Below, one piece after another: positions 1-64,000 of a stretch of DNA of 64,000 nucleotides. How positions within the stretch are numbered: the stretch's first letter is position 1; every line of letters begins with the position of its first letter. The notes below the pieces were generated by a model, which saw nothing but the letters and a program-made list of their open reading frames with translations, was not told the DNA's origin and did no database searches. Origin of the DNA: Pirellula sp. (GTDB taxonomy: Bacteria; Planctomycetota; Planctomycetia; Pirellulales; PNKZ01). The position numbers and the translations under genes are program-made. The DNA lies in contig PNKZ01000002.1 in NCBI GenBank assembly GCA_013822735.1, forward strand, positions 310,001-374,000. The letters run 5' to 3'.

Positions 1-435
1 TTCAAGAAGCGGCAAGTCGCGATGAGACTGCGACTTAGCGATTTTCAATTTCTTGGCGCCGCGGTGATTCCGCGAGCGGCATGAGGCAACGCATGTTGCC
101 GCCCGGCAACGGCGCTGCGGCGACGCGTGTTGCCGTTTCGCCACAAGCCGGCCGGGCGCGGCGAACTCTCGCGTTATGTATTGCGGAAATTGCGCTCGTC
201 CGATCGGTCGCACGTCGTAGAACGCGACCTAGGCTTGAATAAGACGGAAGCGCGGAACGGGCAGGCGCTAACGATTGCGCCGGTCGCTCAGGTCGCACGG
301 CGCGCATGGAACAAACATAACAACCGGCAATGGTTTCCTAAATTTGCGGGTTGGTAAATACAACCTATTTTCTTGATGACTACTCTGGAATTAGCCAGGG
401 TCCGTAAACACATCCTTTCGTGAAGGTGCTCCACG
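1..435. other. Gene-free leader upstream of the Tad operon
   Basis: No convincing coding region is seen here; the short open frames on either strand have no recognisable domain. A 7-bp hairpin (AAGTCGC at 14-20, GCGACTT at 30-36) followed by a T-rich stretch could be the end of an upstream transcript. A search for a short Flp pilin (hydrophobic helix after a Gly-Glu/Phe-type cleavage site) found none. The last ~90 bases hold a candidate promoter and the ribosome binding site of the first pilus gene. Confidence 0.5.
344..371 (+). promoter_or_regulatory. Candidate sigma70-type promoter of the Tad operon
   Basis: TTGCGG at 344-349 and TATTTT at 366-371 are separated by 16 bases, in the least GC-rich part of the leader, about 65 bases before the first start codon. 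The match is imperfect, so this is a candidate only. Confidence 0.3.
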
Positions 436-1026
436 GTGAATACCGTCGACTACATCCAATTTGGTTTCGTGGTGTTGTTCACCATGGTCGCCGCCGTGTG
501 CGATTTTCGCACGAAGCGGTTGCCCAATTGGTTAACGGTGCCGGGCTTCATCGCTGCGCTCATCTTTCACGGCGTACGCGGCGCGATGGAAGGAGGCTGG
601 AGTGGTGCGGGCGGAGCGTTGCTCACCGCGATGGGCGGCTTCGCCGTCGGCTTCGGCATTCTGTTCCTGCTGTGGATCATCGGCGGCGGCGGCGCGGGCG
701 ACGTCAAGCTCATGGGAGCGCTCGGCGCTTGGTTCGGCCCCATGAATACCTTCAACCTATTCGTCATCAGCACGGTGTTCGTCCTGATCTTGAGCGTCGG
801 CGTGCTGGCTTGGCAAACCATTCAAAAGGGCGCATTCAACGTCAAGCGTCGCTACCTGGGAGACGAATCGGCGAGCGACAAGCTCAAAGCGCGCGGCCTC
901 ACCCGTGAAGAAGCCGCGATGCAGCGCAAGGTGAAACGCCGCTTGATGCCGTACGGCGTGCCGGTGGCGCTGGCCGCTTGGGTGGTGCTGGTCTGGTCGT
1001 TCCGCTCGCAACTGTTTGGCGCCTAA
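436..1026 (+). CDS. Prepilin peptidase, A24 family (CpaA/TadV-like)
   Basis: A 196-residue polytopic membrane aspartic protease that should cut the leader from Flp-type prepilins and TadE-like pseudopilins at the cytoplasmic membrane. Both A24 aspartate signatures are visible: VCDFRTKRLPN near residue 23 and GAGDVKLMGALG near residue 92, the second being the GxGD motif. Hydrophobic helices occupy most of the chain. The short size without an N-methylation domain fits CpaA/TadV rather than PilD. The start is a GTG, preceded by GAAGG about 8 bases upstream. It is the first gene of a run of seven same-strand pilus genes; the next gene begins about 20 bases after its stop. Confidence 0.85.
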   Translation: MNTVDYIQFGFVVLFTMVAAVCDFRTKRLPNWLTVPGFIAALIFHGVRGAMEGGWSGAGGALLTAMGGFAVGFGILFLLWIIGGGGAGDVKLMGALGAWFGPMNTFNLFVISTVFVLILSVGVLAWQTIQKGAFNVKRRYLGDESASDKLKARGLTREEAAMQRKVKRRLMPYGVPVALAAWVVLVWSFRSQLFGA

Positions 1027-1047
1027 AGCGTGCAGGATCCTCGTCGT

Positions 1048-1473
1048 ATGAAACGAATCAACGCAACTCGACGCTCGTCGCAACGCCGCCGCCGGCTCGG
1101 CGCCGTGCTCAGCATGGAGCTGATCCTCGTGCTGCCGATCATGCTCGGCATGATCTGCGCGCTCATCGAATTCGGCATGTTGTGGAGTTCGGGGCAACGC
1201 GTGAAAGAAGCGGCGTCGGCCGGTTGCCGAACCGCGACGTTTCGCGGCGCTGATGAAACCGCCATCCGCAAGAGCATCGAGCGAACCTTGGGCCGCAAGT
1301 CGCTGGTAACCAATTACAGTCTTCAAATCGATAAACCTGGTCCGGATTCGAAGGAAGTCGCCGTGACGGTGAGCGTGCCGATGAAGGCCGCCGCGCCCGA
1401 CCTGCTGTCTTTCATCGGCTTCGGTCTGAAGCAACGAGCCGTGATCGCGCGAACGATCATGCGTTGCGAGTAG
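1048..1473 (+). CDS. TadE-like pseudopilin / pilus assembly protein
   Basis: A 141-residue protein. A basic N-terminal segment (many Arg in residues 1-22) precedes one hydrophobic helix containing LVLPIMLGMICALIEFGML, the TadE domain signature (hydrophobic helix with an internal Glu about residue 38). Proteins of this type are processed by the prepilin peptidase and sit in the inner membrane or periplasm as minor components of the Tad machine. A GTG at 1030 is in frame, but the ATG at 1048 has AGGAT upstream and is preferred. It lies between the peptidase and CpaB genes, the usual Tad order. The 95-base gap to cpaB contains nothing obvious except the next ribosome binding site. Confidence 0.8.
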   Translation: MKRINATRRSSQRRRRLGAVLSMELILVLPIMLGMICALIEFGMLWSSGQRVKEAASAGCRTATFRGADETAIRKSIERTLGRKSLVTNYSLQIDKPGPDSKEVAVTVSVPMKAAAPDLLSFIGFGLKQRAVIARTIMRCE

Positions 1474-1568
1474 CGTCCGAGTCCGATCGCGTGTTGAAAT
1501 AGTCACGGCGTCGAATACGACGTCCGTTCAAGTCTGAATGAAATAGTTCCGCAAGAGAGGATGAAACC

Positions 1569-2786
1569 ATGGCTCGCATTAGTACCGGCACGATGACCGT
1601 CGGAATTTTCGCCGTCTTATTCGGCTTGGCAGGAGCTTATGCTCTGCGCGCCGCGTTGACGGGCCCCGCCCCGCTTCCGCCCGCCGCTCCGCGTACCGTT
1701 TCGGTGCCGTTGGCGACGCTGAACATCCCGGCGGGACGTCAGATCGTCATGGCCGACTTGGCCTTGGCGCCCATGACCGCCGAAGACATGAAGTCGCGCA
1801 AATACAATCTCGATTTGGTGATGCTCGATACCAGCCAAATCATCGGGCGCATCGTGCAAACCGACATCAAGCAAGGCGAGCCGATTCTCACGACGGCTCT
1901 CTATCCGCAAGGTTCCGGTCCGAAGCTTTCGGATAAGCTGAAGCCGGGCATGCGCGCTCTGACGATTCCGATCGACAACCTCGCGGCCGTCGGCGGCTCG
2001 ACCGTCGAAGGCTGCTTCGTCGACGTCATCTTCCGTTCGAAGAAGCGCGATGCCGACATGCTCCGCGGCATTCTTGAAATTCCGGCGACCACCGTTACGT
2101 TGTTGGAAAACGTCGAAGTGTTGTCGGTGGGGCGCGTGGGCGATCCTGACGCCGGCGCCGCCAACGGAAACGTCGACGTCCGTCAACGTTCGCAAAACAA
2201 CACCGCCGGTCCTAAGGGGTACGGCACCAACTACCAAGACTCGACCGTCGTCAGCGTGACGATCGCCGTGTCGCCGGATCAAGCAAACGTCATCAAGGCG
2301 GTGCTCGGTCAAGGGGAAATGTCGCTCGCGCTCCGCTCGGGGCCTGCCGCCGCGGATAAGCCGGGTCCTCAAGGTGCGGCGACCGATGCCGTGACGCCGA
2401 ACAAGTACACCCTGGAGAGCATCCTCGGCGTCAAGCATCCGACCATCGCCAGCATGGATCGCATCGAGATCTTCCGCGGCAGCAATGGGCGTCAGTCGAT
2501 GAGCTTCGCCGACGATAAGCTCGTCAAAGACGAACAGAGTTTGGTCCCCGGAGTTCCCTCCGGTCTGACGTTCCCGGTGCCTGCTCAAGTGCCGGCCATG
2601 TCGAACGCTTCGGCGGCCGTCGGGGTCGATTCGAAGACCTACCGTCCGACTCCGAACATCTTTCAAGGTGGCGGCGGATGGGGACGCGGCGGCGTGGGCG
2701 GCTACGGCGGCGGCTTCGGCGGTTACGGCGGCGCATACGACTACGCGCCTCGCAACTACGGCGGCTATGGCGGCTACGGCTTCTAG
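1569..2786 (+). CDS. cpaB: Flp pilus assembly protein CpaB/RcpC with Gly/Tyr-rich tail
   Basis: A 405-residue protein with one N-terminal transmembrane helix (about residues 7-27) and an Ala/Pro hinge. A SAF domain follows (roughly residues 44-110, with VPLATLNIPAGRQIV), then the RcpC/CpaB beta region (to about residue 300). CpaB proteins act in the periplasm, where they are thought to gate or stabilise the Tad secretin. The start follows AGAGAGGA by about 9 bases. The last ~40 residues are unusual: almost entirely Gly, Tyr and Phe in GGYGG-type repeats, predicted disordered or adhesive and not part of the CpaB family core. No secretin gene follows, although one usually sits next to cpaB. Confidence 0.85.
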   Translation: MARISTGTMTVGIFAVLFGLAGAYALRAALTGPAPLPPAAPRTVSVPLATLNIPAGRQIVMADLALAPMTAEDMKSRKYNLDLVMLDTSQIIGRIVQTDIKQGEPILTTALYPQGSGPKLSDKLKPGMRALTIPIDNLAAVGGSTVEGCFVDVIFRSKKRDADMLRGILEIPATTVTLLENVEVLSVGRVGDPDAGAANGNVDVRQRSQNNTAGPKGYGTNYQDSTVVSVTIAVSPDQANVIKAVLGQGEMSLALRSGPAAADKPGPQGAATDAVTPNKYTLESILGVKHPTIASMDRIEIFRGSNGRQSMSFADDKLVKDEQSLVPGVPSGLTFPVPAQVPAMSNASAAVGVDSKTYRPTPNIFQGGGGWGRGGVGGYGGGFGGYGGAYDYAPRNYGGYGGYGF

Positions 2787-2842
2787 TTCCACGGTCGGTC
2801 GAACTGATTTTCTCGCAGCGAGTACGAAGACTTTCCGCAGCC

Positions 2843-4186
2843 ATGAACACGCGATCTCACCTGCCGACGCCGAGCGCTCCGCGATGCCCCGCATCGCGTC
2901 GATCGCGCATTGCGCGGCAGGGGACTCGACGCGGGTTGAGCTCCGGTTTGTTGATCCTGGCCTGTGTGTTCCTCTCCGGCTTCATTGCCTTGGGGCTCAA
3001 TACGGCTCGGTTGCTGTGCGTGCGGGCCGAATTGCATGCGGCTTGTGAAGCGGCGGCGTTGGCCGGGGTTGCGGAGTTGCTCGACGAAGGAGAAATCTGC
3101 GGCAACCCGGATATTCGCGACGACATTCTCATGGCTCGCGAATCGGCACGGCTCGCCGGCTTGCGAAACTACGTCGATGGTCGCGGCTTTCGACTCGATC
3201 CCAACTCTCGCAACCTGCCCGGCGGCCATATCGTCGTCGGCAGCGTCGAACCGCTGGGGCCGGTCGGCATGCCGCTCGGCATTCCGCCCGACATCGACAA
3301 TCCGGGCGCCGTGAATACGCTGCGGGTCACAGGGCGATTGTCGCAAAACACCTTCAATAAAGTCTCGCTGTGGCTCGGCGGTTTGACCGGCGTCACCACC
3401 GCCGATCCGGCCTGCGTCGTGCAAGCGACGCTCGATCAACGCGTCGCGGGCTTCCGTCCGGAACCGGGCGTGAAAGTCCCCGTCGTCCCCCTTATCGCCG
3501 AGTACGACGCCTGGATCGAGCAATCGCTGGCATCCCCCACGGCCGGCGTGAACGACAATTTCGGCTTCGACCCGTTTACGGGCCAAGTCACCGCCGGACC
3601 CGACGGCATTCCGGAATTGGTATTCGTTTGCGGAGTTCCGAATTCCGAACCACCGACTCCTGATGACGAGCCCGCTGCGGATGCTTCCGCGACCGAAGCC
3701 CCTGCGGCTGACGGCGAGGAAACCGAAGAGACGGCGCCGCCGCAGGCCGTGCCCGGTTGGTGCGTCGTGCCGGATTTGTTTAACGAACTGAATATCGACT
3801 ACGTCTGGCCGGTGCGTGCCCGCGAAGGTTTGTCGCGCGGCGATCTCTCGGCCTACGGCGGTCAACTTGTCTTGAATGGTCCTACGCTCAATATGGCGGT
3901 CTTGCCGGCGATGCCCGGCGAGCTGGCTTACGGACTCATGGACATCATCGGGTCGACCCGTGCTTGGCCGTTGGCCGATGCCGTGTCGGCGTCGTCGGAA
4001 TATCCGTCGTGTGAAGTCGTCGACTTCGCGGCGGGCCGGATCGTGGCGGTTCGTCGAACGCCCGATACGCAAAACAGTACTTGGGAGATCGTCGTCCAAC
4101 CCACGACGCTCGTCAGCAGTCAGGCGGTCACCGGTTCGGCGACCCCGCGCAATCCTTGGATCGGAAAATTGGAGCTCACGCAATAG
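2843..4186 (+). CDS. TadG/TadE-like pilus assembly protein, large
   Basis: A 447-residue protein. A basic N terminus rich in Ser/Arg/Pro is followed by one hydrophobic helix (SSGLLILACVFLSGFIALGL region, about residues 33-55) and the ALAGVAEL pattern typical of TadG-like Flp pilus proteins. The remainder should be periplasmic or extracellular. An acidic, Ala/Glu/Pro-rich linker spans about residues 267-304 and has no counterpart in short TadE proteins. An in-frame start further upstream (2678) would overlap cpaB by over 100 bases; the ATG at 2843 is preferred. Only two bases separate its stop from the cpaF start, indicating co-translation. The family assignment rests on the N-terminal part and the context; the C-terminal part is not recognised. 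Confidence 0.65.
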   Translation: MNTRSHLPTPSAPRCPASRRSRIARQGTRRGLSSGLLILACVFLSGFIALGLNTARLLCVRAELHAACEAAALAGVAELLDEGEICGNPDIRDDILMARESARLAGLRNYVDGRGFRLDPNSRNLPGGHIVVGSVEPLGPVGMPLGIPPDIDNPGAVNTLRVTGRLSQNTFNKVSLWLGGLTGVTTADPACVVQATLDQRVAGFRPEPGVKVPVVPLIAEYDAWIEQSLASPTAGVNDNFGFDPFTGQVTAGPDGIPELVFVCGVPNSEPPTPDDEPAADASATEAPAADGEETEETAPPQAVPGWCVVPDLFNELNIDYVWPVRAREGLSRGDLSAYGGQLVLNGPTLNMAVLPAMPGELAYGLMDIIGSTRAWPLADAVSASSEYPSCEVVDFAAGRIVAVRRTPDTQNSTWEIVVQPTTLVSSQAVTGSATPRNPWIGKLELTQ

Positions 4187-4188
4187 CC

Positions 4189-5520
4189 ATGAATACTTCC
4201 TTCGCAATTGGCGGCAACGGGGCGGACCGGGTCATCGACGCTTCCGAGCACGAGTTTCAACGGATCAAGTCGTTGCTGCACGAGCAACTCGTCGAGTCGT
4301 TCGACTTGTCGAAGATCACGCGCATCAATCGCCAGCAACTGGCGGAAGAAGTGCGGACGATGGCCAACACCGCCGTCGGCAATCGCAAAGACATCGCCCA
4401 GAAGATCGACCGCAACCGTCTGATGGACGAGTTGATGGACGAAATCTTCGGCTTCGGTCCGCTGGAGTTGCTGCTCAAGGATCCGACGATCAACGATATC
4501 CTGGTCAACGACGCGAAGACGGTCTACGTCGAACGCCGCGGCAAGCTGGAACTGACCGATCTACAGTTCCACGACGATCAGCACCTCATTCGCATCATTC
4601 AAAAGATCGTCTCCAAGCTCGGCCGTCGTATCGACGAATCGAGCCCGATGGTCGACGCCCGTCTCCCCGACGGCAGCCGCGTGAACGCCGTGATTCCGCC
4701 GCTGGCGCTCGACGGCCCGACGCTTTCCATTCGTCGCTTCGGCGCCGATCCGCTCAAGATCGAAGACTTGCTCCGTTTCGGCACGATCCTGCCCGAGATG
4801 ACGCAGTTCGTCGCCGCGGCCGTGGCGGCTCGCTGCAGCATTCTCTTCTCCGGCGGAACCGGCGCCGGTAAGACGACGCTGCTCAACGCCTTCTCGCGCT
4901 ACGTGCCGGCGGAAGAACGCATCATCACGATCGAAGATTCGGCGGAACTTATCCTGCAACACCGCCACCGCATCCGTATGGAAACGCGGCCGGCGAATAC
5001 CGAAGGCATCGGCGCCGTCACCCAGCGCGACTTGGTCCGCAATAGCTTGCGTATGCGTCCTGATCGGATCATCGTCGGCGAAGTCCGCGGTCCCGAAGTT
5101 TGGGACATGTTGCAAGCCATGAACACGGGCCACGAAGGTTCGATGACGACGATCCACGCCAATACGGCCCGCGATGCGCTCACCCGTTTGGAAATGATGG
5201 TGGCGATGACCGGCGTCGAATTGCCGATCAGCGTCATTCGCCAGTACGCGGCGGCCGGCATCAACCTGGTCGTACACGGCTCGCGCCTCAAGGGCGGACC
5301 GCGACGCATCATGCAAGTGTCGGAAATCGTCGGCGTAAAGAACGGCGACTACGTGCTCGAAGACATTTTCGGCTTCGAACAAACGGGGGTCGATGCTTCG
5401 GGTACCGCCGTCGGCGAGTTTTTCGCGACCGGCTATCGTCCGAAGTGCTTAAGCCGCTTGAAGGCGGCCGGCGTCACGTTGAACGACGAAATGTTCGCCG
5501 CTCGCCGCGTCGTTCAATAA
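4189..5520 (+). CDS. cpaF: Tad/Flp pilus secretion ATPase CpaF (TadA)
   Basis: A 443-residue cytoplasmic hexameric ATPase of the type II/IV secretion GspE superfamily, which powers Tad pilus assembly. It has an N-terminal helical part (residues 1-110, including [19 protein letters not shown]) and the Walker A motif GGTGAGKTT near residue 222. The Asp-box/Walker B region is [15 protein letters not shown] near residue 297, and the His-box is [16 protein letters not shown] near residue 320. Length and motif order match CpaF. The ATG at 4189 begins two bases after the preceding stop; an earlier in-frame codon would lie inside tadG. TadB follows after an 83-base gap. Confidence 0.95.
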
Positions 5521-5603
5521 CGACCGAGATCCATCCGCTCCGTCCTCGTGAACGTTTGAACTCGGCACCGTAACGAAACAGTTTTTCGCGAAGCATTACG
5601 AAC

Positions 5604-6530
5604 ATGGACACGACGCTTCTTCTCTACTTCGGTTTGCTGGCCGTGTTTCTCGGCTCGGCGATCTATTTGATCGTGCGCGATCTGAATGTCGACAATCCTC
5701 AGAAAGCCGTCGAAGAAGAACAACCCAAGCTCTCGACGCTGCCGTTCGCCGGAGACCAAGTTCCGCCGGACGGTGTGAGCGACCGTATTGATTACCGCTT
5801 TCGCGAGCTGATTTTTCAATCGGGTCTCGACCTGGCTCCGGAGCCGGCTTTTCTCTTGATGGTGTTCGCCGGTCTGCTCGTCGGCGGCGGCATCTTCCTC
5901 TGGCGCGACGACGTGATGCTGGGGGTCCTCGGCTTCCTCGTCGGGTTTGTCGCCACTTTCACCTATTACGTCGTGCAACGACGAACGCATCTCAAGACTC
6001 TCCAAGAGCAACTTCCCGGCTCGATGGAAACGATGGCTCGCGCGGTGCGCGCCGGCGAAACGCTGGATCAAGCGGTCGAAGCGACCGGTAAGGGGACGCT
6101 GGAGCCGCTCGGCGTCGAATGGCGCCGAACGTCGCGGCACTTGGAGATGGGCCTCGCCGTCCCCGCCGCGATGAAGTCGATGATTAAGCGCGTGCCGCTG
6201 ATGGAACTCCGCATTTTGTCGACCGCGCTCAATGTCCAACGTCGCACGGGCGGTAACCTCGCGGCGACGCTCGATCGCATGTCGCAAGTGATCCGCGACC
6301 GATTGAGCTACCATCGCCAATTTCAAGCCGCGACCGGTTCGAGCCGGATGGCCACGCTCCTGATCGCCATGGCCGGCCCCGCCGTGTTTACGTACATGAT
6401 GATCTTCCAGCACGACTACATGGGCCAATTCTTCATCTTGCCCGGCGGCATCACGCTGCTGGCGATCGCCGGCGTGCTGCAGGTGATCGGTCTCGTTTGG
6501 GTCTACGGCCTGCTGCGGAACAACTACTAG
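5604..6530 (+). CDS. tadB: Type II secretion F-domain protein TadB
   Basis: A 308-residue inner-membrane platform protein of the Tad pilus. It has an N-terminal membrane helix (residues 4-24), two close helices near residues 80-120, the cytoplasmic T2SSF domain (about residues 140-260, with LPGSMETMARAVRAGETLDQA), and two C-terminal helices. TadB pairs with TadC to form the platform on which CpaF acts. The start ATG is the first in frame after the gap that follows cpaF. Codon use and composition match the neighbours. Confidence 0.9.
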   Translation: MDTTLLLYFGLLAVFLGSAIYLIVRDLNVDNPQKAVEEEQPKLSTLPFAGDQVPPDGVSDRIDYRFRELIFQSGLDLAPEPAFLLMVFAGLLVGGGIFLWRDDVMLGVLGFLVGFVATFTYYVVQRRTHLKTLQEQLPGSMETMARAVRAGETLDQAVEATGKGTLEPLGVEWRRTSRHLEMGLAVPAAMKSMIKRVPLMELRILSTALNVQRRTGGNLAATLDRMSQVIRDRLSYHRQFQAATGSSRMATLLIAMAGPAVFTYMMIFQHDYMGQFFILPGGITLLAIAGVLQVIGLVWVYGLLRNNY

Positions 6531-6581
6531 GAACGCGCCGCTTCGCGTCGGCCCGACATCGACTAACTAACGCAATTTGCC

Positions 6582-7496
6582 ATGATTATTAATATCGTCA
6601 CTATCGCGGCGTTCTTCCTCTTCGCGGGCCTCGTGTTCGCGATGCGGGCCCTCATTATGAGCTGGCAAGGAACGTTTGCCTCGCAACTCGTCGGTCAAGA
6701 GTCCGGAACCTACGTGCCGAGCGAGCCGGTATTCGGCGCGCTGACCGACCCGTTGGCCGAGCAATTGCCCGTCTTGGGCGCCACGGAAGACTCGCTGGTA
6801 CGCGATCTTCGCCGCGCAGGCTACTACAAGCCTTCGGCGAGGAACGAGTTTCTGGCGCTACGGAACATCATGGCGATCGGCATCGTGATCCTTACGGCGT
6901 CGGCGGCGGTGCTCGTCGGGCCGGAACGTCGCGACTTATTGCCGCGAATCATTATCTGGGGTTTCGCCGCGGCCGCCTTGGCCTACGTCTTGCCCTGGTT
7001 GTTTCTCAAACAAAAAGTTCGCAGCCGTGCCGAGGTGATTCAACGCGGCTTGCCGGATGCTTTCGACATGCTCACGATGTGCTTGTCGGGCGGCTTGGGA
7101 GTGAACGATTCATTAGCTCACGTGAGCCGAGAGATCTATCCGGCGCATCCGGCCCTGGGACTTGAGCTGGAGATCGTGCGCCGCCAAGCGGAAATGAGTT
7201 CGCTGAGCGACGGCTTCCGTCACTTTGCCGAACGGGTCGACATTCCGGAGACGGCGGCTCTCAATGCGCTGATGCAACAAAACGAGCGACTCGGTACGAA
7301 CGTGGTGCAAGCCGTGCGTGATTTCTCCGACGAGATTCGGACGCGCCAACGTCAAACGGCCGACGAGCGTGCCAGCAAAGCGGGCATCAAGCTGCTCTTC
7401 CCGCTGGTGTTCTGTTTGGCGCCGGCAGCGATGATCGTTCTCTGGGGCCCTGCCCTCTTGGAACTCCGCAACTTCTTCGCCACGTTCGGCGACTAG
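6582..7496 (+). CDS. tadC: Type II secretion F-domain protein TadC
   Basis: A 304-residue inner-membrane protein, the second T2SSF-domain platform subunit. An N-terminal helix (residues 4-27) is followed by a pair of helices near residues 95-145, a T2SSF domain (about 155-280, with RGLPDAFDMLTMCLSGGLGVNDSL) and a terminal helix ending in LFPLVFCLAPAAMIVLWGPAL. The GxGxxxxL pattern is that of TadC. It is the last gene of the operon; a perfect 11-bp terminator hairpin follows within 40 bases, so the seven pilus genes are probably one transcript. Confidence 0.9.
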   Translation: MIINIVTIAAFFLFAGLVFAMRALIMSWQGTFASQLVGQESGTYVPSEPVFGALTDPLAEQLPVLGATEDSLVRDLRRAGYYKPSARNEFLALRNIMAIGIVILTASAAVLVGPERRDLLPRIIIWGFAAAALAYVLPWLFLKQKVRSRAEVIQRGLPDAFDMLTMCLSGGLGVNDSLAHVSREIYPAHPALGLELEIVRRQAEMSSLSDGFRHFAERVDIPETAALNALMQQNERLGTNVVQAVRDFSDEIRTRQRQTADERASKAGIKLLFPLVFCLAPAAMIVLWGPALLELRNFFATFGD

Positions 7497-7533
7497 GCTG
7501 CCGGCCCCGCCGAAAAAATCGAAAACGCCCGAG

Positions 7534-7570
7534 AGCCCGAGGAACCCCCTTCCTCGGGCTTTCTTTTTTT
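7534..7570 (+). terminator. Rho-independent terminator of the Tad operon
   Basis: AGCCCGAGGAA (7534-7544) pairs perfectly with TTCCTCGGGCT (7550-7560) around a CCCCC loop, followed by TTCTTTTTTT. It lies 37 bases after the tadC stop and 25 bases before the next gene. Confidence 0.9.
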
Positions 7571-7594
7571 GCCGCGGGCGCAACAATAGTGAGT

Positions 7595-7963
7595 ATGAAA
7601 CGAGTACTCAGCATCGGTCAGTGCGGGTTTGATCACGGGCAGCTATCGGCGCTGTTGCGCCGAGAGTTCGGAGCCGAGACCGTGGCGGCGGCGACCTTGC
7701 CGCAAGCAGAACGCCTGCTCGAAGGAGAGCGCCCTGCGCTGATTCTGGTCAACCGCAAGCTCGACATCGACGGCGGCGACGGTATGGAGATCGTGCGGCG
7801 CTTATGCGCCGACGAAAAAACGAGCGGCATCCCCGTGATGCTCGTGACGAACTATCCGGAATACCAAGCGGAAGCAGGCACCTTGGGCGCCAAGCCGGGC
7901 TTCGGCAAAAGCGAACTGGGACGTCCGGAAACGCTCGACAAGTTGCGGGCTTACTTGCAGTAA
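7595..7963 (+). CDS. Degenerate receiver-domain protein
   Basis: A 122-residue protein whose whole length fits a CheY-like fold: beta1 MKRVLSIGQCG, helix 1 QLSALLRREFG, beta3 PALILVNRKLDIDGGDGMEIV, and a beta4 segment GIPVMLVTN. In true receivers the end of beta3 carries the phospho-accepting Asp; here that place is Asn (ILVN). The acidic pair at the end of beta1 is also missing (SIGQ), so it is probably not phosphorylated. The conserved Lys near the end may be represented by GFGKSEL. A GTG at 7589 is possible, but ATG at 7595 is preferred. It stands alone between the Tad terminator and phoU; its partner is unknown. Confidence 0.6.
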   Translation: MKRVLSIGQCGFDHGQLSALLRREFGAETVAAATLPQAERLLEGERPALILVNRKLDIDGGDGMEIVRRLCADEKTSGIPVMLVTNYPEYQAEAGTLGAKPGFGKSELGRPETLDKLRAYLQ

Positions 7964-7979
7964 CGCCGGTCGGTAGCGT

Positions 7980-8639
7980 TTAAGCGCCCGCGTTGTGCCG
8001 CACGATGTCCCCTTCGATGATGAAGATCACTTCTTCGGCGATGTGCGTCGCCATATCCCCGAGCCGCTCGAGGTTGCGCGTTACGGAATAGAGCTTCAGC
8101 AGCGAATCGAGCTCGTCCGGATGGTTGCGAATAGTATTGCGCAACTCTTCGTAGAGCTCGTCTTTCAGGCTATCGACTTCGTCGTCGTCGGCGAGAACTT
8201 GGCGCGCCAACTCCACGTCGCTGTTGACGAAGGCGTCCATGCTCCGCTTCACCATGAGCCGCGCCTTTTCGGCGATCTCGCGAAAATCGACGTTCGCGCT
8301 CGTCGGCGAAACGCCGCAGAGGTAGCTGACGTTCTTGCCGATCTTCTTCGCCAGGTCACCCATGCGCTCGAGATCGTTGTTGATCTTCAGCGTGGCGACG
8401 ACAAAGCGGAGATCGCTGGCGACCGGCTGATGGAGCGCCAGAATCTGTTGGCATTCCCCTTCGATGCGCACTTCCATGTTGTCGATTTCGGCATCCGCCG
8501 CCACGACCTCGCGAGCGAGTCGCGAATCGCGTTGCACGAGCGCTTGAACCACCTTCGCGACGGCGTCTTCCACCGTGCTCGAAAGAAAAAGAAGGTGATG
8601 CTTCAGATCGTGCAGCAGCTGCGGAAGACTTTGATTCAT
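7980..8639 (-). CDS. phoU: Phosphate transport/signalling regulator PhoU
   Basis: A 219-residue cytoplasmic protein with two PhoU three-helix repeats (about residues 15-105 and 115-205). It carries the metal-binding acidic signatures of the family, EVVAADAEIDNMEVRIEGECQQIL and LADDDEVDSLKDELYEELR. PhoU damps the PhoR/PhoB response and controls Pst uptake. The ATG at 8639 gives the normal PhoU start MNQSLPQLLHDL; longer in-frame versions add residues unlike the family. No pst or phoBR gene is adjacent. It ends 16 bases from the convergent receiver-like gene. Confidence 0.9.
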   Translation of the reverse strand: MNQSLPQLLHDLKHHLLFLSSTVEDAVAKVVQALVQRDSRLAREVVAADAEIDNMEVRIEGECQQILALHQPVASDLRFVVATLKINNDLERMGDLAKKIGKNVSYLCGVSPTSANVDFREIAEKARLMVKRSMDAFVNSDVELARQVLADDDEVDSLKDELYEELRNTIRNHPDELDSLLKLYSVTRNLERLGDMATHIAEEVIFIIEGDIVRHNAGA

Positions 8640-8830
8640 CGAGCGTCCATCCATGAGATTTGCAGGGCCCTCGTGTCGAAGCAAGCGCAAGTGCGCGACG
8701 ATGTAATGTCTAACGTAACGGTGGCCGCCGGCTGCGTAAAGCGGATTCGTGGCGAAACAACATGCTCGGCACAATGGAGAAGAAATGTGAGAAATGCATT
8801 AGACGCCGGCACGATGGCAAGCTCGTGGCG

Positions 8831-10255
8831 TTACCCCGCCTTGATCGCCGCCACGAGATCGAGCACCGCCTTCTTGCCGTCGGCGAAATACATCAGCGTG
8901 TTGTCGGCGGCAAAGAGCGGATTCGGAATGCCCGCGAAGCCCGGGCTCAGGCTCCGTTTTACGACGACGACCGTGCGCGCCTGATCGACGTTCAAGATCG
9001 GCATCCCCGCGATCGGGCTCTTCGGGTCCGTGCGGGCCATCGGGTTCACGACGTCGTTGGCGCCGAGCACGATGGCGACGTCGGTCTCCGGAAACATCGG
9101 GTTGATGTCGTCCATTTCCCGCATCAGGTCGTAGGGCACGTTCGCCTCGGCCAAGAGCACGTTCATGTGCCCCGGCATGCGGCCGGCCACCGGATGGATG
9201 GCGTAAAGCACCTCAATACCTTTCGATTGCAACAGGTTTGCCAAGTCGCGTACCGAGTGTTGAGCCTGCGCCACGGCCAAACCGTAGCCCGGCACGATCA
9301 CGACCCGACGGGCCGTGTCGAAGAGCATGGCGATCTCTTCCGGTCCGGCCGACTTGACCTTGCCGCCGTAGACATCGTCGGCCGAAGGGCCGGAAGTTGC
9401 CGTGCCGCCGAAGCCGCCGAAGAGCACGTTCGTGAGGGACCGGTTCATCGCTTTGCACATGATCTGGCAAAGGATGATGCCGCTGGCGCCGACGAGCGAG
9501 CCGGCGATCACCAGCACGTTATTGTCGATCACGAAACCGCTCGCGGCGGCGGCGATGCCGGAGTAGCTATTGAGCAAGCAAATGACCACCGGCATGTCGG
9601 CCCCGCCGATCGGCATGGTGAGCAGAACGCCGAGTGCCGAAGCGACGATCACGAGGAGCCAATACACGTACCAAGCGCTCGGGACCGCGGCGACCCACCA
9701 GGTGAGCAGCAACACGACGACGGCCAGACCGGCGTTGATGACGTGCTGCGCCGGGAAACTCCACGGCTTCTTGAACTGTTCGTATTCTTGCAGCTTCGCG
9801 AAGGCGGCGAGCGAGCCCCAGAACGTGATGGCGCCGATGACGCCTGTGGCCGCCGTGGCGAGGATCATTTGACCATACGCCTCGGGATGCGCGCCGTGTT
9901 TCAGCGCGGCTTGGAGTTCCGCGCCCGCCACTAGCAACGAGGCGGCCCCGCCGAAGCCGTTGAGCAGCGCCACCATCTGCGGCATGGAAGTCATCGGGGC
10001 GCGAATGGCGAGCACGCCGCCGATGCCGCCGCCGAGCAGCAATGCAAGCAAGATGCGAACAGTGCCGCCGACGCCCGCTTCACGACCCAACAACACCGGG
10101 TACTCGTAAAACGCGGCGACAATGGCGATGGCCATGCCGATCGCGCCGTAAAGATTTCCCTGCACCGCCGTGCGCGGCCGCGCCATGAGCTTAAACGCCA
10201 TGATGAACAGCATCGATGCGGTCAGGTACGCGAGATTGAGCCAAGCAGAACTCAT
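8831..10255 (-). CDS. pntB: NAD(P) transhydrogenase subunit beta
   Basis: A 474-residue subunit of the proton-translocating transhydrogenase, which reduces NADP+ with NADH using the proton gradient. The first ~270 residues are hydrophobic (domain II, several helices with GGIGGVLAIRAPMTSMPQMVALLNGFGG). The last ~180 form the NADP(H)-binding domain III, with GYGLAVAQAQHSVRDL, VLGANDVVNPMAR and the closing KRSLSPGFAGIPNPLF. The ATG at 10255 gives MSSAWLNLAYL, the usual start. Last gene of the pntAA-pntAB-pntB operon. Confidence 0.95.
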   Translation of the reverse strand: MSSAWLNLAYLTASMLFIMAFKLMARPRTAVQGNLYGAIGMAIAIVAAFYEYPVLLGREAGVGGTVRILLALLLGGGIGGVLAIRAPMTSMPQMVALLNGFGGAASLLVAGAELQAALKHGAHPEAYGQMILATAATGVIGAITFWGSLAAFAKLQEYEQFKKPWSFPAQHVINAGLAVVVLLLTWWVAAVPSAWYVYWLLVIVASALGVLLTMPIGGADMPVVICLLNSYSGIAAAASGFVIDNNVLVIAGSLVGASGIILCQIMCKAMNRSLTNVLFGGFGGTATSGPSADDVYGGKVKSAGPEEIAMLFDTARRVVIVPGYGLAVAQAQHSVRDLANLLQSKGIEVLYAIHPVAGRMPGHMNVLLAEANVPYDLMREMDDINPMFPETDVAIVLGANDVVNPMARTDPKSPIAGMPILNVDQARTVVVVKRSLSPGFAGIPNPLFAADNTLMYFADGKKAVLDLVAAIKAG

Positions 10256-10316
10256 AGGCGATTGTTCGCAGCGGGCCGTTATCAAAAGGAAAGAAAACGT
10301 CGAACCGGCCGACTTA

Positions 10317-10655
10317 CTACTTTTTCTTAAACATCATCAGCATCCGGTGCGTGACCAGAAATCCGCCGACGACGTTGATCATGGCAAACACTGCTGCAAC
10401 AAAGCCGAGCGACGTGGCGAACCAGCCGGCCGTCGCTGCGGCCGCGCCCGTCGCCACCATCGAGCCGACGATCGTGATGCCCGACACCGCGTTGGAGCCC
10501 GACGTCAGCGGCGTATGCAAGATCGGCGGCACCTTCGTGATAACTTCGAAACCGACCCACATGGCTAGGAGGAACACCGTGAGTAGGCGGATGAATTGAT
10601 CGAACCCGCCGACAGATTCGGCGAGCAAGCACAATTGAAAAGTCATCGTCGGCAT
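10317..10655 (-). CDS. pntAB: NAD(P) transhydrogenase alpha subunit 2, membrane part
   Basis: A 112-residue hydrophobic protein equal to the membrane C-terminal part of enterobacterial PntA: three to four helices, with FLLAMWVGFEVITKVPPILHTPLTSGSNAVSGI, a conserved family block. The split alpha subunit (separate soluble AA and membrane AB genes) is the form found in Rhodospirillum and many other bacteria. A second ATG lies three codons downstream and could be the real start. It ends in a Lys cluster, facing the cytoplasm. It lies 43 bases after pntAA and 61 before pntB, consistent with one transcript. Confidence 0.93.
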   Translation of the reverse strand: MPTMTFQLCLLAESVGGFDQFIRLLTVFLLAMWVGFEVITKVPPILHTPLTSGSNAVSGITIVGSMVATGAAAATAGWFATSLGFVAAVFAMINVVGGFLVTHRMLMMFKKK

Positions 10656-10698
10656 CGGTCGTCTCCCAGTTCCGCGGTCGGCAATCCGAATTTCGCAG

Positions 10699-11856
10699 TT
10701 ACGCCGTCTTGTTCAAAAGTTCCAGTACCCGTGCATGCACGACCTGTCCGTCGCGCGTAATGAGCGTGTCGCGAATGATCTCGTCTTCCAGATTGAAGGC
10801 GGGCATTCCCGTCTTCACCAAGTGCAGCAAAAACGTGGCGACGTTCTTCGCAAACATCTGGCTGGCGTGGTAGGGCACCAAGGCCGGCAGGTTGCGCGGC
10901 CCGAGGATTTGTACGCCGTTTTCGACGATGTTCTGCCCCAGCCGCGTGAGTTCGCAGTTGCCGCCTCGTTCGGCGGCGACGTCGACGATGACGGAGCCCG
11001 GCGCCATGGCATGCACCATTTCGGCGGTCACGAGAATCGGCGCACGTTTTCCCGGCACGGCGGCGGTGGTGATTACCACGTCGCTCGCGGCGACTGTTTT
11101 CTTCATCAGCTCGCGCTGTCGCGCGATGGCCGTTTCGTCGAGTTGTTTGGCATAGCCCCCCTGCCCTTCCGCGGCGGCCGTCTCCAGGGGCAACTCGACA
11201 AACTTCGCGCCCAGGCTTTCCACTTGTTCTTTTGCCGCCGCGCGCACGTCGTAAGCTTCTACCACCGCGCCGAGTCGCTTCGCTGAGGCGATTGCTTGCA
11301 AGCCGGCCACCCCTGCTCCGACGACAAACACTTTCGCCGGCGAGATCGTACCGGCGGCCGTCATCATCATCGGAAACATTTTCGGCAGCGCGTCGGCGGC
11401 CAGCAGCACGGCTTTGTAGCCGGCGACCGTGGCCATCGAGGAGAGCACGTCCATGCTCTGTGCGCGCGTGATGCGTGGAATGAGCTCCAGCGCAAAGTGT
11501 GCGACGCCGAGCGCCGCGAGTTGCTGCGCGGCCTTCGGTTCGCCGAGCGGGTCGCTCATGCCGATGAGCGTTTGTCCGCGTCTCAACAGGCCGAGGTCCG
11601 TCACGCCGTTTTCCAAGTTGGCGCCGAGCGAGCGAACCTGCACGACGATATCGGCGTCCTGAAACACTTCTTGCCGGCTTACGGCCAACACCGCCCCACG
11701 TTCGCGATACGCGGCGTCGGGGTATCCGGCGGCGGTGCCGGCACCCTGCTCGACGACGATTTCCAGCCCCGCTTTGGTAAGCTGCGCCAGCGCCGTGGGG
11801 ACCAGTGCCACACGATGCTCGCCCGGGAAAGTTTCCTGAACGACGCCGACTTTCAT
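10699..11856 (-). CDS. pntAA: NAD(P) transhydrogenase alpha subunit 1, NAD(H)-binding
   Basis: A 385-residue soluble subunit (domain I) that binds NAD(H), related to alanine dehydrogenase. It begins MKVGVVQETFPGEHRVALVP, contains VVEQGAGTAAGYPDAAY and the Rossmann segment VVGAGVAGLQAIASAKRLGAVVEAYD about residue 170, and ends in ARVLELLNKTA. These are full-length family features with no gap. It is the first gene of the operon; the ~300 bases upstream are shared with the divergent ribosomal operon. Confidence 0.95.
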   Translation of the reverse strand: MKVGVVQETFPGEHRVALVPTALAQLTKAGLEIVVEQGAGTAAGYPDAAYRERGAVLAVSRQEVFQDADIVVQVRSLGANLENGVTDLGLLRRGQTLIGMSDPLGEPKAAQQLAALGVAHFALELIPRITRAQSMDVLSSMATVAGYKAVLLAADALPKMFPMMMTAAGTISPAKVFVVGAGVAGLQAIASAKRLGAVVEAYDVRAAAKEQVESLGAKFVELPLETAAAEGQGGYAKQLDETAIARQRELMKKTVAASDVVITTAAVPGKRAPILVTAEMVHAMAPGSVIVDVAAERGGNCELTRLGQNIVENGVQILGPRNLPALVPYHASQMFAKNVATFLLHLVKTGMPAFNLEDEIIRDTLITRDGQVVHARVLELLNKTA

Positions 11857-12156
11857 GGGCCCTACCGTTGGTGTTTGGGAGCCGATCGTCCGATAACAGA
11901 TAATCTTCGAGTTTCGCAGAGCGGGAAACGGGCCCTTTCCCGGGGAACCGGGAAAACACGTCTAGGGCGAACACGCCCGTTCGCCGTTCCCCCCTGTCGG
12001 GACGAGCCCAAGCCTAAGTTGCCGGCCTTGAACTCGCAAGTGGCGAACGCTAGACTGCTTAATTCTCATGTTTGCGAGGGCCTCGTCCGGAGCGTTTCCG
12101 CCCGACGCCGGCACCGCAATTTCGCCCGTATTTCTTCCGCCGTAGCTGATTTCAAA
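11857..12156. other. Divergent intergenic region pntAA / rplM
   Basis: Three hundred bases without a gene between two divergent operons. It holds a good rightward promoter for rplM-rpsI near 12028-12056. A C-rich run (CCGTTCCCCCCTGTC near 11981-12000) is visible. A leftward promoter for the transhydrogenase genes must also be here but is not clear by eye. Confidence 0.5.
12028..12056 (+). promoter_or_regulatory. Promoter of rplM-rpsI
   Basis: TTGAAC (12028-12033), a 17-base spacer and TAGACT (12051-12056) match the sigma70 consensus at 4/6 and 4/6 with optimal spacing. Predicted transcription starts near 12063, giving a leader of about 95 bases before rplM, long enough for a ribosomal-protein regulatory structure. 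Confidence 0.5.
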
Positions 12157-12594
12157 ATGTTGACCAAATCGTTTCTCGCCAAGCCGGGTGAAGTCGAACA
12201 AAAGTGGTACCTCGTCGACGCCAATGACAAGGTCGTCGGTAAGCTGGCCACGAAGATCGCCATGATCCTCATGGGCAAGCACCGCCCGACCTACACTCCC
12301 CACGTCGACACCGGCGAGTACGTCGTCGTGATCAATTGCGAAAAGGTGGTTCTCACCGGTCGCAAGTGGGAGAAGAAGGAATACACCTACTACACCGGCT
12401 ACACGAATCTCCGCCGCGAAACCGCCGGTGAGCGTTTGGCCAACAAGCCGGAAGAAGTGCTCAAGGAAGCCGTCCGCCGCATGTTGCCGAAGAACAAGCT
12501 CGCCGTGCAAATGCTCGACAAGCTAAAGATCTACGCCGGCACCGAGCACCCGCACCAAGCTCAAAATCCGCAGCCGAAAGATTTGGGCGTCTAA
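12157..12594 (+). CDS. rplM: 50S ribosomal protein L13
   Basis: A 145-residue large-subunit protein. Family blocks visible in order are KWYLVDANDKVVGKLATKIA, LMGKHRPTYTPHVDTGEYVVVINCEKVVLTGRKW, YYTGYTNLRRETAGERLANKPEEVLKEAVRRMLPKNKL and the C-terminal LKIYAGTEHPHQAQNP (each shown by its key residues in the translation). Length is normal. The ATG at 12157 gives a start typical of L13; the frame stays open upstream but that stretch is unlike any L13. Followed after 75 bases by rpsI, the conserved L13-S9 pair. Confidence 0.97.
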   Translation: MLTKSFLAKPGEVEQKWYLVDANDKVVGKLATKIAMILMGKHRPTYTPHVDTGEYVVVINCEKVVLTGRKWEKKEYTYYTGYTNLRRETAGERLANKPEEVLKEAVRRMLPKNKLAVQMLDKLKIYAGTEHPHQAQNPQPKDLGV

Positions 12595-12669
12595 AGAATA
12601 CGTTTGTTTCCCTACACCGTTCGCCTGACGCGGCCGTTTGAACGCCGCGAAGAGTCTTAAGAGGAAGAT

Positions 12670-13077
12670 ATGACGACCGCTGAGAAGAAGATCAACGAAA
12701 CGACCGGCACCGGCCGGCGCAAGACGGCCGTGGCTCGCGTACGCGTGCGTGCCGGAACGGGCAACATCGTCGTCAACGGGAAGCCGCTCGGCGAGTTCTT
12801 CGCCAACGAGCACGATCGCTACACGGTGATCTCGGCCTTGGAACTTTGTGATCGTCGCACCGTCGTCGACCTGACGATCACGGTCTCCGGCGGCGGCACG
12901 ACCGGCCAATCCGGCGCTTGCCGCATGGGCATCGCCCGCGCTTTGAAGCTGTGGGACGCCACGCTCGAAGAGCCGATCCGCAAGAATCGCTTGCTCACGC
13001 GCGATAGCCGCATGAAGGAACGCAAGAAGTACGGCTTCCGCGGTGCCCGTCGCGGTACGCAATTCTCGAAGCGTTAA
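12670..13077 (+). CDS. rpsI: 30S ribosomal protein S9
   Basis: A 135-residue small-subunit protein. GTGRRKTAVARVRVRAGTG and IVVNGKPLGEFF near the N terminus, SGGGTTGQSGACRMGIARAL in the middle and the C-terminal TRDSRMKERKKYGFRGARRGTQFSKR show S9. The C-terminal FSKR tail, which reaches the P-site tRNA, is intact. The region before it reads GFRGARRGT rather than the common GLKKARRAP, a lineage variation. The ribosome binding site GAGGAAG precedes the ATG. A strong terminator follows. Confidence 0.97.
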   Translation: MTTAEKKINETTGTGRRKTAVARVRVRAGTGNIVVNGKPLGEFFANEHDRYTVISALELCDRRTVVDLTITVSGGGTTGQSGACRMGIARALKLWDATLEEPIRKNRLLTRDSRMKERKKYGFRGARRGTQFSKR

Positions 13078-13118
13078 TTCGCCTGCCGGCGACTATCGCC
13101 GAGCGAGTACGAATCACG

Positions 13119-13155
13119 AAAAAACCCCGAGCCGCGTGCGGCCCGGGGTTTTTTC
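13119..13155. terminator. Bidirectional terminator after rpsI
   Basis: A hairpin with AAAAAACCCCG on the left and CGGGGTTTTTT on the right, enclosing GCCGC/GCGGC, lies between the convergent ends of rpsI (13077) and the propeller gene (13189). The A and T tracts let it work in both directions. Confidence 0.9.
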
Positions 13156-13188
13156 TTGCGCCGGCCTTGGAAGCTGTCGAAGCTCGTC

Positions 13189-14679
13189 CTACTCCGCAAA
13201 TCGGTACGCATACACATCGGCGTCGCGCACGACGAAGCGGAGCCGCACCGTCTTGCCGGCCAGCGACGAAACGTCCGTGCCGTTTTTCCAGGCGAACGGA
13301 CCGTCGATCTTGTCGCCGAACAGTTCCGGCGCGTCCTTCAGCGTGAAACCGGGGATCGGTTTGCCGGCCTCGTCTTGAATCTCCACCTGCACGGTGCCCG
13401 CGGCACTCGTGGCGTAGTTGAGCTCCAATCGCTTGCCGGTGAACCGCAGAGGCTTGGTTACCAATTCCCCCGGCTCTCCTTCGGCGTGCAGGCTCGCGAT
13501 GCCGTCGAGGCGCAGCACCCCGCGCCGCATTCGATTCGACGGATAGCGGTAGTTCTCCGAGTAATACACGCTCATCTCGTCCGGGCCGGTTTGAACGAGG
13601 CCGTAGGCCGTCATGATGCTCCGGTCGCCCCAGTTCAACGGGTCGCGGCCCGGGCGAATGAAGGCTTGGAGAAACTCCCGATCGAACCGGAGCCCGTCGC
13701 GGCTGCTGAGAAACACGCCGTCGGAAATGCCGTTATGCCCTTCCAGCCCCGAGCGCTTCCCCATCAGTCGCTTGGGGAACATGAAGTAGTAGTGCGGCGC
13801 GCGGAAGTACGGCGTCGTTGCATTCGTATAAAGATGTTCCGCCTTGGTGTTGCCGAAGTCGATGGTCTGCGGATCGCTCCAAGTTGCAAAGTCGGGAGAA
13901 GTCGCCATGGCGACGGTCCGGATGCCGGCGGTCTGCAATTTCTTGTCGTCGTACTCGCTGCCGGCCGTCACGCGGTAGTAACTTCGATACTGGTTCGTCA
14001 CCGAGTCCCAAAACGCGATGTTTTGCGAGTCGAACGCTCCCTTCGTGATCACGGGCTCATCCGACGTGAGCCGCCAATGGATGCCGTCGACCGAGGCGAA
14101 CGACGAGAGCCCTTTTCCTTTGCCGTTGATCGAGCCGTACGTTTGCAACGCCTTGTAGCGCTCGTCGGCCGCGATGCCCGGTCGAGTATCGATGAACGGC
14201 GCAAAGTTGTGCGACGGATGGTCGACGACGATGTTGTTTTCTTTCGAGCCCTGGAATTCATAGAGCCCGAGCTTCGGCTTGGTAAAGGTGACGCCGTCTT
14301 TGCTCACGGCGAGGCAAGTCACTTGTCGCTCAAGCGAAGTGCGCTTGCTGCCGTCCTTGCCGAGGGGGCCCGGCTTCCAGCCGCGGTAGTACATCCGCAC
14401 TTCGTCGCCGTCGCGCAATACGGTGACAAAGGCGGAATAGTCGCCATCCCAAGGGGAATCGAATGCCAGAGCAACATTCGCAGGCACCGGTGAATGCAAT
14501 TGCAGCCGTGCGCCGCCGCTGATCGCTGCGGTTTGTCGGCGATCGACGAACAATTCACGGCGCGAACCTTGCTCGTAAACTGCAGGCGCCTCATCAGCCC
14601 CCGCGGACGACCAAGTTGAAAGCCAGGAAAACACGACGCCGAACAACCCGGCCACGAAAAAACGAAGAGGCAACGTCAT
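13189..14679 (-). CDS. Secreted beta-propeller glycosidase-like protein, copy A
   Basis: A 496-residue exported protein. The N terminus (MTLPLRFF then a hydrophobic stretch ending near ADEAPA) is a Sec signal peptide. The mature part starts with YEQGSRRELFVDRRQ and holds repeated beta-propeller-type strands with aromatic and Asp-rich loops (SPWDGDYSAFVTVLRDGDEVRMYYRGWKPG, EDKYKALQTYGS-like, YFMFPKRLMGKRSGLEGHNGISDGVFLSSRDG). This layout resembles five-bladed GH32/43/130-type propellers. A C-terminal beta-sandwich-like part follows (from about residue 400). No catalytic residues can be assigned with confidence and the substrate is unknown. It is a near-identical-length tandem paralogue of the next gene. 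An upstream TTG at 14697 is less likely than the ATG at 14679. Confidence 0.6.
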   Translation of the reverse strand: MTLPLRFFVAGLFGVVFSWLSTWSSAGADEAPAVYEQGSRRELFVDRRQTAAISGGARLQLHSPVPANVALAFDSPWDGDYSAFVTVLRDGDEVRMYYRGWKPGPLGKDGSKRTSLERQVTCLAVSKDGVTFTKPKLGLYEFQGSKENNIVVDHPSHNFAPFIDTRPGIAADERYKALQTYGSINGKGKGLSSFASVDGIHWRLTSDEPVITKGAFDSQNIAFWDSVTNQYRSYYRVTAGSEYDDKKLQTAGIRTVAMATSPDFATWSDPQTIDFGNTKAEHLYTNATTPYFRAPHYYFMFPKRLMGKRSGLEGHNGISDGVFLSSRDGLRFDREFLQAFIRPGRDPLNWGDRSIMTAYGLVQTGPDEMSVYYSENYRYPSNRMRRGVLRLDGIASLHAEGEPGELVTKPLRFTGKRLELNYATSAAGTVQVEIQDEAGKPIPGFTLKDAPELFGDKIDGPFAWKNGTDVSSLAGKTVRLRFVVRDADVYAYRFAE

Positions 14680-14760
14680 AGAGAAAGAATTCCGCAAAGA
14701 AAAGAGATGAAGTCAGGGAAGGGTGGAGAGAGCAACAGTCAACCGTCAACTCGGGCTTAG

Positions 14761-14780
14761 CCCGGCCGTCCACGGCCGGG
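14761..14780. repeat. GC-rich hairpin between the propeller paralogues
   Basis: CCCGGCCG and CGGCCGGG pair around TCCA, preceded by GGGCTTAGCCC. It lies in the 131-base gap between the two paralogues and could attenuate read-through. It resembles the CTCCRT-centred hairpins elsewhere in the window in having a short pyrimidine-rich centre, but has no T tract. Confidence 0.5.
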
Positions 14781-14810
14781 GTCGATCAGGAATCGCAGCC
14801 CGTAAACAAC

Positions 14811-16301
14811 CTAGTCCGCGAATCGATACGCATACACGTCCGCGTCGCGCACGACAAAACGGAGCCGCACCGTCTTGCCGGCAAGCGACGAAACATCTGT
14901 GCCGTTCTTCCAAGCGAACGTGCCGTCGATCTTGTCGCCAAACAGTTCCGTGGCGTCCTTCAGTGTGAAGCCGGGAATCGGCTTGCCGGCCTCGTCTTGA
15001 ATTTCCACCTGTACGGTTCCCACGGCGCTTGTCGCGTAGTTCAGCTCCAATCGCTTGCCGGTGAATTGCAGCGGTTTCGTCACGAGTTCCCCCGGCTGCG
15101 CGTCGGCGTGCAGGCTCGCGATGCCGTCGAGGCGCAGCACGCCGCGGCGAATATGATGCGACGGATAACGGTAGTTCTCCGAGTAGTACACGCTCATCTC
15201 GTCCGGGCCGGTTTGGATGATGCCGTAGGCGGTCATCATGCTCCGGTCGCCCCAGTTCAACTTGTCGCGCCCCGGGCGGATGAAGGCCTGCAGAAACTCG
15301 CGATCGAAATGCAATCCGTCGCGGCTGCTGAGAAACACGCCGTCGGAAATGCCTTTGTGCCCTTCCAGTCCGGAGCGATTCGACACGAACCGCTTAGGGA
15401 ACATGAAGTAGTAGTGCGGCGCGCGGAAATATGGAGTCGTCGCGTTCGTGTAGAACTGCTCCGGCTTGGCGTCGCCGAAGTCGATCATTTGCGGATCGGT
15501 CCAGGTCTTAAAGTCTTTCGACGTCGCTAGCGCGACGGTGCGCACGCCGCTCGGCTTCCATTGTTTGTCGTCAGTCACGCCGCCGGAAAACACGCGATAG
15601 TAGCTCCGGTATTCCTTCGTGTTCGGATCCCAAAAAGCCAGGTTTTGCGAGTCGAATGCCCCTTTCGTGATGACGGGTTTCTCCGAGATCACCCGCCAGC
15701 GAATACCGTCGGCCGAGGCGTACGCGGCCAAGCCGCCGCCGAGACCGTTGGTGGAGCGATGCGTTTGCAACGCCTTGTAACGTTCGTCGGCCGAAACGTC
15801 GGGCCGCGTGTCGATGAACGGCGTGAAGTTATGCGAAGGATGAGCGACGATGATGTTATTGTCTTTAGAGCCGGCGAATTCGATGAGCCCGAGCTTCGGC
15901 TTGGTGAACGTGATGCCGTCTTTGCTCACGGCGAGGCAGGCGAGCTGCGGTTGGTCGGCGCTCCGTTTGCCGTCCTTGTCGGGAGCGCCTGCCTTCCACC
16001 CGCGATAGTAAAAGCGCACTTCGTCGCCGTCGCGCAAGGCGGTGCAATAGCCGGAGAATTCGCCGTCCCACGGAGAGTCGAAAGCCAAAGCAATGTTCGC
16101 AGGCTGCGGCGAATGCAATTGCAGGCGAGCACCGCCGCTGATCGATTCCGTTTGTCGGCGATCGACGAACAATTCACGTCGTGAGCCCTGCTCGTAGACG
16201 GCCGGCTTATCGTCGGCAGCCTGCGCAGCGACCGCTTGAAAACTGAGCGGCAGCACGGCCCAGAGCAGCCAAGCAAATGGAAAGCGAAGCAATAGACTCA
16301 T
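14811..16301 (-). CDS. Secreted beta-propeller glycosidase-like protein, copy B
   Basis: A 496-residue exported protein with a signal peptide (MSLLLRFPFAWLLWAVLPL then AVAAQAADD). The mature chain is very similar to the downstream gene from YEQGSRRELFVDRRQ to the last residues (VVRDADVYAYRFAD against VVRDADVYAYRFAE). Both are 496 residues long from the preferred starts, so this is a recent tandem duplication without indels of note. Differences cluster in loops (SADQPQ, SGGVTDDKQW, STNGLGGGLAAYAS), which may shift substrate preference. The frame is open for 53 codons upstream of the preferred ATG, but the hydrophobic signal begins there. The family is a planctomycete-type secreted propeller; function is not established. 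Confidence 0.6.
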   Translation of the reverse strand: MSLLLRFPFAWLLWAVLPLSFQAVAAQAADDKPAVYEQGSRRELFVDRRQTESISGGARLQLHSPQPANIALAFDSPWDGEFSGYCTALRDGDEVRFYYRGWKAGAPDKDGKRSADQPQLACLAVSKDGITFTKPKLGLIEFAGSKDNNIIVAHPSHNFTPFIDTRPDVSADERYKALQTHRSTNGLGGGLAAYASADGIRWRVISEKPVITKGAFDSQNLAFWDPNTKEYRSYYRVFSGGVTDDKQWKPSGVRTVALATSKDFKTWTDPQMIDFGDAKPEQFYTNATTPYFRAPHYYFMFPKRFVSNRSGLEGHKGISDGVFLSSRDGLHFDREFLQAFIRPGRDKLNWGDRSMMTAYGIIQTGPDEMSVYYSENYRYPSHHIRRGVLRLDGIASLHADAQPGELVTKPLQFTGKRLELNYATSAVGTVQVEIQDEAGKPIPGFTLKDATELFGDKIDGTFAWKNGTDVSSLAGKTVRLRFVVRDADVYAYRFAD

Positions 16302-16498
16302 GGCGGGGAAGCTCCGTACGAAGTTCGAGAGGCGGGAGCGAGGTGAGGCAGGAGGAAAGCGAGCTGCGCGCTCAACATAACCCCGGGTGCGCGGCGAGTC
16401 TAGAATTTTCGCGATTGCGCTTTGACGCGTGCCGCACGTCGCGCCACAATCGGTCGCCAACCCGAGCCCCTCCTTGAGTACCGTGTCTTGAGTACTGT

Positions 16499-17839
16499 GT
16501 GAGTGACCGTTCCCCTAGTATCGACAAGCCGGCGTTGCGCGGGGCGGTACGTCTCAGCTACGTTGCCGCCGTGCTTTGGGCCGCGGGGAACGTGCTTTCC
16601 AGCGGGCTGCTTTTGGTGTACTTAGCACGCGCGCTCGGCGCGACCGGCCTGCAAGTGTCGTTACTGCAGGCCGCGCCGGCGCTGGTGGGGCTGTTGCGAC
16701 TTTTCACTCCGGCGCTGATCTTGAAGTTTGGCACGGCGAAGCGCGTCTGCCTGCTGACGAGCGTTGTCGCCTACGCGCTCTTGGCGCTGGTGCCGATCGT
16801 TGTCGGCTTCGGCGGAAAGGCGTCGTTGGGCGCTTTACTCTGGTTACTTTGCGTCCATCAACTGTTGGAGCAAATGGCAACGGTCGCTCTATGGACTTGG
16901 CTCGGCGACCTCGTACCGCGGCGATTGCGCGGCCGCTACTTCGGTCGCCGCAATATTCTGCAGCTCTGCGTGCTCATACCGTTGCTGCCGGCGAGCGGTT
17001 GGGCCGTCGATGCGCTGAAGCGACACTTCCCCGAGCAGCCGGGCGTGCCGTATGTCCTTGCCGTCGCGATCGGCACGGCGTTGCTGTTGCTGTCGCTCGT
17101 GCCGCTCGTCTCCATGCCTGCCGGGGACTCGGGCACGACGAAGTCGCCGCTCGGCAATGTCCGCAATCTCGCCGACTTGTTGCTGCAACCGCTCTTCGAT
17201 AAGGCCTCGCGACGGCTGTTACTCTTCGGCTGCTGGTTCTCCTTCTTCAACGGGCTGTTCTCGACGGCCCAGAATATCTTTCCCAAGGCCGTGCTCGGCT
17301 TGGAGCTGGGAGCGATGAATCTGATGCAGGCGACGATGCGCCTCGGGCAGATCGGCGTGAGTGCGGCCGCGGGCCCGATCAGCGACCGTCGCGGTAACCG
17401 GCCCGTGCTGGTCGCTTGCCAGTTGCTCGTCGGCACGGCGCCGCTGTTCTATTTTGTCGCCTCGCCCGAGCAGCCGTATTGGCTTTACGGCGCGTGGATT
17501 TTGTGGTCGGCGTATGCCGGCATCAACATCTGTTTGCCGAATCTCACCATGCGCTTGGCTCCGCCCGGCCGGCATGCGGCGAACCTCGCTGCGTACTACG
17601 CGCTGACGAGCGTCTTCCTGACGGCGGGCACATTTCTGGGCGGCTATCTCTTCGATCTCTACCCGAAGCAAACGTGGGACGTCCTCGGCTGGTCGCTCGA
17701 TCGCTACACTCTGGCGTTTCTCTTGGCTTGGATCACGCGCTCTGCCGGTGCCGGCATTGTTGCGACCGTGCCGGAGCCGGGCGTGGGGCGACACGTGACT
17801 TTGGCGAAGGGCGACAAAGGGTCTGGAGCGCGGGAATAA
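16499..17839 (+). CDS. Major facilitator superfamily transporter
   Basis: A 446-residue inner-membrane carrier with about 12 hydrophobic segments. The conserved loop 2-3 position reads LILKFGTAKRVCLL, and the second half repeats the pattern as GPISDRRGNRPVLVACQ (DRxGxRP, the MFS A-motif). It starts at a GTG; no nearby ATG gives the same N terminus. Divergent from propeller copy B with a 197-base gap, so it may be coregulated with it and import a product, but the substrate cannot be read from the sequence. A VWA-protein gene follows after 105 bases. Confidence 0.8.
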   Translation: MSDRSPSIDKPALRGAVRLSYVAAVLWAAGNVLSSGLLLVYLARALGATGLQVSLLQAAPALVGLLRLFTPALILKFGTAKRVCLLTSVVAYALLALVPIVVGFGGKASLGALLWLLCVHQLLEQMATVALWTWLGDLVPRRLRGRYFGRRNILQLCVLIPLLPASGWAVDALKRHFPEQPGVPYVLAVAIGTALLLLSLVPLVSMPAGDSGTTKSPLGNVRNLADLLLQPLFDKASRRLLLFGCWFSFFNGLFSTAQNIFPKAVLGLELGAMNLMQATMRLGQIGVSAAAGPISDRRGNRPVLVACQLLVGTAPLFYFVASPEQPYWLYGAWILWSAYAGINICLPNLTMRLAPPGRHAANLAAYYALTSVFLTAGTFLGGYLFDLYPKQTWDVLGWSLDRYTLAFLLAWITRSAGAGIVATVPEPGVGRHVTLAKGDKGSGARE

Positions 17840-17944
17840 TCCGGGGCATCGGCTGCGAATGATTTGCCGACTATCGCACTTCGTTTGATCTTCCTTCGCC
17901 CGCTTCGATCATCTTTCACCTCACGCTCGTGGGAGTGCTCCGCC

Positions 17945-19861
17945 ATGACTTCACCAACTACCGTTGCGCGCACACCCGAAGAGGCCGTGCCGTCGTCACC
18001 GCTCGTCGGCCGATCCATGCTCTGGGGCTGCACCGCCGGCGGCAGTTCGATGGTCGTGCACCTGGCGCTATTGCTCGTACTCGGGCTGCTCATCACACCG
18101 CAGATCACTCGGCCGCCGGTGCAGATCGTGGAATCGCAACTCGAGCCTCCGCGCGAAATGGAAGATTTTCCGACGCGGCTCCCTGTCGACGCCAAGCCCG
18201 CGAAAGTGCTTAACCCTTCGCCGCCGGACGGCCCGAACGGCCCAGTGAATGAAGATATTTCCGACGCAGTTGCTGCGGCCATCCGGCAACCAAAGCTGCC
18301 CAATTCCGTTTCCCTTGTAACGAACGCACTAAGCGTCGAGGTTGGTGTGATGAACCTGCTCCATGGCTCGCGCGAACGGATGCAGGTGGATGTACCTGAA
18401 GGAACTCGCGGCGAACCGCTCGCGTCGGTGCGGGGCATCGACGATGCCATGGATCGCATCACTCAAGAGATTCTCAATCGTCTCGCGCATCGCAAGCTGC
18501 TGATCGTGTGGCTCTTCGACGAATCGGAAAGCATGCAAGACGATCGGGCCGACATTTCCGCCCGCGTCCATCGCGTGTACGAAGAGCTCAAGCTCTCGGG
18601 CACCGCCAAAGGGGATGCGCTGATCTCCAGCGTCATGAGCTACGGCGCCGGCGTAACGCTCCACACGAAGCTGCCCACGAGCGATCATTTGAAGGTGGAA
18701 GCCGCCATCGCCGGCATCCCGAATGATCCGTCGGGCAAAGAGATGATGTGCGGCGCGATCAACGCCGCCCTTGCGCAACATCAAACGATTGCGCAACAAA
18801 GCGGCCGTCAGTTGATCTCTATTCTCGTCACCGACGAGAGCGGCGACATGACGACGAACCATACGGACCTCGAATCGACGATCGCCGCGGCCCGAGCGGC
18901 CCGTTGCCCCATCTACATCCTCGGGCGCGAGGCGGTGTTCGGGTATCCGTACGCTCATCTCCGCTGGATTGATCCGGAGACAAAGATTTCGTTTTGGCTC
19001 CGCATCGATCGCGGCCCGGAAACGCCCGACCCGGAACAGTTGCAGGTCGACGGCATCCATCGCCGCCACGACGCGCACCCCAGCGGCTTCGGGCCTTACG
19101 AGCAAGCCCGACTCGCGCGACAAACCGGCGGCGTGTTCTTTCTGCTGCCGTCGCCGGAAGCGAACTTGTGGCGCCGCGACGATCGCATCTACGACGCCGA
19201 TGCGATGCGGCCGTACCTGCCCGACCTTTCGGCGCGCGGCGACTACGCGGTTGAACGCGACAAACATCCGATGCGCGCCGCGTTGTGGAAGGTCATTACC
19301 GACCTGAATCCGTACCTGCCGCCGCGCGGCGCACTGGTGCAGGTCCGGTTTTGGGATTGGCCGATCGATCCGGCGGCCTTTGCCCGCGAGGCGGAGACGA
19401 ACATCAAAAAGGCGCAGACGTTGGAACAGTACTTCGCCCTAGCACAGCGCGAACTTGAAAAGGTGCGCTCGCAGCGCGACCGCGATCCGAGCTTGCGATG
19501 GCGTGCGAACTTCGACACCACGTATGCACAAACCATCGCGTATCAGGCCCGGCTGCGTGAATACGTCGCTTACATCAAAGCGTTCAACGTGAGCCCTAAG
19601 GCCATCAAGAATGTGCTCGGTCCGGCCCGACCGACCAATGCGTGGGACGGCGCCTACATCGCTCGTACGCTGGTAAATGATTCGGAAACGCAGCAAATGC
19701 GCGAGCGTGCGACGGCCCTTTATCGGCAAACGCTCAAAGATCACGCCGGTACCCCCTGGGCCGCTCGCGCAGAGTTCGAACTGGCCCGCGGCTTCGGGAT
19801 CGAGCTTCGCGAAGACTACGAAGACCCACGCCGCGGAGCGGTTCTAGTGCCGGAACAGTGA
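17945..19861 (+). CDS. Membrane-anchored von Willebrand factor A domain protein
   Basis: A 638-residue protein. One transmembrane helix lies near residues 35-58 (SMVVHLALLLVLGLLITP), followed by a Pro/Glu-rich periplasmic linker. A VWA domain starts near residue 180, with the metal-dependent adhesion site DESES (DxSxS), and continues through SILVTDESGDMTTN. The last ~150 residues are helical with tetratricopeptide-like character (TLYRQTLKDHAGTPWAARAEFELARGFG). The ATG at 17945 removes an Arg-rich upstream extension. Such proteins are frequent in Planctomycetes, but their partner is generally unknown. It is downstream of the MFS gene and ends convergent to a PPOX-fold gene. Confidence 0.75.
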   Translation: MTSPTTVARTPEEAVPSSPLVGRSMLWGCTAGGSSMVVHLALLLVLGLLITPQITRPPVQIVESQLEPPREMEDFPTRLPVDAKPAKVLNPSPPDGPNGPVNEDISDAVAAAIRQPKLPNSVSLVTNALSVEVGVMNLLHGSRERMQVDVPEGTRGEPLASVRGIDDAMDRITQEILNRLAHRKLLIVWLFDESESMQDDRADISARVHRVYEELKLSGTAKGDALISSVMSYGAGVTLHTKLPTSDHLKVEAAIAGIPNDPSGKEMMCGAINAALAQHQTIAQQSGRQLISILVTDESGDMTTNHTDLESTIAAARAARCPIYILGREAVFGYPYAHLRWIDPETKISFWLRIDRGPETPDPEQLQVDGIHRRHDAHPSGFGPYEQARLARQTGGVFFLLPSPEANLWRRDDRIYDADAMRPYLPDLSARGDYAVERDKHPMRAALWKVITDLNPYLPPRGALVQVRFWDWPIDPAAFAREAETNIKKAQTLEQYFALAQRELEKVRSQRDRDPSLRWRANFDTTYAQTIAYQARLREYVAYIKAFNVSPKAIKNVLGPARPTNAWDGAYIARTLVNDSETQQMRERATALYRQTLKDHAGTPWAARAEFELARGFGIELREDYEDPRRGAVLVPEQ

Positions 19862-19881
19862 GAAATAGTAGCTAGTAGTCA

Positions 19882-19936
19882 GTAGCTAGTAGCTAGAGAA
19901 ATATCAGCAGACTCTCTCAAACTAGCTACCAGCTAC
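19882..19936. terminator. Inverted CTAG-rich repeat between convergent genes
   Basis: GTAGCTAGTAGCTAG (19882-19896) pairs with CTAGCTACCAGCTAC (19922-19936), 14 of 15 positions. More AGTAGCTAGTAGTC copies begin at 19866. It fills the 80-base gap between two convergent stops and may act as a bidirectional terminator, though no T tract is present. The reiterated TAGCTAG words are unlike the flanking composition. Confidence 0.5.
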
Positions 19937-19941
19937 CCTCA

Positions 19942-20442
19942 TCACATCTTCACATGCCCATGGTCGCCCGGCTCGTATTGCTTGCCGGTGACGAGCGCCT
20001 TAACAAAGCCGACGATCTGAACCATCTTGCTTGAAGGCGCATCCCAATACTCCGCTTCGTCGACGGCGACGCGCAGCAGCATCAGCTCCGGATCGTCGAG
20101 CCCCTTGGGGAACCACGCCTTGTAAATCGGGTTCCAGAGTTCTTCTGCCTTCGCTCGATCGCGAAACACCGACGCTGTGCCGGAGACCGACACATAGCGA
20201 TTGCCTTTCGGGTCGGCATAGTTCAGGTTCACTTGGCGATGCTCATGGAGCTCGTCGACCTTGAGCGAACTCGCCGCGGTGAAGAACCAGAGGTCACCGT
20301 CAAACTTCGTCTTCTGCGTCGCCATCGGACGGCTGTGCAGAATTCCATCGGCGCCGACCGTCGTCAGCATCGCGATCTGAATGTCGCGAATTAATTCGCC
20401 GAGCTTCTCTACGGCGCGGGCATCGTGAGTCGCGGTGGCCAT
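19942..20442 (-). CDS. Pyridoxamine 5'-phosphate oxidase-fold protein (general stress protein 26 type)
   Basis: A 166-residue FMN/F420-type split-barrel protein. AMLTTVGADGILHSRPMA near residue 24, DLWFFTAASSLKVDEL near 50 and YVSVSGTASVFRDRAKAEELWNPIYKAWFP near 83 are the pattern of the GSP26-like branch rather than of PdxH. The short form lacks the PdxH C-terminal dimerisation segment. These small flavoproteins are linked to stress; the substrate is unknown. It is a single gene, divergent from the mutarotase gene with a 239-base gap. Confidence 0.85.
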   Translation of the reverse strand: MATATHDARAVEKLGELIRDIQIAMLTTVGADGILHSRPMATQKTKFDGDLWFFTAASSLKVDELHEHRQVNLNYADPKGNRYVSVSGTASVFRDRAKAEELWNPIYKAWFPKGLDDPELMLLRVAVDEAEYWDAPSSKMVQIVGFVKALVTGKQYEPGDHGHVKM

Positions 20443-20681
20443 GATTGGGTCCTATCTAATATGGGGCGGGCGACGATTCGTCGCCCGAAATGAATGCACT
20501 CGCACGAATGCGTTGCACAGGAAATGCTGATGAATGAAAGTGCAAACGGAGTGCCGCCCCGCCTCGGCTCCTTGCAGGCCTGAATACTTTGGAGGATATT
20601 GCACGCCGCACGTGCGCTATGGTCGCCCGTCGACCGGTTCGCAGCGGTCGACTTTTGTCCCCACTTGCCAAATTCGAAAAC

Positions 20682-21128
20682 ATGCTGAAGCACTCGCTTA
20701 TTCATCCGCGTATTAACGAAATCCTCGGCCGCGCGGGTCACCACGCCAAGATTCTGATCGCCGACGGTCATTATCCCGCGTCGACGAAAAAAGGCCCCAA
20801 CGCCGAACTGGTTTCACTCAATCTCGCGCCGGGCATCGTGAGTTGCTCGCAAGTTCTCGAAGCGATCCTGTCGGCCGTGCCGGTCGATTGCGTGAATACC
20901 ATGATGTATGAAGAGAGCGATCCTTATACGCTCGGCGGTGATCCGCCGGTCTGGAATGAGTACCGCGCCGTCTTGAAGAAGGTCGGGCTGCCGTTGGAGC
21001 TCGAGCCAATTAAGAAGTGGGATTTTTACGACGCGGTCGGCACGCCCGACCATGTGCTCACGGTGCAAACCGGCGACATGCAACGATTCGCCAATCTGCT
21101 GCTCTCGATCGGCGTACGCATGGAATAA
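20682..21128 (+). CDS. RbsD/FucU-family sugar mutarotase
   Basis: A 148-residue cytoplasmic protein. MLKHSLIHPRINEILGRAGH followed by HAKILIADGHYPAS matches the FucU/RbsD fold, with the catalytic His in GRAGHH. The middle has VDCVNTMMYEE, and the C-terminal KWDFYDAVGTPDHVLTVQTGD holds the second active-site region (FYD). FucU equilibrates alpha and beta L-fucose; RbsD acts on ribose. The length is close to FucU (140). The ATG at 20682 gives a canonical N terminus. A fuconolactonase-like gene lies 0.7 kb downstream, which favours L-fucose. Confidence 0.8.
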   Translation: MLKHSLIHPRINEILGRAGHHAKILIADGHYPASTKKGPNAELVSLNLAPGIVSCSQVLEAILSAVPVDCVNTMMYEESDPYTLGGDPPVWNEYRAVLKKVGLPLELEPIKKWDFYDAVGTPDHVLTVQTGDMQRFANLLLSIGVRME

Positions 21129-21173
21129 CGCCGCGAAGACCTGCCCGAATTCGACGACCCACGGAGACTTTTC

Positions 21174-21665
21174 ATGAATACCAAAGACGCAATCAAAGCA
21201 TCCGGAAACTTCAGCATGATGGTGCTGAAATCATACTTCGGCGATTTCGAAGACGCCGAACTGATGCGTCGCCCATCGGCCGGCTGCAATCACCTCGCTT
21301 GGCAACTCGGCCATCTGATTAGTTCGGAAGTCTCGCTTCTGAACATGATTGCGCCGGGCGCGGGCCCTGAATTGCCGGCCGGATTCAACGAGCACCACGC
21401 CAAAGAGAACGCAGCGAGCGACGACGCCTCACAATTCTGCACGAAACAGCAATACCTTGAGCTCTTCGACAAAGTGCGCGCCGCCAGCAACTCGGCGCTT
21501 GATGCGATGCCGGACGCCGAACTCGACGCCCCCGGCCCGGAGCAAATGCGATCGTTGGTCCCGACCGTCGGTCATATGTTTGTGTTGATCGGTACGCATC
21601 CGATGATGCACGCGGGGCAGTTTGTCGTGGTGCGACGAGCTTTGGGGAAACCGGTAGTGATTTAG
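21174..21665 (+). CDS. DinB-family metal-binding protein
   Basis: A 163-residue four-helix-bundle protein of the DinB/YfiT superfamily. Metal-ligand histidines appear as CNHLAWQLGHLI near residue 41 and IGTHPMMHAGQFVVVRRALGKP at the end. The first helix is NFSMMVLKSYF. Members are putative thiol-dependent transferases (bacillithiol or mycothiol class) or of unknown function, so the substrate is not assigned. It has a GGAGA ribosome binding site and sits between the mutarotase and the lactonase genes in the same orientation. Confidence 0.75.
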   Translation: MNTKDAIKASGNFSMMVLKSYFGDFEDAELMRRPSAGCNHLAWQLGHLISSEVSLLNMIAPGAGPELPAGFNEHHAKENAASDDASQFCTKQQYLELFDKVRAASNSALDAMPDAELDAPGPEQMRSLVPTVGHMFVLIGTHPMMHAGQFVVVRRALGKPVVI

Positions 21666-21750
21666 GAAATGCGGACTGTGGACTGCTGAATTAAGAAGAA
21701 CTAAGCGTCGATTCTCCCGGAGACAAGCTCCGGAGCTAAATGAGAATTAC

Positions 21751-21793
21751 TGACCCCTGACCCCTGACCCCTGACCCCTCGCCCCTGACCCCT
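21751..21793. repeat. TGACCCC tandem repeat
   Basis: Four perfect TGACCCC heptamers (21751-21778), a variant (TCGCCCC) and a further copy near 21786-21792. It lies 14 bases before the lactonase start codon, where it could influence leader structure. Confidence 0.85.
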
Positions 21794-21806
21794 TCGTCTT
21801 CTTCCC

Positions 21807-22655
21807 ATGCCCATCATCGACGCGCATCATCACTTTTGGCAGTTGTCGAAGCCGGCCCCGTTCGACTATGCCTGGCTTGCGAAGCCTGAGCATGCGGCGA
21901 TTCATCGCGACTTCTTGCCGGAGGATTTGAAACAGCGAATCGATGCGGTCGGCGTCACGCATACCGTGTTTGTGCAGACGCAGCATCATCCGGATGAGAA
22001 TCGTTGGGTCTTGCGCTTGGCCGACGAAAACCCGTGGATCGTGGGCGTCGTCGGTTGGGTCGATTTGCAGTCGCCGGCCGTCGCCGAGCAGATTCTCGAT
22101 TGCAAGCGGCATCCGAAGTTCGTCGGCGTCCGACACATCACGCAGGACGAGCCCGACGACAATTTCATCATTCGCCCCGCAGTTTTGCGCGGCCTGAAGG
22201 CGCTCGAAAAGCAGCAGGTGCCGTTCGACTTGCTGTTCTTCGTGAAGCATTTGAAGCACGCACCGACCGTGGCGCAGGCAGTGCCGGAACTGCCGCTGGT
22301 GATCGACCATTTGGCGAAGCCGAAGATCAAACAGCAGAGCTTCGACGATTGGCTGCCGCAGTTTCGCGCCGCGGCGGCTTGCGAGAATATCGTCTGCAAA
22401 CTCTCAGGCATGGTGACGGAAGCGGACTGGAAGCATTGGAAGCCGGCCGATCTGCAGCCGTATGTCGACCATGCCTTAGAGCTGTTCGGGCCCGAGCGTT
22501 TGATGTTCGGCAGCGATTGGCCGGTGAGCGAACTGGCCGGCTCCTACGAGCGAGTGTTCCGCGCGTTGGAAGAATGCTTGAGCAAGCTCAGCGCCGACGA
22601 ACGGGACGCGATCTACTATCGCACGGCGAAGAAGTTTTACGGCCTGAAGGTGTAA
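21807..22655 (+). CDS. Amidohydrolase family 2 protein, L-fuconolactonase-like
   Basis: A 282-residue TIM-barrel hydrolase of the COG3618 group, which opens sugar-acid lactones. Metal and active-site signatures are MPIIDAHHHFWQ at the N terminus, GVVGWVDLQSP near residue 80, GVRHITQDEPDD near 110, LVIDHLAKPKI near 165 and LMFGSDWPVSEL near 235. Length equals characterised L-fuconolactonases and rhamnonolactonases. Placed 0.7 kb after the mutarotase, it would hydrolyse L-fucono- (or L-galactono-) lactone to the acid. The specificity is inferred from the family and context; 4-sulfomuconolactone or other lactones cannot be excluded. Confidence 0.8.
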   Translation: MPIIDAHHHFWQLSKPAPFDYAWLAKPEHAAIHRDFLPEDLKQRIDAVGVTHTVFVQTQHHPDENRWVLRLADENPWIVGVVGWVDLQSPAVAEQILDCKRHPKFVGVRHITQDEPDDNFIIRPAVLRGLKALEKQQVPFDLLFFVKHLKHAPTVAQAVPELPLVIDHLAKPKIKQQSFDDWLPQFRAAAACENIVCKLSGMVTEADWKHWKPADLQPYVDHALELFGPERLMFGSDWPVSELAGSYERVFRALEECLSKLSADERDAIYYRTAKKFYGLKV

Positions 22656-22757
22656 CGGAACGGCGGCGTCGCGAATGTCCAGCCCGGTTTTGGGCCGGCC
22701 AAAAATGGGGTGGAGATTCGCGCAGCGACTGGGTACTGTGCGGGATGGTGTCGGCAT

Positions 22758-22862
22758 AGTAGTCCGCCACTCCGTGGCGGAAGAGGGCTTGGAACCGTCG
22801 TGGACGATGGCAATCGGAGTCGATGAGGAGCGCGCTTTTCCGCCACGGAGTGGCGGACTACT
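22758..22862. repeat. 105-bp inverted-repeat element, self-palindromic arms
   Basis: Arms at 22758-22782 and 22838-22862 are perfect reverse complements over 25 bases. Each arm is itself a hairpin, CCGCCA-CTCCG-TGGCGG. The 55-base centre codes nothing. The structure is that of a small non-autonomous (MITE or REP-like) element. Confidence 0.85.
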
Positions 22863-22868
22863 TTGCCC

Positions 22869-23002
22869 ACTTACGTCGACGCGCCGAATGGTCACTGCGC
22901 AGATAACTCGGAGTTATCTGCGCACAACCTCAAAACCCACAAGGGGTGCGCAGATAGGTTGAGTTATCTGCGCAGTCAGTGGTCGGACGAATCGACGTAA
23001 GT
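22869..23002. repeat. Palindromic element with ACTTACGTCG ends and TGCGCAGATA repeats
   Basis: The left end ACTTACGTCGACG (22869-22881) and the right end ATCGACGTAAGT (22991-23002) are inverted repeats. Inside, TGCGCAGATAACTC occurs at 22896 and inverted at 22911-22924; TGCGCAGATA recurs at 22947 and inverted at 22965-22974. The result is two strong nested hairpins. End sequences are shared with the element at 53063-53212. Confidence 0.8.
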
Positions 23003-23037
23003 CGGAAAAGTACGCGCTCGTTTTTGAGATCATTCTT

Positions 23038-25131
23038 ATGGAAAGCGTTTCGATGCGTCCTGCAATTTTTCGTGCGGCTCAAGTGCGCACGGTCGCGATG
23101 GTCGCCGTCGCACTGTCGTGGTTCGCGGCCTGCGAAGCTTGGGCTGCCGAGCCCATCGTCAATTCGCTCGGCATGCGACTGGTTCCGGTCCCGGCCGGTT
23201 CGTTCACGATGGGCCAGGCCGGGCCGCCGACCGACTACAAGCTGATGAAGCATGCCGACAAATTCGACGACGCCGATTGGGACGAACGGCCGACCCACGA
23301 AGTGCGGATCGCCACGCCGTTTCACATCGGCGCGACCGAAGTAACGCTCGGCCAGTACCGCAAGTTTGCTCCCAAGCATCGGGGCGGTCGGGGCGACGCC
23401 GATGAAGCGGCCCGGGGCGTGTCGTGGCATGATGCGGTGAAGTTCTGCGAGTGGCTCTCCGAACGGGAAAAGAAAACCTATCGCCTGCCGACCGAGGCCG
23501 AATGGGAGTACGCCTGCCGCGCGGGAACGACCACGCTGTTTCACATGGGCGACGCGTTGCCGGCCGGCCATTTGGTGTGGTTTCGCGACAGCGGCTTCCT
23601 CGATCGCTATTTCCCAGGCGGCAAGCTGCCGGCCGAGTATCGCTACAGCAACGACGAACCAAAGCTCCCGGTCGGCCGCACGACGGCGAACGCGTGGGGC
23701 TTGTACGACATGCACGGTAACGTCGCGGAATGGTGCCACGATTGGTACGGCCCCTACGAAACGGCGTCGCAAACCGATCCGGTCGGCCGCATCGACGGCG
23801 ACTTCCGCGTGATCCGCGGCGGCAGCCATACCACGTTCACGCGATTGCTGCGGTCGGCGAATCGGGCCGGCTGGATTCCGGAAGCGGTGAACGAAAAGAC
23901 CGGCTTCCGTGTGGTGCTCGGTGAGTTGCCGAAGACGGAGCCGACGCCCGTGGCCGAACCGCCGCTCAACGCGCGTGACGTGTCGCAGAGTTTGCCGAAG
24001 TTGCAAGCCGTGTCGGCGGAGACGCCCGTGTTTGCCGGCCCAAAGCCGTTTGTGATCATCCCTCCCGATTCGTACGGGCCGCTTTTCTCATGGCATAACC
24101 ACAGCCCGGCAATTGCGGAATGCCCGAACGGCGACTTGCTGACCGTGTGGTATTCGTGCGTGGAAGAGCCGGGGAGTGAGCTCAACAATCTGGCGAGCCG
24201 GCTGCGCCTCGGGGCGGAAGAATGGGAACCGGCGAGCGTGTTTTGGGACGGCCAAGACGTCAACGATCATGCGCCGAAGCTCTGGTGGGACGGCGACAAG
24301 ACGCTCTGGCATTTCGCACGCGGATTCACCGAGAACATCTACCGCACGTCGACCGACAACGGCGCCACCTGGTCGAAGGCGATCGTCATGCAACCGTACG
24401 GCGAAATCGGCAATGAGCTCCTGCGCACCAAGGCGGGACATCTGATCTTCACGCACGATTCGCAATCGACGTCGCTCGTCATCAGCCACGACGGCGGCAA
24501 GACCTGGACCTACACGGATCCGAAGAAGCGCAAGAGCGACTACCGTAGCGGCGGCACCGGCTTTCGCCACTCGGGCATCCATGCGCCGATCGTCGAATTA
24601 GCCGACGGCCGGCTCATGGCGTTTAGCCGCGATAATGAACCGGAGGCCCAAGCGAAGTACGACGGCAAGGCGCCGTTTTGCTTCACGGCCGACGAAGGGA
24701 AAACGTGGACGTACGAGGCGTCGCCGTTTTCGGCCATCAGCAGCGTCCAACGTCCGGTAATGATCCGCCTGCGTGAAGGGCCGCTGCTGCTTTGTACGTT
24801 CACGGATCAGCGGCGCGATTGGGACAAACGCAAAGGGATGAAGTTTAAGAGCGCCGACGGGAGCGAGTTCACCGGCTACGGCATCTTCGCAGCGCTCTCG
24901 TTTGACGAAGGGAAGACCTGGCCGCAACGCCGGCTGATCACGCCGGGGGGCAAACCGCGCGAGATTCCCTCCATTGATCGAGGCATTGCGGAACTCAGCG
25001 ATACGATGAGCGAGTCCGCGGCGTACTTGGCCTGCTGTCAATCGCGCGACGGTATGATTCAACTCATTACGAGCAAGAATCACTACGCGTTTAATCTCGC
25101 GTGGCTGAAATCGCTGCCGAGTGTGAAATAA
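23038..25131 (+). CDS. Secreted SUMF1/FGE-fold domain fused to sialidase-like propeller
   Basis: A 697-residue exported two-domain protein. A signal peptide (residues 1-38, ending EAWAAEP) is followed by an SUMF1/formylglycine-generating-enzyme-like domain (about residues 40-300): NSLGMRLVPVPAGSFTMG, THEVRIATPFHIGATEVTLGQY, YRLPTEAEWEYACRAGT, WGLYDMHGNVAEWCHDWYG, RVIRGGSH, TGFRVVL. The pair of active-site cysteines of true FGE is absent (RSANRAGW in that place), so it is probably a binding or structural domain. From about residue 340 a BNR/sialidase propeller follows with four Asp boxes: STDNGATW, SHDGGKTW, TADEGKTW and SFDEGKTW. Substrate unknown; sialic-acid or other glycan cleavage is a guess from the fold. 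Confidence 0.8.
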   Translation: MESVSMRPAIFRAAQVRTVAMVAVALSWFAACEAWAAEPIVNSLGMRLVPVPAGSFTMGQAGPPTDYKLMKHADKFDDADWDERPTHEVRIATPFHIGATEVTLGQYRKFAPKHRGGRGDADEAARGVSWHDAVKFCEWLSEREKKTYRLPTEAEWEYACRAGTTTLFHMGDALPAGHLVWFRDSGFLDRYFPGGKLPAEYRYSNDEPKLPVGRTTANAWGLYDMHGNVAEWCHDWYGPYETASQTDPVGRIDGDFRVIRGGSHTTFTRLLRSANRAGWIPEAVNEKTGFRVVLGELPKTEPTPVAEPPLNARDVSQSLPKLQAVSAETPVFAGPKPFVIIPPDSYGPLFSWHNHSPAIAECPNGDLLTVWYSCVEEPGSELNNLASRLRLGAEEWEPASVFWDGQDVNDHAPKLWWDGDKTLWHFARGFTENIYRTSTDNGATWSKAIVMQPYGEIGNELLRTKAGHLIFTHDSQSTSLVISHDGGKTWTYTDPKKRKSDYRSGGTGFRHSGIHAPIVELADGRLMAFSRDNEPEAQAKYDGKAPFCFTADEGKTWTYEASPFSAISSVQRPVMIRLREGPLLLCTFTDQRRDWDKRKGMKFKSADGSEFTGYGIFAALSFDEGKTWPQRRLITPGGKPREIPSIDRGIAELSDTMSESAAYLACCQSRDGMIQLITSKNHYAFNLAWLKSLPSVK

Positions 25132-25140
25132 TAATCGTTT

Positions 25141-25214
25141 TGTAGGGAACGCCCTCCGTGGCGTTCCGCCGACTAACCAGCGGCGCACGAAACGCCACAG
25201 AGGGCGTTCCCTAC
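25141..25214. repeat. Inverted repeat of the GGAACGCC-CTCCGT-GGCGTTCC family
   Basis: The left arm starts TGTAGGGAACGCCCTCCG at 25141 and ends in GGCGTTCCG at 25168. The right arm (25188-25214) is its inverse with two mismatches. Each arm is a hairpin by itself. The same arms occur around 57408-57642. It lies 9 bases after the stop of the fusion gene and may aid termination. Confidence 0.85.
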
Positions 25215-25322
25215 GGAAGTCGCTAACTTGACAACCCTCCCCCGCTCGGGGACGATTTTGATTGCCGCCGCCCGGCTTTTTGCCGGGCGGCCGCGAGAGT
25301 TTGCACCCAGGGAGAGCCTCCA

Positions 25323-26354
25323 ATGCAGGGTCCGGTCATGATCATCGCGCTTGTCGTGGCGATCGTCTTTTTTCTGATTCTGTTCTTGGTGTTTGCCCGC
25401 TACTTTCGGCTTTGGATTCAATCGGTCACGACCGGCGCGGGCATCGGCATCTTAGATCTGATCGGCATGACGTTCCGCAAGGTGCGGCCCGACGTGATCG
25501 TGCGCAGCAAGATCATGGCCGTGCAGGCCGGCTTGGGAGAAGAAACCGGCATTACGAGCAAGGCCCTCGAGGCGCACTATCTCGCCGGCGGCAACGTGCC
25601 GCTGGTGATTCGCGCGATCATTGCGGCCAATAAGGCCAAGAACATTCCGCTCGATTTTCGGCTTGCAACGGCCATCGATCTGGCCGGTCGCAATGTGCTC
25701 GGGGCCGTGCAAACGAGCGTCTATCCGAAGGTGATCGATTGCCCGGGCGCGAATTCCGGCAAGGAATCGCTCGACGCCGTGGCGCGCAACGGCATTCAAC
25801 TTAAGGTGCGGGCCCGCGTGACGGTGCGGGCGAACATTCGACAGCTCATCGGCGGGGCGACGGAAGAGACGATCATCGCGCGCGTCGGCGAAGGAATCGT
25901 GAGCGCGATCGGCTCGGCCGAAAAACATAGCGACGTGCTGGAGAACCCCGATCGTATTTCGAAGGCGGTGTTGGCCCGCCGGCTCGATTCGCAAACGGCG
26001 TTCGAGATCGTCTCGATCGACATCGCCGATATCGACGTGGGAGACAACGTCGGTGCGCGGCTGCAGGCCGATCAGGCCGAGGCCGATACGCGCGTCGCAC
26101 GTGCCAACGCCGAAGGACGCCGCGCGATGGCGGTCGCCGAAGAACAAGAAAACCTCGCCTCCATCGAAGAGAGCCGCGCTTTGGTGACGCAAGCCGAAGC
26201 GCAAGTGCCGAAGGCGATCGCGGCGGCGATTCAGTCGGGCAAGTTAACCATTATGGATTACTACCGCTTGCGCAACGTGCAGGCCGACACGGAGATGCGC
26301 AATAGCATCGCCGGCGCGGGGAGCACGCGTAGCGCACAAAGGACCGGCTCATGA
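25323..26354 (+). CDS. floA: Flotillin-like protein FloA
   Basis: A 343-residue membrane scaffold protein. An N-terminal hydrophobic hairpin ([20 protein letters not shown], about residues 6-26) is followed by [27 protein letters not shown] and the family's conserved block with [13 protein letters not shown]. Further on are the SPFH-like core (residues 120-230, with [20 protein letters not shown]) and a helical Glu/Ala-rich tail ([18 protein letters not shown]). FloA organises lipid microdomains and oligomerises. Length and motifs are full. Its stop overlaps the start of the next gene by four bases (ATGA), indicating coupled translation. No NfeD gene is adjacent, which is unusual for this family. 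Confidence 0.93.
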
Positions 26355-27163
26355 GCTTCGCCGCCGCGACGTTCGGATTCGCCCCGGTGCTCTTGGCCGA
26401 CTGGATTTCGACCACGATTTGGTTGGTCGTGATCTCGATCGGCATCATCAACCAGCTGATGGGCGAAAAGAAAAAGAACGCCGCCAAGCGTGCGCCTCCG
26501 CCTCCGGCCGATGGTGCGAAACCGGCGCCGGGAGGCAAAGGTTTGCTCGACGAGGTCGAACGATTTCTGCAAGAAGCGCGCAAGGCGACGGAACAGGCTC
26601 AAAACCGCCCGCCGCAGCAGCAAAAGCCGGTCGTCGCTCCGCAGCAACCGCCGAAGCAACGTCGCACGCCGCAGCAACAGCGCGATCAGCAGCAACGCGA
26701 GCAACAGCAGCGGGCCGCCGCGAAGAAGAAGCAGCAGCGCGCTTCGGCGACGAAGCCCCTCTCGCAAGAAGAGCCCCGGCGTGATAGCGGTCCGCTCTCC
26801 GCGCGGCAAATCGGCTCGATGCCGCAACAACTTTCCGCCGAAGAAGAGACGTTTCGCGGCTCGGTATCGCAGCACGTCTCGCAGCATTTGGATACCAGCC
26901 GTTTCGCGGAACGGGCCGGCCGACTTTCGCACATTCAGCAATCGGTCGACACCGACATCAGCGGCCACGTCCGTTCGGTGTTCGATCATCAAGTTGGGAC
27001 GCTTTCGCAGTCGGGCGCTCCGCGCGACCCGAACGAAGCGGTGCCGTCGGAGTCGATCAGCCCGCTTGATCAGATCGCGCTGATGTTGCGCGACCCGCAA
27101 AGCATGCGCGCCGCGTTCATCATGCAAGAGATCTTGCGTCCGCCTAGCGAGCGCTGGTCTTAG
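26351..27163 (+). CDS. Gln/Lys/Ala-rich single-pass membrane protein coupled to floA
   Basis: A 270-residue protein of no recognised family. One hydrophobic segment (about residues 5-35, [20 protein letters not shown] and IINQLMG) is followed by a charged Lys cluster and a Pro/Ala stretch. A long Gln-rich, Arg/Lys-rich region (about residues 85-140, repeated QQ, KKKQQR) comes next, then a more ordered C terminus with [28 protein letters not shown], which looks helical. The four-base ATGA overlap with floA implies stoichiometric co-production. It probably interacts with FloA microdomains as a cytoplasmic tethering protein; this is inference from context alone. Confidence 0.7.
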
Positions 27164-27266
27164 AATATTCCGTTCGCACGGCGAACTTGGTCGTGCCGTC
27201 CGCCGACCGTTCGTCGGCGATGTCGTTCATTTGTTTACTCGTATCGAATCAGTGAGATTTTTCGCA

Positions 27267-28187
27267 ATGAGCGTTCTCGAAATTGTTCCCGGCAAGACGC
27301 GGCTTGGTTGGATCGGCACCGGCGTGATGGGCAAGAGCATGGCCGGCCACTTGATGGACAAGGGCTTTCCGATGACGGTGTACAACCGCTCGCAAGCCAA
27401 GGCCCAACCGCTGCTCGATAAGGGAGCGAAATGGGGCGCGACGCCGAGGGCCGTGGCCGAGCAGAGCGACGTGGTCTTCTCAATCGTCGGCTTTCCGGTC
27501 GACGTGCGTAACGTGATCCTCGGCGCCGACGGCGCATTGGCCGGTTGCAAGCCGGGCAACATTCTCGTGGACATGACGACCAGCGAGCCGTCGTTGGCCG
27601 TGGAAATAGCCGAGACGGCGAAGAAGAAGGGGGTCTATTCCGTCGACGCTCCAGTCTCAGGCGGCGACATTGGGGCGCGCGAAGCGCGGCTCTCGATCAT
27701 GATCGGCGGCGAGAAGGACGTGATCGACGCGCTCAAGCCGTGCTGGGAAGCGATGGGGAAGACCATCGTGCACCAAGGGGGCCCCGGCGCGGGTCAGCAT
27801 ACGAAGATGGTTAACCAAACGTTGATCGCTTCAGGCATGGTGGCGCTTTGTGAAGGGTTGCTCTACGCACACAAGGCGGGGCTCGATCTCAACACCGTGC
27901 TGCTCTCCGTGGGGCCGGGCGCCGCCGGAAGTTGGTCGCTGGCGAACTATGGGCCGCGCATCATCAAGAATGATTTCGCGCCGGGCTTTGCCGTCGAGCA
28001 CTTCATCAAAGATATGGGCATCGCGCTGGAAGAATCGAAGCGCATGGGATTGGCGATGCCGGGCCTCGCGCTCGCGCATCAACTTTACATTTCGCTCAAG
28101 GCTCAAGGGCACGGGCGCGATGGAACGCAATCGCTGCAACTGGCGCTAGCGCGATTGGCCAACTTCGATTGGAAGGCGCGCTCGTAA
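27267..28187 (+). CDS. NAD(P)-dependent beta-hydroxyacid dehydrogenase (GarR/HIBADH family)
   Basis: A 306-residue oxidoreductase. It has the Rossmann glycine motif [17 protein letters not shown] near residue 16, the substrate loop [22 protein letters not shown] near residue 125, [13 protein letters not shown] with the catalytic Lys near residue 174, and a helical C-terminal dimer domain. Members reduce tartronate semialdehyde or oxidise 3-hydroxyisobutyrate and sugar-derived hydroxyacids; which one applies is not decidable here. The ATG at 27267 begins MSVLEIVPG; an upstream TTG is less likely. It is a single gene, convergent with the transglutaminase-like gene (21-base gap). Confidence 0.85.
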
Positions 28188-28208
28188 GCGACGCGCTATG
28201 CGAGAACA

Positions 28209-29357
28209 CTAGTCGAGGATACGAAGAAACGGATCGGATTCGGCGCGGCGCGCAACGCCCGCCGCTTCCGATTCTTGGCCCCGTTCGGCTAGTTCGCGAT
28301 TCCAACGGGCATAGCAGGCATTCAAGGCCTGCGCTTGCGGGCGGGCTTCGTCGGCGCTCACGGCGCGAGCCAAGCGTTGTTGGTGCAGCGCCACGAGGTT
28401 CTCGTGAAACAGGCCATAGTCGGGCGCGTATTGCAGGCCGGTTTCCAGCAAACGCAGGGCTTGGGGGAAATCGCCGTTGCGGCTGAGTTCGAGCGACCAA
28501 TTGTTCACGGCCGCGAGGAGGTTGGCTCGAGCGGCGCCGTTGGCGGCGTCGAGACGCAGGGCCGCTTGATTTGCCGCCACGGCGGCATCGTGCCGTCCGG
28601 CTTCGAGTAGGTCGACGCCTCGATTGTAGTAGACGACGGCCAGCAGACCGACATCGGTGAGGCGTCGCGGAGACGGACCGCTTTCGGAGGTCGCCGCCGC
28701 GGTAGCGCCGATGGTCTGCCGCAAGAGCGAACGTTCAACTTCGGCGTCGCCCGCCGCGGCAAACCAATTGCGGCAGGTGGTTTGCACGACGACACGTTCC
28801 CTCGGTGTTTGCACGATCGCGTAGGCATGGCCCGGCGTTTCGACGCCGTAGGCGGTCAATCCGAATCGTTCGGCGAGGCAGCGGAAGAGAATCGTGGAAC
28901 TGATGCAGTTGAAGCGGCCTTGTTCGAAGGCCTCATCGAGTGTGCTGCTCGTTTCGCGAAAGCCGCCGACGAGGGCATGGGCATGGAGATATTCGTGAAT
29001 GGCCCGAGCCTTCTCCCGTTCGGTGCCGACCACGCGGCCCGACACCTGTAACTCGGCGATCCATTGCTCAAACCGTCCGCGATAGGTTTCCAACCGGCGC
29101 GGCTCGGCGACTCCGCCGGCGATGAGGGCCGCTTCCAAAAGGGGCGATTGGTCGAGGCGACCGTCGGCGGCGTCGAGCAGCAAGGTATCCTCCGCGGCAG
29201 CGGCGGCTGCCGAGGCATCGACCGTCGCCGAGGCGGCTTGGCCCGGGAATACGAAGCGCGTGTCTGCGGCCAGCGCCGCGGCCGGAGCGGCCAGCAGCAG
29301 TGCAGCGGCGACGAACGCGAGGAGTTGTGCCAAAAGCCGAAGCATGGAGAGCGACAC
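28209..29357 (-). CDS. Exported transglutaminase-like protein with TPR repeats
   Basis: A 382-residue protein with a signal peptide (LLAQLLAFVAAALLLAAPAAALAAD, split by an Ala-rich cleavage region). The middle has a transglutaminase-like core: RFNCISSTILFRCLAERFGL supplies the nucleophile Cys (about residue 150), and GVETPGHAYAIV supplies His (about residue 177). An Asp is expected to follow but was not identified. From about residue 230 it contains tetratricopeptide-like helices (YYNRGVDLLEAGRHDAAVAANQAALRLD). This combination is common in Planctomycetes for putative cell-envelope protein processing. It may be a protease or crosslinker; no substrate is known. Confidence 0.65.
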   Translation of the reverse strand: MSLSMLRLLAQLLAFVAAALLLAAPAAALAADTRFVFPGQAASATVDASAAAAAAEDTLLLDAADGRLDQSPLLEAALIAGGVAEPRRLETYRGRFEQWIAELQVSGRVVGTEREKARAIHEYLHAHALVGGFRETSSTLDEAFEQGRFNCISSTILFRCLAERFGLTAYGVETPGHAYAIVQTPRERVVVQTTCRNWFAAAGDAEVERSLLRQTIGATAAATSESGPSPRRLTDVGLLAVVYYNRGVDLLEAGRHDAAVAANQAALRLDAANGAARANLLAAVNNWSLELSRNGDFPQALRLLETGLQYAPDYGLFHENLVALHQQRLARAVSADEARPQAQALNACYARWNRELAERGQESEAAGVARRAESDPFLRILD

Positions 29358-29554
29358 CGAAGAGCTTGCGTTTAAGAACGATGCCGTGCGTGCCGGTTGT
29401 AGCGGCTACGAAAGAACTCACGGCGCGAAGAACAAGCAAGTATGCGCTCCGCTAACGGAGAGAGAACGCAAATCGGAGCTTTTTCGCAATCGGAGGAGAG
29501 ACCGCGATCGCTACGATCGTCACAGTTTCTCGTCGACGCGAATCGCGAGGTTTG

Positions 29555-30355
29555 CTATGCGCCGAACTTCAATTTGCCGGCCTGCAAGGCCTGCTGCGAT
29601 TGCTCGACTTCGCAGTAGTATTCGCGACGATACAAGCTCGAAGCGGCGTCTTCATCGACGACGGCGATCACGTCGCGGTGCAGTTGCAACGCGGACGCCG
29701 TCACTTGCGCAGTTACCGGGCCTTCGACGGTGGCGCGAATTGCTTCGGCTTTGTGCCGTCCGCAGGCCAAGAGCAGGCAGCGGCGCGACTCGAGAATGGT
29801 GCCGACCCCCATCGTCACCGCCAACCGCGGGACTTCCGCGGGGTCGTTAAAGAAGCGGGCGTTGTCGCGGACCGTTTCCGAAGTGAGGGTCTTCAAACGC
29901 GTGCGACTGCCGAGCGACGAACCTGGCTCGTTGAAGGCGATGTGACCGTCGCTGCCGATGCCGAGCACCTGCAGATCGATCCCCCCTTCGTCTTTGATGC
30001 GGCGCTCGTATTGTTCGGCGTGAGCTTCGAAGTCGAGGGCCCGCCCGTCCGGCACGTGCGTATTGCGCTGGTCGATATTGATGTGCTGGAAGAAGTTGTG
30101 CTGCATGAAGTAGCGATAGCTCTGCGGATGCGAAGGCGCCAAGCCGACGTACTCGTCGAGATTGAACGACGTGACGCGGGAGAAATCGAGCCCTTCTTCG
30201 CGATGGAGCCGGATCAACTCGCGGTAGAGTCCCAGCGGCGTGCTCCCCGTGGCGAGGCCGAGAACGCAGGTCGGCTTCTTCCGTACGAGCGCGGCGACGA
30301 ACGTCGCGGCCATGCGGGCGACTTGTTCCGGAGACGATTCGACGATGACGCGCAT
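29555..30355 (-). CDS. nagB: Glucosamine-6-phosphate deaminase
   Basis: A 266-residue cytoplasmic enzyme that converts glucosamine-6-phosphate to fructose-6-phosphate and ammonia. The N-terminal LGLATGSTPLGLYRELIRLH block, TSFNLDEYVGLAPSHPQSYRYFM (catalytic Asp), LGIGSDGHIAFNEPGSS (catalytic His and Glu) and TMGVGTILESRRCLLLACG are all present. The length equals E. coli NagB. It has a single-gene layout, divergent from parA, with no nagA or nagE adjacent. It allows use of amino sugars from mucin or peptidoglycan. Confidence 0.96.
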   Translation of the reverse strand: MRVIVESSPEQVARMAATFVAALVRKKPTCVLGLATGSTPLGLYRELIRLHREEGLDFSRVTSFNLDEYVGLAPSHPQSYRYFMQHNFFQHINIDQRNTHVPDGRALDFEAHAEQYERRIKDEGGIDLQVLGIGSDGHIAFNEPGSSLGSRTRLKTLTSETVRDNARFFNDPAEVPRLAVTMGVGTILESRRCLLLACGRHKAEAIRATVEGPVTAQVTASALQLHRDVIAVVDEDAASSLYRREYYCEVEQSQQALQAGKLKFGA

Positions 30356-30599
30356 GCCAATTCCAGGGTGTTTTCAAGCAGTTAGGCGAGAACCGCGACG
30401 CGCCGCCGGCAACGCATTCTCTCTGCCGCCGGCGTTGGAACTATTGTAATCGCTCATCGGGCGCGAACACAGGGAGTTCGCCGGCGTCGCTTGCTCTAGA
30501 CCTAGGGGGCGGAGCGACCTACGATTGCCGCCCCGCTGCCGGAATGTTGCGCGGGAACAGACCGGTGTCCGGAATGCCCTCCGTCGAAGGTGCCAAGTC

Positions 30600-31421
30600 A
30601 TGCCGCAACTTGCGATTCTGAACCAAAAAGGGGGCGTCGGTAAAACGACGACCGCCGTCAATCTCAGTGCAGCTCTAGCGGATCTCGGCAACCGTGTGTT
30701 GTTGATCGACCTCGATCCGCAGGCGCACGCAACGTTGCATCTCGGCGTGGTGCCGAACGATGAAACGACGAGCGTCTATGACGTGCTCTGCCGCGATGCC
30801 GACATTGCCGCGGTCGTACAGCCGATCAACGAGCGCCTGAGCCTGATTCCTTCCAGCATCGACTTGGCCGCGGCCGAAGTGGAATTGGCCGGCGAGGTGG
30901 GGCGCGAACTCTTGCTCCGCGACCATTTGGCGAAGATCGCCGACGACTACGATTACGTGCTTATCGACTGTGCTCCTTCGCTCGGTGTGCTGACGCTCAA
31001 TGCGCTCGTGGCGGTCGATGAAGTGATCATTCCATTGCAGCCGCACTTCTTAGCGCTCCACGGACTTAGCAAGCTGCTAGAGACTATCGAGGTCGTCGCC
31101 CGACGCATCAACGGTCGGCTGCGGCTCGGCGGCGTCGTGTTCTGCATGTTCGAATCGGGAACGCGTTTGGCCAATGAGGTCACTCGCGATGTCGACAGCT
31201 TCTTCGAACGCGTCGGCGAGCGCAAGACGCCGTGGTCGGAGGCCCGGCCGTTTCGCACGCGCATCCGCCGCAACATCCGCTTGGCCGAGGCCCCCAGCTT
31301 CGGGCAATCCATCTTCCAATACGCGGCCGATTCGCACGGTGCCGAAGACTATCGAAACCTGGCGAAGGAATTCGTCGCGGCCTCGGGAGCCGGGCAAGGT
31401 TCGCACGCCCACGCGGCGTAG
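30600..31421 (+). CDS. ParA/Soj-family ATPase
   Basis: A 273-residue deviant Walker ATPase that may act in chromosome or plasmid segregation or in positioning of cell-envelope machines. It has MPQLAILNQKGGVGKTTTAVNLSA (deviant Walker A with signature Lys), LIDLDPQAHATLHLG (Walker A'), DYVLIDCAPSLGVLTLNAL (Walker B), and a C terminus with RRNIRLAEAPSFGQSIF as in Soj. The preferred start is the ATG at 30600, with an AAGG site 6-8 bases upstream. No parB, parS-like cluster or CpaE context was seen beside it, so it is an orphan; it could also serve the Tad pilus 23 kb away. Confidence 0.85.
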   Translation: MPQLAILNQKGGVGKTTTAVNLSAALADLGNRVLLIDLDPQAHATLHLGVVPNDETTSVYDVLCRDADIAAVVQPINERLSLIPSSIDLAAAEVELAGEVGRELLLRDHLAKIADDYDYVLIDCAPSLGVLTLNALVAVDEVIIPLQPHFLALHGLSKLLETIEVVARRINGRLRLGGVVFCMFESGTRLANEVTRDVDSFFERVGERKTPWSEARPFRTRIRRNIRLAEAPSFGQSIFQYAADSHGAEDYRNLAKEFVAASGAGQGSHAHAA

Positions 31422-31434
31422 GCGAACGACTTCG

Positions 31435-32457
31435 CTAAGTACCGACTTCCACTACGGCTTTAATTACGCCGGTCTCCGGACGCGTAAACGACGGGAAGAC
31501 GTCGATCAACTCATCGAAGCCTGCGCGGTGCGTAATCCAGGGTTGCGTATCGATGCGGCCTGCTTCGATCAGGCTAATGATCCGCGAGAAGTCCGGCGAG
31601 AGCGCGTTGCGACTACATAGCAGCGTTCCCTCCGGCCGATGGAACATCGGGTGGCGGAACCTCACTTCTTCCGTCGTAATGCCGACGTAAACCAGTTTGC
31701 CGCCGTGGCAAATGAGCCCGAACGCCTCGGACATCGACGCGACGCTTCCCGTGGCATCGATGACGACGTCCGGAAGATGGCCGTCGGTAAGTTCGCGCAG
31801 TTCCTTATCGAGCGATTCGCCGGGCTTTAGGGTGTGCTGCACCCCCATGACGTTGCGGCAAAAATCTAACCGGCCGTCGTGCATGTCCATCACAATGACC
31901 TTCGCACCGGTGAGCTTGGCGAATTCCAGGGCTGAAAGTCCGATCGGGCCCGCCCCGATAATCAGGCACGATTCGTCGCTCTTGAGCTCGGAGCGATCGA
32001 CGGCATGGCAACCGATGGCCAAGGTTTCGACGAGCGCCAGTTGCTCGAATTGGAGCTTGCGCGAAATGTGCAACTTGCGGGCGGGGACTAAGAAATAAGG
32101 GCGGAGTCCGCCGTCGCAGTGCACGCCGAGCGTTTGGTGCTTTTCGCAACAGTTGTTCTTGCCGCGGCGGCAGGCATAGCACGTTTGGCAATTGATGTAA
32201 GGCTCGACGGCGCAGCGATCGCCGGCTTTGACGTTTGTTACCCCCTCGCCAATTTCCACGACTTCTACACCCAGCTCATGGCCGGGGATGCGCGGGTAGC
32301 TGAAGAACGGCATCTTGCCGAGATACCCGCTGAGATCGGTGCCGCAGATGCCCACGGTGTGTACGCGCACCAAGGCTTCACCCGCCGCAGGCTTGGCGGG
32401 CTCGGGAATGTCCAGTCGTTGCCAATGTTTCGGTTCGGCGAGCGAGAGAGCTTTCAT
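31435..32457 (-). CDS. Zinc-dependent alcohol/sugar-acid dehydrogenase
   Basis: A 340-residue medium-chain dehydrogenase. The catalytic zinc site is VGICGTDLSGYLG (Cys near residue 38) with IPGHELGVEVVEIGEG (His-Glu near 60). The structural zinc cysteines are CQTCYACRRGKNNCCE. The nucleotide-binding motif IIGAGPIGLSALEFAK lies near residue 165, and the Asp at the end of the next strand (VIVMDMHDGR) suggests NAD preference. Relatives include sorbitol, threonine and L-galactonate-5-dehydrogenase (LgoD/YjjN). It is 30 bases downstream of the aldo-keto reductase on the same strand, so probably one operon in sugar-acid oxidation. Confidence 0.85.
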   Translation of the reverse strand: MKALSLAEPKHWQRLDIPEPAKPAAGEALVRVHTVGICGTDLSGYLGKMPFFSYPRIPGHELGVEVVEIGEGVTNVKAGDRCAVEPYINCQTCYACRRGKNNCCEKHQTLGVHCDGGLRPYFLVPARKLHISRKLQFEQLALVETLAIGCHAVDRSELKSDESCLIIGAGPIGLSALEFAKLTGAKVIVMDMHDGRLDFCRNVMGVQHTLKPGESLDKELRELTDGHLPDVVIDATGSVASMSEAFGLICHGGKLVYVGITTEEVRFRHPMFHRPEGTLLCSRNALSPDFSRIISLIEAGRIDTQPWITHRAGFDELIDVFPSFTRPETGVIKAVVEVGT

Positions 32458-32487
32458 CTTGAGTCCGGATGTCGAGTGAGTTAGCGA

Positions 32488-33426
32488 TTAGGTGCCATCG
32501 TTGTTTTCGGGCCGACCTTCGATGTAGTGCCAGTTGTGAATCGGCCGAAGGATTGCGAGCACTTCGGCGAGCAGTTGTTCGTCGATCGGCTGTTCCGACC
32601 ATTGAACCCATTTGCGCACGTTGTCGGGGTTGGCGGAGCCGACGACGCAGGTCGCCATGTCTTCGTTGGCAATGGAGTACTGTAGCGCTAGCTGCGCGAT
32701 GTCGATCCCGCGGCTCGCGCACAGTTCTGAGGCACGGCGGGCACAGTCTCGCACTTCGGGGGTCGCTTTGTGCCACTTCGGGAGCGTTTGATTGGTCAGC
32801 AGCCGCGCGGAAAAAGGCGCGGCGTTCATGATGCCGACTTGCTTCGCCTTTAAGTACGGCACGAGGTCGGCGAACATTGTGTTCTGCAGCGTGTAATGGT
32901 TGTACGAAAGCACGACGTCGAGATCGGTCTGATCGAGAATAAAGCGAAACATCTTCATCGGGTAACCGCTGACGCCGATGAACCGTACCTTGCCTTGGTC
33001 GCGCACTTTGCGGAGTGCGGGCAGGGTTTCATCGACGATCTGCTGCATGTCGACGAATTCGATGTCGTGGCACAGCATGATGTCGAGATGGTCGACTCCC
33101 ATGCGGTGCAGGCTGACGTCGACGCTTTCCGCGACCCGTTTCGCCGAGAAATCGAAATGCGCCGCGTCGTAGCGGCCGAGTTTTGAGCCGAGGAGATAAC
33201 TGCTGCGCGGCACGTCGCGAAGCGCTACGCCGAGGAGGACTTCGCTCATGCCTCGCCCGTAGAAGGGGGACGTGTCGATGAAGTTCATCCCCAAGTCGAG
33301 CGCAGTGTGCACGCTGCGCATCGCTTCATTGATGTCGACGCCGCGAAACTCCTGGCCTAGCGACGAAGCGCCGAAGCTGAGCCAGGGGAGTTGCAGGCCG
33401 GTGCGGCCGAGCGGACGGTATTTCAT
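32488..33426 (-). CDS. Aldo-keto reductase, L-galactose/L-fucose dehydrogenase-like
   Basis: A 312-residue AKR. Its pattern follows plant L-galactose dehydrogenase closely: LGRTGLQLPWLSFGASSLG, NFIDTSPFYGRGMSEVLLG, VDHLDIMLCHDIEFVDMQQIVDETLPALRK, KVRFIGVSGYPM, VVLSYNHYTLQNT, LALQYSIANEDMATCVVG. The catalytic tetrad is present: Asp and Tyr in FIDTSPFYG, Lys in LLGSKLGRY, His in MLCHDIEF. L-galactose and L-fucose share configuration, so oxidation of either to the 1,5-lactone with NAD is plausible. It heads an operon with the zinc dehydrogenase and is divergent from the UxaA-type gene across a 154-base shared control region. Confidence 0.85.
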   Translation of the reverse strand: MKYRPLGRTGLQLPWLSFGASSLGQEFRGVDINEAMRSVHTALDLGMNFIDTSPFYGRGMSEVLLGVALRDVPRSSYLLGSKLGRYDAAHFDFSAKRVAESVDVSLHRMGVDHLDIMLCHDIEFVDMQQIVDETLPALRKVRDQGKVRFIGVSGYPMKMFRFILDQTDLDVVLSYNHYTLQNTMFADLVPYLKAKQVGIMNAAPFSARLLTNQTLPKWHKATPEVRDCARRASELCASRGIDIAQLALQYSIANEDMATCVVGSANPDNVRKWVQWSEQPIDEQLLAEVLAILRPIHNWHYIEGRPENNDGT

Positions 33427-33580
33427 GTACGGAGATCCTTGGCGTGGGGAACCTGCGACGGCGTGAATTTACCGCGCAGGGGGCCGCAACGGGAGGCTTG
33501 GCGTTGCCGCCGGCGGGGGAATGCCGCGTTGCTATAATTGAAGTTCACGCCGAACCTTCCGCTTTCCTTGCGATTCTGCC
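33427..33580. promoter_or_regulatory. Shared divergent control region of the sugar-acid block
   Basis: The 154 bases between the start codons of the aldo-keto reductase (leftward) and the UxaA-type dehydratase (rightward) must hold both promoters. A rightward TATAAT at 33533-33538 has TTGCCG 16-17 bases before it (33511-33516), a good promoter for the dehydratase. No clear operator palindrome is seen. Confidence 0.4.
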
Positions 33581-35161
33581 ATGCCCAGCTCGACCGCCAC
33601 GCAGCAGCTTCCCGAAGTCCTGCACCTCAACCCGGCCGACAATGTCTGCGTCGCCGTGACGAATCTGGAGTCGGGGCGGCAAGTCCACGTCGCGGGACGA
33701 ACGCTGACGATCCAAGGGGCTATTCGCATGGGGCACAAGATCGCCGTCGCGGCGATTGCCAAAGGCGCCCCGATACTTCGCTATGGTGAGACTATCGGGT
33801 TCGCTTCGGAAGCGATCGAGCCGGGGGAATGGATCCACGTGCACAACGTCTCGGCTCCGCTCTTCGAGCGACATTACGAATACGCGACGGAAATCCCGCC
33901 GGAGCCGACGCCGATCACCGGGCGCACCTTTCAAGGCTATCGACGACCCGACGGGCGCGCGGGAACGCGCAACTACATTGCTATTATTTCCAATGTGAAT
34001 TGCTCCGCCTCGGTGAGCAAATACATCGCGGCCCGGTTCGATAAGGAAATCCTCAAGAAATTCCCCAATGTCGACGGCGTGCTGCCGCTCGTGCACAAAG
34101 GGGGCTGCGGTATGCAGTTCGGCGGGGAAGACCACGAACAACTCAATCGCACGCTTGCCGGCTGTGCCGATCATCCGAACGTCGCCGCTTACATACTCAT
34201 CGGGCTCGGTTGCGAGACCGCTTCGCTGCCGTATTTGGTCGATAGCCGCAAGCTCGTAGAACTCAAGGGTCTCGGCGGAGAGACGATTCCGACCGGGGGC
34301 AATCGTGCGCCGGTGCTTGTCATGCAAGACCTTGGCGGCACGCAGAAGACGGTAGAAGAGGGACTGCGCCAAATCTACCAGCTTCTGCCGCGCGTGAACG
34401 AGATCAAGCGTGAAGCAATTCCGGCGAGCGAAGTAGTGCTCGGCTTGAATTGCGGGGGGTCTGACGGCAACTCCGGCATTACGGCCAACCCGGCGCTGGG
34501 CGTAGCGAGCGACATGCTTGTCGCGGCCGGCGGAACCACGGTGCTCGCCGAAACTTCGGAGACCTACGGCTGCGAGCAATTGCTTACGAAGCGTTCGCGG
34601 ACGCGCGCCGTCGGCGAGCGGCTCGTGGAACGTATTCGCTGGTGGGAGAAGTATGCAGCGATGTTCGGCGCCCGGCTCGACAACAATCCGTCGACGGGAA
34701 ACAAGGAGGGTGGTCTCACAACGATTTACGAGAAGTCGCTCGGCGCCATGGCCAAGGCCGGTACCACGGCGCTGAACGACGTCGTGCTGTACGGCGAGCG
34801 CATCAAGAGCCGCGGTTTCGTCTTTATGGATACGCCGGGCTTCGATCCGGTGAGCGTGACGGGGCTCGTCGCGGGCGGTTGCAACGTCGTTTGTTTTACG
34901 ACCGGCCGGGGCAGTTGCTTCGGATGCAAACCGACACCTTCGATCAAGATCGCCACGAATACGCCGATGTACGAGCGGATGATCGACGACATGGACCTGG
35001 ACGCGGGCGTGATCCTGAGCAAGGGAACGCCGCTGGCCGAAGTCGGCAAGCAGATCTTTGAGCTCGTGCTGGAAGTTGCCGGCGGTAAGAAGACGAAGAG
35101 CGAACTGCACGGCATCGGCGAAGAGGAATTCGCTCCTTGGTCGATAGGCCCGACGCTGTAG
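33581..35161 (+). CDS. UxaA/altronate-dehydratase family sugar-acid dehydratase
   Basis: A 526-residue full-length, two-domain member. The N-terminal SAF-type domain (residues 1-100; VCVAVTNLESGRQVHVAG, MGHKIAVAAIAKGAPILRYG) is joined to the catalytic domain. GRAGTRNYIAIISNVNCSA, VPLVHKGGCGMQFGGEDHEQL, LNCGGSDGNSGITANPALG and AETSETYGCEQLLTKR carry the metal and active-site residues. The family dehydrates D-altronate and related aldonates, and a split form serves L-fuconate in the Campylobacter jejuni fucose locus. Given the neighbouring L-galactose/L-fucose dehydrogenase-like gene, L-fuconate or L-galactonate is a candidate substrate; altronate remains possible. Confidence 0.85.
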   Translation: MPSSTATQQLPEVLHLNPADNVCVAVTNLESGRQVHVAGRTLTIQGAIRMGHKIAVAAIAKGAPILRYGETIGFASEAIEPGEWIHVHNVSAPLFERHYEYATEIPPEPTPITGRTFQGYRRPDGRAGTRNYIAIISNVNCSASVSKYIAARFDKEILKKFPNVDGVLPLVHKGGCGMQFGGEDHEQLNRTLAGCADHPNVAAYILIGLGCETASLPYLVDSRKLVELKGLGGETIPTGGNRAPVLVMQDLGGTQKTVEEGLRQIYQLLPRVNEIKREAIPASEVVLGLNCGGSDGNSGITANPALGVASDMLVAAGGTTVLAETSETYGCEQLLTKRSRTRAVGERLVERIRWWEKYAAMFGARLDNNPSTGNKEGGLTTIYEKSLGAMAKAGTTALNDVVLYGERIKSRGFVFMDTPGFDPVSVTGLVAGGCNVVCFTTGRGSCFGCKPTPSIKIATNTPMYERMIDDMDLDAGVILSKGTPLAEVGKQIFELVLEVAGGKKTKSELHGIGEEEFAPWSIGPTL

Positions 35162-35310
35162 CATCCGATTGCCGCGATAGGACTTACGGCAACTTGCGGC
35201 ACTCGGCTGTAACGTCTGTCCCAGGGTTACGCTTCGATAGATAGCCGACTGCGACGCCAGCTTGCTTGACCCGCAATGGCCCGCGGCGGAACTCCGTCGA
35301 GAGCTGAATC

Positions 35311-35409
35311 ATGACGCGCAAGATTCAATTGATCCAAGCCGCACTGATCGCCGTTTGCCTGTGGTGGGGCGTTTCGGCCCTCGTTGTGGCCGCCGGATCG
35401 GTACGCTAG
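35311..35409 (+). CDS. Possible 32-residue membrane peptide
   Basis: An ATG at 35311 opens a 32-codon frame ending at TAG 35407-35409. The peptide starts MTRKIQ (positive N terminus), has a hydrophobic core (IQAALIAVCLWWGVSALVVAA) and ends GSVR, a typical single-pass small membrane protein. It lies in the 263-base gap between the dehydratase and the convergent LarA-family gene. The upstream GAGAGC at about -10 is a poor ribosome binding site, and chance cannot be excluded. Confidence 0.35.
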   Translation: MTRKIQLIQAALIAVCLWWGVSALVVAAGSVR

Positions 35410-35424
35410 CCCCGATGTACACTA

Positions 35425-36699
35425 CTATGTCAGCCGGCCTTCGTAGGCCCAAAGCCCAAGTGCCGGATTGCTGATGTAGAAGATACGCTCTCCGTCCCCC
35501 AAAGTGTTCCAACCGTCGGCTAAAACCTTGGGGTCGTAGCGACTCGACATCGCTTTCAAGTCGGCGTAATGATAGCCGACTCCTTCCACTTCATGCCGCG
35601 TGAGTTCGCCGGGGCAATACGTCACGTCGAACCGACCCTCGGATGAGCCGTGGATCAAGTGCGCCGCCGCCGAGAGATTGCCTTGTAGGTCGGCATTGTC
35701 GCGCATGAAGCCCATGATTTCCGGCGTCGTGCGGTAGCCGTACTTGCGGATGAGCGCATCGATTTGAGGATCCTCACCGAACGTTTTTACGCCCGGGGCT
35801 AGGACGACCAGTTGTCCGCGATCGGCAATGGCCATGCGCGTGCGATAGATTGCCTTGTTGCCGAGCCAGGTGCTATGGAACTCTTCTTCATCGAGGTAGA
35901 CGACGACCTTCGGCAGCTCTTCCTTAAGAATCGTGAAATTCACTTGAATGGAGAGGGCCGCGGCTTGCTCGTAGCAATCGTGGTCGTCGCCGATGAAGAG
36001 TCCGCGCGTTACCAACTCGCGGCGCTCGTTCGTGCCGACGACCGTGAGCGCGTAGAGCAGCGGCAGATCCTTGCAAAAATGTTCTTGGGCATAGTTGAGA
36101 ATGCGGCGCAGCGGCGTATCGGCGCGCCCCATCATCCGTTCCATGCCGTAGGCTGCGCCGATGAAATGGCTTTCGTTAATTCCCTGCGAGCCGCCGGTGC
36201 CGACGAAGATGTTCTTGTTGTAATTGGCCATCCCCATCACTTCGTGTGGCACGACTTGGCCGATCGAGAGAATGAGGTCGTGCCCACCTTGCCACAAGAG
36301 CTTGTTTAGCTGGGCGGGCCAAGGGCGATTCCAGATCCCTTCGGTTGCTTGCGTCACGAATTCGGCGGGAACGTGGCCGATGGTCACGACATCGTCGCGC
36401 CAACGGTGTTCGCGAAAGAGCGACTTCGGCACGCCGGGATACATCCGGTCGAGCTGCCAGTCGGGCATGACGAAGTGCGTCCCGAGGGCCGGCATAATGT
36501 CGACGAGCCGGTCGCCATAGTACTCGTAGGTCTGGCAAGTCAGCGGCCCGCTGCGGCTGTTGAAGCGCGTGAAGTCGGGCGGTACGGCCAGCACGCGGTT
36601 GCGCTCGCCGAGGCGGCGAAACACGCCGTGCAAGGCCTCGCGAAGGTCGTCGTTTGAAAGCTCGGTGGTCGGCGAACCGACGGCATAGTAGGTGGTCAT
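35425..36699 (-). CDS. LarA-family (lactate racemase domain) protein, possible sugar-acid epimerase
   Basis: A 424-residue nickel-pincer-type isomerase relative. The LarA start block is seen as VPPDFTRFNSRSG (DxTR motif). The Lys that anchors the pincer cofactor fits the ANYNKNIFVGTGGSQG segment, with INESHFIGAAYGMERM following. A second half contains LVVLAPGVKTFGEDP. LarA proper racemises lactate; homologues include gluconate 2-epimerase and other sugar-acid epimerases. Here the neighbours are sugar-acid enzymes. No larB, larC or larE (cofactor synthesis) is adjacent. It is convergent with the dehydratase gene. Confidence 0.7.
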   Translation of the reverse strand: MTTYYAVGSPTTELSNDDLREALHGVFRRLGERNRVLAVPPDFTRFNSRSGPLTCQTYEYYGDRLVDIMPALGTHFVMPDWQLDRMYPGVPKSLFREHRWRDDVVTIGHVPAEFVTQATEGIWNRPWPAQLNKLLWQGGHDLILSIGQVVPHEVMGMANYNKNIFVGTGGSQGINESHFIGAAYGMERMMGRADTPLRRILNYAQEHFCKDLPLLYALTVVGTNERRELVTRGLFIGDDHDCYEQAAALSIQVNFTILKEELPKVVVYLDEEEFHSTWLGNKAIYRTRMAIADRGQLVVLAPGVKTFGEDPQIDALIRKYGYRTTPEIMGFMRDNADLQGNLSAAAHLIHGSSEGRFDVTYCPGELTRHEVEGVGYHYADLKAMSSRYDPKVLADGWNTLGDGERIFYISNPALGLWAYEGRLT

Positions 36700-36774
36700 G
36701 CCCTCTATTTTGCGGCATGTCCGGGGCGATCGTCTAGTCGTAACGTTCCGACTCGGCCGGGATAGGGCCCGATC

Positions 36775-38229
36775 CTACGGCTTCATTTCGCCCGCCAATC
36801 GAAGCACCTCTTTGGTGAACTTTTCCGACGCCGTGCGTTCGACCCGATTCGTGCCGAGCCATGTTTCGTAGCCGCCCAGATCGTGGTGGCGAGGCGTCGG
36901 GAGGTAGCCGTAGTAGCCGTGTGCCAGCGAGACGAGGAATGAGTTTTTAATCGGCGAGCGCTTGCGGAAGTCTAAGCCGATTTCGCAGAATACTTCGCAA
37001 GGCATCGTGCCGATACAGACATCGCCGATGCGCAAGGCTTGCACCGGCAGATTTCCTTCCGCGGGATATTCGGCCAATGCCAAAGTTCGTTTGGCGTAGG
37101 CGTTCTGAAGAATCGTCTCGCGCCCTTCGGGCAGCTTATCCGCCTGCACCTTCTTGGCCCAGGCAATTTGATCTTCGGTCGGGCGGCGCCAAGCGATGGT
37201 CGGCTCGGAGTAGCGCGCGTCGAGCGTGAGGTCGCTACGATAGGTCAGGTCCTTCATCGCGAGTTGCACTTTCTTTGCGACGTCGTCGGCCACGATTTGC
37301 ATTTGTTCGTAAGGGCCTTGCTTGCCGCGCGGGTTGCGAAAGTTGATGTTGTTGATGTCGCCGCTCGTGCCGTTGGCCATCATCGCCACAAACGGCGGAT
37401 CCTGTCGCTCGGGCGTAAGCAACTTCTTCATCTCTTCGGCGAACATGCCGAAATAATCCGCCGACACCGCGGCGCCGCTCACGCCGCCGACGTAGTGCAG
37501 CGAATAGGCGGCGAACAGTCCGATCGGCTTGCCGCCCGGCTCGCGCACTGCGACGAACGAAACCGTGGGATCGGTCGGCCCGGCCGGCTCCACAAGGTTC
37601 GGGTTGCCCGCGCCGGGATTCATTTTTACGAGATCGGTGCCGCCGAACGGGTTGGGCGGCATGGTGCCCGGGCGGAGAAACCAGCGACGATTGAAGACGT
37701 GTTCGGGGATATCCACGGAGCCGTAGGCGAGTTCGGCGGGCCGGAGCGTGTTGACGCAACGCTGCACGCCGTCGGCGATGCGGCGGGCAACGAACTTTTG
37801 ATACTCGTCCATTTCCGGGGCATACACATAGCGATCGTTACCGAGTGCGCTGCTGGCGGAATGCGTATGCGTGGCGGAGATCAGCACGTTTGCGCGTGGA
37901 ATGCCGGTACGCTCTTCGATGATGCGGCGTGCTTCGTCGCTGATGAGCTTGTGCACGCCCAACAAGTCGCAAACCACGAGCGCCAGCTTCGTTTTGCCGT
38001 CGTCGAGAACGAGGCAGCGCGCGTGCAGTTCGTCGTGAATGTGCTTCGACGGCGACGGGCTGAAGCCGCCGATAATGTCGCCGCCGATCGCGGGAGTAAG
38101 GTTGCTCGTGGCGGCCGCGGCGCGAAACGGCGCCGGCTTGCCCTCGTGATCACCGGCGAGAACACTTGAACCAAGGATCGAAGCGAACAGCGCGCAGAGG
38201 AGCGAAGCGGACAAACGAAAGTGCGTCAT
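36775..38229 (-). CDS. Secreted neutral/alkaline ceramidase-like protein
   Basis: A 484-residue exported protein. The signal peptide MTHFRLSASLLCALFASILG ends near VLAGDHEG. The N-terminal domain carries FRAAAATSNLTPAIGGDIIGGFSP and NVLISATHTHSASSALGN (metal-binding His pair in HTH). Later come AYSLHYVGG, MANGTSGDINNINF (equivalent to the catalytic ceramidase loop NGDxSPN region) and HGYYGYLPTPRHHDLGGYETW. Proteins with this domain hydrolyse ceramide in some bacteria, but the planctomycete branch is uncharacterised and shorter, lacking the C-terminal lipid-binding domain. Substrate uncertain. Confidence 0.75.
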   Translation of the reverse strand: MTHFRLSASLLCALFASILGSSVLAGDHEGKPAPFRAAAATSNLTPAIGGDIIGGFSPSPSKHIHDELHARCLVLDDGKTKLALVVCDLLGVHKLISDEARRIIEERTGIPRANVLISATHTHSASSALGNDRYVYAPEMDEYQKFVARRIADGVQRCVNTLRPAELAYGSVDIPEHVFNRRWFLRPGTMPPNPFGGTDLVKMNPGAGNPNLVEPAGPTDPTVSFVAVREPGGKPIGLFAAYSLHYVGGVSGAAVSADYFGMFAEEMKKLLTPERQDPPFVAMMANGTSGDINNINFRNPRGKQGPYEQMQIVADDVAKKVQLAMKDLTYRSDLTLDARYSEPTIAWRRPTEDQIAWAKKVQADKLPEGRETILQNAYAKRTLALAEYPAEGNLPVQALRIGDVCIGTMPCEVFCEIGLDFRKRSPIKNSFLVSLAHGYYGYLPTPRHHDLGGYETWLGTNRVERTASEKFTKEVLRLAGEMKP

Positions 38230-38319
38230 GGGAGATCGGCGGAAGGAGGATGCTGGAATGGAGATTTCTCGGCGGGGCGTGTAGTGTGCCGCGCCGCGCT
38301 CGCAATGTCCAGCAATTCT

Positions 38320-40383
38320 CTAGCTCGCCAACCCGGAGCGGGTGCGTAGGAAGAGCGGCTCCAGCGCCCCGGCGGCGGCAGGTTTGATCAAATGTTCGTC
38401 GAAGCCGGCCTCGCGCGAGCGGCGTCGGTCTTCCGATTGTCCGTAGCCTGTGAGTGCGACCAGAATCGTTGAGGCGAATTGCGGCTTTTCACGCAGGCGA
38501 CGGGCGATGTCGTAGCCGCTCAGTCCGGGCAAACCGATGTCGAGAAAGATCACGTCGGGCCGGAAACTTTCGGCCGCTTCCACAGCCTTGAGGCCGTCGT
38601 GCTCGACCAAGGTTTCATGTTGCCAGAACCGCTCAAGCAGCGTCGCCAAAGTTTGCGCCGAGCCGACGTTGTCTTCAACGATGAGCACGCGCAGGCGTGG
38701 GACCGTGCCAGACGGTCGGGCGGCCGGCGATTTCGCCGGGAGTTCTGACAATTTATCCAGAGATAAGTGCACGGTAAATTCAGCGCCGTGCTCGGGGCCG
38801 TTGCTATGCACCTCGACCGTGCCGCCGTGCATTTCGACGATACTGCGGACGACGGTGAGTCCGATCCCGAGTCCCCCTTGCGCACGTTCGATGGTCCGAG
38901 CCGATTGCGTAAAGAGGTCGAAGATTTTCGGCAAGAGTGCGGGCTCAATTCCCATTCCTTGATCGCGCACCGTGACTGCCACGCCGCCGGGCTCCAACTC
39001 GGCCTCGACGTCGATTGTGGTTTTCGGCGGCGAGTATTTGGAGGCGTTTTGCAGCAGGTTCACCAGTACTTGGCACAATCGCACGAGATCGCCATAGAGC
39101 GGCACGGGAGCATCCGGCATACGAACCTGGAGTGTTTGTTGGCGCTCGTCGCAAATCGGACGAACCGTTTCGACGGCACGGTAGACGACGTCCTCCAGCG
39201 ACACGCGCTCCATGCGCAATTCGATTTTACCCCGCATGATGCGTGAGACATCGAGCAAGTCGTCGACCATGTGGACCATGTGTTCCACTTGCCGCGACAT
39301 GATCGGCAGTAATTCTTGTCGCGTTTTTTCGTCGTCGCCGAAGCTATTAAGAATCGTCAGAGCATTGCGGACCGGCGCCAACGGGTTGCGTAGCTCATGA
39401 CCGAGCATTGCCAGGAACTCGTCTTTTCGGCGATCGGCGTCTCGCAACTCGGCATGAAGCCGTGCGTTGTCGACCGCGACGGCGATACGCCGGCCGAGGT
39501 CTTCGGCCATTTCGAGATCCGCCTGTTGGAATGTCGGATGGTCTGCGGCAGCGCCGAAAAGCACGCGTCCGATCAAACGCGAGCGGATTATGAGGGGAAC
39601 GCTGAGCATGGAATCGGCGGCAAAACGAATCTCGGAGTTCGCATTGTTCGGGGCGCTGGAGAGATGCGATTTTGCATCGTCGTCCGTAGGCGCGAGCGTC
39701 TGCGCCCAATTCGTCAGCTCGGCCCTTTGCGATGCATCCGTGTGCACACAAACACTCCGCGCCGGATGCTCTGCCTCCTTCATGACGTCGATCACGCACC
39801 AAGAGGCGAAACGCGGCACCGCAAGTCGAGCGACGATTTGCAGCGTGCTTTCCAGATCGATGAGCCGGACCAGCGCCTCGCTTGCTTCGGCGAGAAAGTG
39901 GAAGCGGCTCTCCGCGCGTCTGCGTTCTTCAATCTCGCCTTGCAACGATTCGTTGGCCGCGTGCAATTCGGCGGTTCGAGCTTTGACATCCCTTTCCAGC
40001 GCCTCGGGACTTCGCATAGCGAGCACCCGAGGTACGTTCGGGATCAATGCAAACACGGTCGCCCAAGAGACGAGAGCCGTCGTGAGTTTGATGAGGCCCG
40101 AGAGCCGATAGGCCGGCCACCAGAAGATGACGGCGTCCATCAGATGCGTCGTGCCGCAGGCGAGGATGAAAGCGCCGAAGAGCAGGAACACCATGCGAAA
40201 CGGCAGGTCTTTCTTTCGCGCCGCGAAATAGACGAGGATTCCCGGAATGGTGAAGTACGCGGCCCAAATCGCGCCGTCGGAAAGGATGTGCAACCATCCA
40301 TGCACGGTCGTCCAGCCGGAACCACACGACCAGCGGGGTGGGAAGCCCGTCGTGTCGAACAGACGCCAAAAGTAGTCGAGCAT
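38320..40383 (-). CDS. Hybrid histidine kinase with ethylene-receptor transmembrane domain
   Basis: A 687-residue membrane sensor. Residues about 30-115 form three transmembrane helices identical in layout to the ethylene-binding domain of plant ETR1: HILSDGAIWAAYFTIP holds Asp36, Tyr43, Ile46 and Pro47, and FGAFILACGTTHL holds Cys76 and His80. The spacings Asp-Tyr 7, Pro-Cys 29 and Cys-His 4 equal those of ETR1 (Asp25, Tyr32, Pro36, Cys65, His69). Then follow a coiled segment, a GAF-type domain (about 150-300), HisKA with EFLAMLGHELRNPLAPVRNAL, the ATPase domain (DQGMGIEPALLPKIF, GGLGIGLTVV) and a C-terminal receiver with VIFLDIGLPGLSGYD. Likely a copper-dependent ethylene or related ligand sensor. 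The ATG at 40383 is chosen as start. It is adjacent to the phytochrome operon. Confidence 0.92.
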   Translation of the reverse strand: MLDYFWRLFDTTGFPPRWSCGSGWTTVHGWLHILSDGAIWAAYFTIPGILVYFAARKKDLPFRMVFLLFGAFILACGTTHLMDAVIFWWPAYRLSGLIKLTTALVSWATVFALIPNVPRVLAMRSPEALERDVKARTAELHAANESLQGEIEERRRAESRFHFLAEASEALVRLIDLESTLQIVARLAVPRFASWCVIDVMKEAEHPARSVCVHTDASQRAELTNWAQTLAPTDDDAKSHLSSAPNNANSEIRFAADSMLSVPLIIRSRLIGRVLFGAAADHPTFQQADLEMAEDLGRRIAVAVDNARLHAELRDADRRKDEFLAMLGHELRNPLAPVRNALTILNSFGDDEKTRQELLPIMSRQVEHMVHMVDDLLDVSRIMRGKIELRMERVSLEDVVYRAVETVRPICDERQQTLQVRMPDAPVPLYGDLVRLCQVLVNLLQNASKYSPPKTTIDVEAELEPGGVAVTVRDQGMGIEPALLPKIFDLFTQSARTIERAQGGLGIGLTVVRSIVEMHGGTVEVHSNGPEHGAEFTVHLSLDKLSELPAKSPAARPSGTVPRLRVLIVEDNVGSAQTLATLLERFWQHETLVEHDGLKAVEAAESFRPDVIFLDIGLPGLSGYDIARRLREKPQFASTILVALTGYGQSEDRRRSREAGFDEHLIKPAAAGALEPLFLRTRSGLAS

Positions 40384-40686
40384 GCTTTGCGGCCCGGATG
40401 GCAAGGAGAATTTCGATGTCGCGCCGAACGATTAGCTCAGGCCCGTATGTCGCCTAAACTTCGACATGTCCGAGCTTGCTGCGTTGTATGCCTAAGTCAG
40501 CACCGTGTCGACGTTTATCGCCGGCCTAGGAAATCGTCGGCGTCGATTCTATCCCGTAGTCCTCGAATCGGGCTTCTGCAGATTGTGGTCGATCATTGAC
40601 CACCCGCCCCAACGAACGTCGGCTTCGCGCAGTCGTCCAGAATCACGCAGTGAAGCTGCGTAAGATCTCGGCCGATTTCTCGCGGC
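40384..40686. other. 303-base gap before the ethylene-type kinase
   Basis: No gene with recognisable features is seen. Being upstream of the leftward kinase gene, it should contain its promoter or a processing site between it and the phytochrome block. No clear -10/-35 pair or operator stands out by eye. Confidence 0.4.
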
Positions 40687-41265
40687 CTACTTGCGGTCGA
40701 GGGAGTTGGCGAGCGCCTCGCCAACTTGCTGCACGTCGGTTTCATTGACCGAGCCGAAAGCAAAACGGGCCGCGATTTTTCCACGATATCCGACGATTGC
40801 CACCAACTGCACGTCGTTGCCGGGTTGCCAACCTTCGGGCCCTTCGGCATCCGCAAATACGCCGAGACTCGACTTCTGCAGTTGGAGTGATTGCTGCACG
40901 CGCGGTAGATATTCCTTAGTGGCATCCACCTCGGCACTGAGCCAAATGGCACGGATTTCCGCGGTCGCACTGTAGCCCGACAGCTTCTCATCGAGTGTTT
41001 TCAGGAATCGGGCCACGGGGCGATCCCAACGCGCGCTTGGTATCAACAGGTATACAACCGGCTTAGCGGCTGCTGCTTGAGCCGCATCGATCTGCGCATA
41101 GCTGCCGTCCGCTTGCAGCAACTCGACGTTGAGAGGCTTTGCAGTCGTGCCGATCGCGACATCGTCCGCAGTAAGCGGCGTCGTGCAAAGCGCAATGGCG
41201 GCGGCAAAGGCCAGGAGATGCCGGAGCGTGCTGAGTGAACGACAATCGAGTAGTTCGGTGTGCAT
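40687..41265 (-). CDS. Exported thioredoxin-fold protein without a CxxC motif
   Basis: A 192-residue protein with a signal peptide (MHTELLDCRSLSTLRHLLAF, cleavage after about CTTPLTA). The mature part, with IGTTAKPLNVELLQADGSYAQID, KPVVYLLIPSARWDRPVARFLKTLDEK and GWQPGNDVQLVAIVGYRGKIAARFAFG, has the strand-helix pattern of AhpC/TSA or TlpA relatives. The catalytic cysteines are missing, so it is not a redox enzyme of the usual kind. It starts 82 bases after bphO on the same strand and could be co-transcribed with it. Function not known. Confidence 0.55.
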   Translation of the reverse strand: MHTELLDCRSLSTLRHLLAFAAAIALCTTPLTADDVAIGTTAKPLNVELLQADGSYAQIDAAQAAAAKPVVYLLIPSARWDRPVARFLKTLDEKLSGYSATAEIRAIWLSAEVDATKEYLPRVQQSLQLQKSSLGVFADAEGPEGWQPGNDVQLVAIVGYRGKIAARFAFGSVNETDVQQVGEALANSLDRK

Positions 41266-41346
41266 TTTCCATCTCTTGGGTGTGCTGCGCGGCAATCCGT
41301 CCGATGAATCTAACCGCGGGGCGATGGGAATGTTTCGCCGATCCAC

Positions 41347-41982
41347 TTATTGCATTTGGGAAACGTCCGAATTCTGGGGCAGGCCCGAAACAGTGATGGG
41401 CTTCGCAACCAACCACGCATGCAAATGTTCAAAAGTCGCCACAGCCGCCGCAGCTGCGGCACCGTACGAATCGCGTGGAACTGCAACTGTGGCGGCTACG
41501 GCGAACTCCGACCATTTTTTTCCTACGTCGCGACCATAGCACGAGAAGTACGACAATCCGCCGCCGGGCAGAAGGCCCCATTTTGCTCGAAAATGTCGCG
41601 CCAGTATTTCTCCTCCCAGCGTCGATCCTTCGACGACATACCAAGATCCCCACGCGTCCGCGGCAGTGCTCAAGCGCGGAAGGCAATCTCGTGGCGCGGT
41701 TCGCAATAGCGAGTCCTTCGCAACGTCGGCGAGCTCGCGTTCGTGCGCAAATCGCAAGTCGTCGACAAGTAATTCTGATTTCCGTCGGGCGTCGAACATC
41801 GCGCGGTCGGCCGATCCGAGTAATGCCCCGACTTGCATTTCCCAAGGAGCGATAAAGGCGTACATGCTTCGCAACAACTGAAAATAGTCGCGTCGGGTTA
41901 GGTCCGCTCGTAAGAGGTCGAGATCGCTCTCCAATCGCTCATGAGCTTGCGCCGTCGCTTGTCGTAGTTTCGCCAACAACAT
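41347..41982 (-). CDS. bphO: Heme oxygenase (biliverdin-producing)
   Basis: A 211-residue all-helical enzyme that cleaves heme to biliverdin, CO and iron. TAQAHERLESDLDLLRADLT near the N terminus gives the proximal heme-ligand His14. AWGSWYVVEGSTLGGEILARHF near residue 110 is the distal helix (GSxxGG) signature of BphO. Biliverdin is the chromophore of bacteriophytochrome, and the bphP gene lies in the same leftward block, two genes upstream. Only 10 bases separate it from the preceding hybrid kinase gene. The TTG-rich region after it leads to the thioredoxin-fold gene. Confidence 0.9.
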   Translation of the reverse strand: MLLAKLRQATAQAHERLESDLDLLRADLTRRDYFQLLRSMYAFIAPWEMQVGALLGSADRAMFDARRKSELLVDDLRFAHERELADVAKDSLLRTAPRDCLPRLSTAADAWGSWYVVEGSTLGGEILARHFRAKWGLLPGGGLSYFSCYGRDVGKKWSEFAVAATVAVPRDSYGAAAAAAVATFEHLHAWLVAKPITVSGLPQNSDVSQMQ

Positions 41983-41992
41983 ATCCGGTCAC

Positions 41993-43924
41993 CTAATTCG
42001 AACTCTTTGCGACGCCGTCTGTGAGCGTGATGTTGCGCATGACGTCGGTTAGTAGCGTCCGCAATTCTTGAGGGTCGGTCGGCTTGACAAAATGGTGATG
42101 GAAGCCGGCCTGTGCCGTCCGCCGTCGATCTTCTTCCCCGCCATAGCCTGTAAGCGCCACGACGCGAACCTTGCGCAGGGGTTCTAATTCGTGCACCTGA
42201 CGAATCACTTCGAACCCGTCCATTCCCGGCAGCCCTAGGTCTAAAAGCATGAGCTGCGGGGGGCGGTCGACGGCAAGTTGGAGCGCTTCGTGCCCGTTAT
42301 ATGCCGTGGCCACATCGCAACCCCAGAGACGCACGAGCATCGCCAGCGTGGCGGCCGAATCATGATTGTCGTCGACGATGAGAACGCGTAGGCGTTTGTC
42401 GAATTTTGTCGGCGGTTCCATGGGGCGTTCACCTGGCCGGGGGTTTGCGGCCGCTTGTTCCGCAGCGATGGGAATTCGTAGGGTAAACTCGCTCCCTTGG
42501 TTCAGGCCGGAACTCTGCGCCTCGACGACGCCGTCGTGCATTTCCACAATCCGGCGTACGAGCGTGAGCCCGATTCCCAAACCTCCTTGCGCACGGTCGA
42601 GCGTTCGATCCGCTTGCGTGAAGAGCTCGAAAATCGAAGTGAGCGCGTCGGGTGCGATGCCGATTCCATCGTCACGGACCTTAATCAAGGCTTGGCCCTC
42701 TCGGGCTTCCAGCATGATGTCGATGGTTCCTCGGTTCGGAGTAAACTTCGCCGCATTCACCAGCAGATTGATGACGACTTGAGCCAGGCGATTGCCGTCG
42801 CCGAAAACGTAGATGTCGGCATTCGGCGTGCTGGTCCGCAAACAGTGTTCGCGAGCGTCCATCAGAGGCTTCGCAGCTTCCACGGCCCGAGCGATCACGT
42901 CGTTGAGCGAAGTCGGTTCGCGTCGCAAGACGATTTTGCCGCGCGTGATCCGCGACACGTCGAGCAAGTCATCGACGAGTCGAACCATGTGGTCGACTTG
43001 CCGCGTCATGACTTCGGCGGCGCGTTGGAGCGGCACATCGAGCGATCCATCCATTTTTAACACGTGCAACGCGTTGCGAATCGGCGCCAACGGGTTGCGC
43101 AACTCGTGCGCCAACATCGCCAAGAACTCGTCTTTTCGTTGATCGGCTTCACGCAAGGCGTTCTCCGCCTGCTTGCGTTCTCGGATATCGCGAACGAATG
43201 CTTGCGTTCGTCCGTCCGGCATGGACCGAGCCCGAACTTCGACCGGTAGGAAGCTTCCGTCCGCGTGGCGCAATTCCCATTCGCCGGAGTGCATGCTGCC
43301 GGAATCACCGAACGCGGTTCGCAGTTGCTCGAAGCGGGGAAGTTCACTTTGTTGCAGCAAATCCACCGCCGGCCGACCGAGCAGTTGTTCGCGACTCCGG
43401 CCCAGCATTTCACAACCGCTGCGATTTACGTCGACGAGCTTCCCCTCCGAATCGGCAATGAATATTCCGTCGGGGGCGTCTTCCACAAGCTGGCGATATC
43501 GCTGCTCGACGATCTTCAATTCCGATTCGATGCGTCGTTTGTCGCGCCGTTCTTCGACTAACTTTACGGCATCACGCACGGCGGGCAACAGCCGATCGAG
43601 CCGTTGCTTGAGGACATAGTCGTTGGCCCCGAGCTTGAGCATATCGACTGCTAATTCCTCGCCGAGCGTCCCCGATACGAAGATAAACGGCGTGTCGAGG
43701 TCGAGCGACCGAACGAGCCGAAGTGCGGCGCGGCCGTCGTAGTCGGGCAAGGTGTGGTCGGCCAAAATCAAATCATATTTCTTCGCGCTCACGGCATTTT
43801 CAAACTCGCGGCGCGAAACCGCGATCTCAAGTTGGAAGCTTAGACCGCTGTCGCGCAGACGTTCGCGCACCAACTCCGCATCGTTGCGGCTGTCTTCCAA
43901 CAGGAGTATTTGAAAATCGGACAC
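41993..43924 (-). CDS. Hybrid histidine kinase, REC-PAS-HisKA-HATPase-REC
   Basis: A 643-residue soluble two-component protein with no transmembrane helix. An N-terminal receiver (phospho-acceptor Asp56 in LILADHTLPDYDG) is followed by a PAS domain (about 125-245, with DAPDGIFIADSEGKLVDVNRSGCEML). Next come HisKA with EFLAMLAHELRNPLAPIRNAL (about residue 275) and the ATPase domain (DDGIGIAPDALTSIF, GGLGIGLTLV). A C-terminal receiver carries PQLMLLDLGLPGMDGFEV. The GTG at 43924 is chosen because AGGGG stands 8 bases before it. It lies 96 bases after the response regulator and 10 before bphO, so it probably relays the phytochrome signal. Confidence 0.9.
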   Translation of the reverse strand: MSDFQILLLEDSRNDAELVRERLRDSGLSFQLEIAVSRREFENAVSAKKYDLILADHTLPDYDGRAALRLVRSLDLDTPFIFVSGTLGEELAVDMLKLGANDYVLKQRLDRLLPAVRDAVKLVEERRDKRRIESELKIVEQRYRQLVEDAPDGIFIADSEGKLVDVNRSGCEMLGRSREQLLGRPAVDLLQQSELPRFEQLRTAFGDSGSMHSGEWELRHADGSFLPVEVRARSMPDGRTQAFVRDIRERKQAENALREADQRKDEFLAMLAHELRNPLAPIRNALHVLKMDGSLDVPLQRAAEVMTRQVDHMVRLVDDLLDVSRITRGKIVLRREPTSLNDVIARAVEAAKPLMDAREHCLRTSTPNADIYVFGDGNRLAQVVINLLVNAAKFTPNRGTIDIMLEAREGQALIKVRDDGIGIAPDALTSIFELFTQADRTLDRAQGGLGIGLTLVRRIVEMHDGVVEAQSSGLNQGSEFTLRIPIAAEQAAANPRPGERPMEPPTKFDKRLRVLIVDDNHDSAATLAMLVRLWGCDVATAYNGHEALQLAVDRPPQLMLLDLGLPGMDGFEVIRQVHELEPLRKVRVVALTGYGGEEDRRRTAQAGFHHHFVKPTDPQELRTLLTDVMRNITLTDGVAKSSN

Positions 43925-44020
43925 GACCGCGACCCCTATGTACAAATGCTTCGACAAACGTGGAGACTTCGGCTTGATCTCGCTTTAGCGGAAATCTTGG
44001 GAAACGGAGCGATCAGTTGG

Positions 44021-44497
44021 TCAGCTCGCGGGCGCATCGGCAAATCGCGGCTTAACGCTGCCGGGCGGAGGCTCATTGAGCACCGCCCAAAACATGCCGA
44101 GCGATTGAATGGCCTCGATAAAGTCGGGGAACCCCACCGGCTTAACCACGTAGGCGTTCACGCCGAGCCTGTAGCTGTTGATCAAGTCTTGCTCTTCGCG
44201 CGACGACGTCAAAATCACGACCGGCAGTGACTGCAGCGCGGAATCGGAACGAATGGCCTTCAAGACTTGAATACCGTCGAGCTTCGGTAGCTTGAGATCG
44301 AGCAATACGACGGCCGGATTGCCTTGCGGTCGCTCGGTCCAATTGCCGCGCCGCATCAGGTAATCAAGCGCCTCGACGCCGTCGCGCGCCGTCACGACGT
44401 CGTTCGCCAAGTTGCTCTTGGCCAGTGCGACGAGCGTGAGTTCCAAATCCTTCGGGTTGTCTTCCACCAATAAGATGGGTTTGAGTAAGTTCGTCAT
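44021..44497 (-). CDS. Single-domain response regulator (Rcp1-type) coupled to bphP
   Basis: A 158-residue receiver. PILLVEDNPKDLELTLVALAK (acidic pair at the end of beta1), AVVLLDLKLPKLDGIQVLK (phospho-acceptor Asp about residue 65), LPVVILTSSREEQDL (Thr/Ser) and AYVVKPVGFPDF (Lys) are all intact. The length and the RGNW...RPQGNP insert before beta3 are those of Rcp1/CphA-type regulators paired with phytochromes. Its ATG (44497) overlaps the bphP stop by four bases, so it is translated with the photoreceptor and should be its direct target. It has no output domain, so the signal must go on through protein contact or the hybrid kinase. Confidence 0.93.
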   Translation of the reverse strand: MTNLLKPILLVEDNPKDLELTLVALAKSNLANDVVTARDGVEALDYLMRRGNWTERPQGNPAVVLLDLKLPKLDGIQVLKAIRSDSALQSLPVVILTSSREEQDLINSYRLGVNAYVVKPVGFPDFIEAIQSLGMFWAVLNEPPPGSVKPRFADAPAS

Positions 44498-46722
44498 GGC
44501 TTCGACTTCGGTAATGAAAAAGTAAACTCGGCACCGCAATCGACGGCCCCTTGGGCCCATGCGCGACCGCCATGCCGCGCCATGATTCGTTGTACGTTTG
44601 CGAGGCCGATGCCTGTTCCTTCAAAGTCCTCCATCCGATGCATACGTTGGAACACGCCGAAAAGTTTGTCGGCATACGCCATATCAAAACCGACACCGTT
44701 GTCGCGCACCGAAACCATGTACTCGTGCGGAGTTTCTTGGGCCCGCACGGTGATGACGGCGTCGCTGCGCGTTCGGGTGAATTTCACCGCATTGGAAAGC
44801 AAATTGTGTGCCACCGACTGAAGCATCGAAGGATCGGCTTCTACCGTGGGTAAATCGCCGATATTCCAGGTTATCCGTCGACCGCGCGCGTCGAGCATCG
44901 CGTCGGTCTGCGCGATCCGAAATACCTCGTTCAAATTGACCGGCCGCTTTGCCAGTTTGGTCCGACCCATGCGCGAGTACGCGAGCAGGTTGTCGACTAA
45001 CTGGCCGGCAGTTTCGGCCGAGTCGGCAATGATCTGCAAGTGCCGTCGATCGTCGTCTGTAAGTCGCTCCGCAGCGCGCTCGCGGAGGAGCTCGCTATAT
45101 CCGACGATGTGCCGAAACGGTGCGCGCAGGTCATGCGACACCGAATAACTGAACGCCTCTAGTTCTTTGTTGCTTCGTTGCAACTCGGCGGAAAGGTCGG
45201 CGTTCTCTTCGGCCGTTCGCAACACGATGCCGATGATCGAATTACGGAGATCGGCGAGCGCTTCCCGTTCGGCGGAGGTAAAGCGTGCCGAATGTCCGCG
45301 CACGGTCTCTTTCCAAACTTCGAACGATTTGCGCGGGTGCAAACGCTCTTGCCCCGGCACGCGCGGCGGCTTGCGCGGGTCGCCCGCCCAGTGCACGGTC
45401 GTCGTCTTTTCATCGCGGAACCATAGCACGAAACTGGGATGCAGCTTCGATATGGAAATCGCGGCCATTCCCGCCGGGCACTGCGGAATGTCGCGCGTGA
45501 ACGGGAGTTCCGTGGTCAAACAATCCGTCGTCACGACGTCCGAGTTCCCATGTTTTGCCAGGTGTTCGGCGATGCGAATGAGTTGATGTTCGTCGGGGGT
45601 TCGCCCGACGGTCAACGTCTTCTGATCGACAACGACGGCCGCTCCGCTCGCGTCGGCGAATTCCAGCAGTGCCTGTTTGTTCTCCACCAGACCGGCCGAG
45701 TAGTCGGTTCCGTGGCCCGCCATGGAAGTCAACAATTGCGACTCAAGCGATCTCAACTTGACGCGGCGCTCCGCCTCCGCGGCCCGTTCGTGCGTTTCGA
45801 TTTGCAATGACAGGATCTGCGCGACGAAGTCGCAGGCCGCGCGCACCGCGAACGGCACAAAGCGCGGCTCGGTATGATGGCAGGCAATCAATCCCCAAAG
45901 TCGACCGCGATTCACCACGGAAATCGACATCGATGCCGCCGTCCCCATGTTGCGCATGTATTCCAAATGAACGGGGGACACGCTGCGCAACACCGCGTAG
46001 GTGAGGTCCAGAGGACCTTCGTCATTCGCGTTCGGCGAAGGAACGATGGGTACCGGAATGTAGTTCGCATCCAGGATCAATCGCACGCGGTTGAGTCGAT
46101 ACAACTCCCTAGCCTGAGCAGGAATGTCGTCGGCCGGAAATCGCAATCCCAGGTACCCGGGCAGAAGGTCGTTCCCCGATTCGGCGATGGTCGTGCCGTG
46201 CTGATCTTCGTCGAATTGGTAGAGCAGCACTCGATCGAATCCGGTCAGTTTGCGAATCTTTCGAACAGCCGCGTCTTGCGCGACCGACGCGTCGTCGGAT
46301 GCCTGCAAAGCCGCCAAAAATTCCGTCGACTCCGCGTGGAGTTGCTCCAGTCGGAAATCCGAGGTCGCCGCGGTGCGCTCAAATTCCAAGATGAGTTTGC
46401 CCGCATGTCGATGCGCAAGGGCGAGATATTCGCCGCCGCCCGTGGGACCGACGATTCCCAATTGTTGCGGGCTATTGCCGATCGAGGCTTGCGACAGGAG
46501 CGCTCGCCACGAAACCCCGTTCACGGGGGGCAAAAAGTCGTCGATGGAGCGATCATACGGCGACGGCACTTCAAGGATGGCGGCGGCATTCGCACTCGCC
46601 AGCGTCACCCGAAAGTCGGGTTCGCTTAATACGAGCAGAAATCCGTGTGGTTGGATGCTGCCGGGAATGCGAATCGGTTCATGTTCGCATCCGGTCGTAT
46701 CGACCGTCTGAGGAAACTCCAT
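44494..46722 (-). CDS. bphP: Bacteriophytochrome histidine kinase
   Basis: A 742-residue red/far-red light sensor. Cys12 in the N-terminal extension (TGCEHEPIRIPGSIQPHG) is the biliverdin-attachment residue of BphPs. PAS2 spans about residues 20-120 and GAF about 140-310, with FDEDQHG and the chromophore-contact DIP motif at residues 199-201 (FPADDIPAQARELYRLNR) and the His pair in LIACHHTEPRF. PHY spans about 320-500, with the tongue carrying WAGDP and PRKSF (PRxSF). HisKA (EAFSYSVSHDLRAPF) and the ATPase domain (DNGVGFDMAYADKLF, GTGIGLANVQRI) complete a Cph1-like architecture. First gene of a block including its regulator and heme oxygenase. Confidence 0.97.
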   Translation of the reverse strand: MEFPQTVDTTGCEHEPIRIPGSIQPHGFLLVLSEPDFRVTLASANAAAILEVPSPYDRSIDDFLPPVNGVSWRALLSQASIGNSPQQLGIVGPTGGGEYLALAHRHAGKLILEFERTAATSDFRLEQLHAESTEFLAALQASDDASVAQDAAVRKIRKLTGFDRVLLYQFDEDQHGTTIAESGNDLLPGYLGLRFPADDIPAQARELYRLNRVRLILDANYIPVPIVPSPNANDEGPLDLTYAVLRSVSPVHLEYMRNMGTAASMSISVVNRGRLWGLIACHHTEPRFVPFAVRAACDFVAQILSLQIETHERAAEAERRVKLRSLESQLLTSMAGHGTDYSAGLVENKQALLEFADASGAAVVVDQKTLTVGRTPDEHQLIRIAEHLAKHGNSDVVTTDCLTTELPFTRDIPQCPAGMAAISISKLHPSFVLWFRDEKTTTVHWAGDPRKPPRVPGQERLHPRKSFEVWKETVRGHSARFTSAEREALADLRNSIIGIVLRTAEENADLSAELQRSNKELEAFSYSVSHDLRAPFRHIVGYSELLRERAAERLTDDDRRHLQIIADSAETAGQLVDNLLAYSRMGRTKLAKRPVNLNEVFRIAQTDAMLDARGRRITWNIGDLPTVEADPSMLQSVAHNLLSNAVKFTRTRSDAVITVRAQETPHEYMVSVRDNGVGFDMAYADKLFGVFQRMHRMEDFEGTGIGLANVQRIMARHGGRAWAQGAVDCGAEFTFSLPKSKP

Positions 46723-46906
46723 ATCCCGCGCCTAACCTCGAAACGAATCGCTTTTTTCTACGATGCGCGCCACCGCTCATCGCTCTTGGGAGAACCTTCG
46801 AATTCGCTTGACATGCGTGGGCATTCTATCGGACGATCACGGTATGCGGCGGTGGTTGAAATCTGACCATCGCCTCGCGAATTGGCTATTTTTGGGTCAT
46901 TGCAGC

Positions 46907-48469
46907 ATGCTTAGTGATAACGTCGGATCCTCGCGTCGCGATGTCTTGAAAGGGGCGCTGGCGGCATCCGTGGGGGCCATGGTATTGCCGGCAGATGGGC
47001 ACTCCGCGGCGCAAGGTAAGCCGAAAGCTGCGAGCGGCGAAGTCGATTGCCCGATCGTCGTCGAGAACGCACTTTCCGGTGCGCGCGATTGGCAACTGAC
47101 GCGCGTGCGACTCGACAAGAGCGGCGGCTATCGCTCGCCGGCGATCGAAGGATTTTGCTCGCACCAAAGTATCGAAGTCGGCGAGACGCTGCGGATCTTC
47201 GTAAGCACCGAGCCGGCGGCGCCGTTTCAGATCGAGATCTTCCGCATGGGCTACTACGGCGGTGCCGGGGCCCGACTGATGAAGACGATCGGGCCGTTGG
47301 AAGGTAGAGCGCAGCCGGTGCCCCCGATGGGCCCGAACCGCGTACATGAGTGCGCGTGGAAGCCGTCCGTTTCATGGGAGATTCCGCCAGATTGGCGAAG
47401 CGGCGTCTATCTCGGCCGACTGTCGACGCTTACCGGGCACGACGGTTCCGGATATTGGCAAAGCTACGTGATCTTTATCGTTCGCGATCGCCGTCGGGCC
47501 GACGTGCTGTTTCAGTGCTCCGACAATACTTGGCAGGCCTACAATCGCTGGCCCAACGACTTCTCGCTCTATACGCATCCCGAAGGTGCGCATCACCCGG
47601 GCGTCGCGGTCTCGTTCGATCGTCCTTATGCCCGGTATCCGCAAATCGTCGAAGCGCCGCAATCGGTCGGCTCGGGCGAGTTTCTCTTGTGGGAATATCC
47701 GCTCTGCTATTGGCTTGAGCAGCAAGGGTACGACGTCACGTATTGCTCGAACCTGGATATGGTCGATTCGCAGCAACCGCTGCGCAGCAAGGTCGTGTTG
47801 AGCGTCGGTCACGACGAATATTGGGACCTGCGACAATACGAGACTTTGCAAAATGCCGTCCAGCAAGGGGTGAGCATTCTGTTTCTCTCGGCGAACACGG
47901 CTTACATGGTGTCGCCGTTTACGCCAAGTGCGGCGGGCGCGGCCGATCGCATCATCACGCGCACCGCGAGCTTCGGCCCAATGTCGGACGAGGAGACGAA
48001 GGCCTACGGCCACATGATGGGCCCGTTCCCGTCGGCGGGGCCAGATGAAGCGCTCCTCATCGGCGCACGAACGACGGTCCCCTTTAACGGGTGCGGCGAT
48101 TGGATTTGCACGCGACCGGAACATTGGATGTTTGCAGGGACCGGCATGCGACGCGGCGACGCGGTGCCTGGCTTGGTGGGTTGGGAGTTTCATGGCGATC
48201 CGGCAAACATTCCGGGCCTGGAGGTTGTCGGGGAAGGAACGGTGCTTTCCGGCGGCGTCAAGCCGGGGCATTGGACGTCGACGATCTATCCCGGCCCTAA
48301 GCAGAATTTCGTCTTCAACGCTTCGACGATTTGGTGGGCCCAAGGTCTCGCCGCACCGCCGGGACATATGCTACCTTGGTCTCATTGGTCACGGCCGCAC
48401 GGACCCGACGATCGGGTGCAACGCATGACGCACAATCTATTGCGGCGCGCGCTCGGCCGTGAGGCGTGA
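46907..48469 (+). CDS. Tat-exported N,N-dimethylformamidase large-subunit-like protein
   Basis: A 520-residue protein with a twin-arginine signal (SSRRDVLKGALAASVGAMVLP, near residues 7-30). The mature chain contains the dimethylformamidase beta-subunit-like pattern: VGETLRIFVSTEPAAPFQIEIFRMGYYGGAGARLM, PVSWEIPPDWRSGVYLGRL-type strand, VLFQCSDNTWQAYNRWPN, LEQQGYDVTYCSNLDM, VVLSVGHDEYWDLRQYE. The single subunit without a small subunit is like many environmental homologues, whose substrates are unknown. The ATG at 46907 places the Tat motif correctly; earlier in-frame codons give a longer N terminus of different composition. Divergent from bphP. Confidence 0.7.
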   Translation: MLSDNVGSSRRDVLKGALAASVGAMVLPADGHSAAQGKPKAASGEVDCPIVVENALSGARDWQLTRVRLDKSGGYRSPAIEGFCSHQSIEVGETLRIFVSTEPAAPFQIEIFRMGYYGGAGARLMKTIGPLEGRAQPVPPMGPNRVHECAWKPSVSWEIPPDWRSGVYLGRLSTLTGHDGSGYWQSYVIFIVRDRRRADVLFQCSDNTWQAYNRWPNDFSLYTHPEGAHHPGVAVSFDRPYARYPQIVEAPQSVGSGEFLLWEYPLCYWLEQQGYDVTYCSNLDMVDSQQPLRSKVVLSVGHDEYWDLRQYETLQNAVQQGVSILFLSANTAYMVSPFTPSAAGAADRIITRTASFGPMSDEETKAYGHMMGPFPSAGPDEALLIGARTTVPFNGCGDWICTRPEHWMFAGTGMRRGDAVPGLVGWEFHGDPANIPGLEVVGEGTVLSGGVKPGHWTSTIYPGPKQNFVFNASTIWWAQGLAAPPGHMLPWSHWSRPHGPDDRVQRMTHNLLRRALGREA

Positions 48470-48517
48470 GCAGGTAAGCTCCGTCGCGTCGGGCAATCGA
48501 GAAGCAAGGCCGCACTC

Positions 48518-50659
48518 GTGGTCGTGGAACCTGAACCGTCGTCGGAATCCGTCGTCGATGACGACGTCGATATGGCCGACGCCGCTTCACGAGTGGTGAT
48601 GTCGCCGGCACCGCCTCCGAATCCTCGTCGCGGACAGTTTCTCTTCGGACTGCTGCTCGCCGCAATCTGCTTCTTTGTCTACCGCGGCACGTTTGCGTTC
48701 GACCTCCTGACGTGGGACGACAACCAACACGTCACCGAGAACGAATACTTCCAGAAGCTCACTTGGCGAAGTTGGGCTCATTTCTGGGCTTACTCGTACA
48801 TCTTTCTTTACATCCCCGTCAGCTACAACTTCTTCGCATGCGAAGTGTGGATCGCCCAATGGTTCCCGACCGGTGATCCGGCACACCCGATGAACCCGGC
48901 GGTGTTCCATATCGGTAACGTGCTCGTGCATCTCGGGTGCACGCTCGCGGCCTATCGCCTGATGGTCCGGCTCACGTGCAATGCCTGGGCGGCGTTTTTC
49001 GGTGCACTCTTGTTCTGCGTTCATCCGCTACAGGTCGAAAGCGTCGCCTGGGTCGGTGAAACTCGCGGTACGCTCAGTACGCTCTTTTCGTTCCTGGCCG
49101 CGGGGCTCTATTTGCGTTATGTCGGACTGAACCCGACGGCAGGCATGTTTGCCGACGCGGCGTACGAACCCCTTCAGCGCCGTAGCCGCGACTATTGGCT
49201 GGGGCTGCTCTGTTTTGGTTTGGCCCTACTTTCGAAGCCGTCGGCCGCGTCATTGCCGCTGATCCTGCTTGTGATCGACGTCATTCTGCTGCGCCGATCG
49301 TTGCTCAGAGCGATCTATCATTTGATCCCATGGTTCGTCGCTGCGGCCGTTATCACGCTGATGACCAAGTACTACCAAAAAGACTCGTACATGTTCGGCC
49401 CCGCGGTCGCTCCGCTGATTGATCGACCGTTCATTGCCGGAGACGCCTACGCGTTTTACTTGCAGAAGCTCGTCTGGCCGCTGGAAATGGCGTTCGACTA
49501 CGGCCGCACGCCGCATCTGGTGCGGGAATTGCCGGGCTTTTGGCGTGCATGGTTGTTGCCGTCCGTCACGGCGTTAATCTTCTCGATGTGCCCGCGGCGA
49601 CGAGTCTGGCTCGGCTGCTATGCGATCTTCATCGCGGCAATTCTGCCGGTCAGCGGCATCGTGCCGTTTCTTTATCAATCGATCTCGACGACCGCCGATC
49701 GCTATATGTACGTGCCGATGTTCGGCTTCGGCCTTATGGCAGCCGCGTGGCTCGCGACGCGCCGTTCGTCCCTCGCTCCGGCCATCGTCGCAGCCGTGGT
49801 ACTCGGATTACTCGCCCATCGCACGGTCGATCAGTGCCGTTATTGGCGCGACGATTGGGTCGTCTTTCGACACGGCATCGAAGTGAACCCTCTGAGTTAC
49901 ATGGCCCATTTGAATCTCGGCGGGCGCTACCGCAAGGAGAAGCAATACGAACCGGCATTGCGAAACTTCGCGCGTGTGTTGGAGATTCGTCCCGACTACT
50001 TCTGGGCCGACTACGATCGCGGCACTTGTTTCATGGCTCTGCATCGTTACGACGATGCGATCAAGGAGTACAAATCCGCTTTCGATAAGTATCCGTCGGC
50101 CTTTGAGGTGCATGTCGGATTGGCCGATGCCTACAAAGTGAAGGAGCGATTCGACGAAGCGGAGCGTTGGTACCGAAAGGCCGTGAAGACCGCGCCCGAC
50201 AATGTTGTTCCGCACCTCGGATTGGGCGAGTTCCTCATGATGCGCGGTCGAATTGAGGAAGCAAACAAGGAGTTCGACGTCGCCGCCGAACTCGCTCCCG
50301 AATCGCCCGACGTTCCGCGCCGCCGCGGGCGAGCGCTCGTCGAAGCGAACCGCCCTGCGGAAGCGGCGCCTTATCTCGAAGCGTGGGTGGCCGCCGCGCC
50401 CGATTCGGCGGGGGCTCACAATGAGTTGGCGAGTTGCTATTACTTGCTCAGCAAGTTTGCGTTAGCGGTCGAACAAGGCGCCGTGGCCGTGCGGCTCGAT
50501 CCCAAGCTCTTCGAAGCGCAATACAACTACGGGCTCGCGCTCGCCGCCGTCGGAAAAACGGCGGAAGCGCGCACGCAATTCGAACAGGCGCTCGCGTTGA
50601 TTCCCCCCGGCACGAAAACCGCGGCGGAAGTGCGCGAGTCGCTCGATTCGCTACGTTAG
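48518..50659 (+). CDS. TMTC-like GT-C membrane glycosyltransferase with TPR tail
   Basis: A 713-residue protein. About 10 membrane helices in residues 40-440 include GT-C hallmarks near the first loop (LTWDDNQHVTENEYF, the DD motif) and FCVHPLQVESVAWVGETRGTLS, which resembles the HPxxxExVAW motif of TMTC O-mannosyltransferases. The C-terminal 270 residues are tetratricopeptide repeats (NLGGRYRKEKQYEPALRNFARVLEIRPDY and similar) facing the periplasm. The start is a GTG at 48518; a GTG six bases later or an ATG at 48572 is also possible. Likely role: lipid-linked glycosylation of envelope proteins. The stop overlaps that of the convergent isomerase gene. Confidence 0.75.
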   Translation: MVVEPEPSSESVVDDDVDMADAASRVVMSPAPPPNPRRGQFLFGLLLAAICFFVYRGTFAFDLLTWDDNQHVTENEYFQKLTWRSWAHFWAYSYIFLYIPVSYNFFACEVWIAQWFPTGDPAHPMNPAVFHIGNVLVHLGCTLAAYRLMVRLTCNAWAAFFGALLFCVHPLQVESVAWVGETRGTLSTLFSFLAAGLYLRYVGLNPTAGMFADAAYEPLQRRSRDYWLGLLCFGLALLSKPSAASLPLILLVIDVILLRRSLLRAIYHLIPWFVAAAVITLMTKYYQKDSYMFGPAVAPLIDRPFIAGDAYAFYLQKLVWPLEMAFDYGRTPHLVRELPGFWRAWLLPSVTALIFSMCPRRRVWLGCYAIFIAAILPVSGIVPFLYQSISTTADRYMYVPMFGFGLMAAAWLATRRSSLAPAIVAAVVLGLLAHRTVDQCRYWRDDWVVFRHGIEVNPLSYMAHLNLGGRYRKEKQYEPALRNFARVLEIRPDYFWADYDRGTCFMALHRYDDAIKEYKSAFDKYPSAFEVHVGLADAYKVKERFDEAERWYRKAVKTAPDNVVPHLGLGEFLMMRGRIEEANKEFDVAAELAPESPDVPRRRGRALVEANRPAEAAPYLEAWVAAAPDSAGAHNELASCYYLLSKFALAVEQGAVAVRLDPKLFEAQYNYGLALAAVGKTAEARTQFEQALALIPPGTKTAAEVRESLDSLR

Positions 50660-51825
50660 GCCTTCAGCTGTTCGTCGTGCCGCATCATGCTTGGCGGTTG
50701 ATCCGCGCGGTGAACGTTTGCCAGCGCCGCACGGGCTCCGGCATGTTGCTCCACGTCGTTATCTTCCCATTCGATCGACACCGCGCCGCTGAAGCCGGCC
50801 CGATTGAGTTCGACGAACAGCTCTTCGACCGGCGTGGCGTCTCGCGCGGTGCCGGCCGTCACGAAGTTCCAGCCGTTGTGTTTATCGCCCATCGGCTTGT
50901 GGCCGCCGAGTCTGCCGTTCTTCGTATAGCTCTTGCTCACTTGCACACCCTTAATGTGGGCGCAATGGATGCGGTCGCCGTAGGCGCGAATGAAGTCGAC
51001 GCCCGACACCCCTTGCCATTCCATGTGCGAGCAATCGAAGTTGAATCCGGTCGCCTTTTGGAAGCCGGCCTTGTCGCAAGCCGCCAGGTATTCGCCGGCA
51101 CTGGTGATGTCGCCCATCGCGCGTTCGCTCGGGTGGCATTCCAAGTCGTAGGTCGTGCCGTACTTCAAGCAGGCTTGAAACACCGGCGAGAAGCGCTCGA
51201 GCAACAGCTCCAGGCTCACTTGGAAGACGTCGGGAATATCGTAACCGCCGAGCGACTTCGGCAACGGCGGGAAGAGGAACCAATGGCTCCAGCAATGCGC
51301 CGGCGAACCGACGAAGCCCGAGACCGGCACGGTCCGGTCTTGCAGCTTGCCGACGAAGTGTGCGAGGCGCACCGTATTCACGAGCGCCGTTTGCGCTTGT
51401 TTGTGAGCAATCGCGGCGACGTCTCCCGGCACATAGAACGGATCGGTGCGCGGCGGCGTGTTTCCCTTGCCGCGCCAGGCCTTGTAGGCTTCGACGCTCT
51501 CGCCGCCGATGAATTGCAACGTCTTCGCACTCGGCTCGTCGCCGAGCACCTGGCCTTGCAAGTGTGCGGCCAGCGAGAAGATTTCAAGCCCCCGGCTCTT
51601 GGCCTTCGCCACGCGCTCCTTGGCGTAGGCTTCCGCTCCGGCATCGTCGCCGCAGCGCGCGAGGTCAAGTTCCCAAGAGGCTTCTTCCCAGCCGTCGAAG
51701 CCGGTCTTCGCAATCCAGTCGAGCCATTGATCTTCCGGCACGTTGCCGAACTGGCCCCGCACGAGACCGATCTGATGATGCGAGTGCTTTCCCGAACGAT
51801 GCGACTTGGTTTGCTGGTAGCCCAT
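50656..51825 (-). CDS. TIM-barrel sugar phosphate isomerase/epimerase family protein
   Basis: A 389-residue AP-endonuclease-2-type barrel. Metal-site motifs appear as YDLECHPSE (Glu, His), GFNFDCSHMEWQG (Asp, His) and HCAHIKG (His), followed by VSIEWEDND (Glu). The length exceeds the usual 280 because of long loops (residues 120-200, with SPAHCWSHWFLFPPLPKS). In Planctomycetes these often accompany Gfo/Idh dehydrogenases, but here none is adjacent. Substrate unknown. Its stop overlaps that of the convergent TMTC-like gene by four bases (TAG and TAA share TA). Confidence 0.8.
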   Translation of the reverse strand: MGYQQTKSHRSGKHSHHQIGLVRGQFGNVPEDQWLDWIAKTGFDGWEEASWELDLARCGDDAGAEAYAKERVAKAKSRGLEIFSLAAHLQGQVLGDEPSAKTLQFIGGESVEAYKAWRGKGNTPPRTDPFYVPGDVAAIAHKQAQTALVNTVRLAHFVGKLQDRTVPVSGFVGSPAHCWSHWFLFPPLPKSLGGYDIPDVFQVSLELLLERFSPVFQACLKYGTTYDLECHPSERAMGDITSAGEYLAACDKAGFQKATGFNFDCSHMEWQGVSGVDFIRAYGDRIHCAHIKGVQVSKSYTKNGRLGGHKPMGDKHNGWNFVTAGTARDATPVEELFVELNRAGFSGAVSIEWEDNDVEQHAGARAALANVHRADQPPSMMRHDEQLKA

Positions 51826-51880
51826 GGTGATCTCAAAAGTGGCGTAGGATGGCGACGAAATCCCGAACTTGGACCGGCGA

Positions 51881-52900
51881 TTATAGCATCGGCTCGCGGC
51901 GAAAAAACCGTGTCACTTCCGCGAGTCCGTGAAACAAATAGAGCGCGGCGGTGTAGTGCCCGGCGTCGTACCAAACGATCGGCGGTTTCCCTGCTTTTTC
52001 CCAGAGGCTCGTGGTGCATGCCGGGGGAATCACCTCGTCGTGAGCGGCGTTGATCATTAGTAGCCGCCGCGAGCGGAGCCGCTCGCCGTGCGTGGCCGGA
52101 TCGACGGGGCTGAGCACCGCGAAGAATTCCTCCTTCGTGCCGCCCGACGCCAGCCACCGATCGCGGGCTTCGCGCAACTCGGAACTTTCCCAACTCACGC
52201 GGCCGAGGTCGCCGCCGGCGAGCATCAGGCAGACGTTGCGAAACCGGGGCTCCTGCTCGGCGGCCAGCGCCGCGGTAATGCCGCCGAGGCTGATGCCGAA
52301 GATACCGATTTGCTCCGGATCGACTTCGGCGCGCGAGGCGAGCCAGGCGCCGGCGCGACGGATGTCGAGCACCGCCTGACGCAAGCCGACTACCGAATCA
52401 CGCGGGTCGACGTCAATCATCCGCTTATGCACTTCGATCGGCTGACGCGGCCCGTAGTACGGCATTTTCACAAACAGCGCCGGAGTGCCGCTCGCGGCAA
52501 GGTACCGCGAGAACAAGCGGGCCAGCGGAAAATCGCCCCCCATAATATGCAACACGACGACCGCCGGACGGCGACCGGCTCCGCGCGGGCGGAAGTATTC
52601 GCAATGCACCGTGTTGTTGCAGGCGAACTCCGTTTCGACCGGCGAGGGAAACGTCACTTCGGAAACTGTGATGGCGCGGCTCGCGTCGGCGACGAACGAT
52701 TGAATGTAGGGAAACCTATGCGCTTCCAGCCGAAACATCTCGGGCACGTTCGCTTGGTCTTCCAGCGGCTGGAATTCCACGGTCGACGTTTGCGGCGGCG
52801 GCAATTCGACCGCGAGGGCCAAATGCGCCGATGCGAACACAAGCCCAACGACGACGACGCACGCCGAGATAAATGCGCGTGAGCTGCGCGGTTCGCGCAT
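51881..52900 (-). CDS. Secreted alpha/beta hydrolase
   Basis: A 339-residue protein with a signal peptide (RAFISACVVVVGLVFASAHLAL, about residues 8-29, ending near ALAVELP). The hydrolase core has VVVLHIMGGDFPLARLFSRYLA (oxyanion region), the nucleophile elbow GIFGISLGGITAAL with Ser in GxSxG near residue 196, an Asp in MINAAHDEVIPPA and a His in YDAGHYTA, completing the triad. It may be an acyl- or dienelactone-type esterase, but the substrate is not known. The ATG at 52900 is chosen; a frame extends 164 codons upstream but has no signal or similarity there. Confidence 0.8.
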   Translation of the reverse strand: MREPRSSRAFISACVVVVGLVFASAHLALAVELPPPQTSTVEFQPLEDQANVPEMFRLEAHRFPYIQSFVADASRAITVSEVTFPSPVETEFACNNTVHCEYFRPRGAGRRPAVVVLHIMGGDFPLARLFSRYLAASGTPALFVKMPYYGPRQPIEVHKRMIDVDPRDSVVGLRQAVLDIRRAGAWLASRAEVDPEQIGIFGISLGGITAALAAEQEPRFRNVCLMLAGGDLGRVSWESSELREARDRWLASGGTKEEFFAVLSPVDPATHGERLRSRRLLMINAAHDEVIPPACTTSLWEKAGKPPIVWYDAGHYTAALYLFHGLAEVTRFFRREPML

Positions 52901-53062
52901 TTTGCACACATTTTGATGCGCGGAACCGACATTTTCGTGCGCGGTGCGTCCGCTCGCATTTCGGGGCGAGTGCGCAACTGCGGCCGTGCTGCGCACGTGA
53001 CGAACGACGGCGACGAGCGAGCCGCGCCGTGGACGGCAAATACCACCGCGGCCGGTTCGAAA

Positions 53063-53212
53063 AATCGACGTAAGTACTCGAGGCGCGCCTGCCGCGGTGC
53101 GCACTACGCTCGATGGGTAGTGCGCGGCCTTGTTGGTAAGCGCTACGACGCGCACTGCGGGGGTCGAGAAGTGCGCATGTGCGCGAATTAGTGCGCAGGA
53201 CTTACGTCGATT
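53063..53212. repeat. 150-bp element with 13-bp perfect terminal inverted repeats
   Basis: AATCGACGTAAGT (53063-53075) and its exact reverse complement ACTTACGTCGATT (53200-53212) bound a non-coding interior with many GTGCGCA/TGCGCAC words, forming alternating hairpins. The ends are shared with 22869-23002. No coding sequence is inside, so any movement would need an enzyme supplied elsewhere. Confidence 0.8.
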
Positions 53213-53486
53213 GGGAGTCATGGCCGGGCAATCCCTCCGTCGTGCCGCGCGGCAAACCGTCTTGCTGCGCGATGCCGATACGAAAAACCAAGCGATTATC
53301 CCCGACCTGCCGGCCCAAAATCCAGGCGACTTTTGGCCGGCCGTGATTTTGTCAGAGTGCGCGCTAAGACGCAGAGACGCGAAGAATCGCAAACGAAGAA
53401 AGGGAGATGAGGGGGATGAGAAGGGGATATTGGAGATAAGAAGACAGGCGCGCCGGGAGCGTGAGCGGCCGGAGTCTCATGTAGGG

Positions 53487-53503
53487 GGCACACTCCATGT
53501 GCC
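53487..53503. repeat. CTCCRT-centred hairpin, solo copy
   Basis: GGCACA-CTCCA-TGTGCC, preceded by GTAG at 53481-53484. The centre and preceding GTAG match the hairpins at 22758, 25141 and 57408, but the stem sequence differs. Confidence 0.6.
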
Positions 53504-53559
53504 GTCGCCCGTGGCGGCTCGTCGGCTTCCGCTACCGGCATCCGCGCCACAAGAGCGTA

Positions 53560-53634
53560 GGCGAGCGTCGAGCCGTAAGGCCGACGTGCGGCTGTCATCT
53601 CCGGACACGTCGGCCTTACGGCTCGACGCTCGCC
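53560..53634. repeat. 29-bp perfect inverted repeat with 17-base loop
   Basis: GGCGAGCGTCGAGCC...GACGTG at 53560-53588 is matched exactly by its reverse complement at 53606-53634. A single arm with two mismatches occurs at 57435-57463. It lies in a gene-free region. Confidence 0.85.
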
Positions 53635-53641
53635 ATTAGAA

Positions 53642-53683
53642 AACACGACGGGGGCGGATCTTTCGATCCGCCCCCGTCGTGTT
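53642..53683. repeat. 19-bp perfect hairpin
   Basis: AACACGACGGGGGCGGATC (53642-53660), loop TTTC, then the exact reverse complement at 53665-53683. It has no T tract on either strand, so a protein-binding or REP-like role is possible. It lies downstream of both nrdJ and the 29-bp inverted repeat. Confidence 0.8.
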
Positions 53684-53717
53684 GGTCACCCGGTAGTTGT
53701 AATTCCCTCACCCCCGG

Positions 53718-53742
53718 CCCCTCTCCCGCAAGGGGAGAGGGG
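53718..53742 (-). terminator. C/G-rich hairpin downstream of nrdJ
   Basis: CCCCTCTCCC (53718-53727), loop GCAAG, GGGAGAGGGG (53733-53742). It lies 109 bases after the nrdJ stop on the leftward transcript. The preceding CTCACCCCCGG words recall widespread bacterial REP-like repeats. No T tract, so termination is only possible. Confidence 0.45.
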
Positions 53743-53850
53743 AGGAGTTGATGGATCGCATGGTTCACGCGTCGCGAGCGACGCGGCTAACATCGAACTA
53801 AGAACAATGAACTTAAGAACCCTGAACTCTCAACCTTGAACCCTGAACCG

Positions 53851-56800
53851 TTAGGAGCAGCCCATGCTCGCTCCGCAGTTGTGGCAGAGGTAGCAGTTGC
53901 CGGCTCGAACGCAGATGGAGCCGCAGTTGTCGCAACTCGGGGCGTCGCTTTGGAAGCCGGCGAACTGTTCGCTGCGGTTCGTCATGTTGCCGGAGTTCAG
54001 CACTTTGAGATCGAACTTCGGGGCGATTCCGGCACGCAGCAGGACGTCGTCGGCTTCGGCCTTCGCCAAATCCGCCTTCGCCGTTTGCTCCGTGGCCTTG
54101 GCCGCTTCCGCCTTGGCCGGCTTGGCAGCCGAACCATTGGCATGGCTACCGTTGGCCTTCGTGGCCGACCCGTTCGCGCTCAGCCCACCAGCCTTCTTGG
54201 CGGTGGGCGCCGATTGCCCCGACGCATCATCTCCTTCCGACGACTTGGCCGCGGGCGGTTTCTCGCCGTTGGTCGCTTCGCGGAAGCCTTCGAGGAAGGT
54301 GACGCCGAGGAACCGCACGATGTAGTCGACGACGCTCTTGGCGATCTTGATATCGGGGTTCTTCGTGTAGCCCATCGGCTCGAATCGCATATGCGAGAAC
54401 TTATTCACATAGGCTTCGAGCGGCACGCCGTATTGCAGGCCCATCGAGATGGCCGTACCGAGCGAATCCATCAAGCCGCCGACGGTGCTGCCTTCTTTGG
54501 CCATGGTGATGAACACTTCGCCCGGCTTGCCGTCTTCGTAAAGCCCGACGGTGAGGTAGCCTTCGTGGCCGCCGACCGAGAACTTGTGCGTAATCGAGTT
54601 ACGCGTATCGGGCAGGCGACGACGACGAGGACCGGCCGCCTTGGCCGCCTTGTCCGCGGTCTTGCTTTCTTCGCTGCTCGTGTTGAGCGGCTGGCTTTCC
54701 TTCGAGCCGTCGCGATAGATGGCCAAGGCCTTGAGGCCCATACGCCAACCTTCGGTGTAGGCTTCAGCGATGTCTTCCGGCGTGCTCTCACGCGGCATGT
54801 TCACCGTCTTCGAGATGGCGCCCGAAAGGAACGGCTGAGCCGCGGCCATCATCGAAACGTGCGCGTGCCAGGCGATGCTACGGGTACCGTTGCGCGGGGA
54901 GAACGCACAGTCGAACACCGGCAGGTGCTCCGCCTTCACGGCCGGGGCCCCTTCAATGGTGTCGTTCTTGTTGATGTAGTCCAGAATGCCGTCGATCGTC
55001 GGTTGGTCGTAGCCGAGCTTCTTCAGCGCGGCAGGAACCGTGTTGTTGACGATCTTGAGCATGCCGCCGCCGGCGAGTTGCTTATACTTCACGAGCGCGA
55101 TGTCCGGCTCGATGCCGGTCGTATCGCAATCCATGAGGAAGCTGATCGTGCCGGTCGGCGCGAGCACCGTGGCCTGAGCGTTGCGGAAGCCGTGCACACG
55201 GCCGGCCGCGAGCACTTCGTCCCACAGATCGCAAGCCGCTTCCTTCATATAGGCCGGGCAGGCCGGATCGATCTTGTCGGCCGCATCGCGATGCATCCGC
55301 ATGACGCCCAACATCGGGTCGCGGTTTTCAGCAAAGCCGTCGAACGGACCGACCGCCGCGGCGAGTTCGGCGCTCGTCAGGTTGCCGGCACCGTGCAACA
55401 GAGCGGTGATCGCTCCGCACACGCCGCGAGCGCCGTCGGAGTCGTACGGCAGGCCGCTCGACATGAGCAAGCTGCCGAGGTTCGAGTAGCCGAGGCCGAG
55501 CGGGCGGAACTTGTGGCTGTTGGCCGCAATGCGCTTCGTCGGGTAGCTGGCGTGGTCGATCAAGATTTCTTGAGCGATGAAGAACAGCCGGCAGGCGTTG
55601 CGGAACCGTTCGACGTCGAACGAGCCGTCGGCTTGGCGGCACTTCATCAAGTTGATGCTCGCCAGATTGCAAGCCGTGTTGTCGAGGAACATGTACTCGC
55701 TGCACGGGTTGCTGCCGTTGATGCGGCCGGAGTTCGGGCAGGTGTGCCACTTGTTGATCGTGGTGTCGTACTGCACGCCCGGATCGCCGCACTGCCAAGC
55801 GTTGGCGGCCATCTTGTTCATCAGTTCGCGAGCTTGGTACGTCGGGCCGGCGATCTTGGGGTTGGTCACCCAATGCGTGGTCCAAGGGCCGTCGGCGGCA
55901 CAGGCTTGCATAAACTCGTCGGTGACGCGCACCGAGAGGTTGGCATTCTGGAACATCACCGAGCTGTACGCTTCGCCGTTGAAGTTGGCGTCGTAGCCGG
56001 CGGCGATGAGCGTGCGGGCCTTCTTTTCTTCCTTCGCCTTGCACTCGATGAATTCGAGAATGTCCGGGTGCCAGATCTTCAGCGATTGCATCTTGGCCGC
56101 GCGACGGGTCTTGCCGCCGCTCTTCACCACGGCCGCGATTTGATCGTAGACTCGCATGAACGAGAGGGGCCCGGAAGGCTTGCCGCCGCCGGAGAGCTTT
56201 TCGCGTTCCGAGCGGAGCGTCGAGAGGTCGGTGCCGGTGCCGGAGCCGAACTTGAAGAGCATGGCCTCGCTGCGCGCGAGCTCCATGATGTCTTCCATAT
56301 TGTCTTCAACGCTTTGGATGAAGCAGGCCGAGCCTTGCGGGTATTCGTACGGGTTTTCCGGAATGCGGACTTGTTCGGTTTCTTGGTCCCAGTGCCAGTT
56401 GCAGGCCGCACCCTTCACGCCGTATTGGTGGAAGAGGCCGACGTTGAACCAAACGGGCGAGTTGAAGGCGCCGTGCTGGTGGAGGCAGAGCCAGGAGAGG
56501 TCGCGGTAGAAGCGCTCGCCGTCTTCGTTGGTGGCGAAGTAGCCGTCTTTGATGCCCCAGTCCGCGATGGTGCGCGTGACGCGGTGGATCAGTTGCTTCA
56601 CGCTGTACTCGCGCTGCGGCGTATTGATTTCGCCGTAGTAGTACTTGCTGCAAACGACGTTCGTGGCCAACTGCGTCCAGAACACCGGCACTTCGCAATT
56701 GGTTTGCTCGAAGAGCACCTCGCCGTTTTCGCCTTTGATGGCGGCGGTGCGGGTTTCCCATTGCACGGTGTCGAACGGACTGGCGACGTCGGTCGGGCAA

Positions 56801-56892
56801 AACACGGGCTCGACCATCAAGCCTGTGGAGAGACGACGCGACGACTTCTTAGGGGCGCGTTCAGCCACGCCGGATGCACTGGATTCTGCCAT
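53851..56892 (-). CDS. nrdJ: Adenosylcobalamin-dependent (class II) ribonucleotide reductase
   Basis: A 1013-residue enzyme that reduces ribonucleotides in an oxygen-independent manner with B12. Active-site blocks include AFNSPVWFNVGLF near the N terminus, CSEYMFLDNTACNLASINL (catalytic Cys), QVGWRRA-like and MDCDTTGIEPDIALVKYKQLAGGG in the middle. After about residue 850 an Ala/Lys-rich flexible linker leads to a zinc ribbon, CDNCGSICVRAGNCYLCHNCG. This C-terminal layout is typical of the long NrdJ family. The ATG at 56892 is chosen (a longer open start lacks family support). No nrdR or thioredoxin gene adjoins. A long open frame on the opposite strand is only a shadow. Confidence 0.97.
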   Translation of the reverse strand: MAESSASGVAERAPKKSSRRLSTGLMVEPVFCPTDVASPFDTVQWETRTAAIKGENGEVLFEQTNCEVPVFWTQLATNVVCSKYYYGEINTPQREYSVKQLIHRVTRTIADWGIKDGYFATNEDGERFYRDLSWLCLHQHGAFNSPVWFNVGLFHQYGVKGAACNWHWDQETEQVRIPENPYEYPQGSACFIQSVEDNMEDIMELARSEAMLFKFGSGTGTDLSTLRSEREKLSGGGKPSGPLSFMRVYDQIAAVVKSGGKTRRAAKMQSLKIWHPDILEFIECKAKEEKKARTLIAAGYDANFNGEAYSSVMFQNANLSVRVTDEFMQACAADGPWTTHWVTNPKIAGPTYQARELMNKMAANAWQCGDPGVQYDTTINKWHTCPNSGRINGSNPCSEYMFLDNTACNLASINLMKCRQADGSFDVERFRNACRLFFIAQEILIDHASYPTKRIAANSHKFRPLGLGYSNLGSLLMSSGLPYDSDGARGVCGAITALLHGAGNLTSAELAAAVGPFDGFAENRDPMLGVMRMHRDAADKIDPACPAYMKEAACDLWDEVLAAGRVHGFRNAQATVLAPTGTISFLMDCDTTGIEPDIALVKYKQLAGGGMLKIVNNTVPAALKKLGYDQPTIDGILDYINKNDTIEGAPAVKAEHLPVFDCAFSPRNGTRSIAWHAHVSMMAAAQPFLSGAISKTVNMPRESTPEDIAEAYTEGWRMGLKALAIYRDGSKESQPLNTSSEESKTADKAAKAAGPRRRRLPDTRNSITHKFSVGGHEGYLTVGLYEDGKPGEVFITMAKEGSTVGGLMDSLGTAISMGLQYGVPLEAYVNKFSHMRFEPMGYTKNPDIKIAKSVVDYIVRFLGVTFLEGFREATNGEKPPAAKSSEGDDASGQSAPTAKKAGGLSANGSATKANGSHANGSAAKPAKAEAAKATEQTAKADLAKAEADDVLLRAGIAPKFDLKVLNSGNMTNRSEQFAGFQSDAPSCDNCGSICVRAGNCYLCHNCGASMGCS

Positions 56893-56956
56893 GAAGAAAC
56901 CCTTGAGAAAGGAGCGGGTGACGAGGGGCATCCATACCACTTGCGCACGGATTAAA

Positions 56957-56970
56957 TGTACGCACGTACA
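56957..56970. promoter_or_regulatory. Palindrome in the nrdJ leader
   Basis: TGTACG and CGTACA flank CA, a perfect 6+6 inverted repeat 65 bases before the nrdJ start codon. It could be an operator in the leader; identity of a binding protein is unknown. Confidence 0.35.
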
Positions 56971-57082
56971 CTACAGCCAGATAGGAGTATCGGCAAGACG
57001 CGGCTCTGTGCGAAACCATTTCGCTGCCGTAGTCTTGCGAATCTCCAAAACCACCGCATAGATCGGCAGAATTTGGCTCTCG

Positions 57083-57120
57083 ACACCAATATATTGTAGC
57101 AGATGCCCTTCCTACCACAA
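57083..57120 (-). promoter_or_regulatory. nrdJ promoter with overlapping NrdR-box-like palindrome
   Basis: On the leftward strand TTGTGG (57120-57115) and TACAAT (57098-57093) are 16 bases apart, a sigma70-type promoter. The -10 hexamer sits within ACACCAATATATTGTA (57083-57098 read on the plus strand), close to the consensus NrdR box (acaCwAtATaTwGtgt). NrdR represses ribonucleotide reductase genes by binding over the promoter, which this layout allows. Only one box is evident, although NrdR usually uses two. Confidence 0.5.
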
Positions 57121-57407
57121 CATACGGGCGACAGGGGTTCGATCTTACCCGTTAACCAGGGCTCGTCAACGAAATTCTTTCGAGGCGTCTCAACCCCTTT
57201 CAGAGGGCGAGCTTAGGAAAACAAGAAGCCGTGAGGCTTTTGTGGGCCCTTGATGAGCTCGGGATGTAAGTTTTTGCGCCATAGCCACTTCGGTGAAACT
57301 GTTTGACACGGTTTGCCGGCACCGCTAGCGAGCGACTATTCCGAAATTTTTTCCCCGGCGCGAGGGGGTAAAAACCGCAGGGTGCTGATCATCGCGGGGA
57401 GGGTGCC

Positions 57408-57642
57408 TGTAGGGAACGCCCTCCGTGGCGTTCCGGCGAACGTCGAGCCGTGAGGCCGACGTGTCAGCGAAATCATCAATCACCGAGCACCAAATTCCAA
57501 ACAAATACCAAGGACCGAAAGTTCGAATCGCGCCGCCGCGCATATTGGAATTTCTGTCATTGTTTTCCGTTGTTTGGAATTTGGTGCTTGGTCATTGGAA
57601 TTTGCGCCCCCCAGCGGAACGCCACGCAGGGCGTTCCCTACA
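57408..57642. repeat. Nested inverted-repeat composite (GGAACGCC family outside, CAAATTCC inside)
   Basis: Outer arms TGTAGGGAACGCCCTCCG...(57408-57435) and inverse (57615-57642, one mismatch) match the element at 25141. Inside, AGCACCAAATTCCAAACAA (57486-57504) is perfectly inverted at 57570-57588. Between the left outer arm and the inner repeat lies a solo arm (57435-57463) of the 29-bp repeat of 53560. Three repeat families are thus combined in 235 bases. Confidence 0.85.
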
Positions 57643-57654
57643 GACGAGCGTCGA

Positions 57655-60600
57655 TTAGTGCGCCAAATCTCCGGCTCCTTCCGGCGGCGTGCGTTTGCCG
57701 TAGAAGCTGTAGAGCACGGGAATCAAGTTCGTGAGTGCGAGGGTCACGAGCATGCCGCCGACCACGACGATCGCCAACGGCCGCTGCGTTTCGCTTCCCA
57801 TCTTCGTCGACAAGGCCGCGGGCAACAGGCCGAGAATCGCCGTGAGCGCCGTCATGCATTGCGGACGGATCAATGCCTCGGTGCCGAGGCGCAGCGTCTC
57901 GCCGAGATCATGATCGTGGGCGCGCAACATGTTGAAACGTGAGATGAACAACATCGCGCTCATCGTGCCGACGCCGAGAATCGAGATGAAGCCCACGCCT
58001 GCCGAAATGTTAAACGTTTCGCCGGCGAGCATCAGCGCCCAAATGCCGCCGATGCAGAGCACGATGACATTTGTGAGCACGACGATCGCGTCGAGGAGCG
58101 ACTGGAACGCCAAGTACAGCAAGATCAAGATCAGCATCAACGCCAGCGCCGAGACTTGAAACAGCCGATGACCGGCTTCCTGCATTTCTTGGAACTCGCC
58201 GCTCCACTCGACGTCGATGCCGGCCGGGTAGAGATGGGCCGTGGCCGCTTGGGCCTCGGAAACGGCACTCGCCAAGTCGCGACCGCGCACCGAGAAGCTT
58301 ACGGCAATGAGCCGCTTCCCTTGCTCGCGGTAAATCGTTGATGCGGCGGAGCGGACGAAGCTCCCCTTCGCATCGGGCATTCCTTGCTCGTTGACCGGAG
58401 AAACCAAATCGCCGAGCCGGCGGCGCGGTACCTGGTCGAGATAGGCGGTCGACGAATTGAACGCGTTGCCGGCCAGCGACGGCTGCGTGCGGTTAGTCCC
58501 CAGCGGCGAGACGGCAAGGTCGTCGGTGCCGGCAGGATTCGTATTGGCGGGCTTCACGGCGTTGCGCAGTACGTCGACCGGGATCTGCAGAATCTGCTCG
58601 GCGCTCGAACGGAGCCGCTCCGGCCAACGGAGCGTCAGGTCGTAAGTGCGCTCTCCTTCGACGATCTTCGTGAGCGACTTGCCGCCGATCGCCGTTTGTA
58701 CCACGTCTTGCACGTCGGCCGTGCTGGCGCTCCAACGAGCGCACTTTTCCGGGTCGATGAAGAACTCGAGATTTGTTTGCCCCTTGATGCTGAAGATGCC
58801 GACGTTCTCTACGCCCGGCACTGAATTGAGGGCCTGCTTCGTCTTCTCCGCCAACTCCTGAAGCTGCGTGAGGTCGGGGCCGATGATCTTGATCGAGTTT
58901 TCCCCTTTCACGCCGGAGAGGGTTTCCAGCACGTTGTCGCGAATGGCTTGCGAGAAGCTCCAGTCGACGCCGGGAATGCTGCGCGAAAGCTCGCGATTCA
59001 TCTCCTCGATGAGCTCGTTCTTGCTGCGATGGCGATGCGTGGCCCCGAGCCAACGCCGCCAGCCGGCTTCCTCCTTCACGTGCGGCCACTCTTCTTGCGG
59101 CAGCAGCGGTGCGAAGAGTTCGGCGTTGTAGAAGCCGGTCGGGTCGGTGCCGTCGTCGGGGCGGCCGAGTTGACTCAGCACACCTTTGATCTCCGGATAC
59201 TTCTGCATGATGTCGCGAGCGATCTTCGCTTTGTTCGTCACTTCCTCGAGCGAGACGTTCACAGGGAACGTGCCGCGGACATAGACGTTTCCTTCTTCAA
59301 GCGCCGGCATGAATTCGCGACCGAGCGAATTCACGGCGAGCACCGTGGCGCCGATCATCCCGAGGAACCCGACGACGACGATGACGCGATGCCGGAGCAT
59401 CCACTCGAGCTGCCGCAGGTAGAGGCGGTTGAGCCGGCGGACGAGGAAGTTTTCCGGCCGCGGCTTCAAGTTCTTGAAGAAGATGCGGCAGAGCGCCGGG
59501 CTCAGCGTGATCGAAAGCAGCAGCGCCGAGCCGAGCGCCACGGCGTACGTGTTCGCCATGGGGCCGAAAATCTGGCCTTCCGGGCCTTTCATCGTGAAAA
59601 GGGGCAACAACGCGAAGATCATGATGAGCGTCGAGTAGAACAGGATTTTCTCGATCGAACTCGCCGCCTTTTCAATGCGCTTCTCCATCGGCAAGTGCGG
59701 GTCACGGCCGGTCGCCAGGAAGCGATAGACGCATTCCACCATGATGATCGACGAGTCGGCGATGATGCCGAAGTCGACGGCGCCGAGCGAAAGCAGATTC
59801 GCCGATTGCCCGGTGAGATACAGCACCGCGAACGCGGACAATAGCGAAAGCGGAATGTTGATCGCCACGATCAGCGCGCAACGCAGGTCGTTTAAGAAGA
59901 TGAGCAGAATCAAGCTTACGAGCGTGAGGCCGACGAGCACGTTTTCCTTCACCGTCTCCGTCGTGCGGTTGATGAGTTCCGTGCGGTCGTTAAACGTGAC
60001 TAGTTGCACGCCGGGCAGCAGCTTACCTTTCCCCTCGTTGAGCTCTTTGACTTTGACTTCCACGTCGCGGAGCGCCGGTAGCGATTGCTCGCCTTTGCGT
60101 AACAACGCGACCCCTTCGACGACGTCGTCATCCGTGTTCCAGATGCGATTGCCGTCGGCGTCGAGAATGTATTCGTCGTGCCCGTCTTTTTGCGGCGTGG
60201 CGACCGCGACGCGCCCCATGCGCGTGGCCCTGCCGACGACGACGCCGGTATCCGACAACTGCAGATCGGTTTCGGCGCGGCCGCCGTCGACGACGTCGCC
60301 GATGCGCACCGGAATATTGTTGTTCGCAGCGAGCACGATTTGGCGAATGCCGCGCAGCCGTTGTTCTTCGGCCGTGCGGAGAAACTCGCCGGCTTTCACG
60401 GGGTCGTCCCATGTGAGCACGCTGCCGACCGGATCTTGTCCGCCGCCGATCAGGCCGAGCCCGCGCACGGCTTGCACCGTCTCGCCGAGCATCAAGTAAT
60501 CGCCGCCGGCGTTGCTGTTGGAATTGCGCAGCGAGTCTTCCAGCGTGTTGAGCGAGATCCCGTATTTATGCAGGCGTTCGGGGTCGGGCTGCACTTCATA

Positions 60601-61164
60601 GCGCTTAACTTCGCCGCCGAAGCTCACCACGCTGCCGATGCGCGGGATACGGCGAAACTCGCGGTCGAGCACCCAATCTTGCAGCGACTTCAAATCGGCC
60701 GTTGTGTAGATCGATTTGCCGTCGGCGTCTTTTGGGCCGGCGATGTAATAGCGGTAGATTTCACCGATTGGCGAGGCCGGATTGAGCTGCGGCGTAACGC
60801 CCGGCGGAAAGTTGACGCCGCCGAGTCGGTTGATCACCTCGGTCTTCGCCTTTACGGGGTCGATGCCGTATTCGAATTGGTTGCGCACGTGCGCCAGGCC
60901 GAAAAGCGATTTAGATCGGGTGGTCGTCAGGCCGGGCATGCCGGAGAGCGCCACTTCCATCGGCACCGTCACCTGCCGCTCGACCTCTTCCGCCGAAGCG
61001 CCGGGATATTGCGCGATGACCTCGACGATGGCGGGCGCCGGGTCGGGGTACGCCTCGATGTTGATATTGACCAACGAGTAGCCGCCGACCGCCGCGATGG
61101 CACACGCGAGCAGAATGACGACGAGCTTGTTGTGAACGGCCCAATGGATGAGGCGATGCACCAT
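57655..61164 (-). CDS. Heavy-metal RND efflux pump (CusA/CzcA family)
   Basis: A 1169-residue inner-membrane proton antiporter subunit exporting metal cations from periplasm or cytosol. MVHRLIHWAVHNKLVVILLA, the first helix, is followed by periplasmic porter domains (AYPDPAPAIVEVIAQYPGASAEEVERQVTVPME). The proton-relay helix has GAVDFGIIADSSIIMVECVYR (DFGxxxD of the metal class, though DSS replaces the usual DGA/DGS), and the second half begins near LEWMLRHRVIVVVG. It is over 100 residues longer than CusA, through inserts near residues 310-380 and 880-960. Which metal is exported cannot be read. Last gene of a three-gene operon. Confidence 0.9.
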   Translation of the reverse strand: MVHRLIHWAVHNKLVVILLACAIAAVGGYSLVNINIEAYPDPAPAIVEVIAQYPGASAEEVERQVTVPMEVALSGMPGLTTTRSKSLFGLAHVRNQFEYGIDPVKAKTEVINRLGGVNFPPGVTPQLNPASPIGEIYRYYIAGPKDADGKSIYTTADLKSLQDWVLDREFRRIPRIGSVVSFGGEVKRYEVQPDPERLHKYGISLNTLEDSLRNSNSNAGGDYLMLGETVQAVRGLGLIGGGQDPVGSVLTWDDPVKAGEFLRTAEEQRLRGIRQIVLAANNNIPVRIGDVVDGGRAETDLQLSDTGVVVGRATRMGRVAVATPQKDGHDEYILDADGNRIWNTDDDVVEGVALLRKGEQSLPALRDVEVKVKELNEGKGKLLPGVQLVTFNDRTELINRTTETVKENVLVGLTLVSLILLIFLNDLRCALIVAINIPLSLLSAFAVLYLTGQSANLLSLGAVDFGIIADSSIIMVECVYRFLATGRDPHLPMEKRIEKAASSIEKILFYSTLIMIFALLPLFTMKGPEGQIFGPMANTYAVALGSALLLSITLSPALCRIFFKNLKPRPENFLVRRLNRLYLRQLEWMLRHRVIVVVGFLGMIGATVLAVNSLGREFMPALEEGNVYVRGTFPVNVSLEEVTNKAKIARDIMQKYPEIKGVLSQLGRPDDGTDPTGFYNAELFAPLLPQEEWPHVKEEAGWRRWLGATHRHRSKNELIEEMNRELSRSIPGVDWSFSQAIRDNVLETLSGVKGENSIKIIGPDLTQLQELAEKTKQALNSVPGVENVGIFSIKGQTNLEFFIDPEKCARWSASTADVQDVVQTAIGGKSLTKIVEGERTYDLTLRWPERLRSSAEQILQIPVDVLRNAVKPANTNPAGTDDLAVSPLGTNRTQPSLAGNAFNSSTAYLDQVPRRRLGDLVSPVNEQGMPDAKGSFVRSAASTIYREQGKRLIAVSFSVRGRDLASAVSEAQAATAHLYPAGIDVEWSGEFQEMQEAGHRLFQVSALALMLILILLYLAFQSLLDAIVVLTNVIVLCIGGIWALMLAGETFNISAGVGFISILGVGTMSAMLFISRFNMLRAHDHDLGETLRLGTEALIRPQCMTALTAILGLLPAALSTKMGSETQRPLAIVVVGGMLVTLALTNLIPVLYSFYGKRTPPEGAGDLAH

Positions 61165-61257
61165 GACGATACCCGTACGCGACGAGAGGTTGGCTTCGCC
61201 GAACGGCCGCGATTCCTCGGTGAAATCGCGGCTGCAGCGGAGTCGGAAGTGTGCGTT

Positions 61258-62670
61258 TTACGGAGCGCGCGTGAGTTGGGGCGAACCTTCGGCGTTGTCG
61301 GCGCGACGCGCCAGGCCCAGCTCTTTCCACGTGCTTTCCAGAATGACGATGCCCGAAGTGACGATGCGCGTGCCGGGCTGCAAGACGGTGAACCCGCGGC
61401 GCTGCTCATCTTCGGTGAGTACGGTGCGCAGGTGCACGTACGACCGTCCGCGATGCGCCACGGCCGTGACGCGGCGCGTGAACTCGTTGCCGTCTTCTCC
61501 GCCGACCGTGTACATCACGGCCCCTTCGCTCGATTCGATGACCGAGCCGGCCGGAACCGCCACCTCATTCGTTCGCGGCAAAAGTTCGACGAGCGCCGAA
61601 ATAAATTGCCCCGCGATGAAGCGACCTTGCGGATTGTCGATATAGCCCACAAGCTGCGCGGTGTGCTGCACCGGGTCGATCAGCCGTCCGGCAAGTTCGA
61701 ATGTTCCTTCCAGCGGCGGCTCTTCCGGCTCGGCGGTAAGCGAAATCTTCCAGCGGCGTTTTTCGGGCGGTAGTCGTTCGATCTCGGCCAAGTCTTCTTC
61801 ATAAACGTTCGCGGCCACCATCAGCCGGCTGACGTCGCCGATCTTGAACAGATCGAGACTCGCGTCGACGATTTCGCCGACGGTGATGTTCTTCTCCAGC
61901 AACACGCCGTCGAACGGGGCGCGCACTTCCAGTTCGGCCCAACCTTCGCGCAGGGCGGCGGTTGCTTGTTCGCTCGCTCCCTCTTTGTGCAGACGCTCCG
62001 CTTCGTTGCGAATCGCCGTGACGTCGGCTTCCGAGAGCTGCCACGAACGAAGCGTTCGTTCGCCGTTCTGGGCGCTAATCAGCGCTCCTTCGTAGGTGCG
62101 CTGGGCGTCGCGCATCACATGGTCGGAAACTTCCCCCGGCCGGAGCGTCTTCAATTTGTCGAGCGTCGCTTTCGCCAAGCTCAATTGCGAATACGCGTCG
62201 AGCAATTCGCTCTTCTTCTGGCCGATCTCCTTGCTCCAGACCACGGCCAGGGTTTGGTCTTTCTTCACCTTGTCGCCGAAGCGCAATGCGCGGGGCTTCT
62301 CGCCCGGCGGCGAAATGGTGCCGAGCGTCATCACGATCCCTTCGAATCGCGAATGGATGCGCGCCAGGCGGTTCGAGTCGAGCATCAGCGACCCGGGAAG
62401 TTTCAAAGGCCGAGACTTCGGCGCGGGCTCAACTTGCGCGACGCGCACGCCTAGACGTTTCATCACGTCCGTCGGCAGCACTAACGTATCGGGGCGCCCT
62501 TCGGCGAGGCAGGCTTCGCACTTCGGTTCGACCGTGTGCGAGGCAACGGGCCGAATCTGTTCGGAACCCGGCGGCACGGCCTTTTGCCGCATGAAATAGC
62601 CGCCTGCCGCGGCGCCGAGAATCAGACCTGTAAGCGCCGCAGCGCATACTATTCCGCGCATCGACGTCAT
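61258..62670 (-). CDS. Efflux RND periplasmic adaptor subunit (CusB/CzcB-like)
   Basis: A 470-residue membrane-fusion protein anchored by one N-terminal helix (residues 4-27, IVCAAALTGLILGAAAGGYF). Next comes a short segment with a CEAC cysteine pair (near residue 51), then a barrel-sandwich half (LPGSLMLDSNRLARIHSRFEGIV), a long helical hairpin (residues 150-230) and beta-barrel parts (LEVRAPFDGVLLEKNITVGEIVD). Its end is LQPGTRIVTSGIVILESTWKELG. It links the pump to the outer-membrane channel. The CEAC pair may bind metal as in CusB-type N-terminal regions. It precedes the pump by 93 bases. Confidence 0.9.
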   Translation of the reverse strand: MTSMRGIVCAAALTGLILGAAAGGYFMRQKAVPPGSEQIRPVASHTVEPKCEACLAEGRPDTLVLPTDVMKRLGVRVAQVEPAPKSRPLKLPGSLMLDSNRLARIHSRFEGIVMTLGTISPPGEKPRALRFGDKVKKDQTLAVVWSKEIGQKKSELLDAYSQLSLAKATLDKLKTLRPGEVSDHVMRDAQRTYEGALISAQNGERTLRSWQLSEADVTAIRNEAERLHKEGASEQATAALREGWAELEVRAPFDGVLLEKNITVGEIVDASLDLFKIGDVSRLMVAANVYEEDLAEIERLPPEKRRWKISLTAEPEEPPLEGTFELAGRLIDPVQHTAQLVGYIDNPQGRFIAGQFISALVELLPRTNEVAVPAGSVIESSEGAVMYTVGGEDGNEFTRRVTAVAHRGRSYVHLRTVLTEDEQRRGFTVLQPGTRIVTSGIVILESTWKELGLARRADNAEGSPQLTRAP

Positions 62671-62892
62671 ATCTCACTCAAACCTAGGGCAAGGGCCGGG
62701 GCGGTTAGCGTCTAGCGAATTCTAGAACTATCTAATCGCCTGCGAAGGCCGAATGAAGAGACTTGCGGAGTCTTAATCGATCTTCATTCATGCTAACTGA
62801 ATCGTTAGCCCCTGAGCAAGAAATGCTTGCGGAAAACACATCGGAGCGGTGTGGCACGGCACGAACGTGCACCGTCGTGTCCCGACGGTCGA

Positions 62893-64000
62893 CTACGGAA
62901 ACTGCTCGACTTGCAACAGCCCGGCGATTTCGGCGGCCGCCGTCCAACGCGATTCCTGAGCCTCGATGTAGCCGAGATCGGCTTCGATCAACGTCCGTTG
63001 CGCTTGGAGCAAGCGAAGGAAGTCGGTCTGCCCTTGCTCGAAAAGGCTGCGGTTCACCCGAAACACTTCCTGCGCCTTGGGCAGGATTTTCTCTTGGTAA
63101 ATCTTGGCTCGCTCGCCGGCCGCCAGATAGACGCCCAGCGCCTGCGCCGCTTGTTGTGAGAGTTCGTTTTCCGTGCGCTGCAAGGCCGCCGAGGCGCGAG
63201 CAATATCGGAACGGGCCGCGCGAATACCGCCCTGATTGCGATTGTAGAGCGGAATGGTCGTCAAGAACTGCGCGTAACCTTGATCATGCAGCGGAGCTTC
63301 CGTCGCGTATTGATAACCGGCCTGAATGTTGAAGTTCGGCCACGGTTCGGCGCGTGCGCGGCGCAAGGCGTACTGCGTCTTCTGAATCTCCACCGCGGCC
63401 GCTTGCGCCACCGCGTTACGATCGACGACTCCCTGCCGGACCGCTTCCAATTCGTAGTCGGGCAGCGGCAGCGTGAAGTCAAATTTCAAACGCCCGATTT
63501 CCATTTCCGGCACGCCGATCGCGGCCGCTAGTTCCTTTCGCGCGGCCGCCACCGTCGCTTGAGCGTTGGCATGCGCAACGCTCGCCTTGTCGTATTCGAT
63601 CTCCAGTTGCACGGCGTCGGCCCGATTCGTTTCGCCGGCCTGCAAGAGTTTCTGTCCGACGTCGCGCGAGCGACCGGAAACGTTCATCAACTCCGAGAGC
63701 ACCTCGACGCGTCTCTGTGTCGCCGCCGCCGTGTAATACGTCTTGCGAACGTTCGTCAGCACTTCGAAGCGCGTACGCGTGAAATCAAGCTGCGCTTGTT
63801 CCACCGAGCGATAGGCGACGGCCCGATTGAGCCCGAGCTTGTGCGCGGTGATGAAGTCTTGCGCGAACACCCAGTTGTATTGGCTGATGCTGCCGGTCCA
63901 TTGCGGTGAGCTCGTGAAGAACGTCGGGTTCGGAATGATGCCGACCTGCACGGCTTGGCCTTGGGCGACGCCGACCTTCGCCGAAGCCTCGCGCAGCGCG
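62893..64000 (-). CDS. TolC-family outer membrane efflux protein, partial
   Basis: The 3' 368 codons of a CzcC/CusC-like channel; the frame is open to the window edge and the start lies outside. In the window are the repeat-like segments ALREASAKVGVAQGQAVQVG followed by IIPNPTFFTSSPQW. Later come LELEIEYDKASVAHANAQATVAAARKELAAA and, in the second half, PWPNFNIQAGYQYAT, IPLYNRNQGGIRAARSDIARA and FLRLLQAQRTLIEADLGYIEA. This is the double OEP domain of outer-membrane metal-efflux channels. It is first in transcription order before the adaptor and the pump, with a 222-base gap. Confidence 0.9.
   Translation of the reverse strand, partial: ALREASAKVGVAQGQAVQVGIIPNPTFFTSSPQWTGSISQYNWVFAQDFITAHKLGLNRAVAYRSVEQAQLDFTRTRFEVLTNVRKTYYTAAATQRRVEVLSELMNVSGRSRDVGQKLLQAGETNRADAVQLEIEYDKASVAHANAQATVAAARKELAAAIGVPEMEIGRLKFDFTLPLPDYELEAVRQGVVDRNAVAQAAAVEIQKTQYALRRARAEPWPNFNIQAGYQYATEAPLHDQGYAQFLTTIPLYNRNQGGIRAARSDIARASAALQRTENELSQQAAQALGVYLAAGERAKIYQEKILPKAQEVFRVNRSLFEQGQTDFLRLLQAQRTLIEADLGYIEAQESRWTAAAEIAGLLQVEQFP

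Follow-up and report, generated by a model that had tools for sequence, protein, structure and literature searches.

The window, by which we mean the whole stretch of 64,000 nucleotides of Pirellula sp. DNA that was analyzed, encodes on its reverse strand a hybrid histidine kinase with an N-terminal domain of the type found in the plant receptor ETR1. The gene and its parts are as follows.

38320..40383 (-), gene for the ETR1-type hybrid histidine kinase, 687 aa from ATG, with an alternative TTG at 40404
39988..40383 (-), ETR1_N transmembrane domain of the ethylene-binding type, residues 1-132 (PF25487, E = 7e-37; AlphaFold2 pLDDT 91.5)
40312..40335 (-), branch signature R17-W18-x-C20-G21...W24, N-terminal to helix 1 (alignment)
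40216..40308 (-), helix 1, residues 26-56, with D36, Y43, I46, and P47 (alignment and AlphaFold2 model)
40129..40197 (-), helix 2, residues 63-85, with I73, C76, and H80, of which C76 and H80 are predicted Cu(I) ligands
40018..40110 (-), helix 3, residues 92-122, with K99, T102, and S106 (model and alignment)
39466..39855 (-), GAF domain, residues 177-306 (PF13492, E = 3e-6; PF01590, E = 6e-5)
39235..39426 (-), HisKA dimerization/phospho-acceptor domain, with H329 in GHELRNP
38755..39093 (-), HATPase_c catalytic domain with N, G1, and G2 boxes
38362..38688 (-), receiver domain, with phospho-acceptor D615 in IFLDIG

The open reading frame covers 38320-40404 (-) when read from the TTG and 38320-40383 (-) when read from the ATG. 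The proteins of relatives start at the same ATG, and the shorter span is therefore the better gene model; it is also the one given in an earlier note on this DNA, which had the coordinates right. Pfam profiles place the domains in the order ETR1_N, GAF, HisKA, HATPase, receiver, which is that of ETR1. The kinase boxes H, N, G1, and G2 are intact, as is D615, the aspartate of the receiver. The match to the ETR1_N profile scores 126 bits against a cut-off of 27 and covers profile positions 2-97 of 97. The window copy is the sole ETR1_N domain in its own 6.9-Mb genome, and the gene is kept in 4/4 genomes of the genus. Named close relatives of the domain come from Planctomycetaceae MAGs (68-78% identity) and from a MAG of the Chthoniobacteraceae (Verrucomicrobiota; 68%). 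Two features elsewhere in the window may be recorded here: open frames of more than 1000 codons occupy both strands at 53836-56955, the + strand product being without a Pfam match, and at 23038-25131 (+) a sulfatase-modifying-factor (FGE) domain is fused to a BNR-repeat domain.

Mutation has identified seven residues of ETR1 that are needed for ethylene binding (D25, Y32, I35, P36, I62, C65, and H69), and Lys91 has been tied to receptor output. When the window domain is aligned to ETR1, D36, Y43, I46, P47, C76, and H80 (numbered from the ATG) fall on D25, Y32, I35, P36, C65, and H69 with identical spacing. Two more key residues, absent from the earlier note, also align, I73 with Ile62, the seventh ethylene-binding residue, and K99 with Lys91, the signaling lysine, so that the window domain holds 7/7 of the ethylene-binding residues. 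In the ETR1 sequence used, all eight anchor positions land on the right letters at their published numbers. As an independent check, the AzoEtr1 sequence was taken from the Azospirillum brasilense Sp7 plasmid record, and this gene carries the same eight residues (D35, Y42, I45, P46, I72, C75, H79, and K98) in a protein of 525 aa, a length and a placement of D35, C75, H79, and K98, as read from the gene, that are also those of the published account (PMC11819568). ETR1 and AzoEtr1 were thus compared directly, and SynEtr1 was represented in the alignment by other cyanobacterial domains.

Across the bacterial homologs, all eight letters are found in 64/94, and the positions of C65 and H69 are kept in 90 or 91 of the 94. 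Because the ETR1_N match has an E value of 7e-37 and the residues are conserved among these 94 homologs, the resemblance to ETR1 is not a matter of chance. A few planctomycete members of the family (for example L021, L024, L061, and L062) are recognized by the ETR1_N profile despite the loss of copper or pocket residues, and the family therefore includes domains that are probably unable to bind Cu(I) and ethylene in the way that ETR1 does.

An AlphaFold2 model of the domain, built with 19 aligned homologs, has a pLDDT of 91.5 and helices at residues 26-56, 63-85, and 92-122, and the hydropathy peaks are confined to the same three regions. Three membrane helices can be predicted with confidence from this model. 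No solved relative of the domain was found, either by sequence or, at E <= 0.001, by fold, in agreement with the published statement that no ETR1 homolog had a solved structure (PMC6586836). The earlier note had described the protein as a hybrid histidine kinase bearing an ETR1-type copper domain, with six residues at exactly the ETR1 spacing, and had given a better alignment with some unrelated sensor fold as an outcome that would speak against it. The spacing holds in the alignment, and the description as a whole is borne out by the identity of the domain, the seven residues, the three-helix model, and the full ETR1 domain order. That outcome did not materialize, as no other Pfam family spans the domain and the structure search gave no match at that threshold. 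The further suggestion that the kinase might sense ethylene or a related ligand is likewise supported and, as far as sequence can indicate, appears well founded.

We consider it probable that the gene encodes a bacterial ETR1-type receptor kinase whose activity responds to ethylene, or to an olefin about as small, bound at Cu(I). The best-supported reading is a kinase of the cytoplasmic membrane that senses ethylene by means of Cu(I); we infer the copper, the binding of ethylene, and the passage of the signal to the kinase from ETR1, SynEtr1, and AzoEtr1. Within a dimer, the three N-terminal membrane helices would use C76 and H80 to ligate Cu(I), which ETR1 is reported to bind at a ratio of one per monomer (PMC6586836). 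Ethylene, or a small olefin of like size, would bind at the Cu(I), and the helices would shift on binding, with K99 and D36 acting in the relay. The shift would change kinase activity at H329, from which phosphate would move first to D615 in the receiver of the same protein and then to a separate regulator. Two copper-ATPase genes above the family cut-off lie elsewhere in the genome, but because such genes are near-universal (they are also present in 14/14 control genomes), they say little about the copper cofactor. As a separate observation, the region 57655-62670 (-) of the window holds an AcrB-type RND pump gene and, adjacent on the same strand, a gene for an HlyD/CusB-type membrane-fusion protein.

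The position of the domain within its family may bear on the identity of the ligand. A tree built from 93 domains has a branch with support of 99/98 that separates two sets. One side comprises ETR1, two domains each from cyanobacteria and alphaproteobacteria (AzoEtr1 being among the latter), and some from planctomycetes. The window domain lies on the other side, where it is joined by the majority of the planctomycete domains, several from Bacteroidota, and one from Verrucomicrobiota. A smaller tree, from which the longest rows were left out, again places it in a separate group (n = 22; 99/97), and a tree that forces it together with the ETR1-side rows is rejected (AU p = 0.011, for a group chosen after the first tree was seen). 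By the 93-domain tree and the AU test, then, the window domain is not grouped with the receptors proven to bind ethylene, all of which, to our knowledge, fall in the other branch. No report of ethylene binding by members of the window's branch was found in the open-licence papers searched.

Both branches keep the ETR1 positions D25, Y32, I35, P36, F58, F61, I62, C65, G66, H69, K91, T94, A95, S98, and P110. The window's branch has extra conserved positions close to the helix ends that are predicted to face the periplasm, namely R17-W18-x-C20-G21, G29-W30-x-H32-I33, A84, and F87. Its signature is PxRWxCGxW, and the predicted periplasmic differences comprise RWxCG, GWLHI, and FWWPxYRLSG, which could alter access to the pocket or the ligand itself. 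The cysteine of the signature, C20, lies on the expected side of the membrane and is conserved in 84/94 homologs. By analogy it may be the counterpart of the N-terminal dimer-forming cysteine of the plant receptors, although a cross-linking role is putative. For cyanobacteria, it has been proposed that a single cysteine does the dimer linking of the plant pair (PMC6682694).

Several Bacteroidota genomes encode short ETR1_N kinases (about 390-540 aa; L143-L148) with the PHGxC N terminus of the proven-receptor branch, which is distinct from the RWxCG type of Dyadobacter, another member of this phylum. In one planctomycete family, several genomes encode ETR1_N proteins of great length (1100-1690 aa; L072-L077, L079, L082, and L083), and six of these loci adjoin a conserved set of non-signaling genes.

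An alternative is that the Cu(I) pocket has been retained in this branch for a different stimulus, whether copper availability, another Cu(I) ligand such as CO or a different alkene, or redox state via C20. That all tested receptors belong to the other branch argues for it, as do the distinct, highly conserved predicted periplasmic signature and the near-invariant extra cysteine, and pocket residues alone cannot separate ethylene from other Cu(I) ligands. Nevertheless, the branch retains every residue mutationally required for ethylene binding as well as the output lysine, and the extra cysteine is common to both branches, being present in 10/10 aligned members of the proven one. We regard this alternative as rather unlikely.

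The reading as an ethylene receptor is compatible with a further proposal, which concerns output and arises from the genes that lie upstream of the kinase on the same strand, listed here in their order toward it.

44494..46722 (-), bacteriophytochrome, PAS-GAF-PHY-HisKA-HATPase (PF00360, E = 5e-49; PDB bacteriophytochrome match, E = 5e-132)
44021..44560 (-), stand-alone response regulator, 179 aa, overlapping the phytochrome gene (Pfam profile)
41993..43957 (-), hybrid kinase, REC-PAS-HisKA-HATPase-REC (Pfam profiles)
41347..41982 (-), heme oxygenase, for biliverdin synthesis (PF01126, E = 3e-7; TAQAHE heme-ligand motif; PDB heme oxygenase match, E = 0.003)
40687..41346 (-), 219-aa protein with no Pfam match, encoded at the end of the cluster and conserved within the genus

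The bacteriophytochrome has the PAS_2-GAF-PHY arrangement, with the N-terminal chromophore-binding Cys12 in TTGCEHEPIRIPGSIQPHG and a PADDIP motif. Light sensing through the receptor's own GAF domain was considered and ruled out, as that domain has no phytochrome-type match and is accompanied by neither PHY nor PAS_2. Divergent neighbors of the phytochrome at 46763-50659 (+) encode a DMFA2_C (N,N-dimethylformamidase-like) protein and a TPR-repeat protein, an association that is kept in two other genomes of the genus.

The proposal is that the ETR1-type kinase and the bacteriophytochrome share the regulator (44021-44560) and the hybrid kinase (41993-43957), such that ethylene and red light act on one output. 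Gene layout is a first line of evidence. In G000, the receptor adjoins the phytochrome cluster; in G001, the cluster order runs on into the receptor from a contig that begins inside the phytochrome gene, and a second contig ends within the same gene and carries its upstream neighbors. G003 has an intact cluster with the receptor on its opposite side, divergent and two genes away, within about 6 kb. Receptor and phytochrome are thus within about 6 kb of each other in 2/4 genomes of the genus; the same probably holds for a third, where a contig break intervenes. However, G002 has the receptor and lacks the phytochrome, and a strict operon is ruled out by the divergent arrangement in G003 and by the gap of 303 bp that separates the 219-aa gene from the receptor start (a search of 40300-40800 for promoter and terminator signals found none, a result that is uninformative). 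It follows from these layouts that the receptor is near the cluster, not locked into its operon.

The partner genes themselves offer a second line of evidence. For the 179-aa regulator and the N-terminal half of the hybrid kinase, the closest relatives found outside the genus lie directly downstream of ETR1_N kinases, in Prolixibacteraceae and Fulvivirga among the Bacteroidota and in Schlesneria (48-58% identity for the regulator). The comparison loci were picked for ETR1_N, however, and similar regulators are found at 31/57 relatives, so this kinship suggests a shared output without showing it.

A third line comes from co-occurrence. Of 392 planctomycete genomes, 42 have ETR1_N and 14 have the PHY domain of phytochromes, and 10 of these genomes have the two together. 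The odds ratio is 27, with a Fisher p of 5e-8 that is too small because the genomes are related. ETR1_N is thus present in 10/14 phytochrome genomes compared with 42/392 overall, whereas for CHASE, a sensor domain used as a control, the odds ratios are 1.9 with ETR1_N and 3.0 with PHY. The association is weaker among the genomes listed for the same order and class (8/9 versus 12/31, odds ratio 12.7, p 0.02), and phytochrome is found in 4/13 named ETR1_N genomes, as two sister pairs. In Bacteroidota, there is no association among 120 genomes (ETR1_N in 7, PHY in 10, both in 1; p 0.47). As a general rule, then, co-occurrence was rejected, since it holds in Planctomycetota and fails in Bacteroidota. 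A light link is plausible because sunlight generates ethylene from dissolved organics (PMC6682694) and SynEtr1 joins both senses in one protein. We infer, more weakly than for the receptor itself, that output is shared with the regulator and hybrid kinase of the neighboring phytochrome; the joint ethylene and red light output is a tentative proposal that we judge rather unlikely.

Finally, a degenerate or inactive sensor, its likeness to ETR1 merely ancestral, is most improbable: some family members have indeed lost pocket residues, as in the four loci described above, but the window copy retains every pocket, kinase, and receiver residue examined, and its gene is kept throughout the genus.

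A working ethylene receptor is the reading that we prefer, and its wider meaning can be set out conditionally. Ethylene is most familiar as a hormone of plants. In bacteria, few receptors for it have been proven, those of Synechocystis and Azospirillum, with Geitlerinema as a further case for which there is evidence. No discussion of ethylene receptors in Planctomycetota was found in the open-licence papers searched. If the branch does bind ethylene, sensing of this gas would extend much wider than plants and their associates, given the presence of the domain in 42/392 planctomycete genomes. The link to phytochrome would echo the cyanobacterial ethylene and light receptor, with two separate proteins replacing one, and if the shared phosphorelay is real, presumably non-photosynthetic bacteria would integrate red light with ethylene, which dissolved organic matter gives off in sunlight. 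The full conjunction would make the branch in Planctomycetota, Bacteroidota, and Verrucomicrobiota a second lineage of functional ethylene receptors, so far undescribed, with the receptor and bacteriophytochrome of this genus feeding the same phosphorelay. It is speculative and, in our estimation, decidedly unlikely to hold in both its parts.

Comparison with known systems shows what is shared and what is new. Arabidopsis ETR1 (subfamily 1) has the same three-helix copper-type domain, seven binding residues, and Lys91, followed likewise by GAF, HisKA, HATPase, and receiver domains. It differs in that only 37/112 aligned domain positions are identical, in its tree branch, and in its location in the ER membrane, whereas the window kinase is presumably in the bacterial cytoplasmic membrane. 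AzoEtr1 of A. brasilense, an experimentally proven non-cyanobacterial ethylene receptor (PMC11819568), is also a bacterial membrane-bound histidine kinase with all eight key residues, and the window receptor is less novel because AzoEtr1 has already been proven outside the cyanobacteria. AzoEtr1 is identical to it at 50/134 domain positions but has a PHGxC-type N terminus, belongs to the proven-receptor branch, and, as described, has a PAS domain and no receiver, whereas the window kinase has a GAF domain and a receiver. Small stand-alone response regulator genes follow AzoEtr1 and many family members, and that of AzoEtr1 overlaps its stop codon (PMC11819568). SynEtr1, or UirS (Slr1212), of Synechocystis, compared here by its description, likewise combines an ethylene-binding domain, a kinase, and a link to light sensing; its light sensor is a cyanobacteriochrome domain within the same protein (PMC6682694). 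In the window, by contrast, the GAF domain is not phytochrome-like (weak PF13492/PF01590 matches), and the light sensor is the product of a separate neighboring gene. The neighbors themselves form a standard photoreceptor cluster with its chromophore enzyme, like those of Cph1-Rcp1 and of bacteriophytochrome, response regulator, and heme oxygenase, but such clusters are usually without an ETR1-type kinase, and in the other planctomycetes examined, heme oxygenase and phytochrome are adjacent with no such kinase. The receptor is thus of a kind already known in bacteria, found here in an uncharacterized branch and an uncommon genetic setting.
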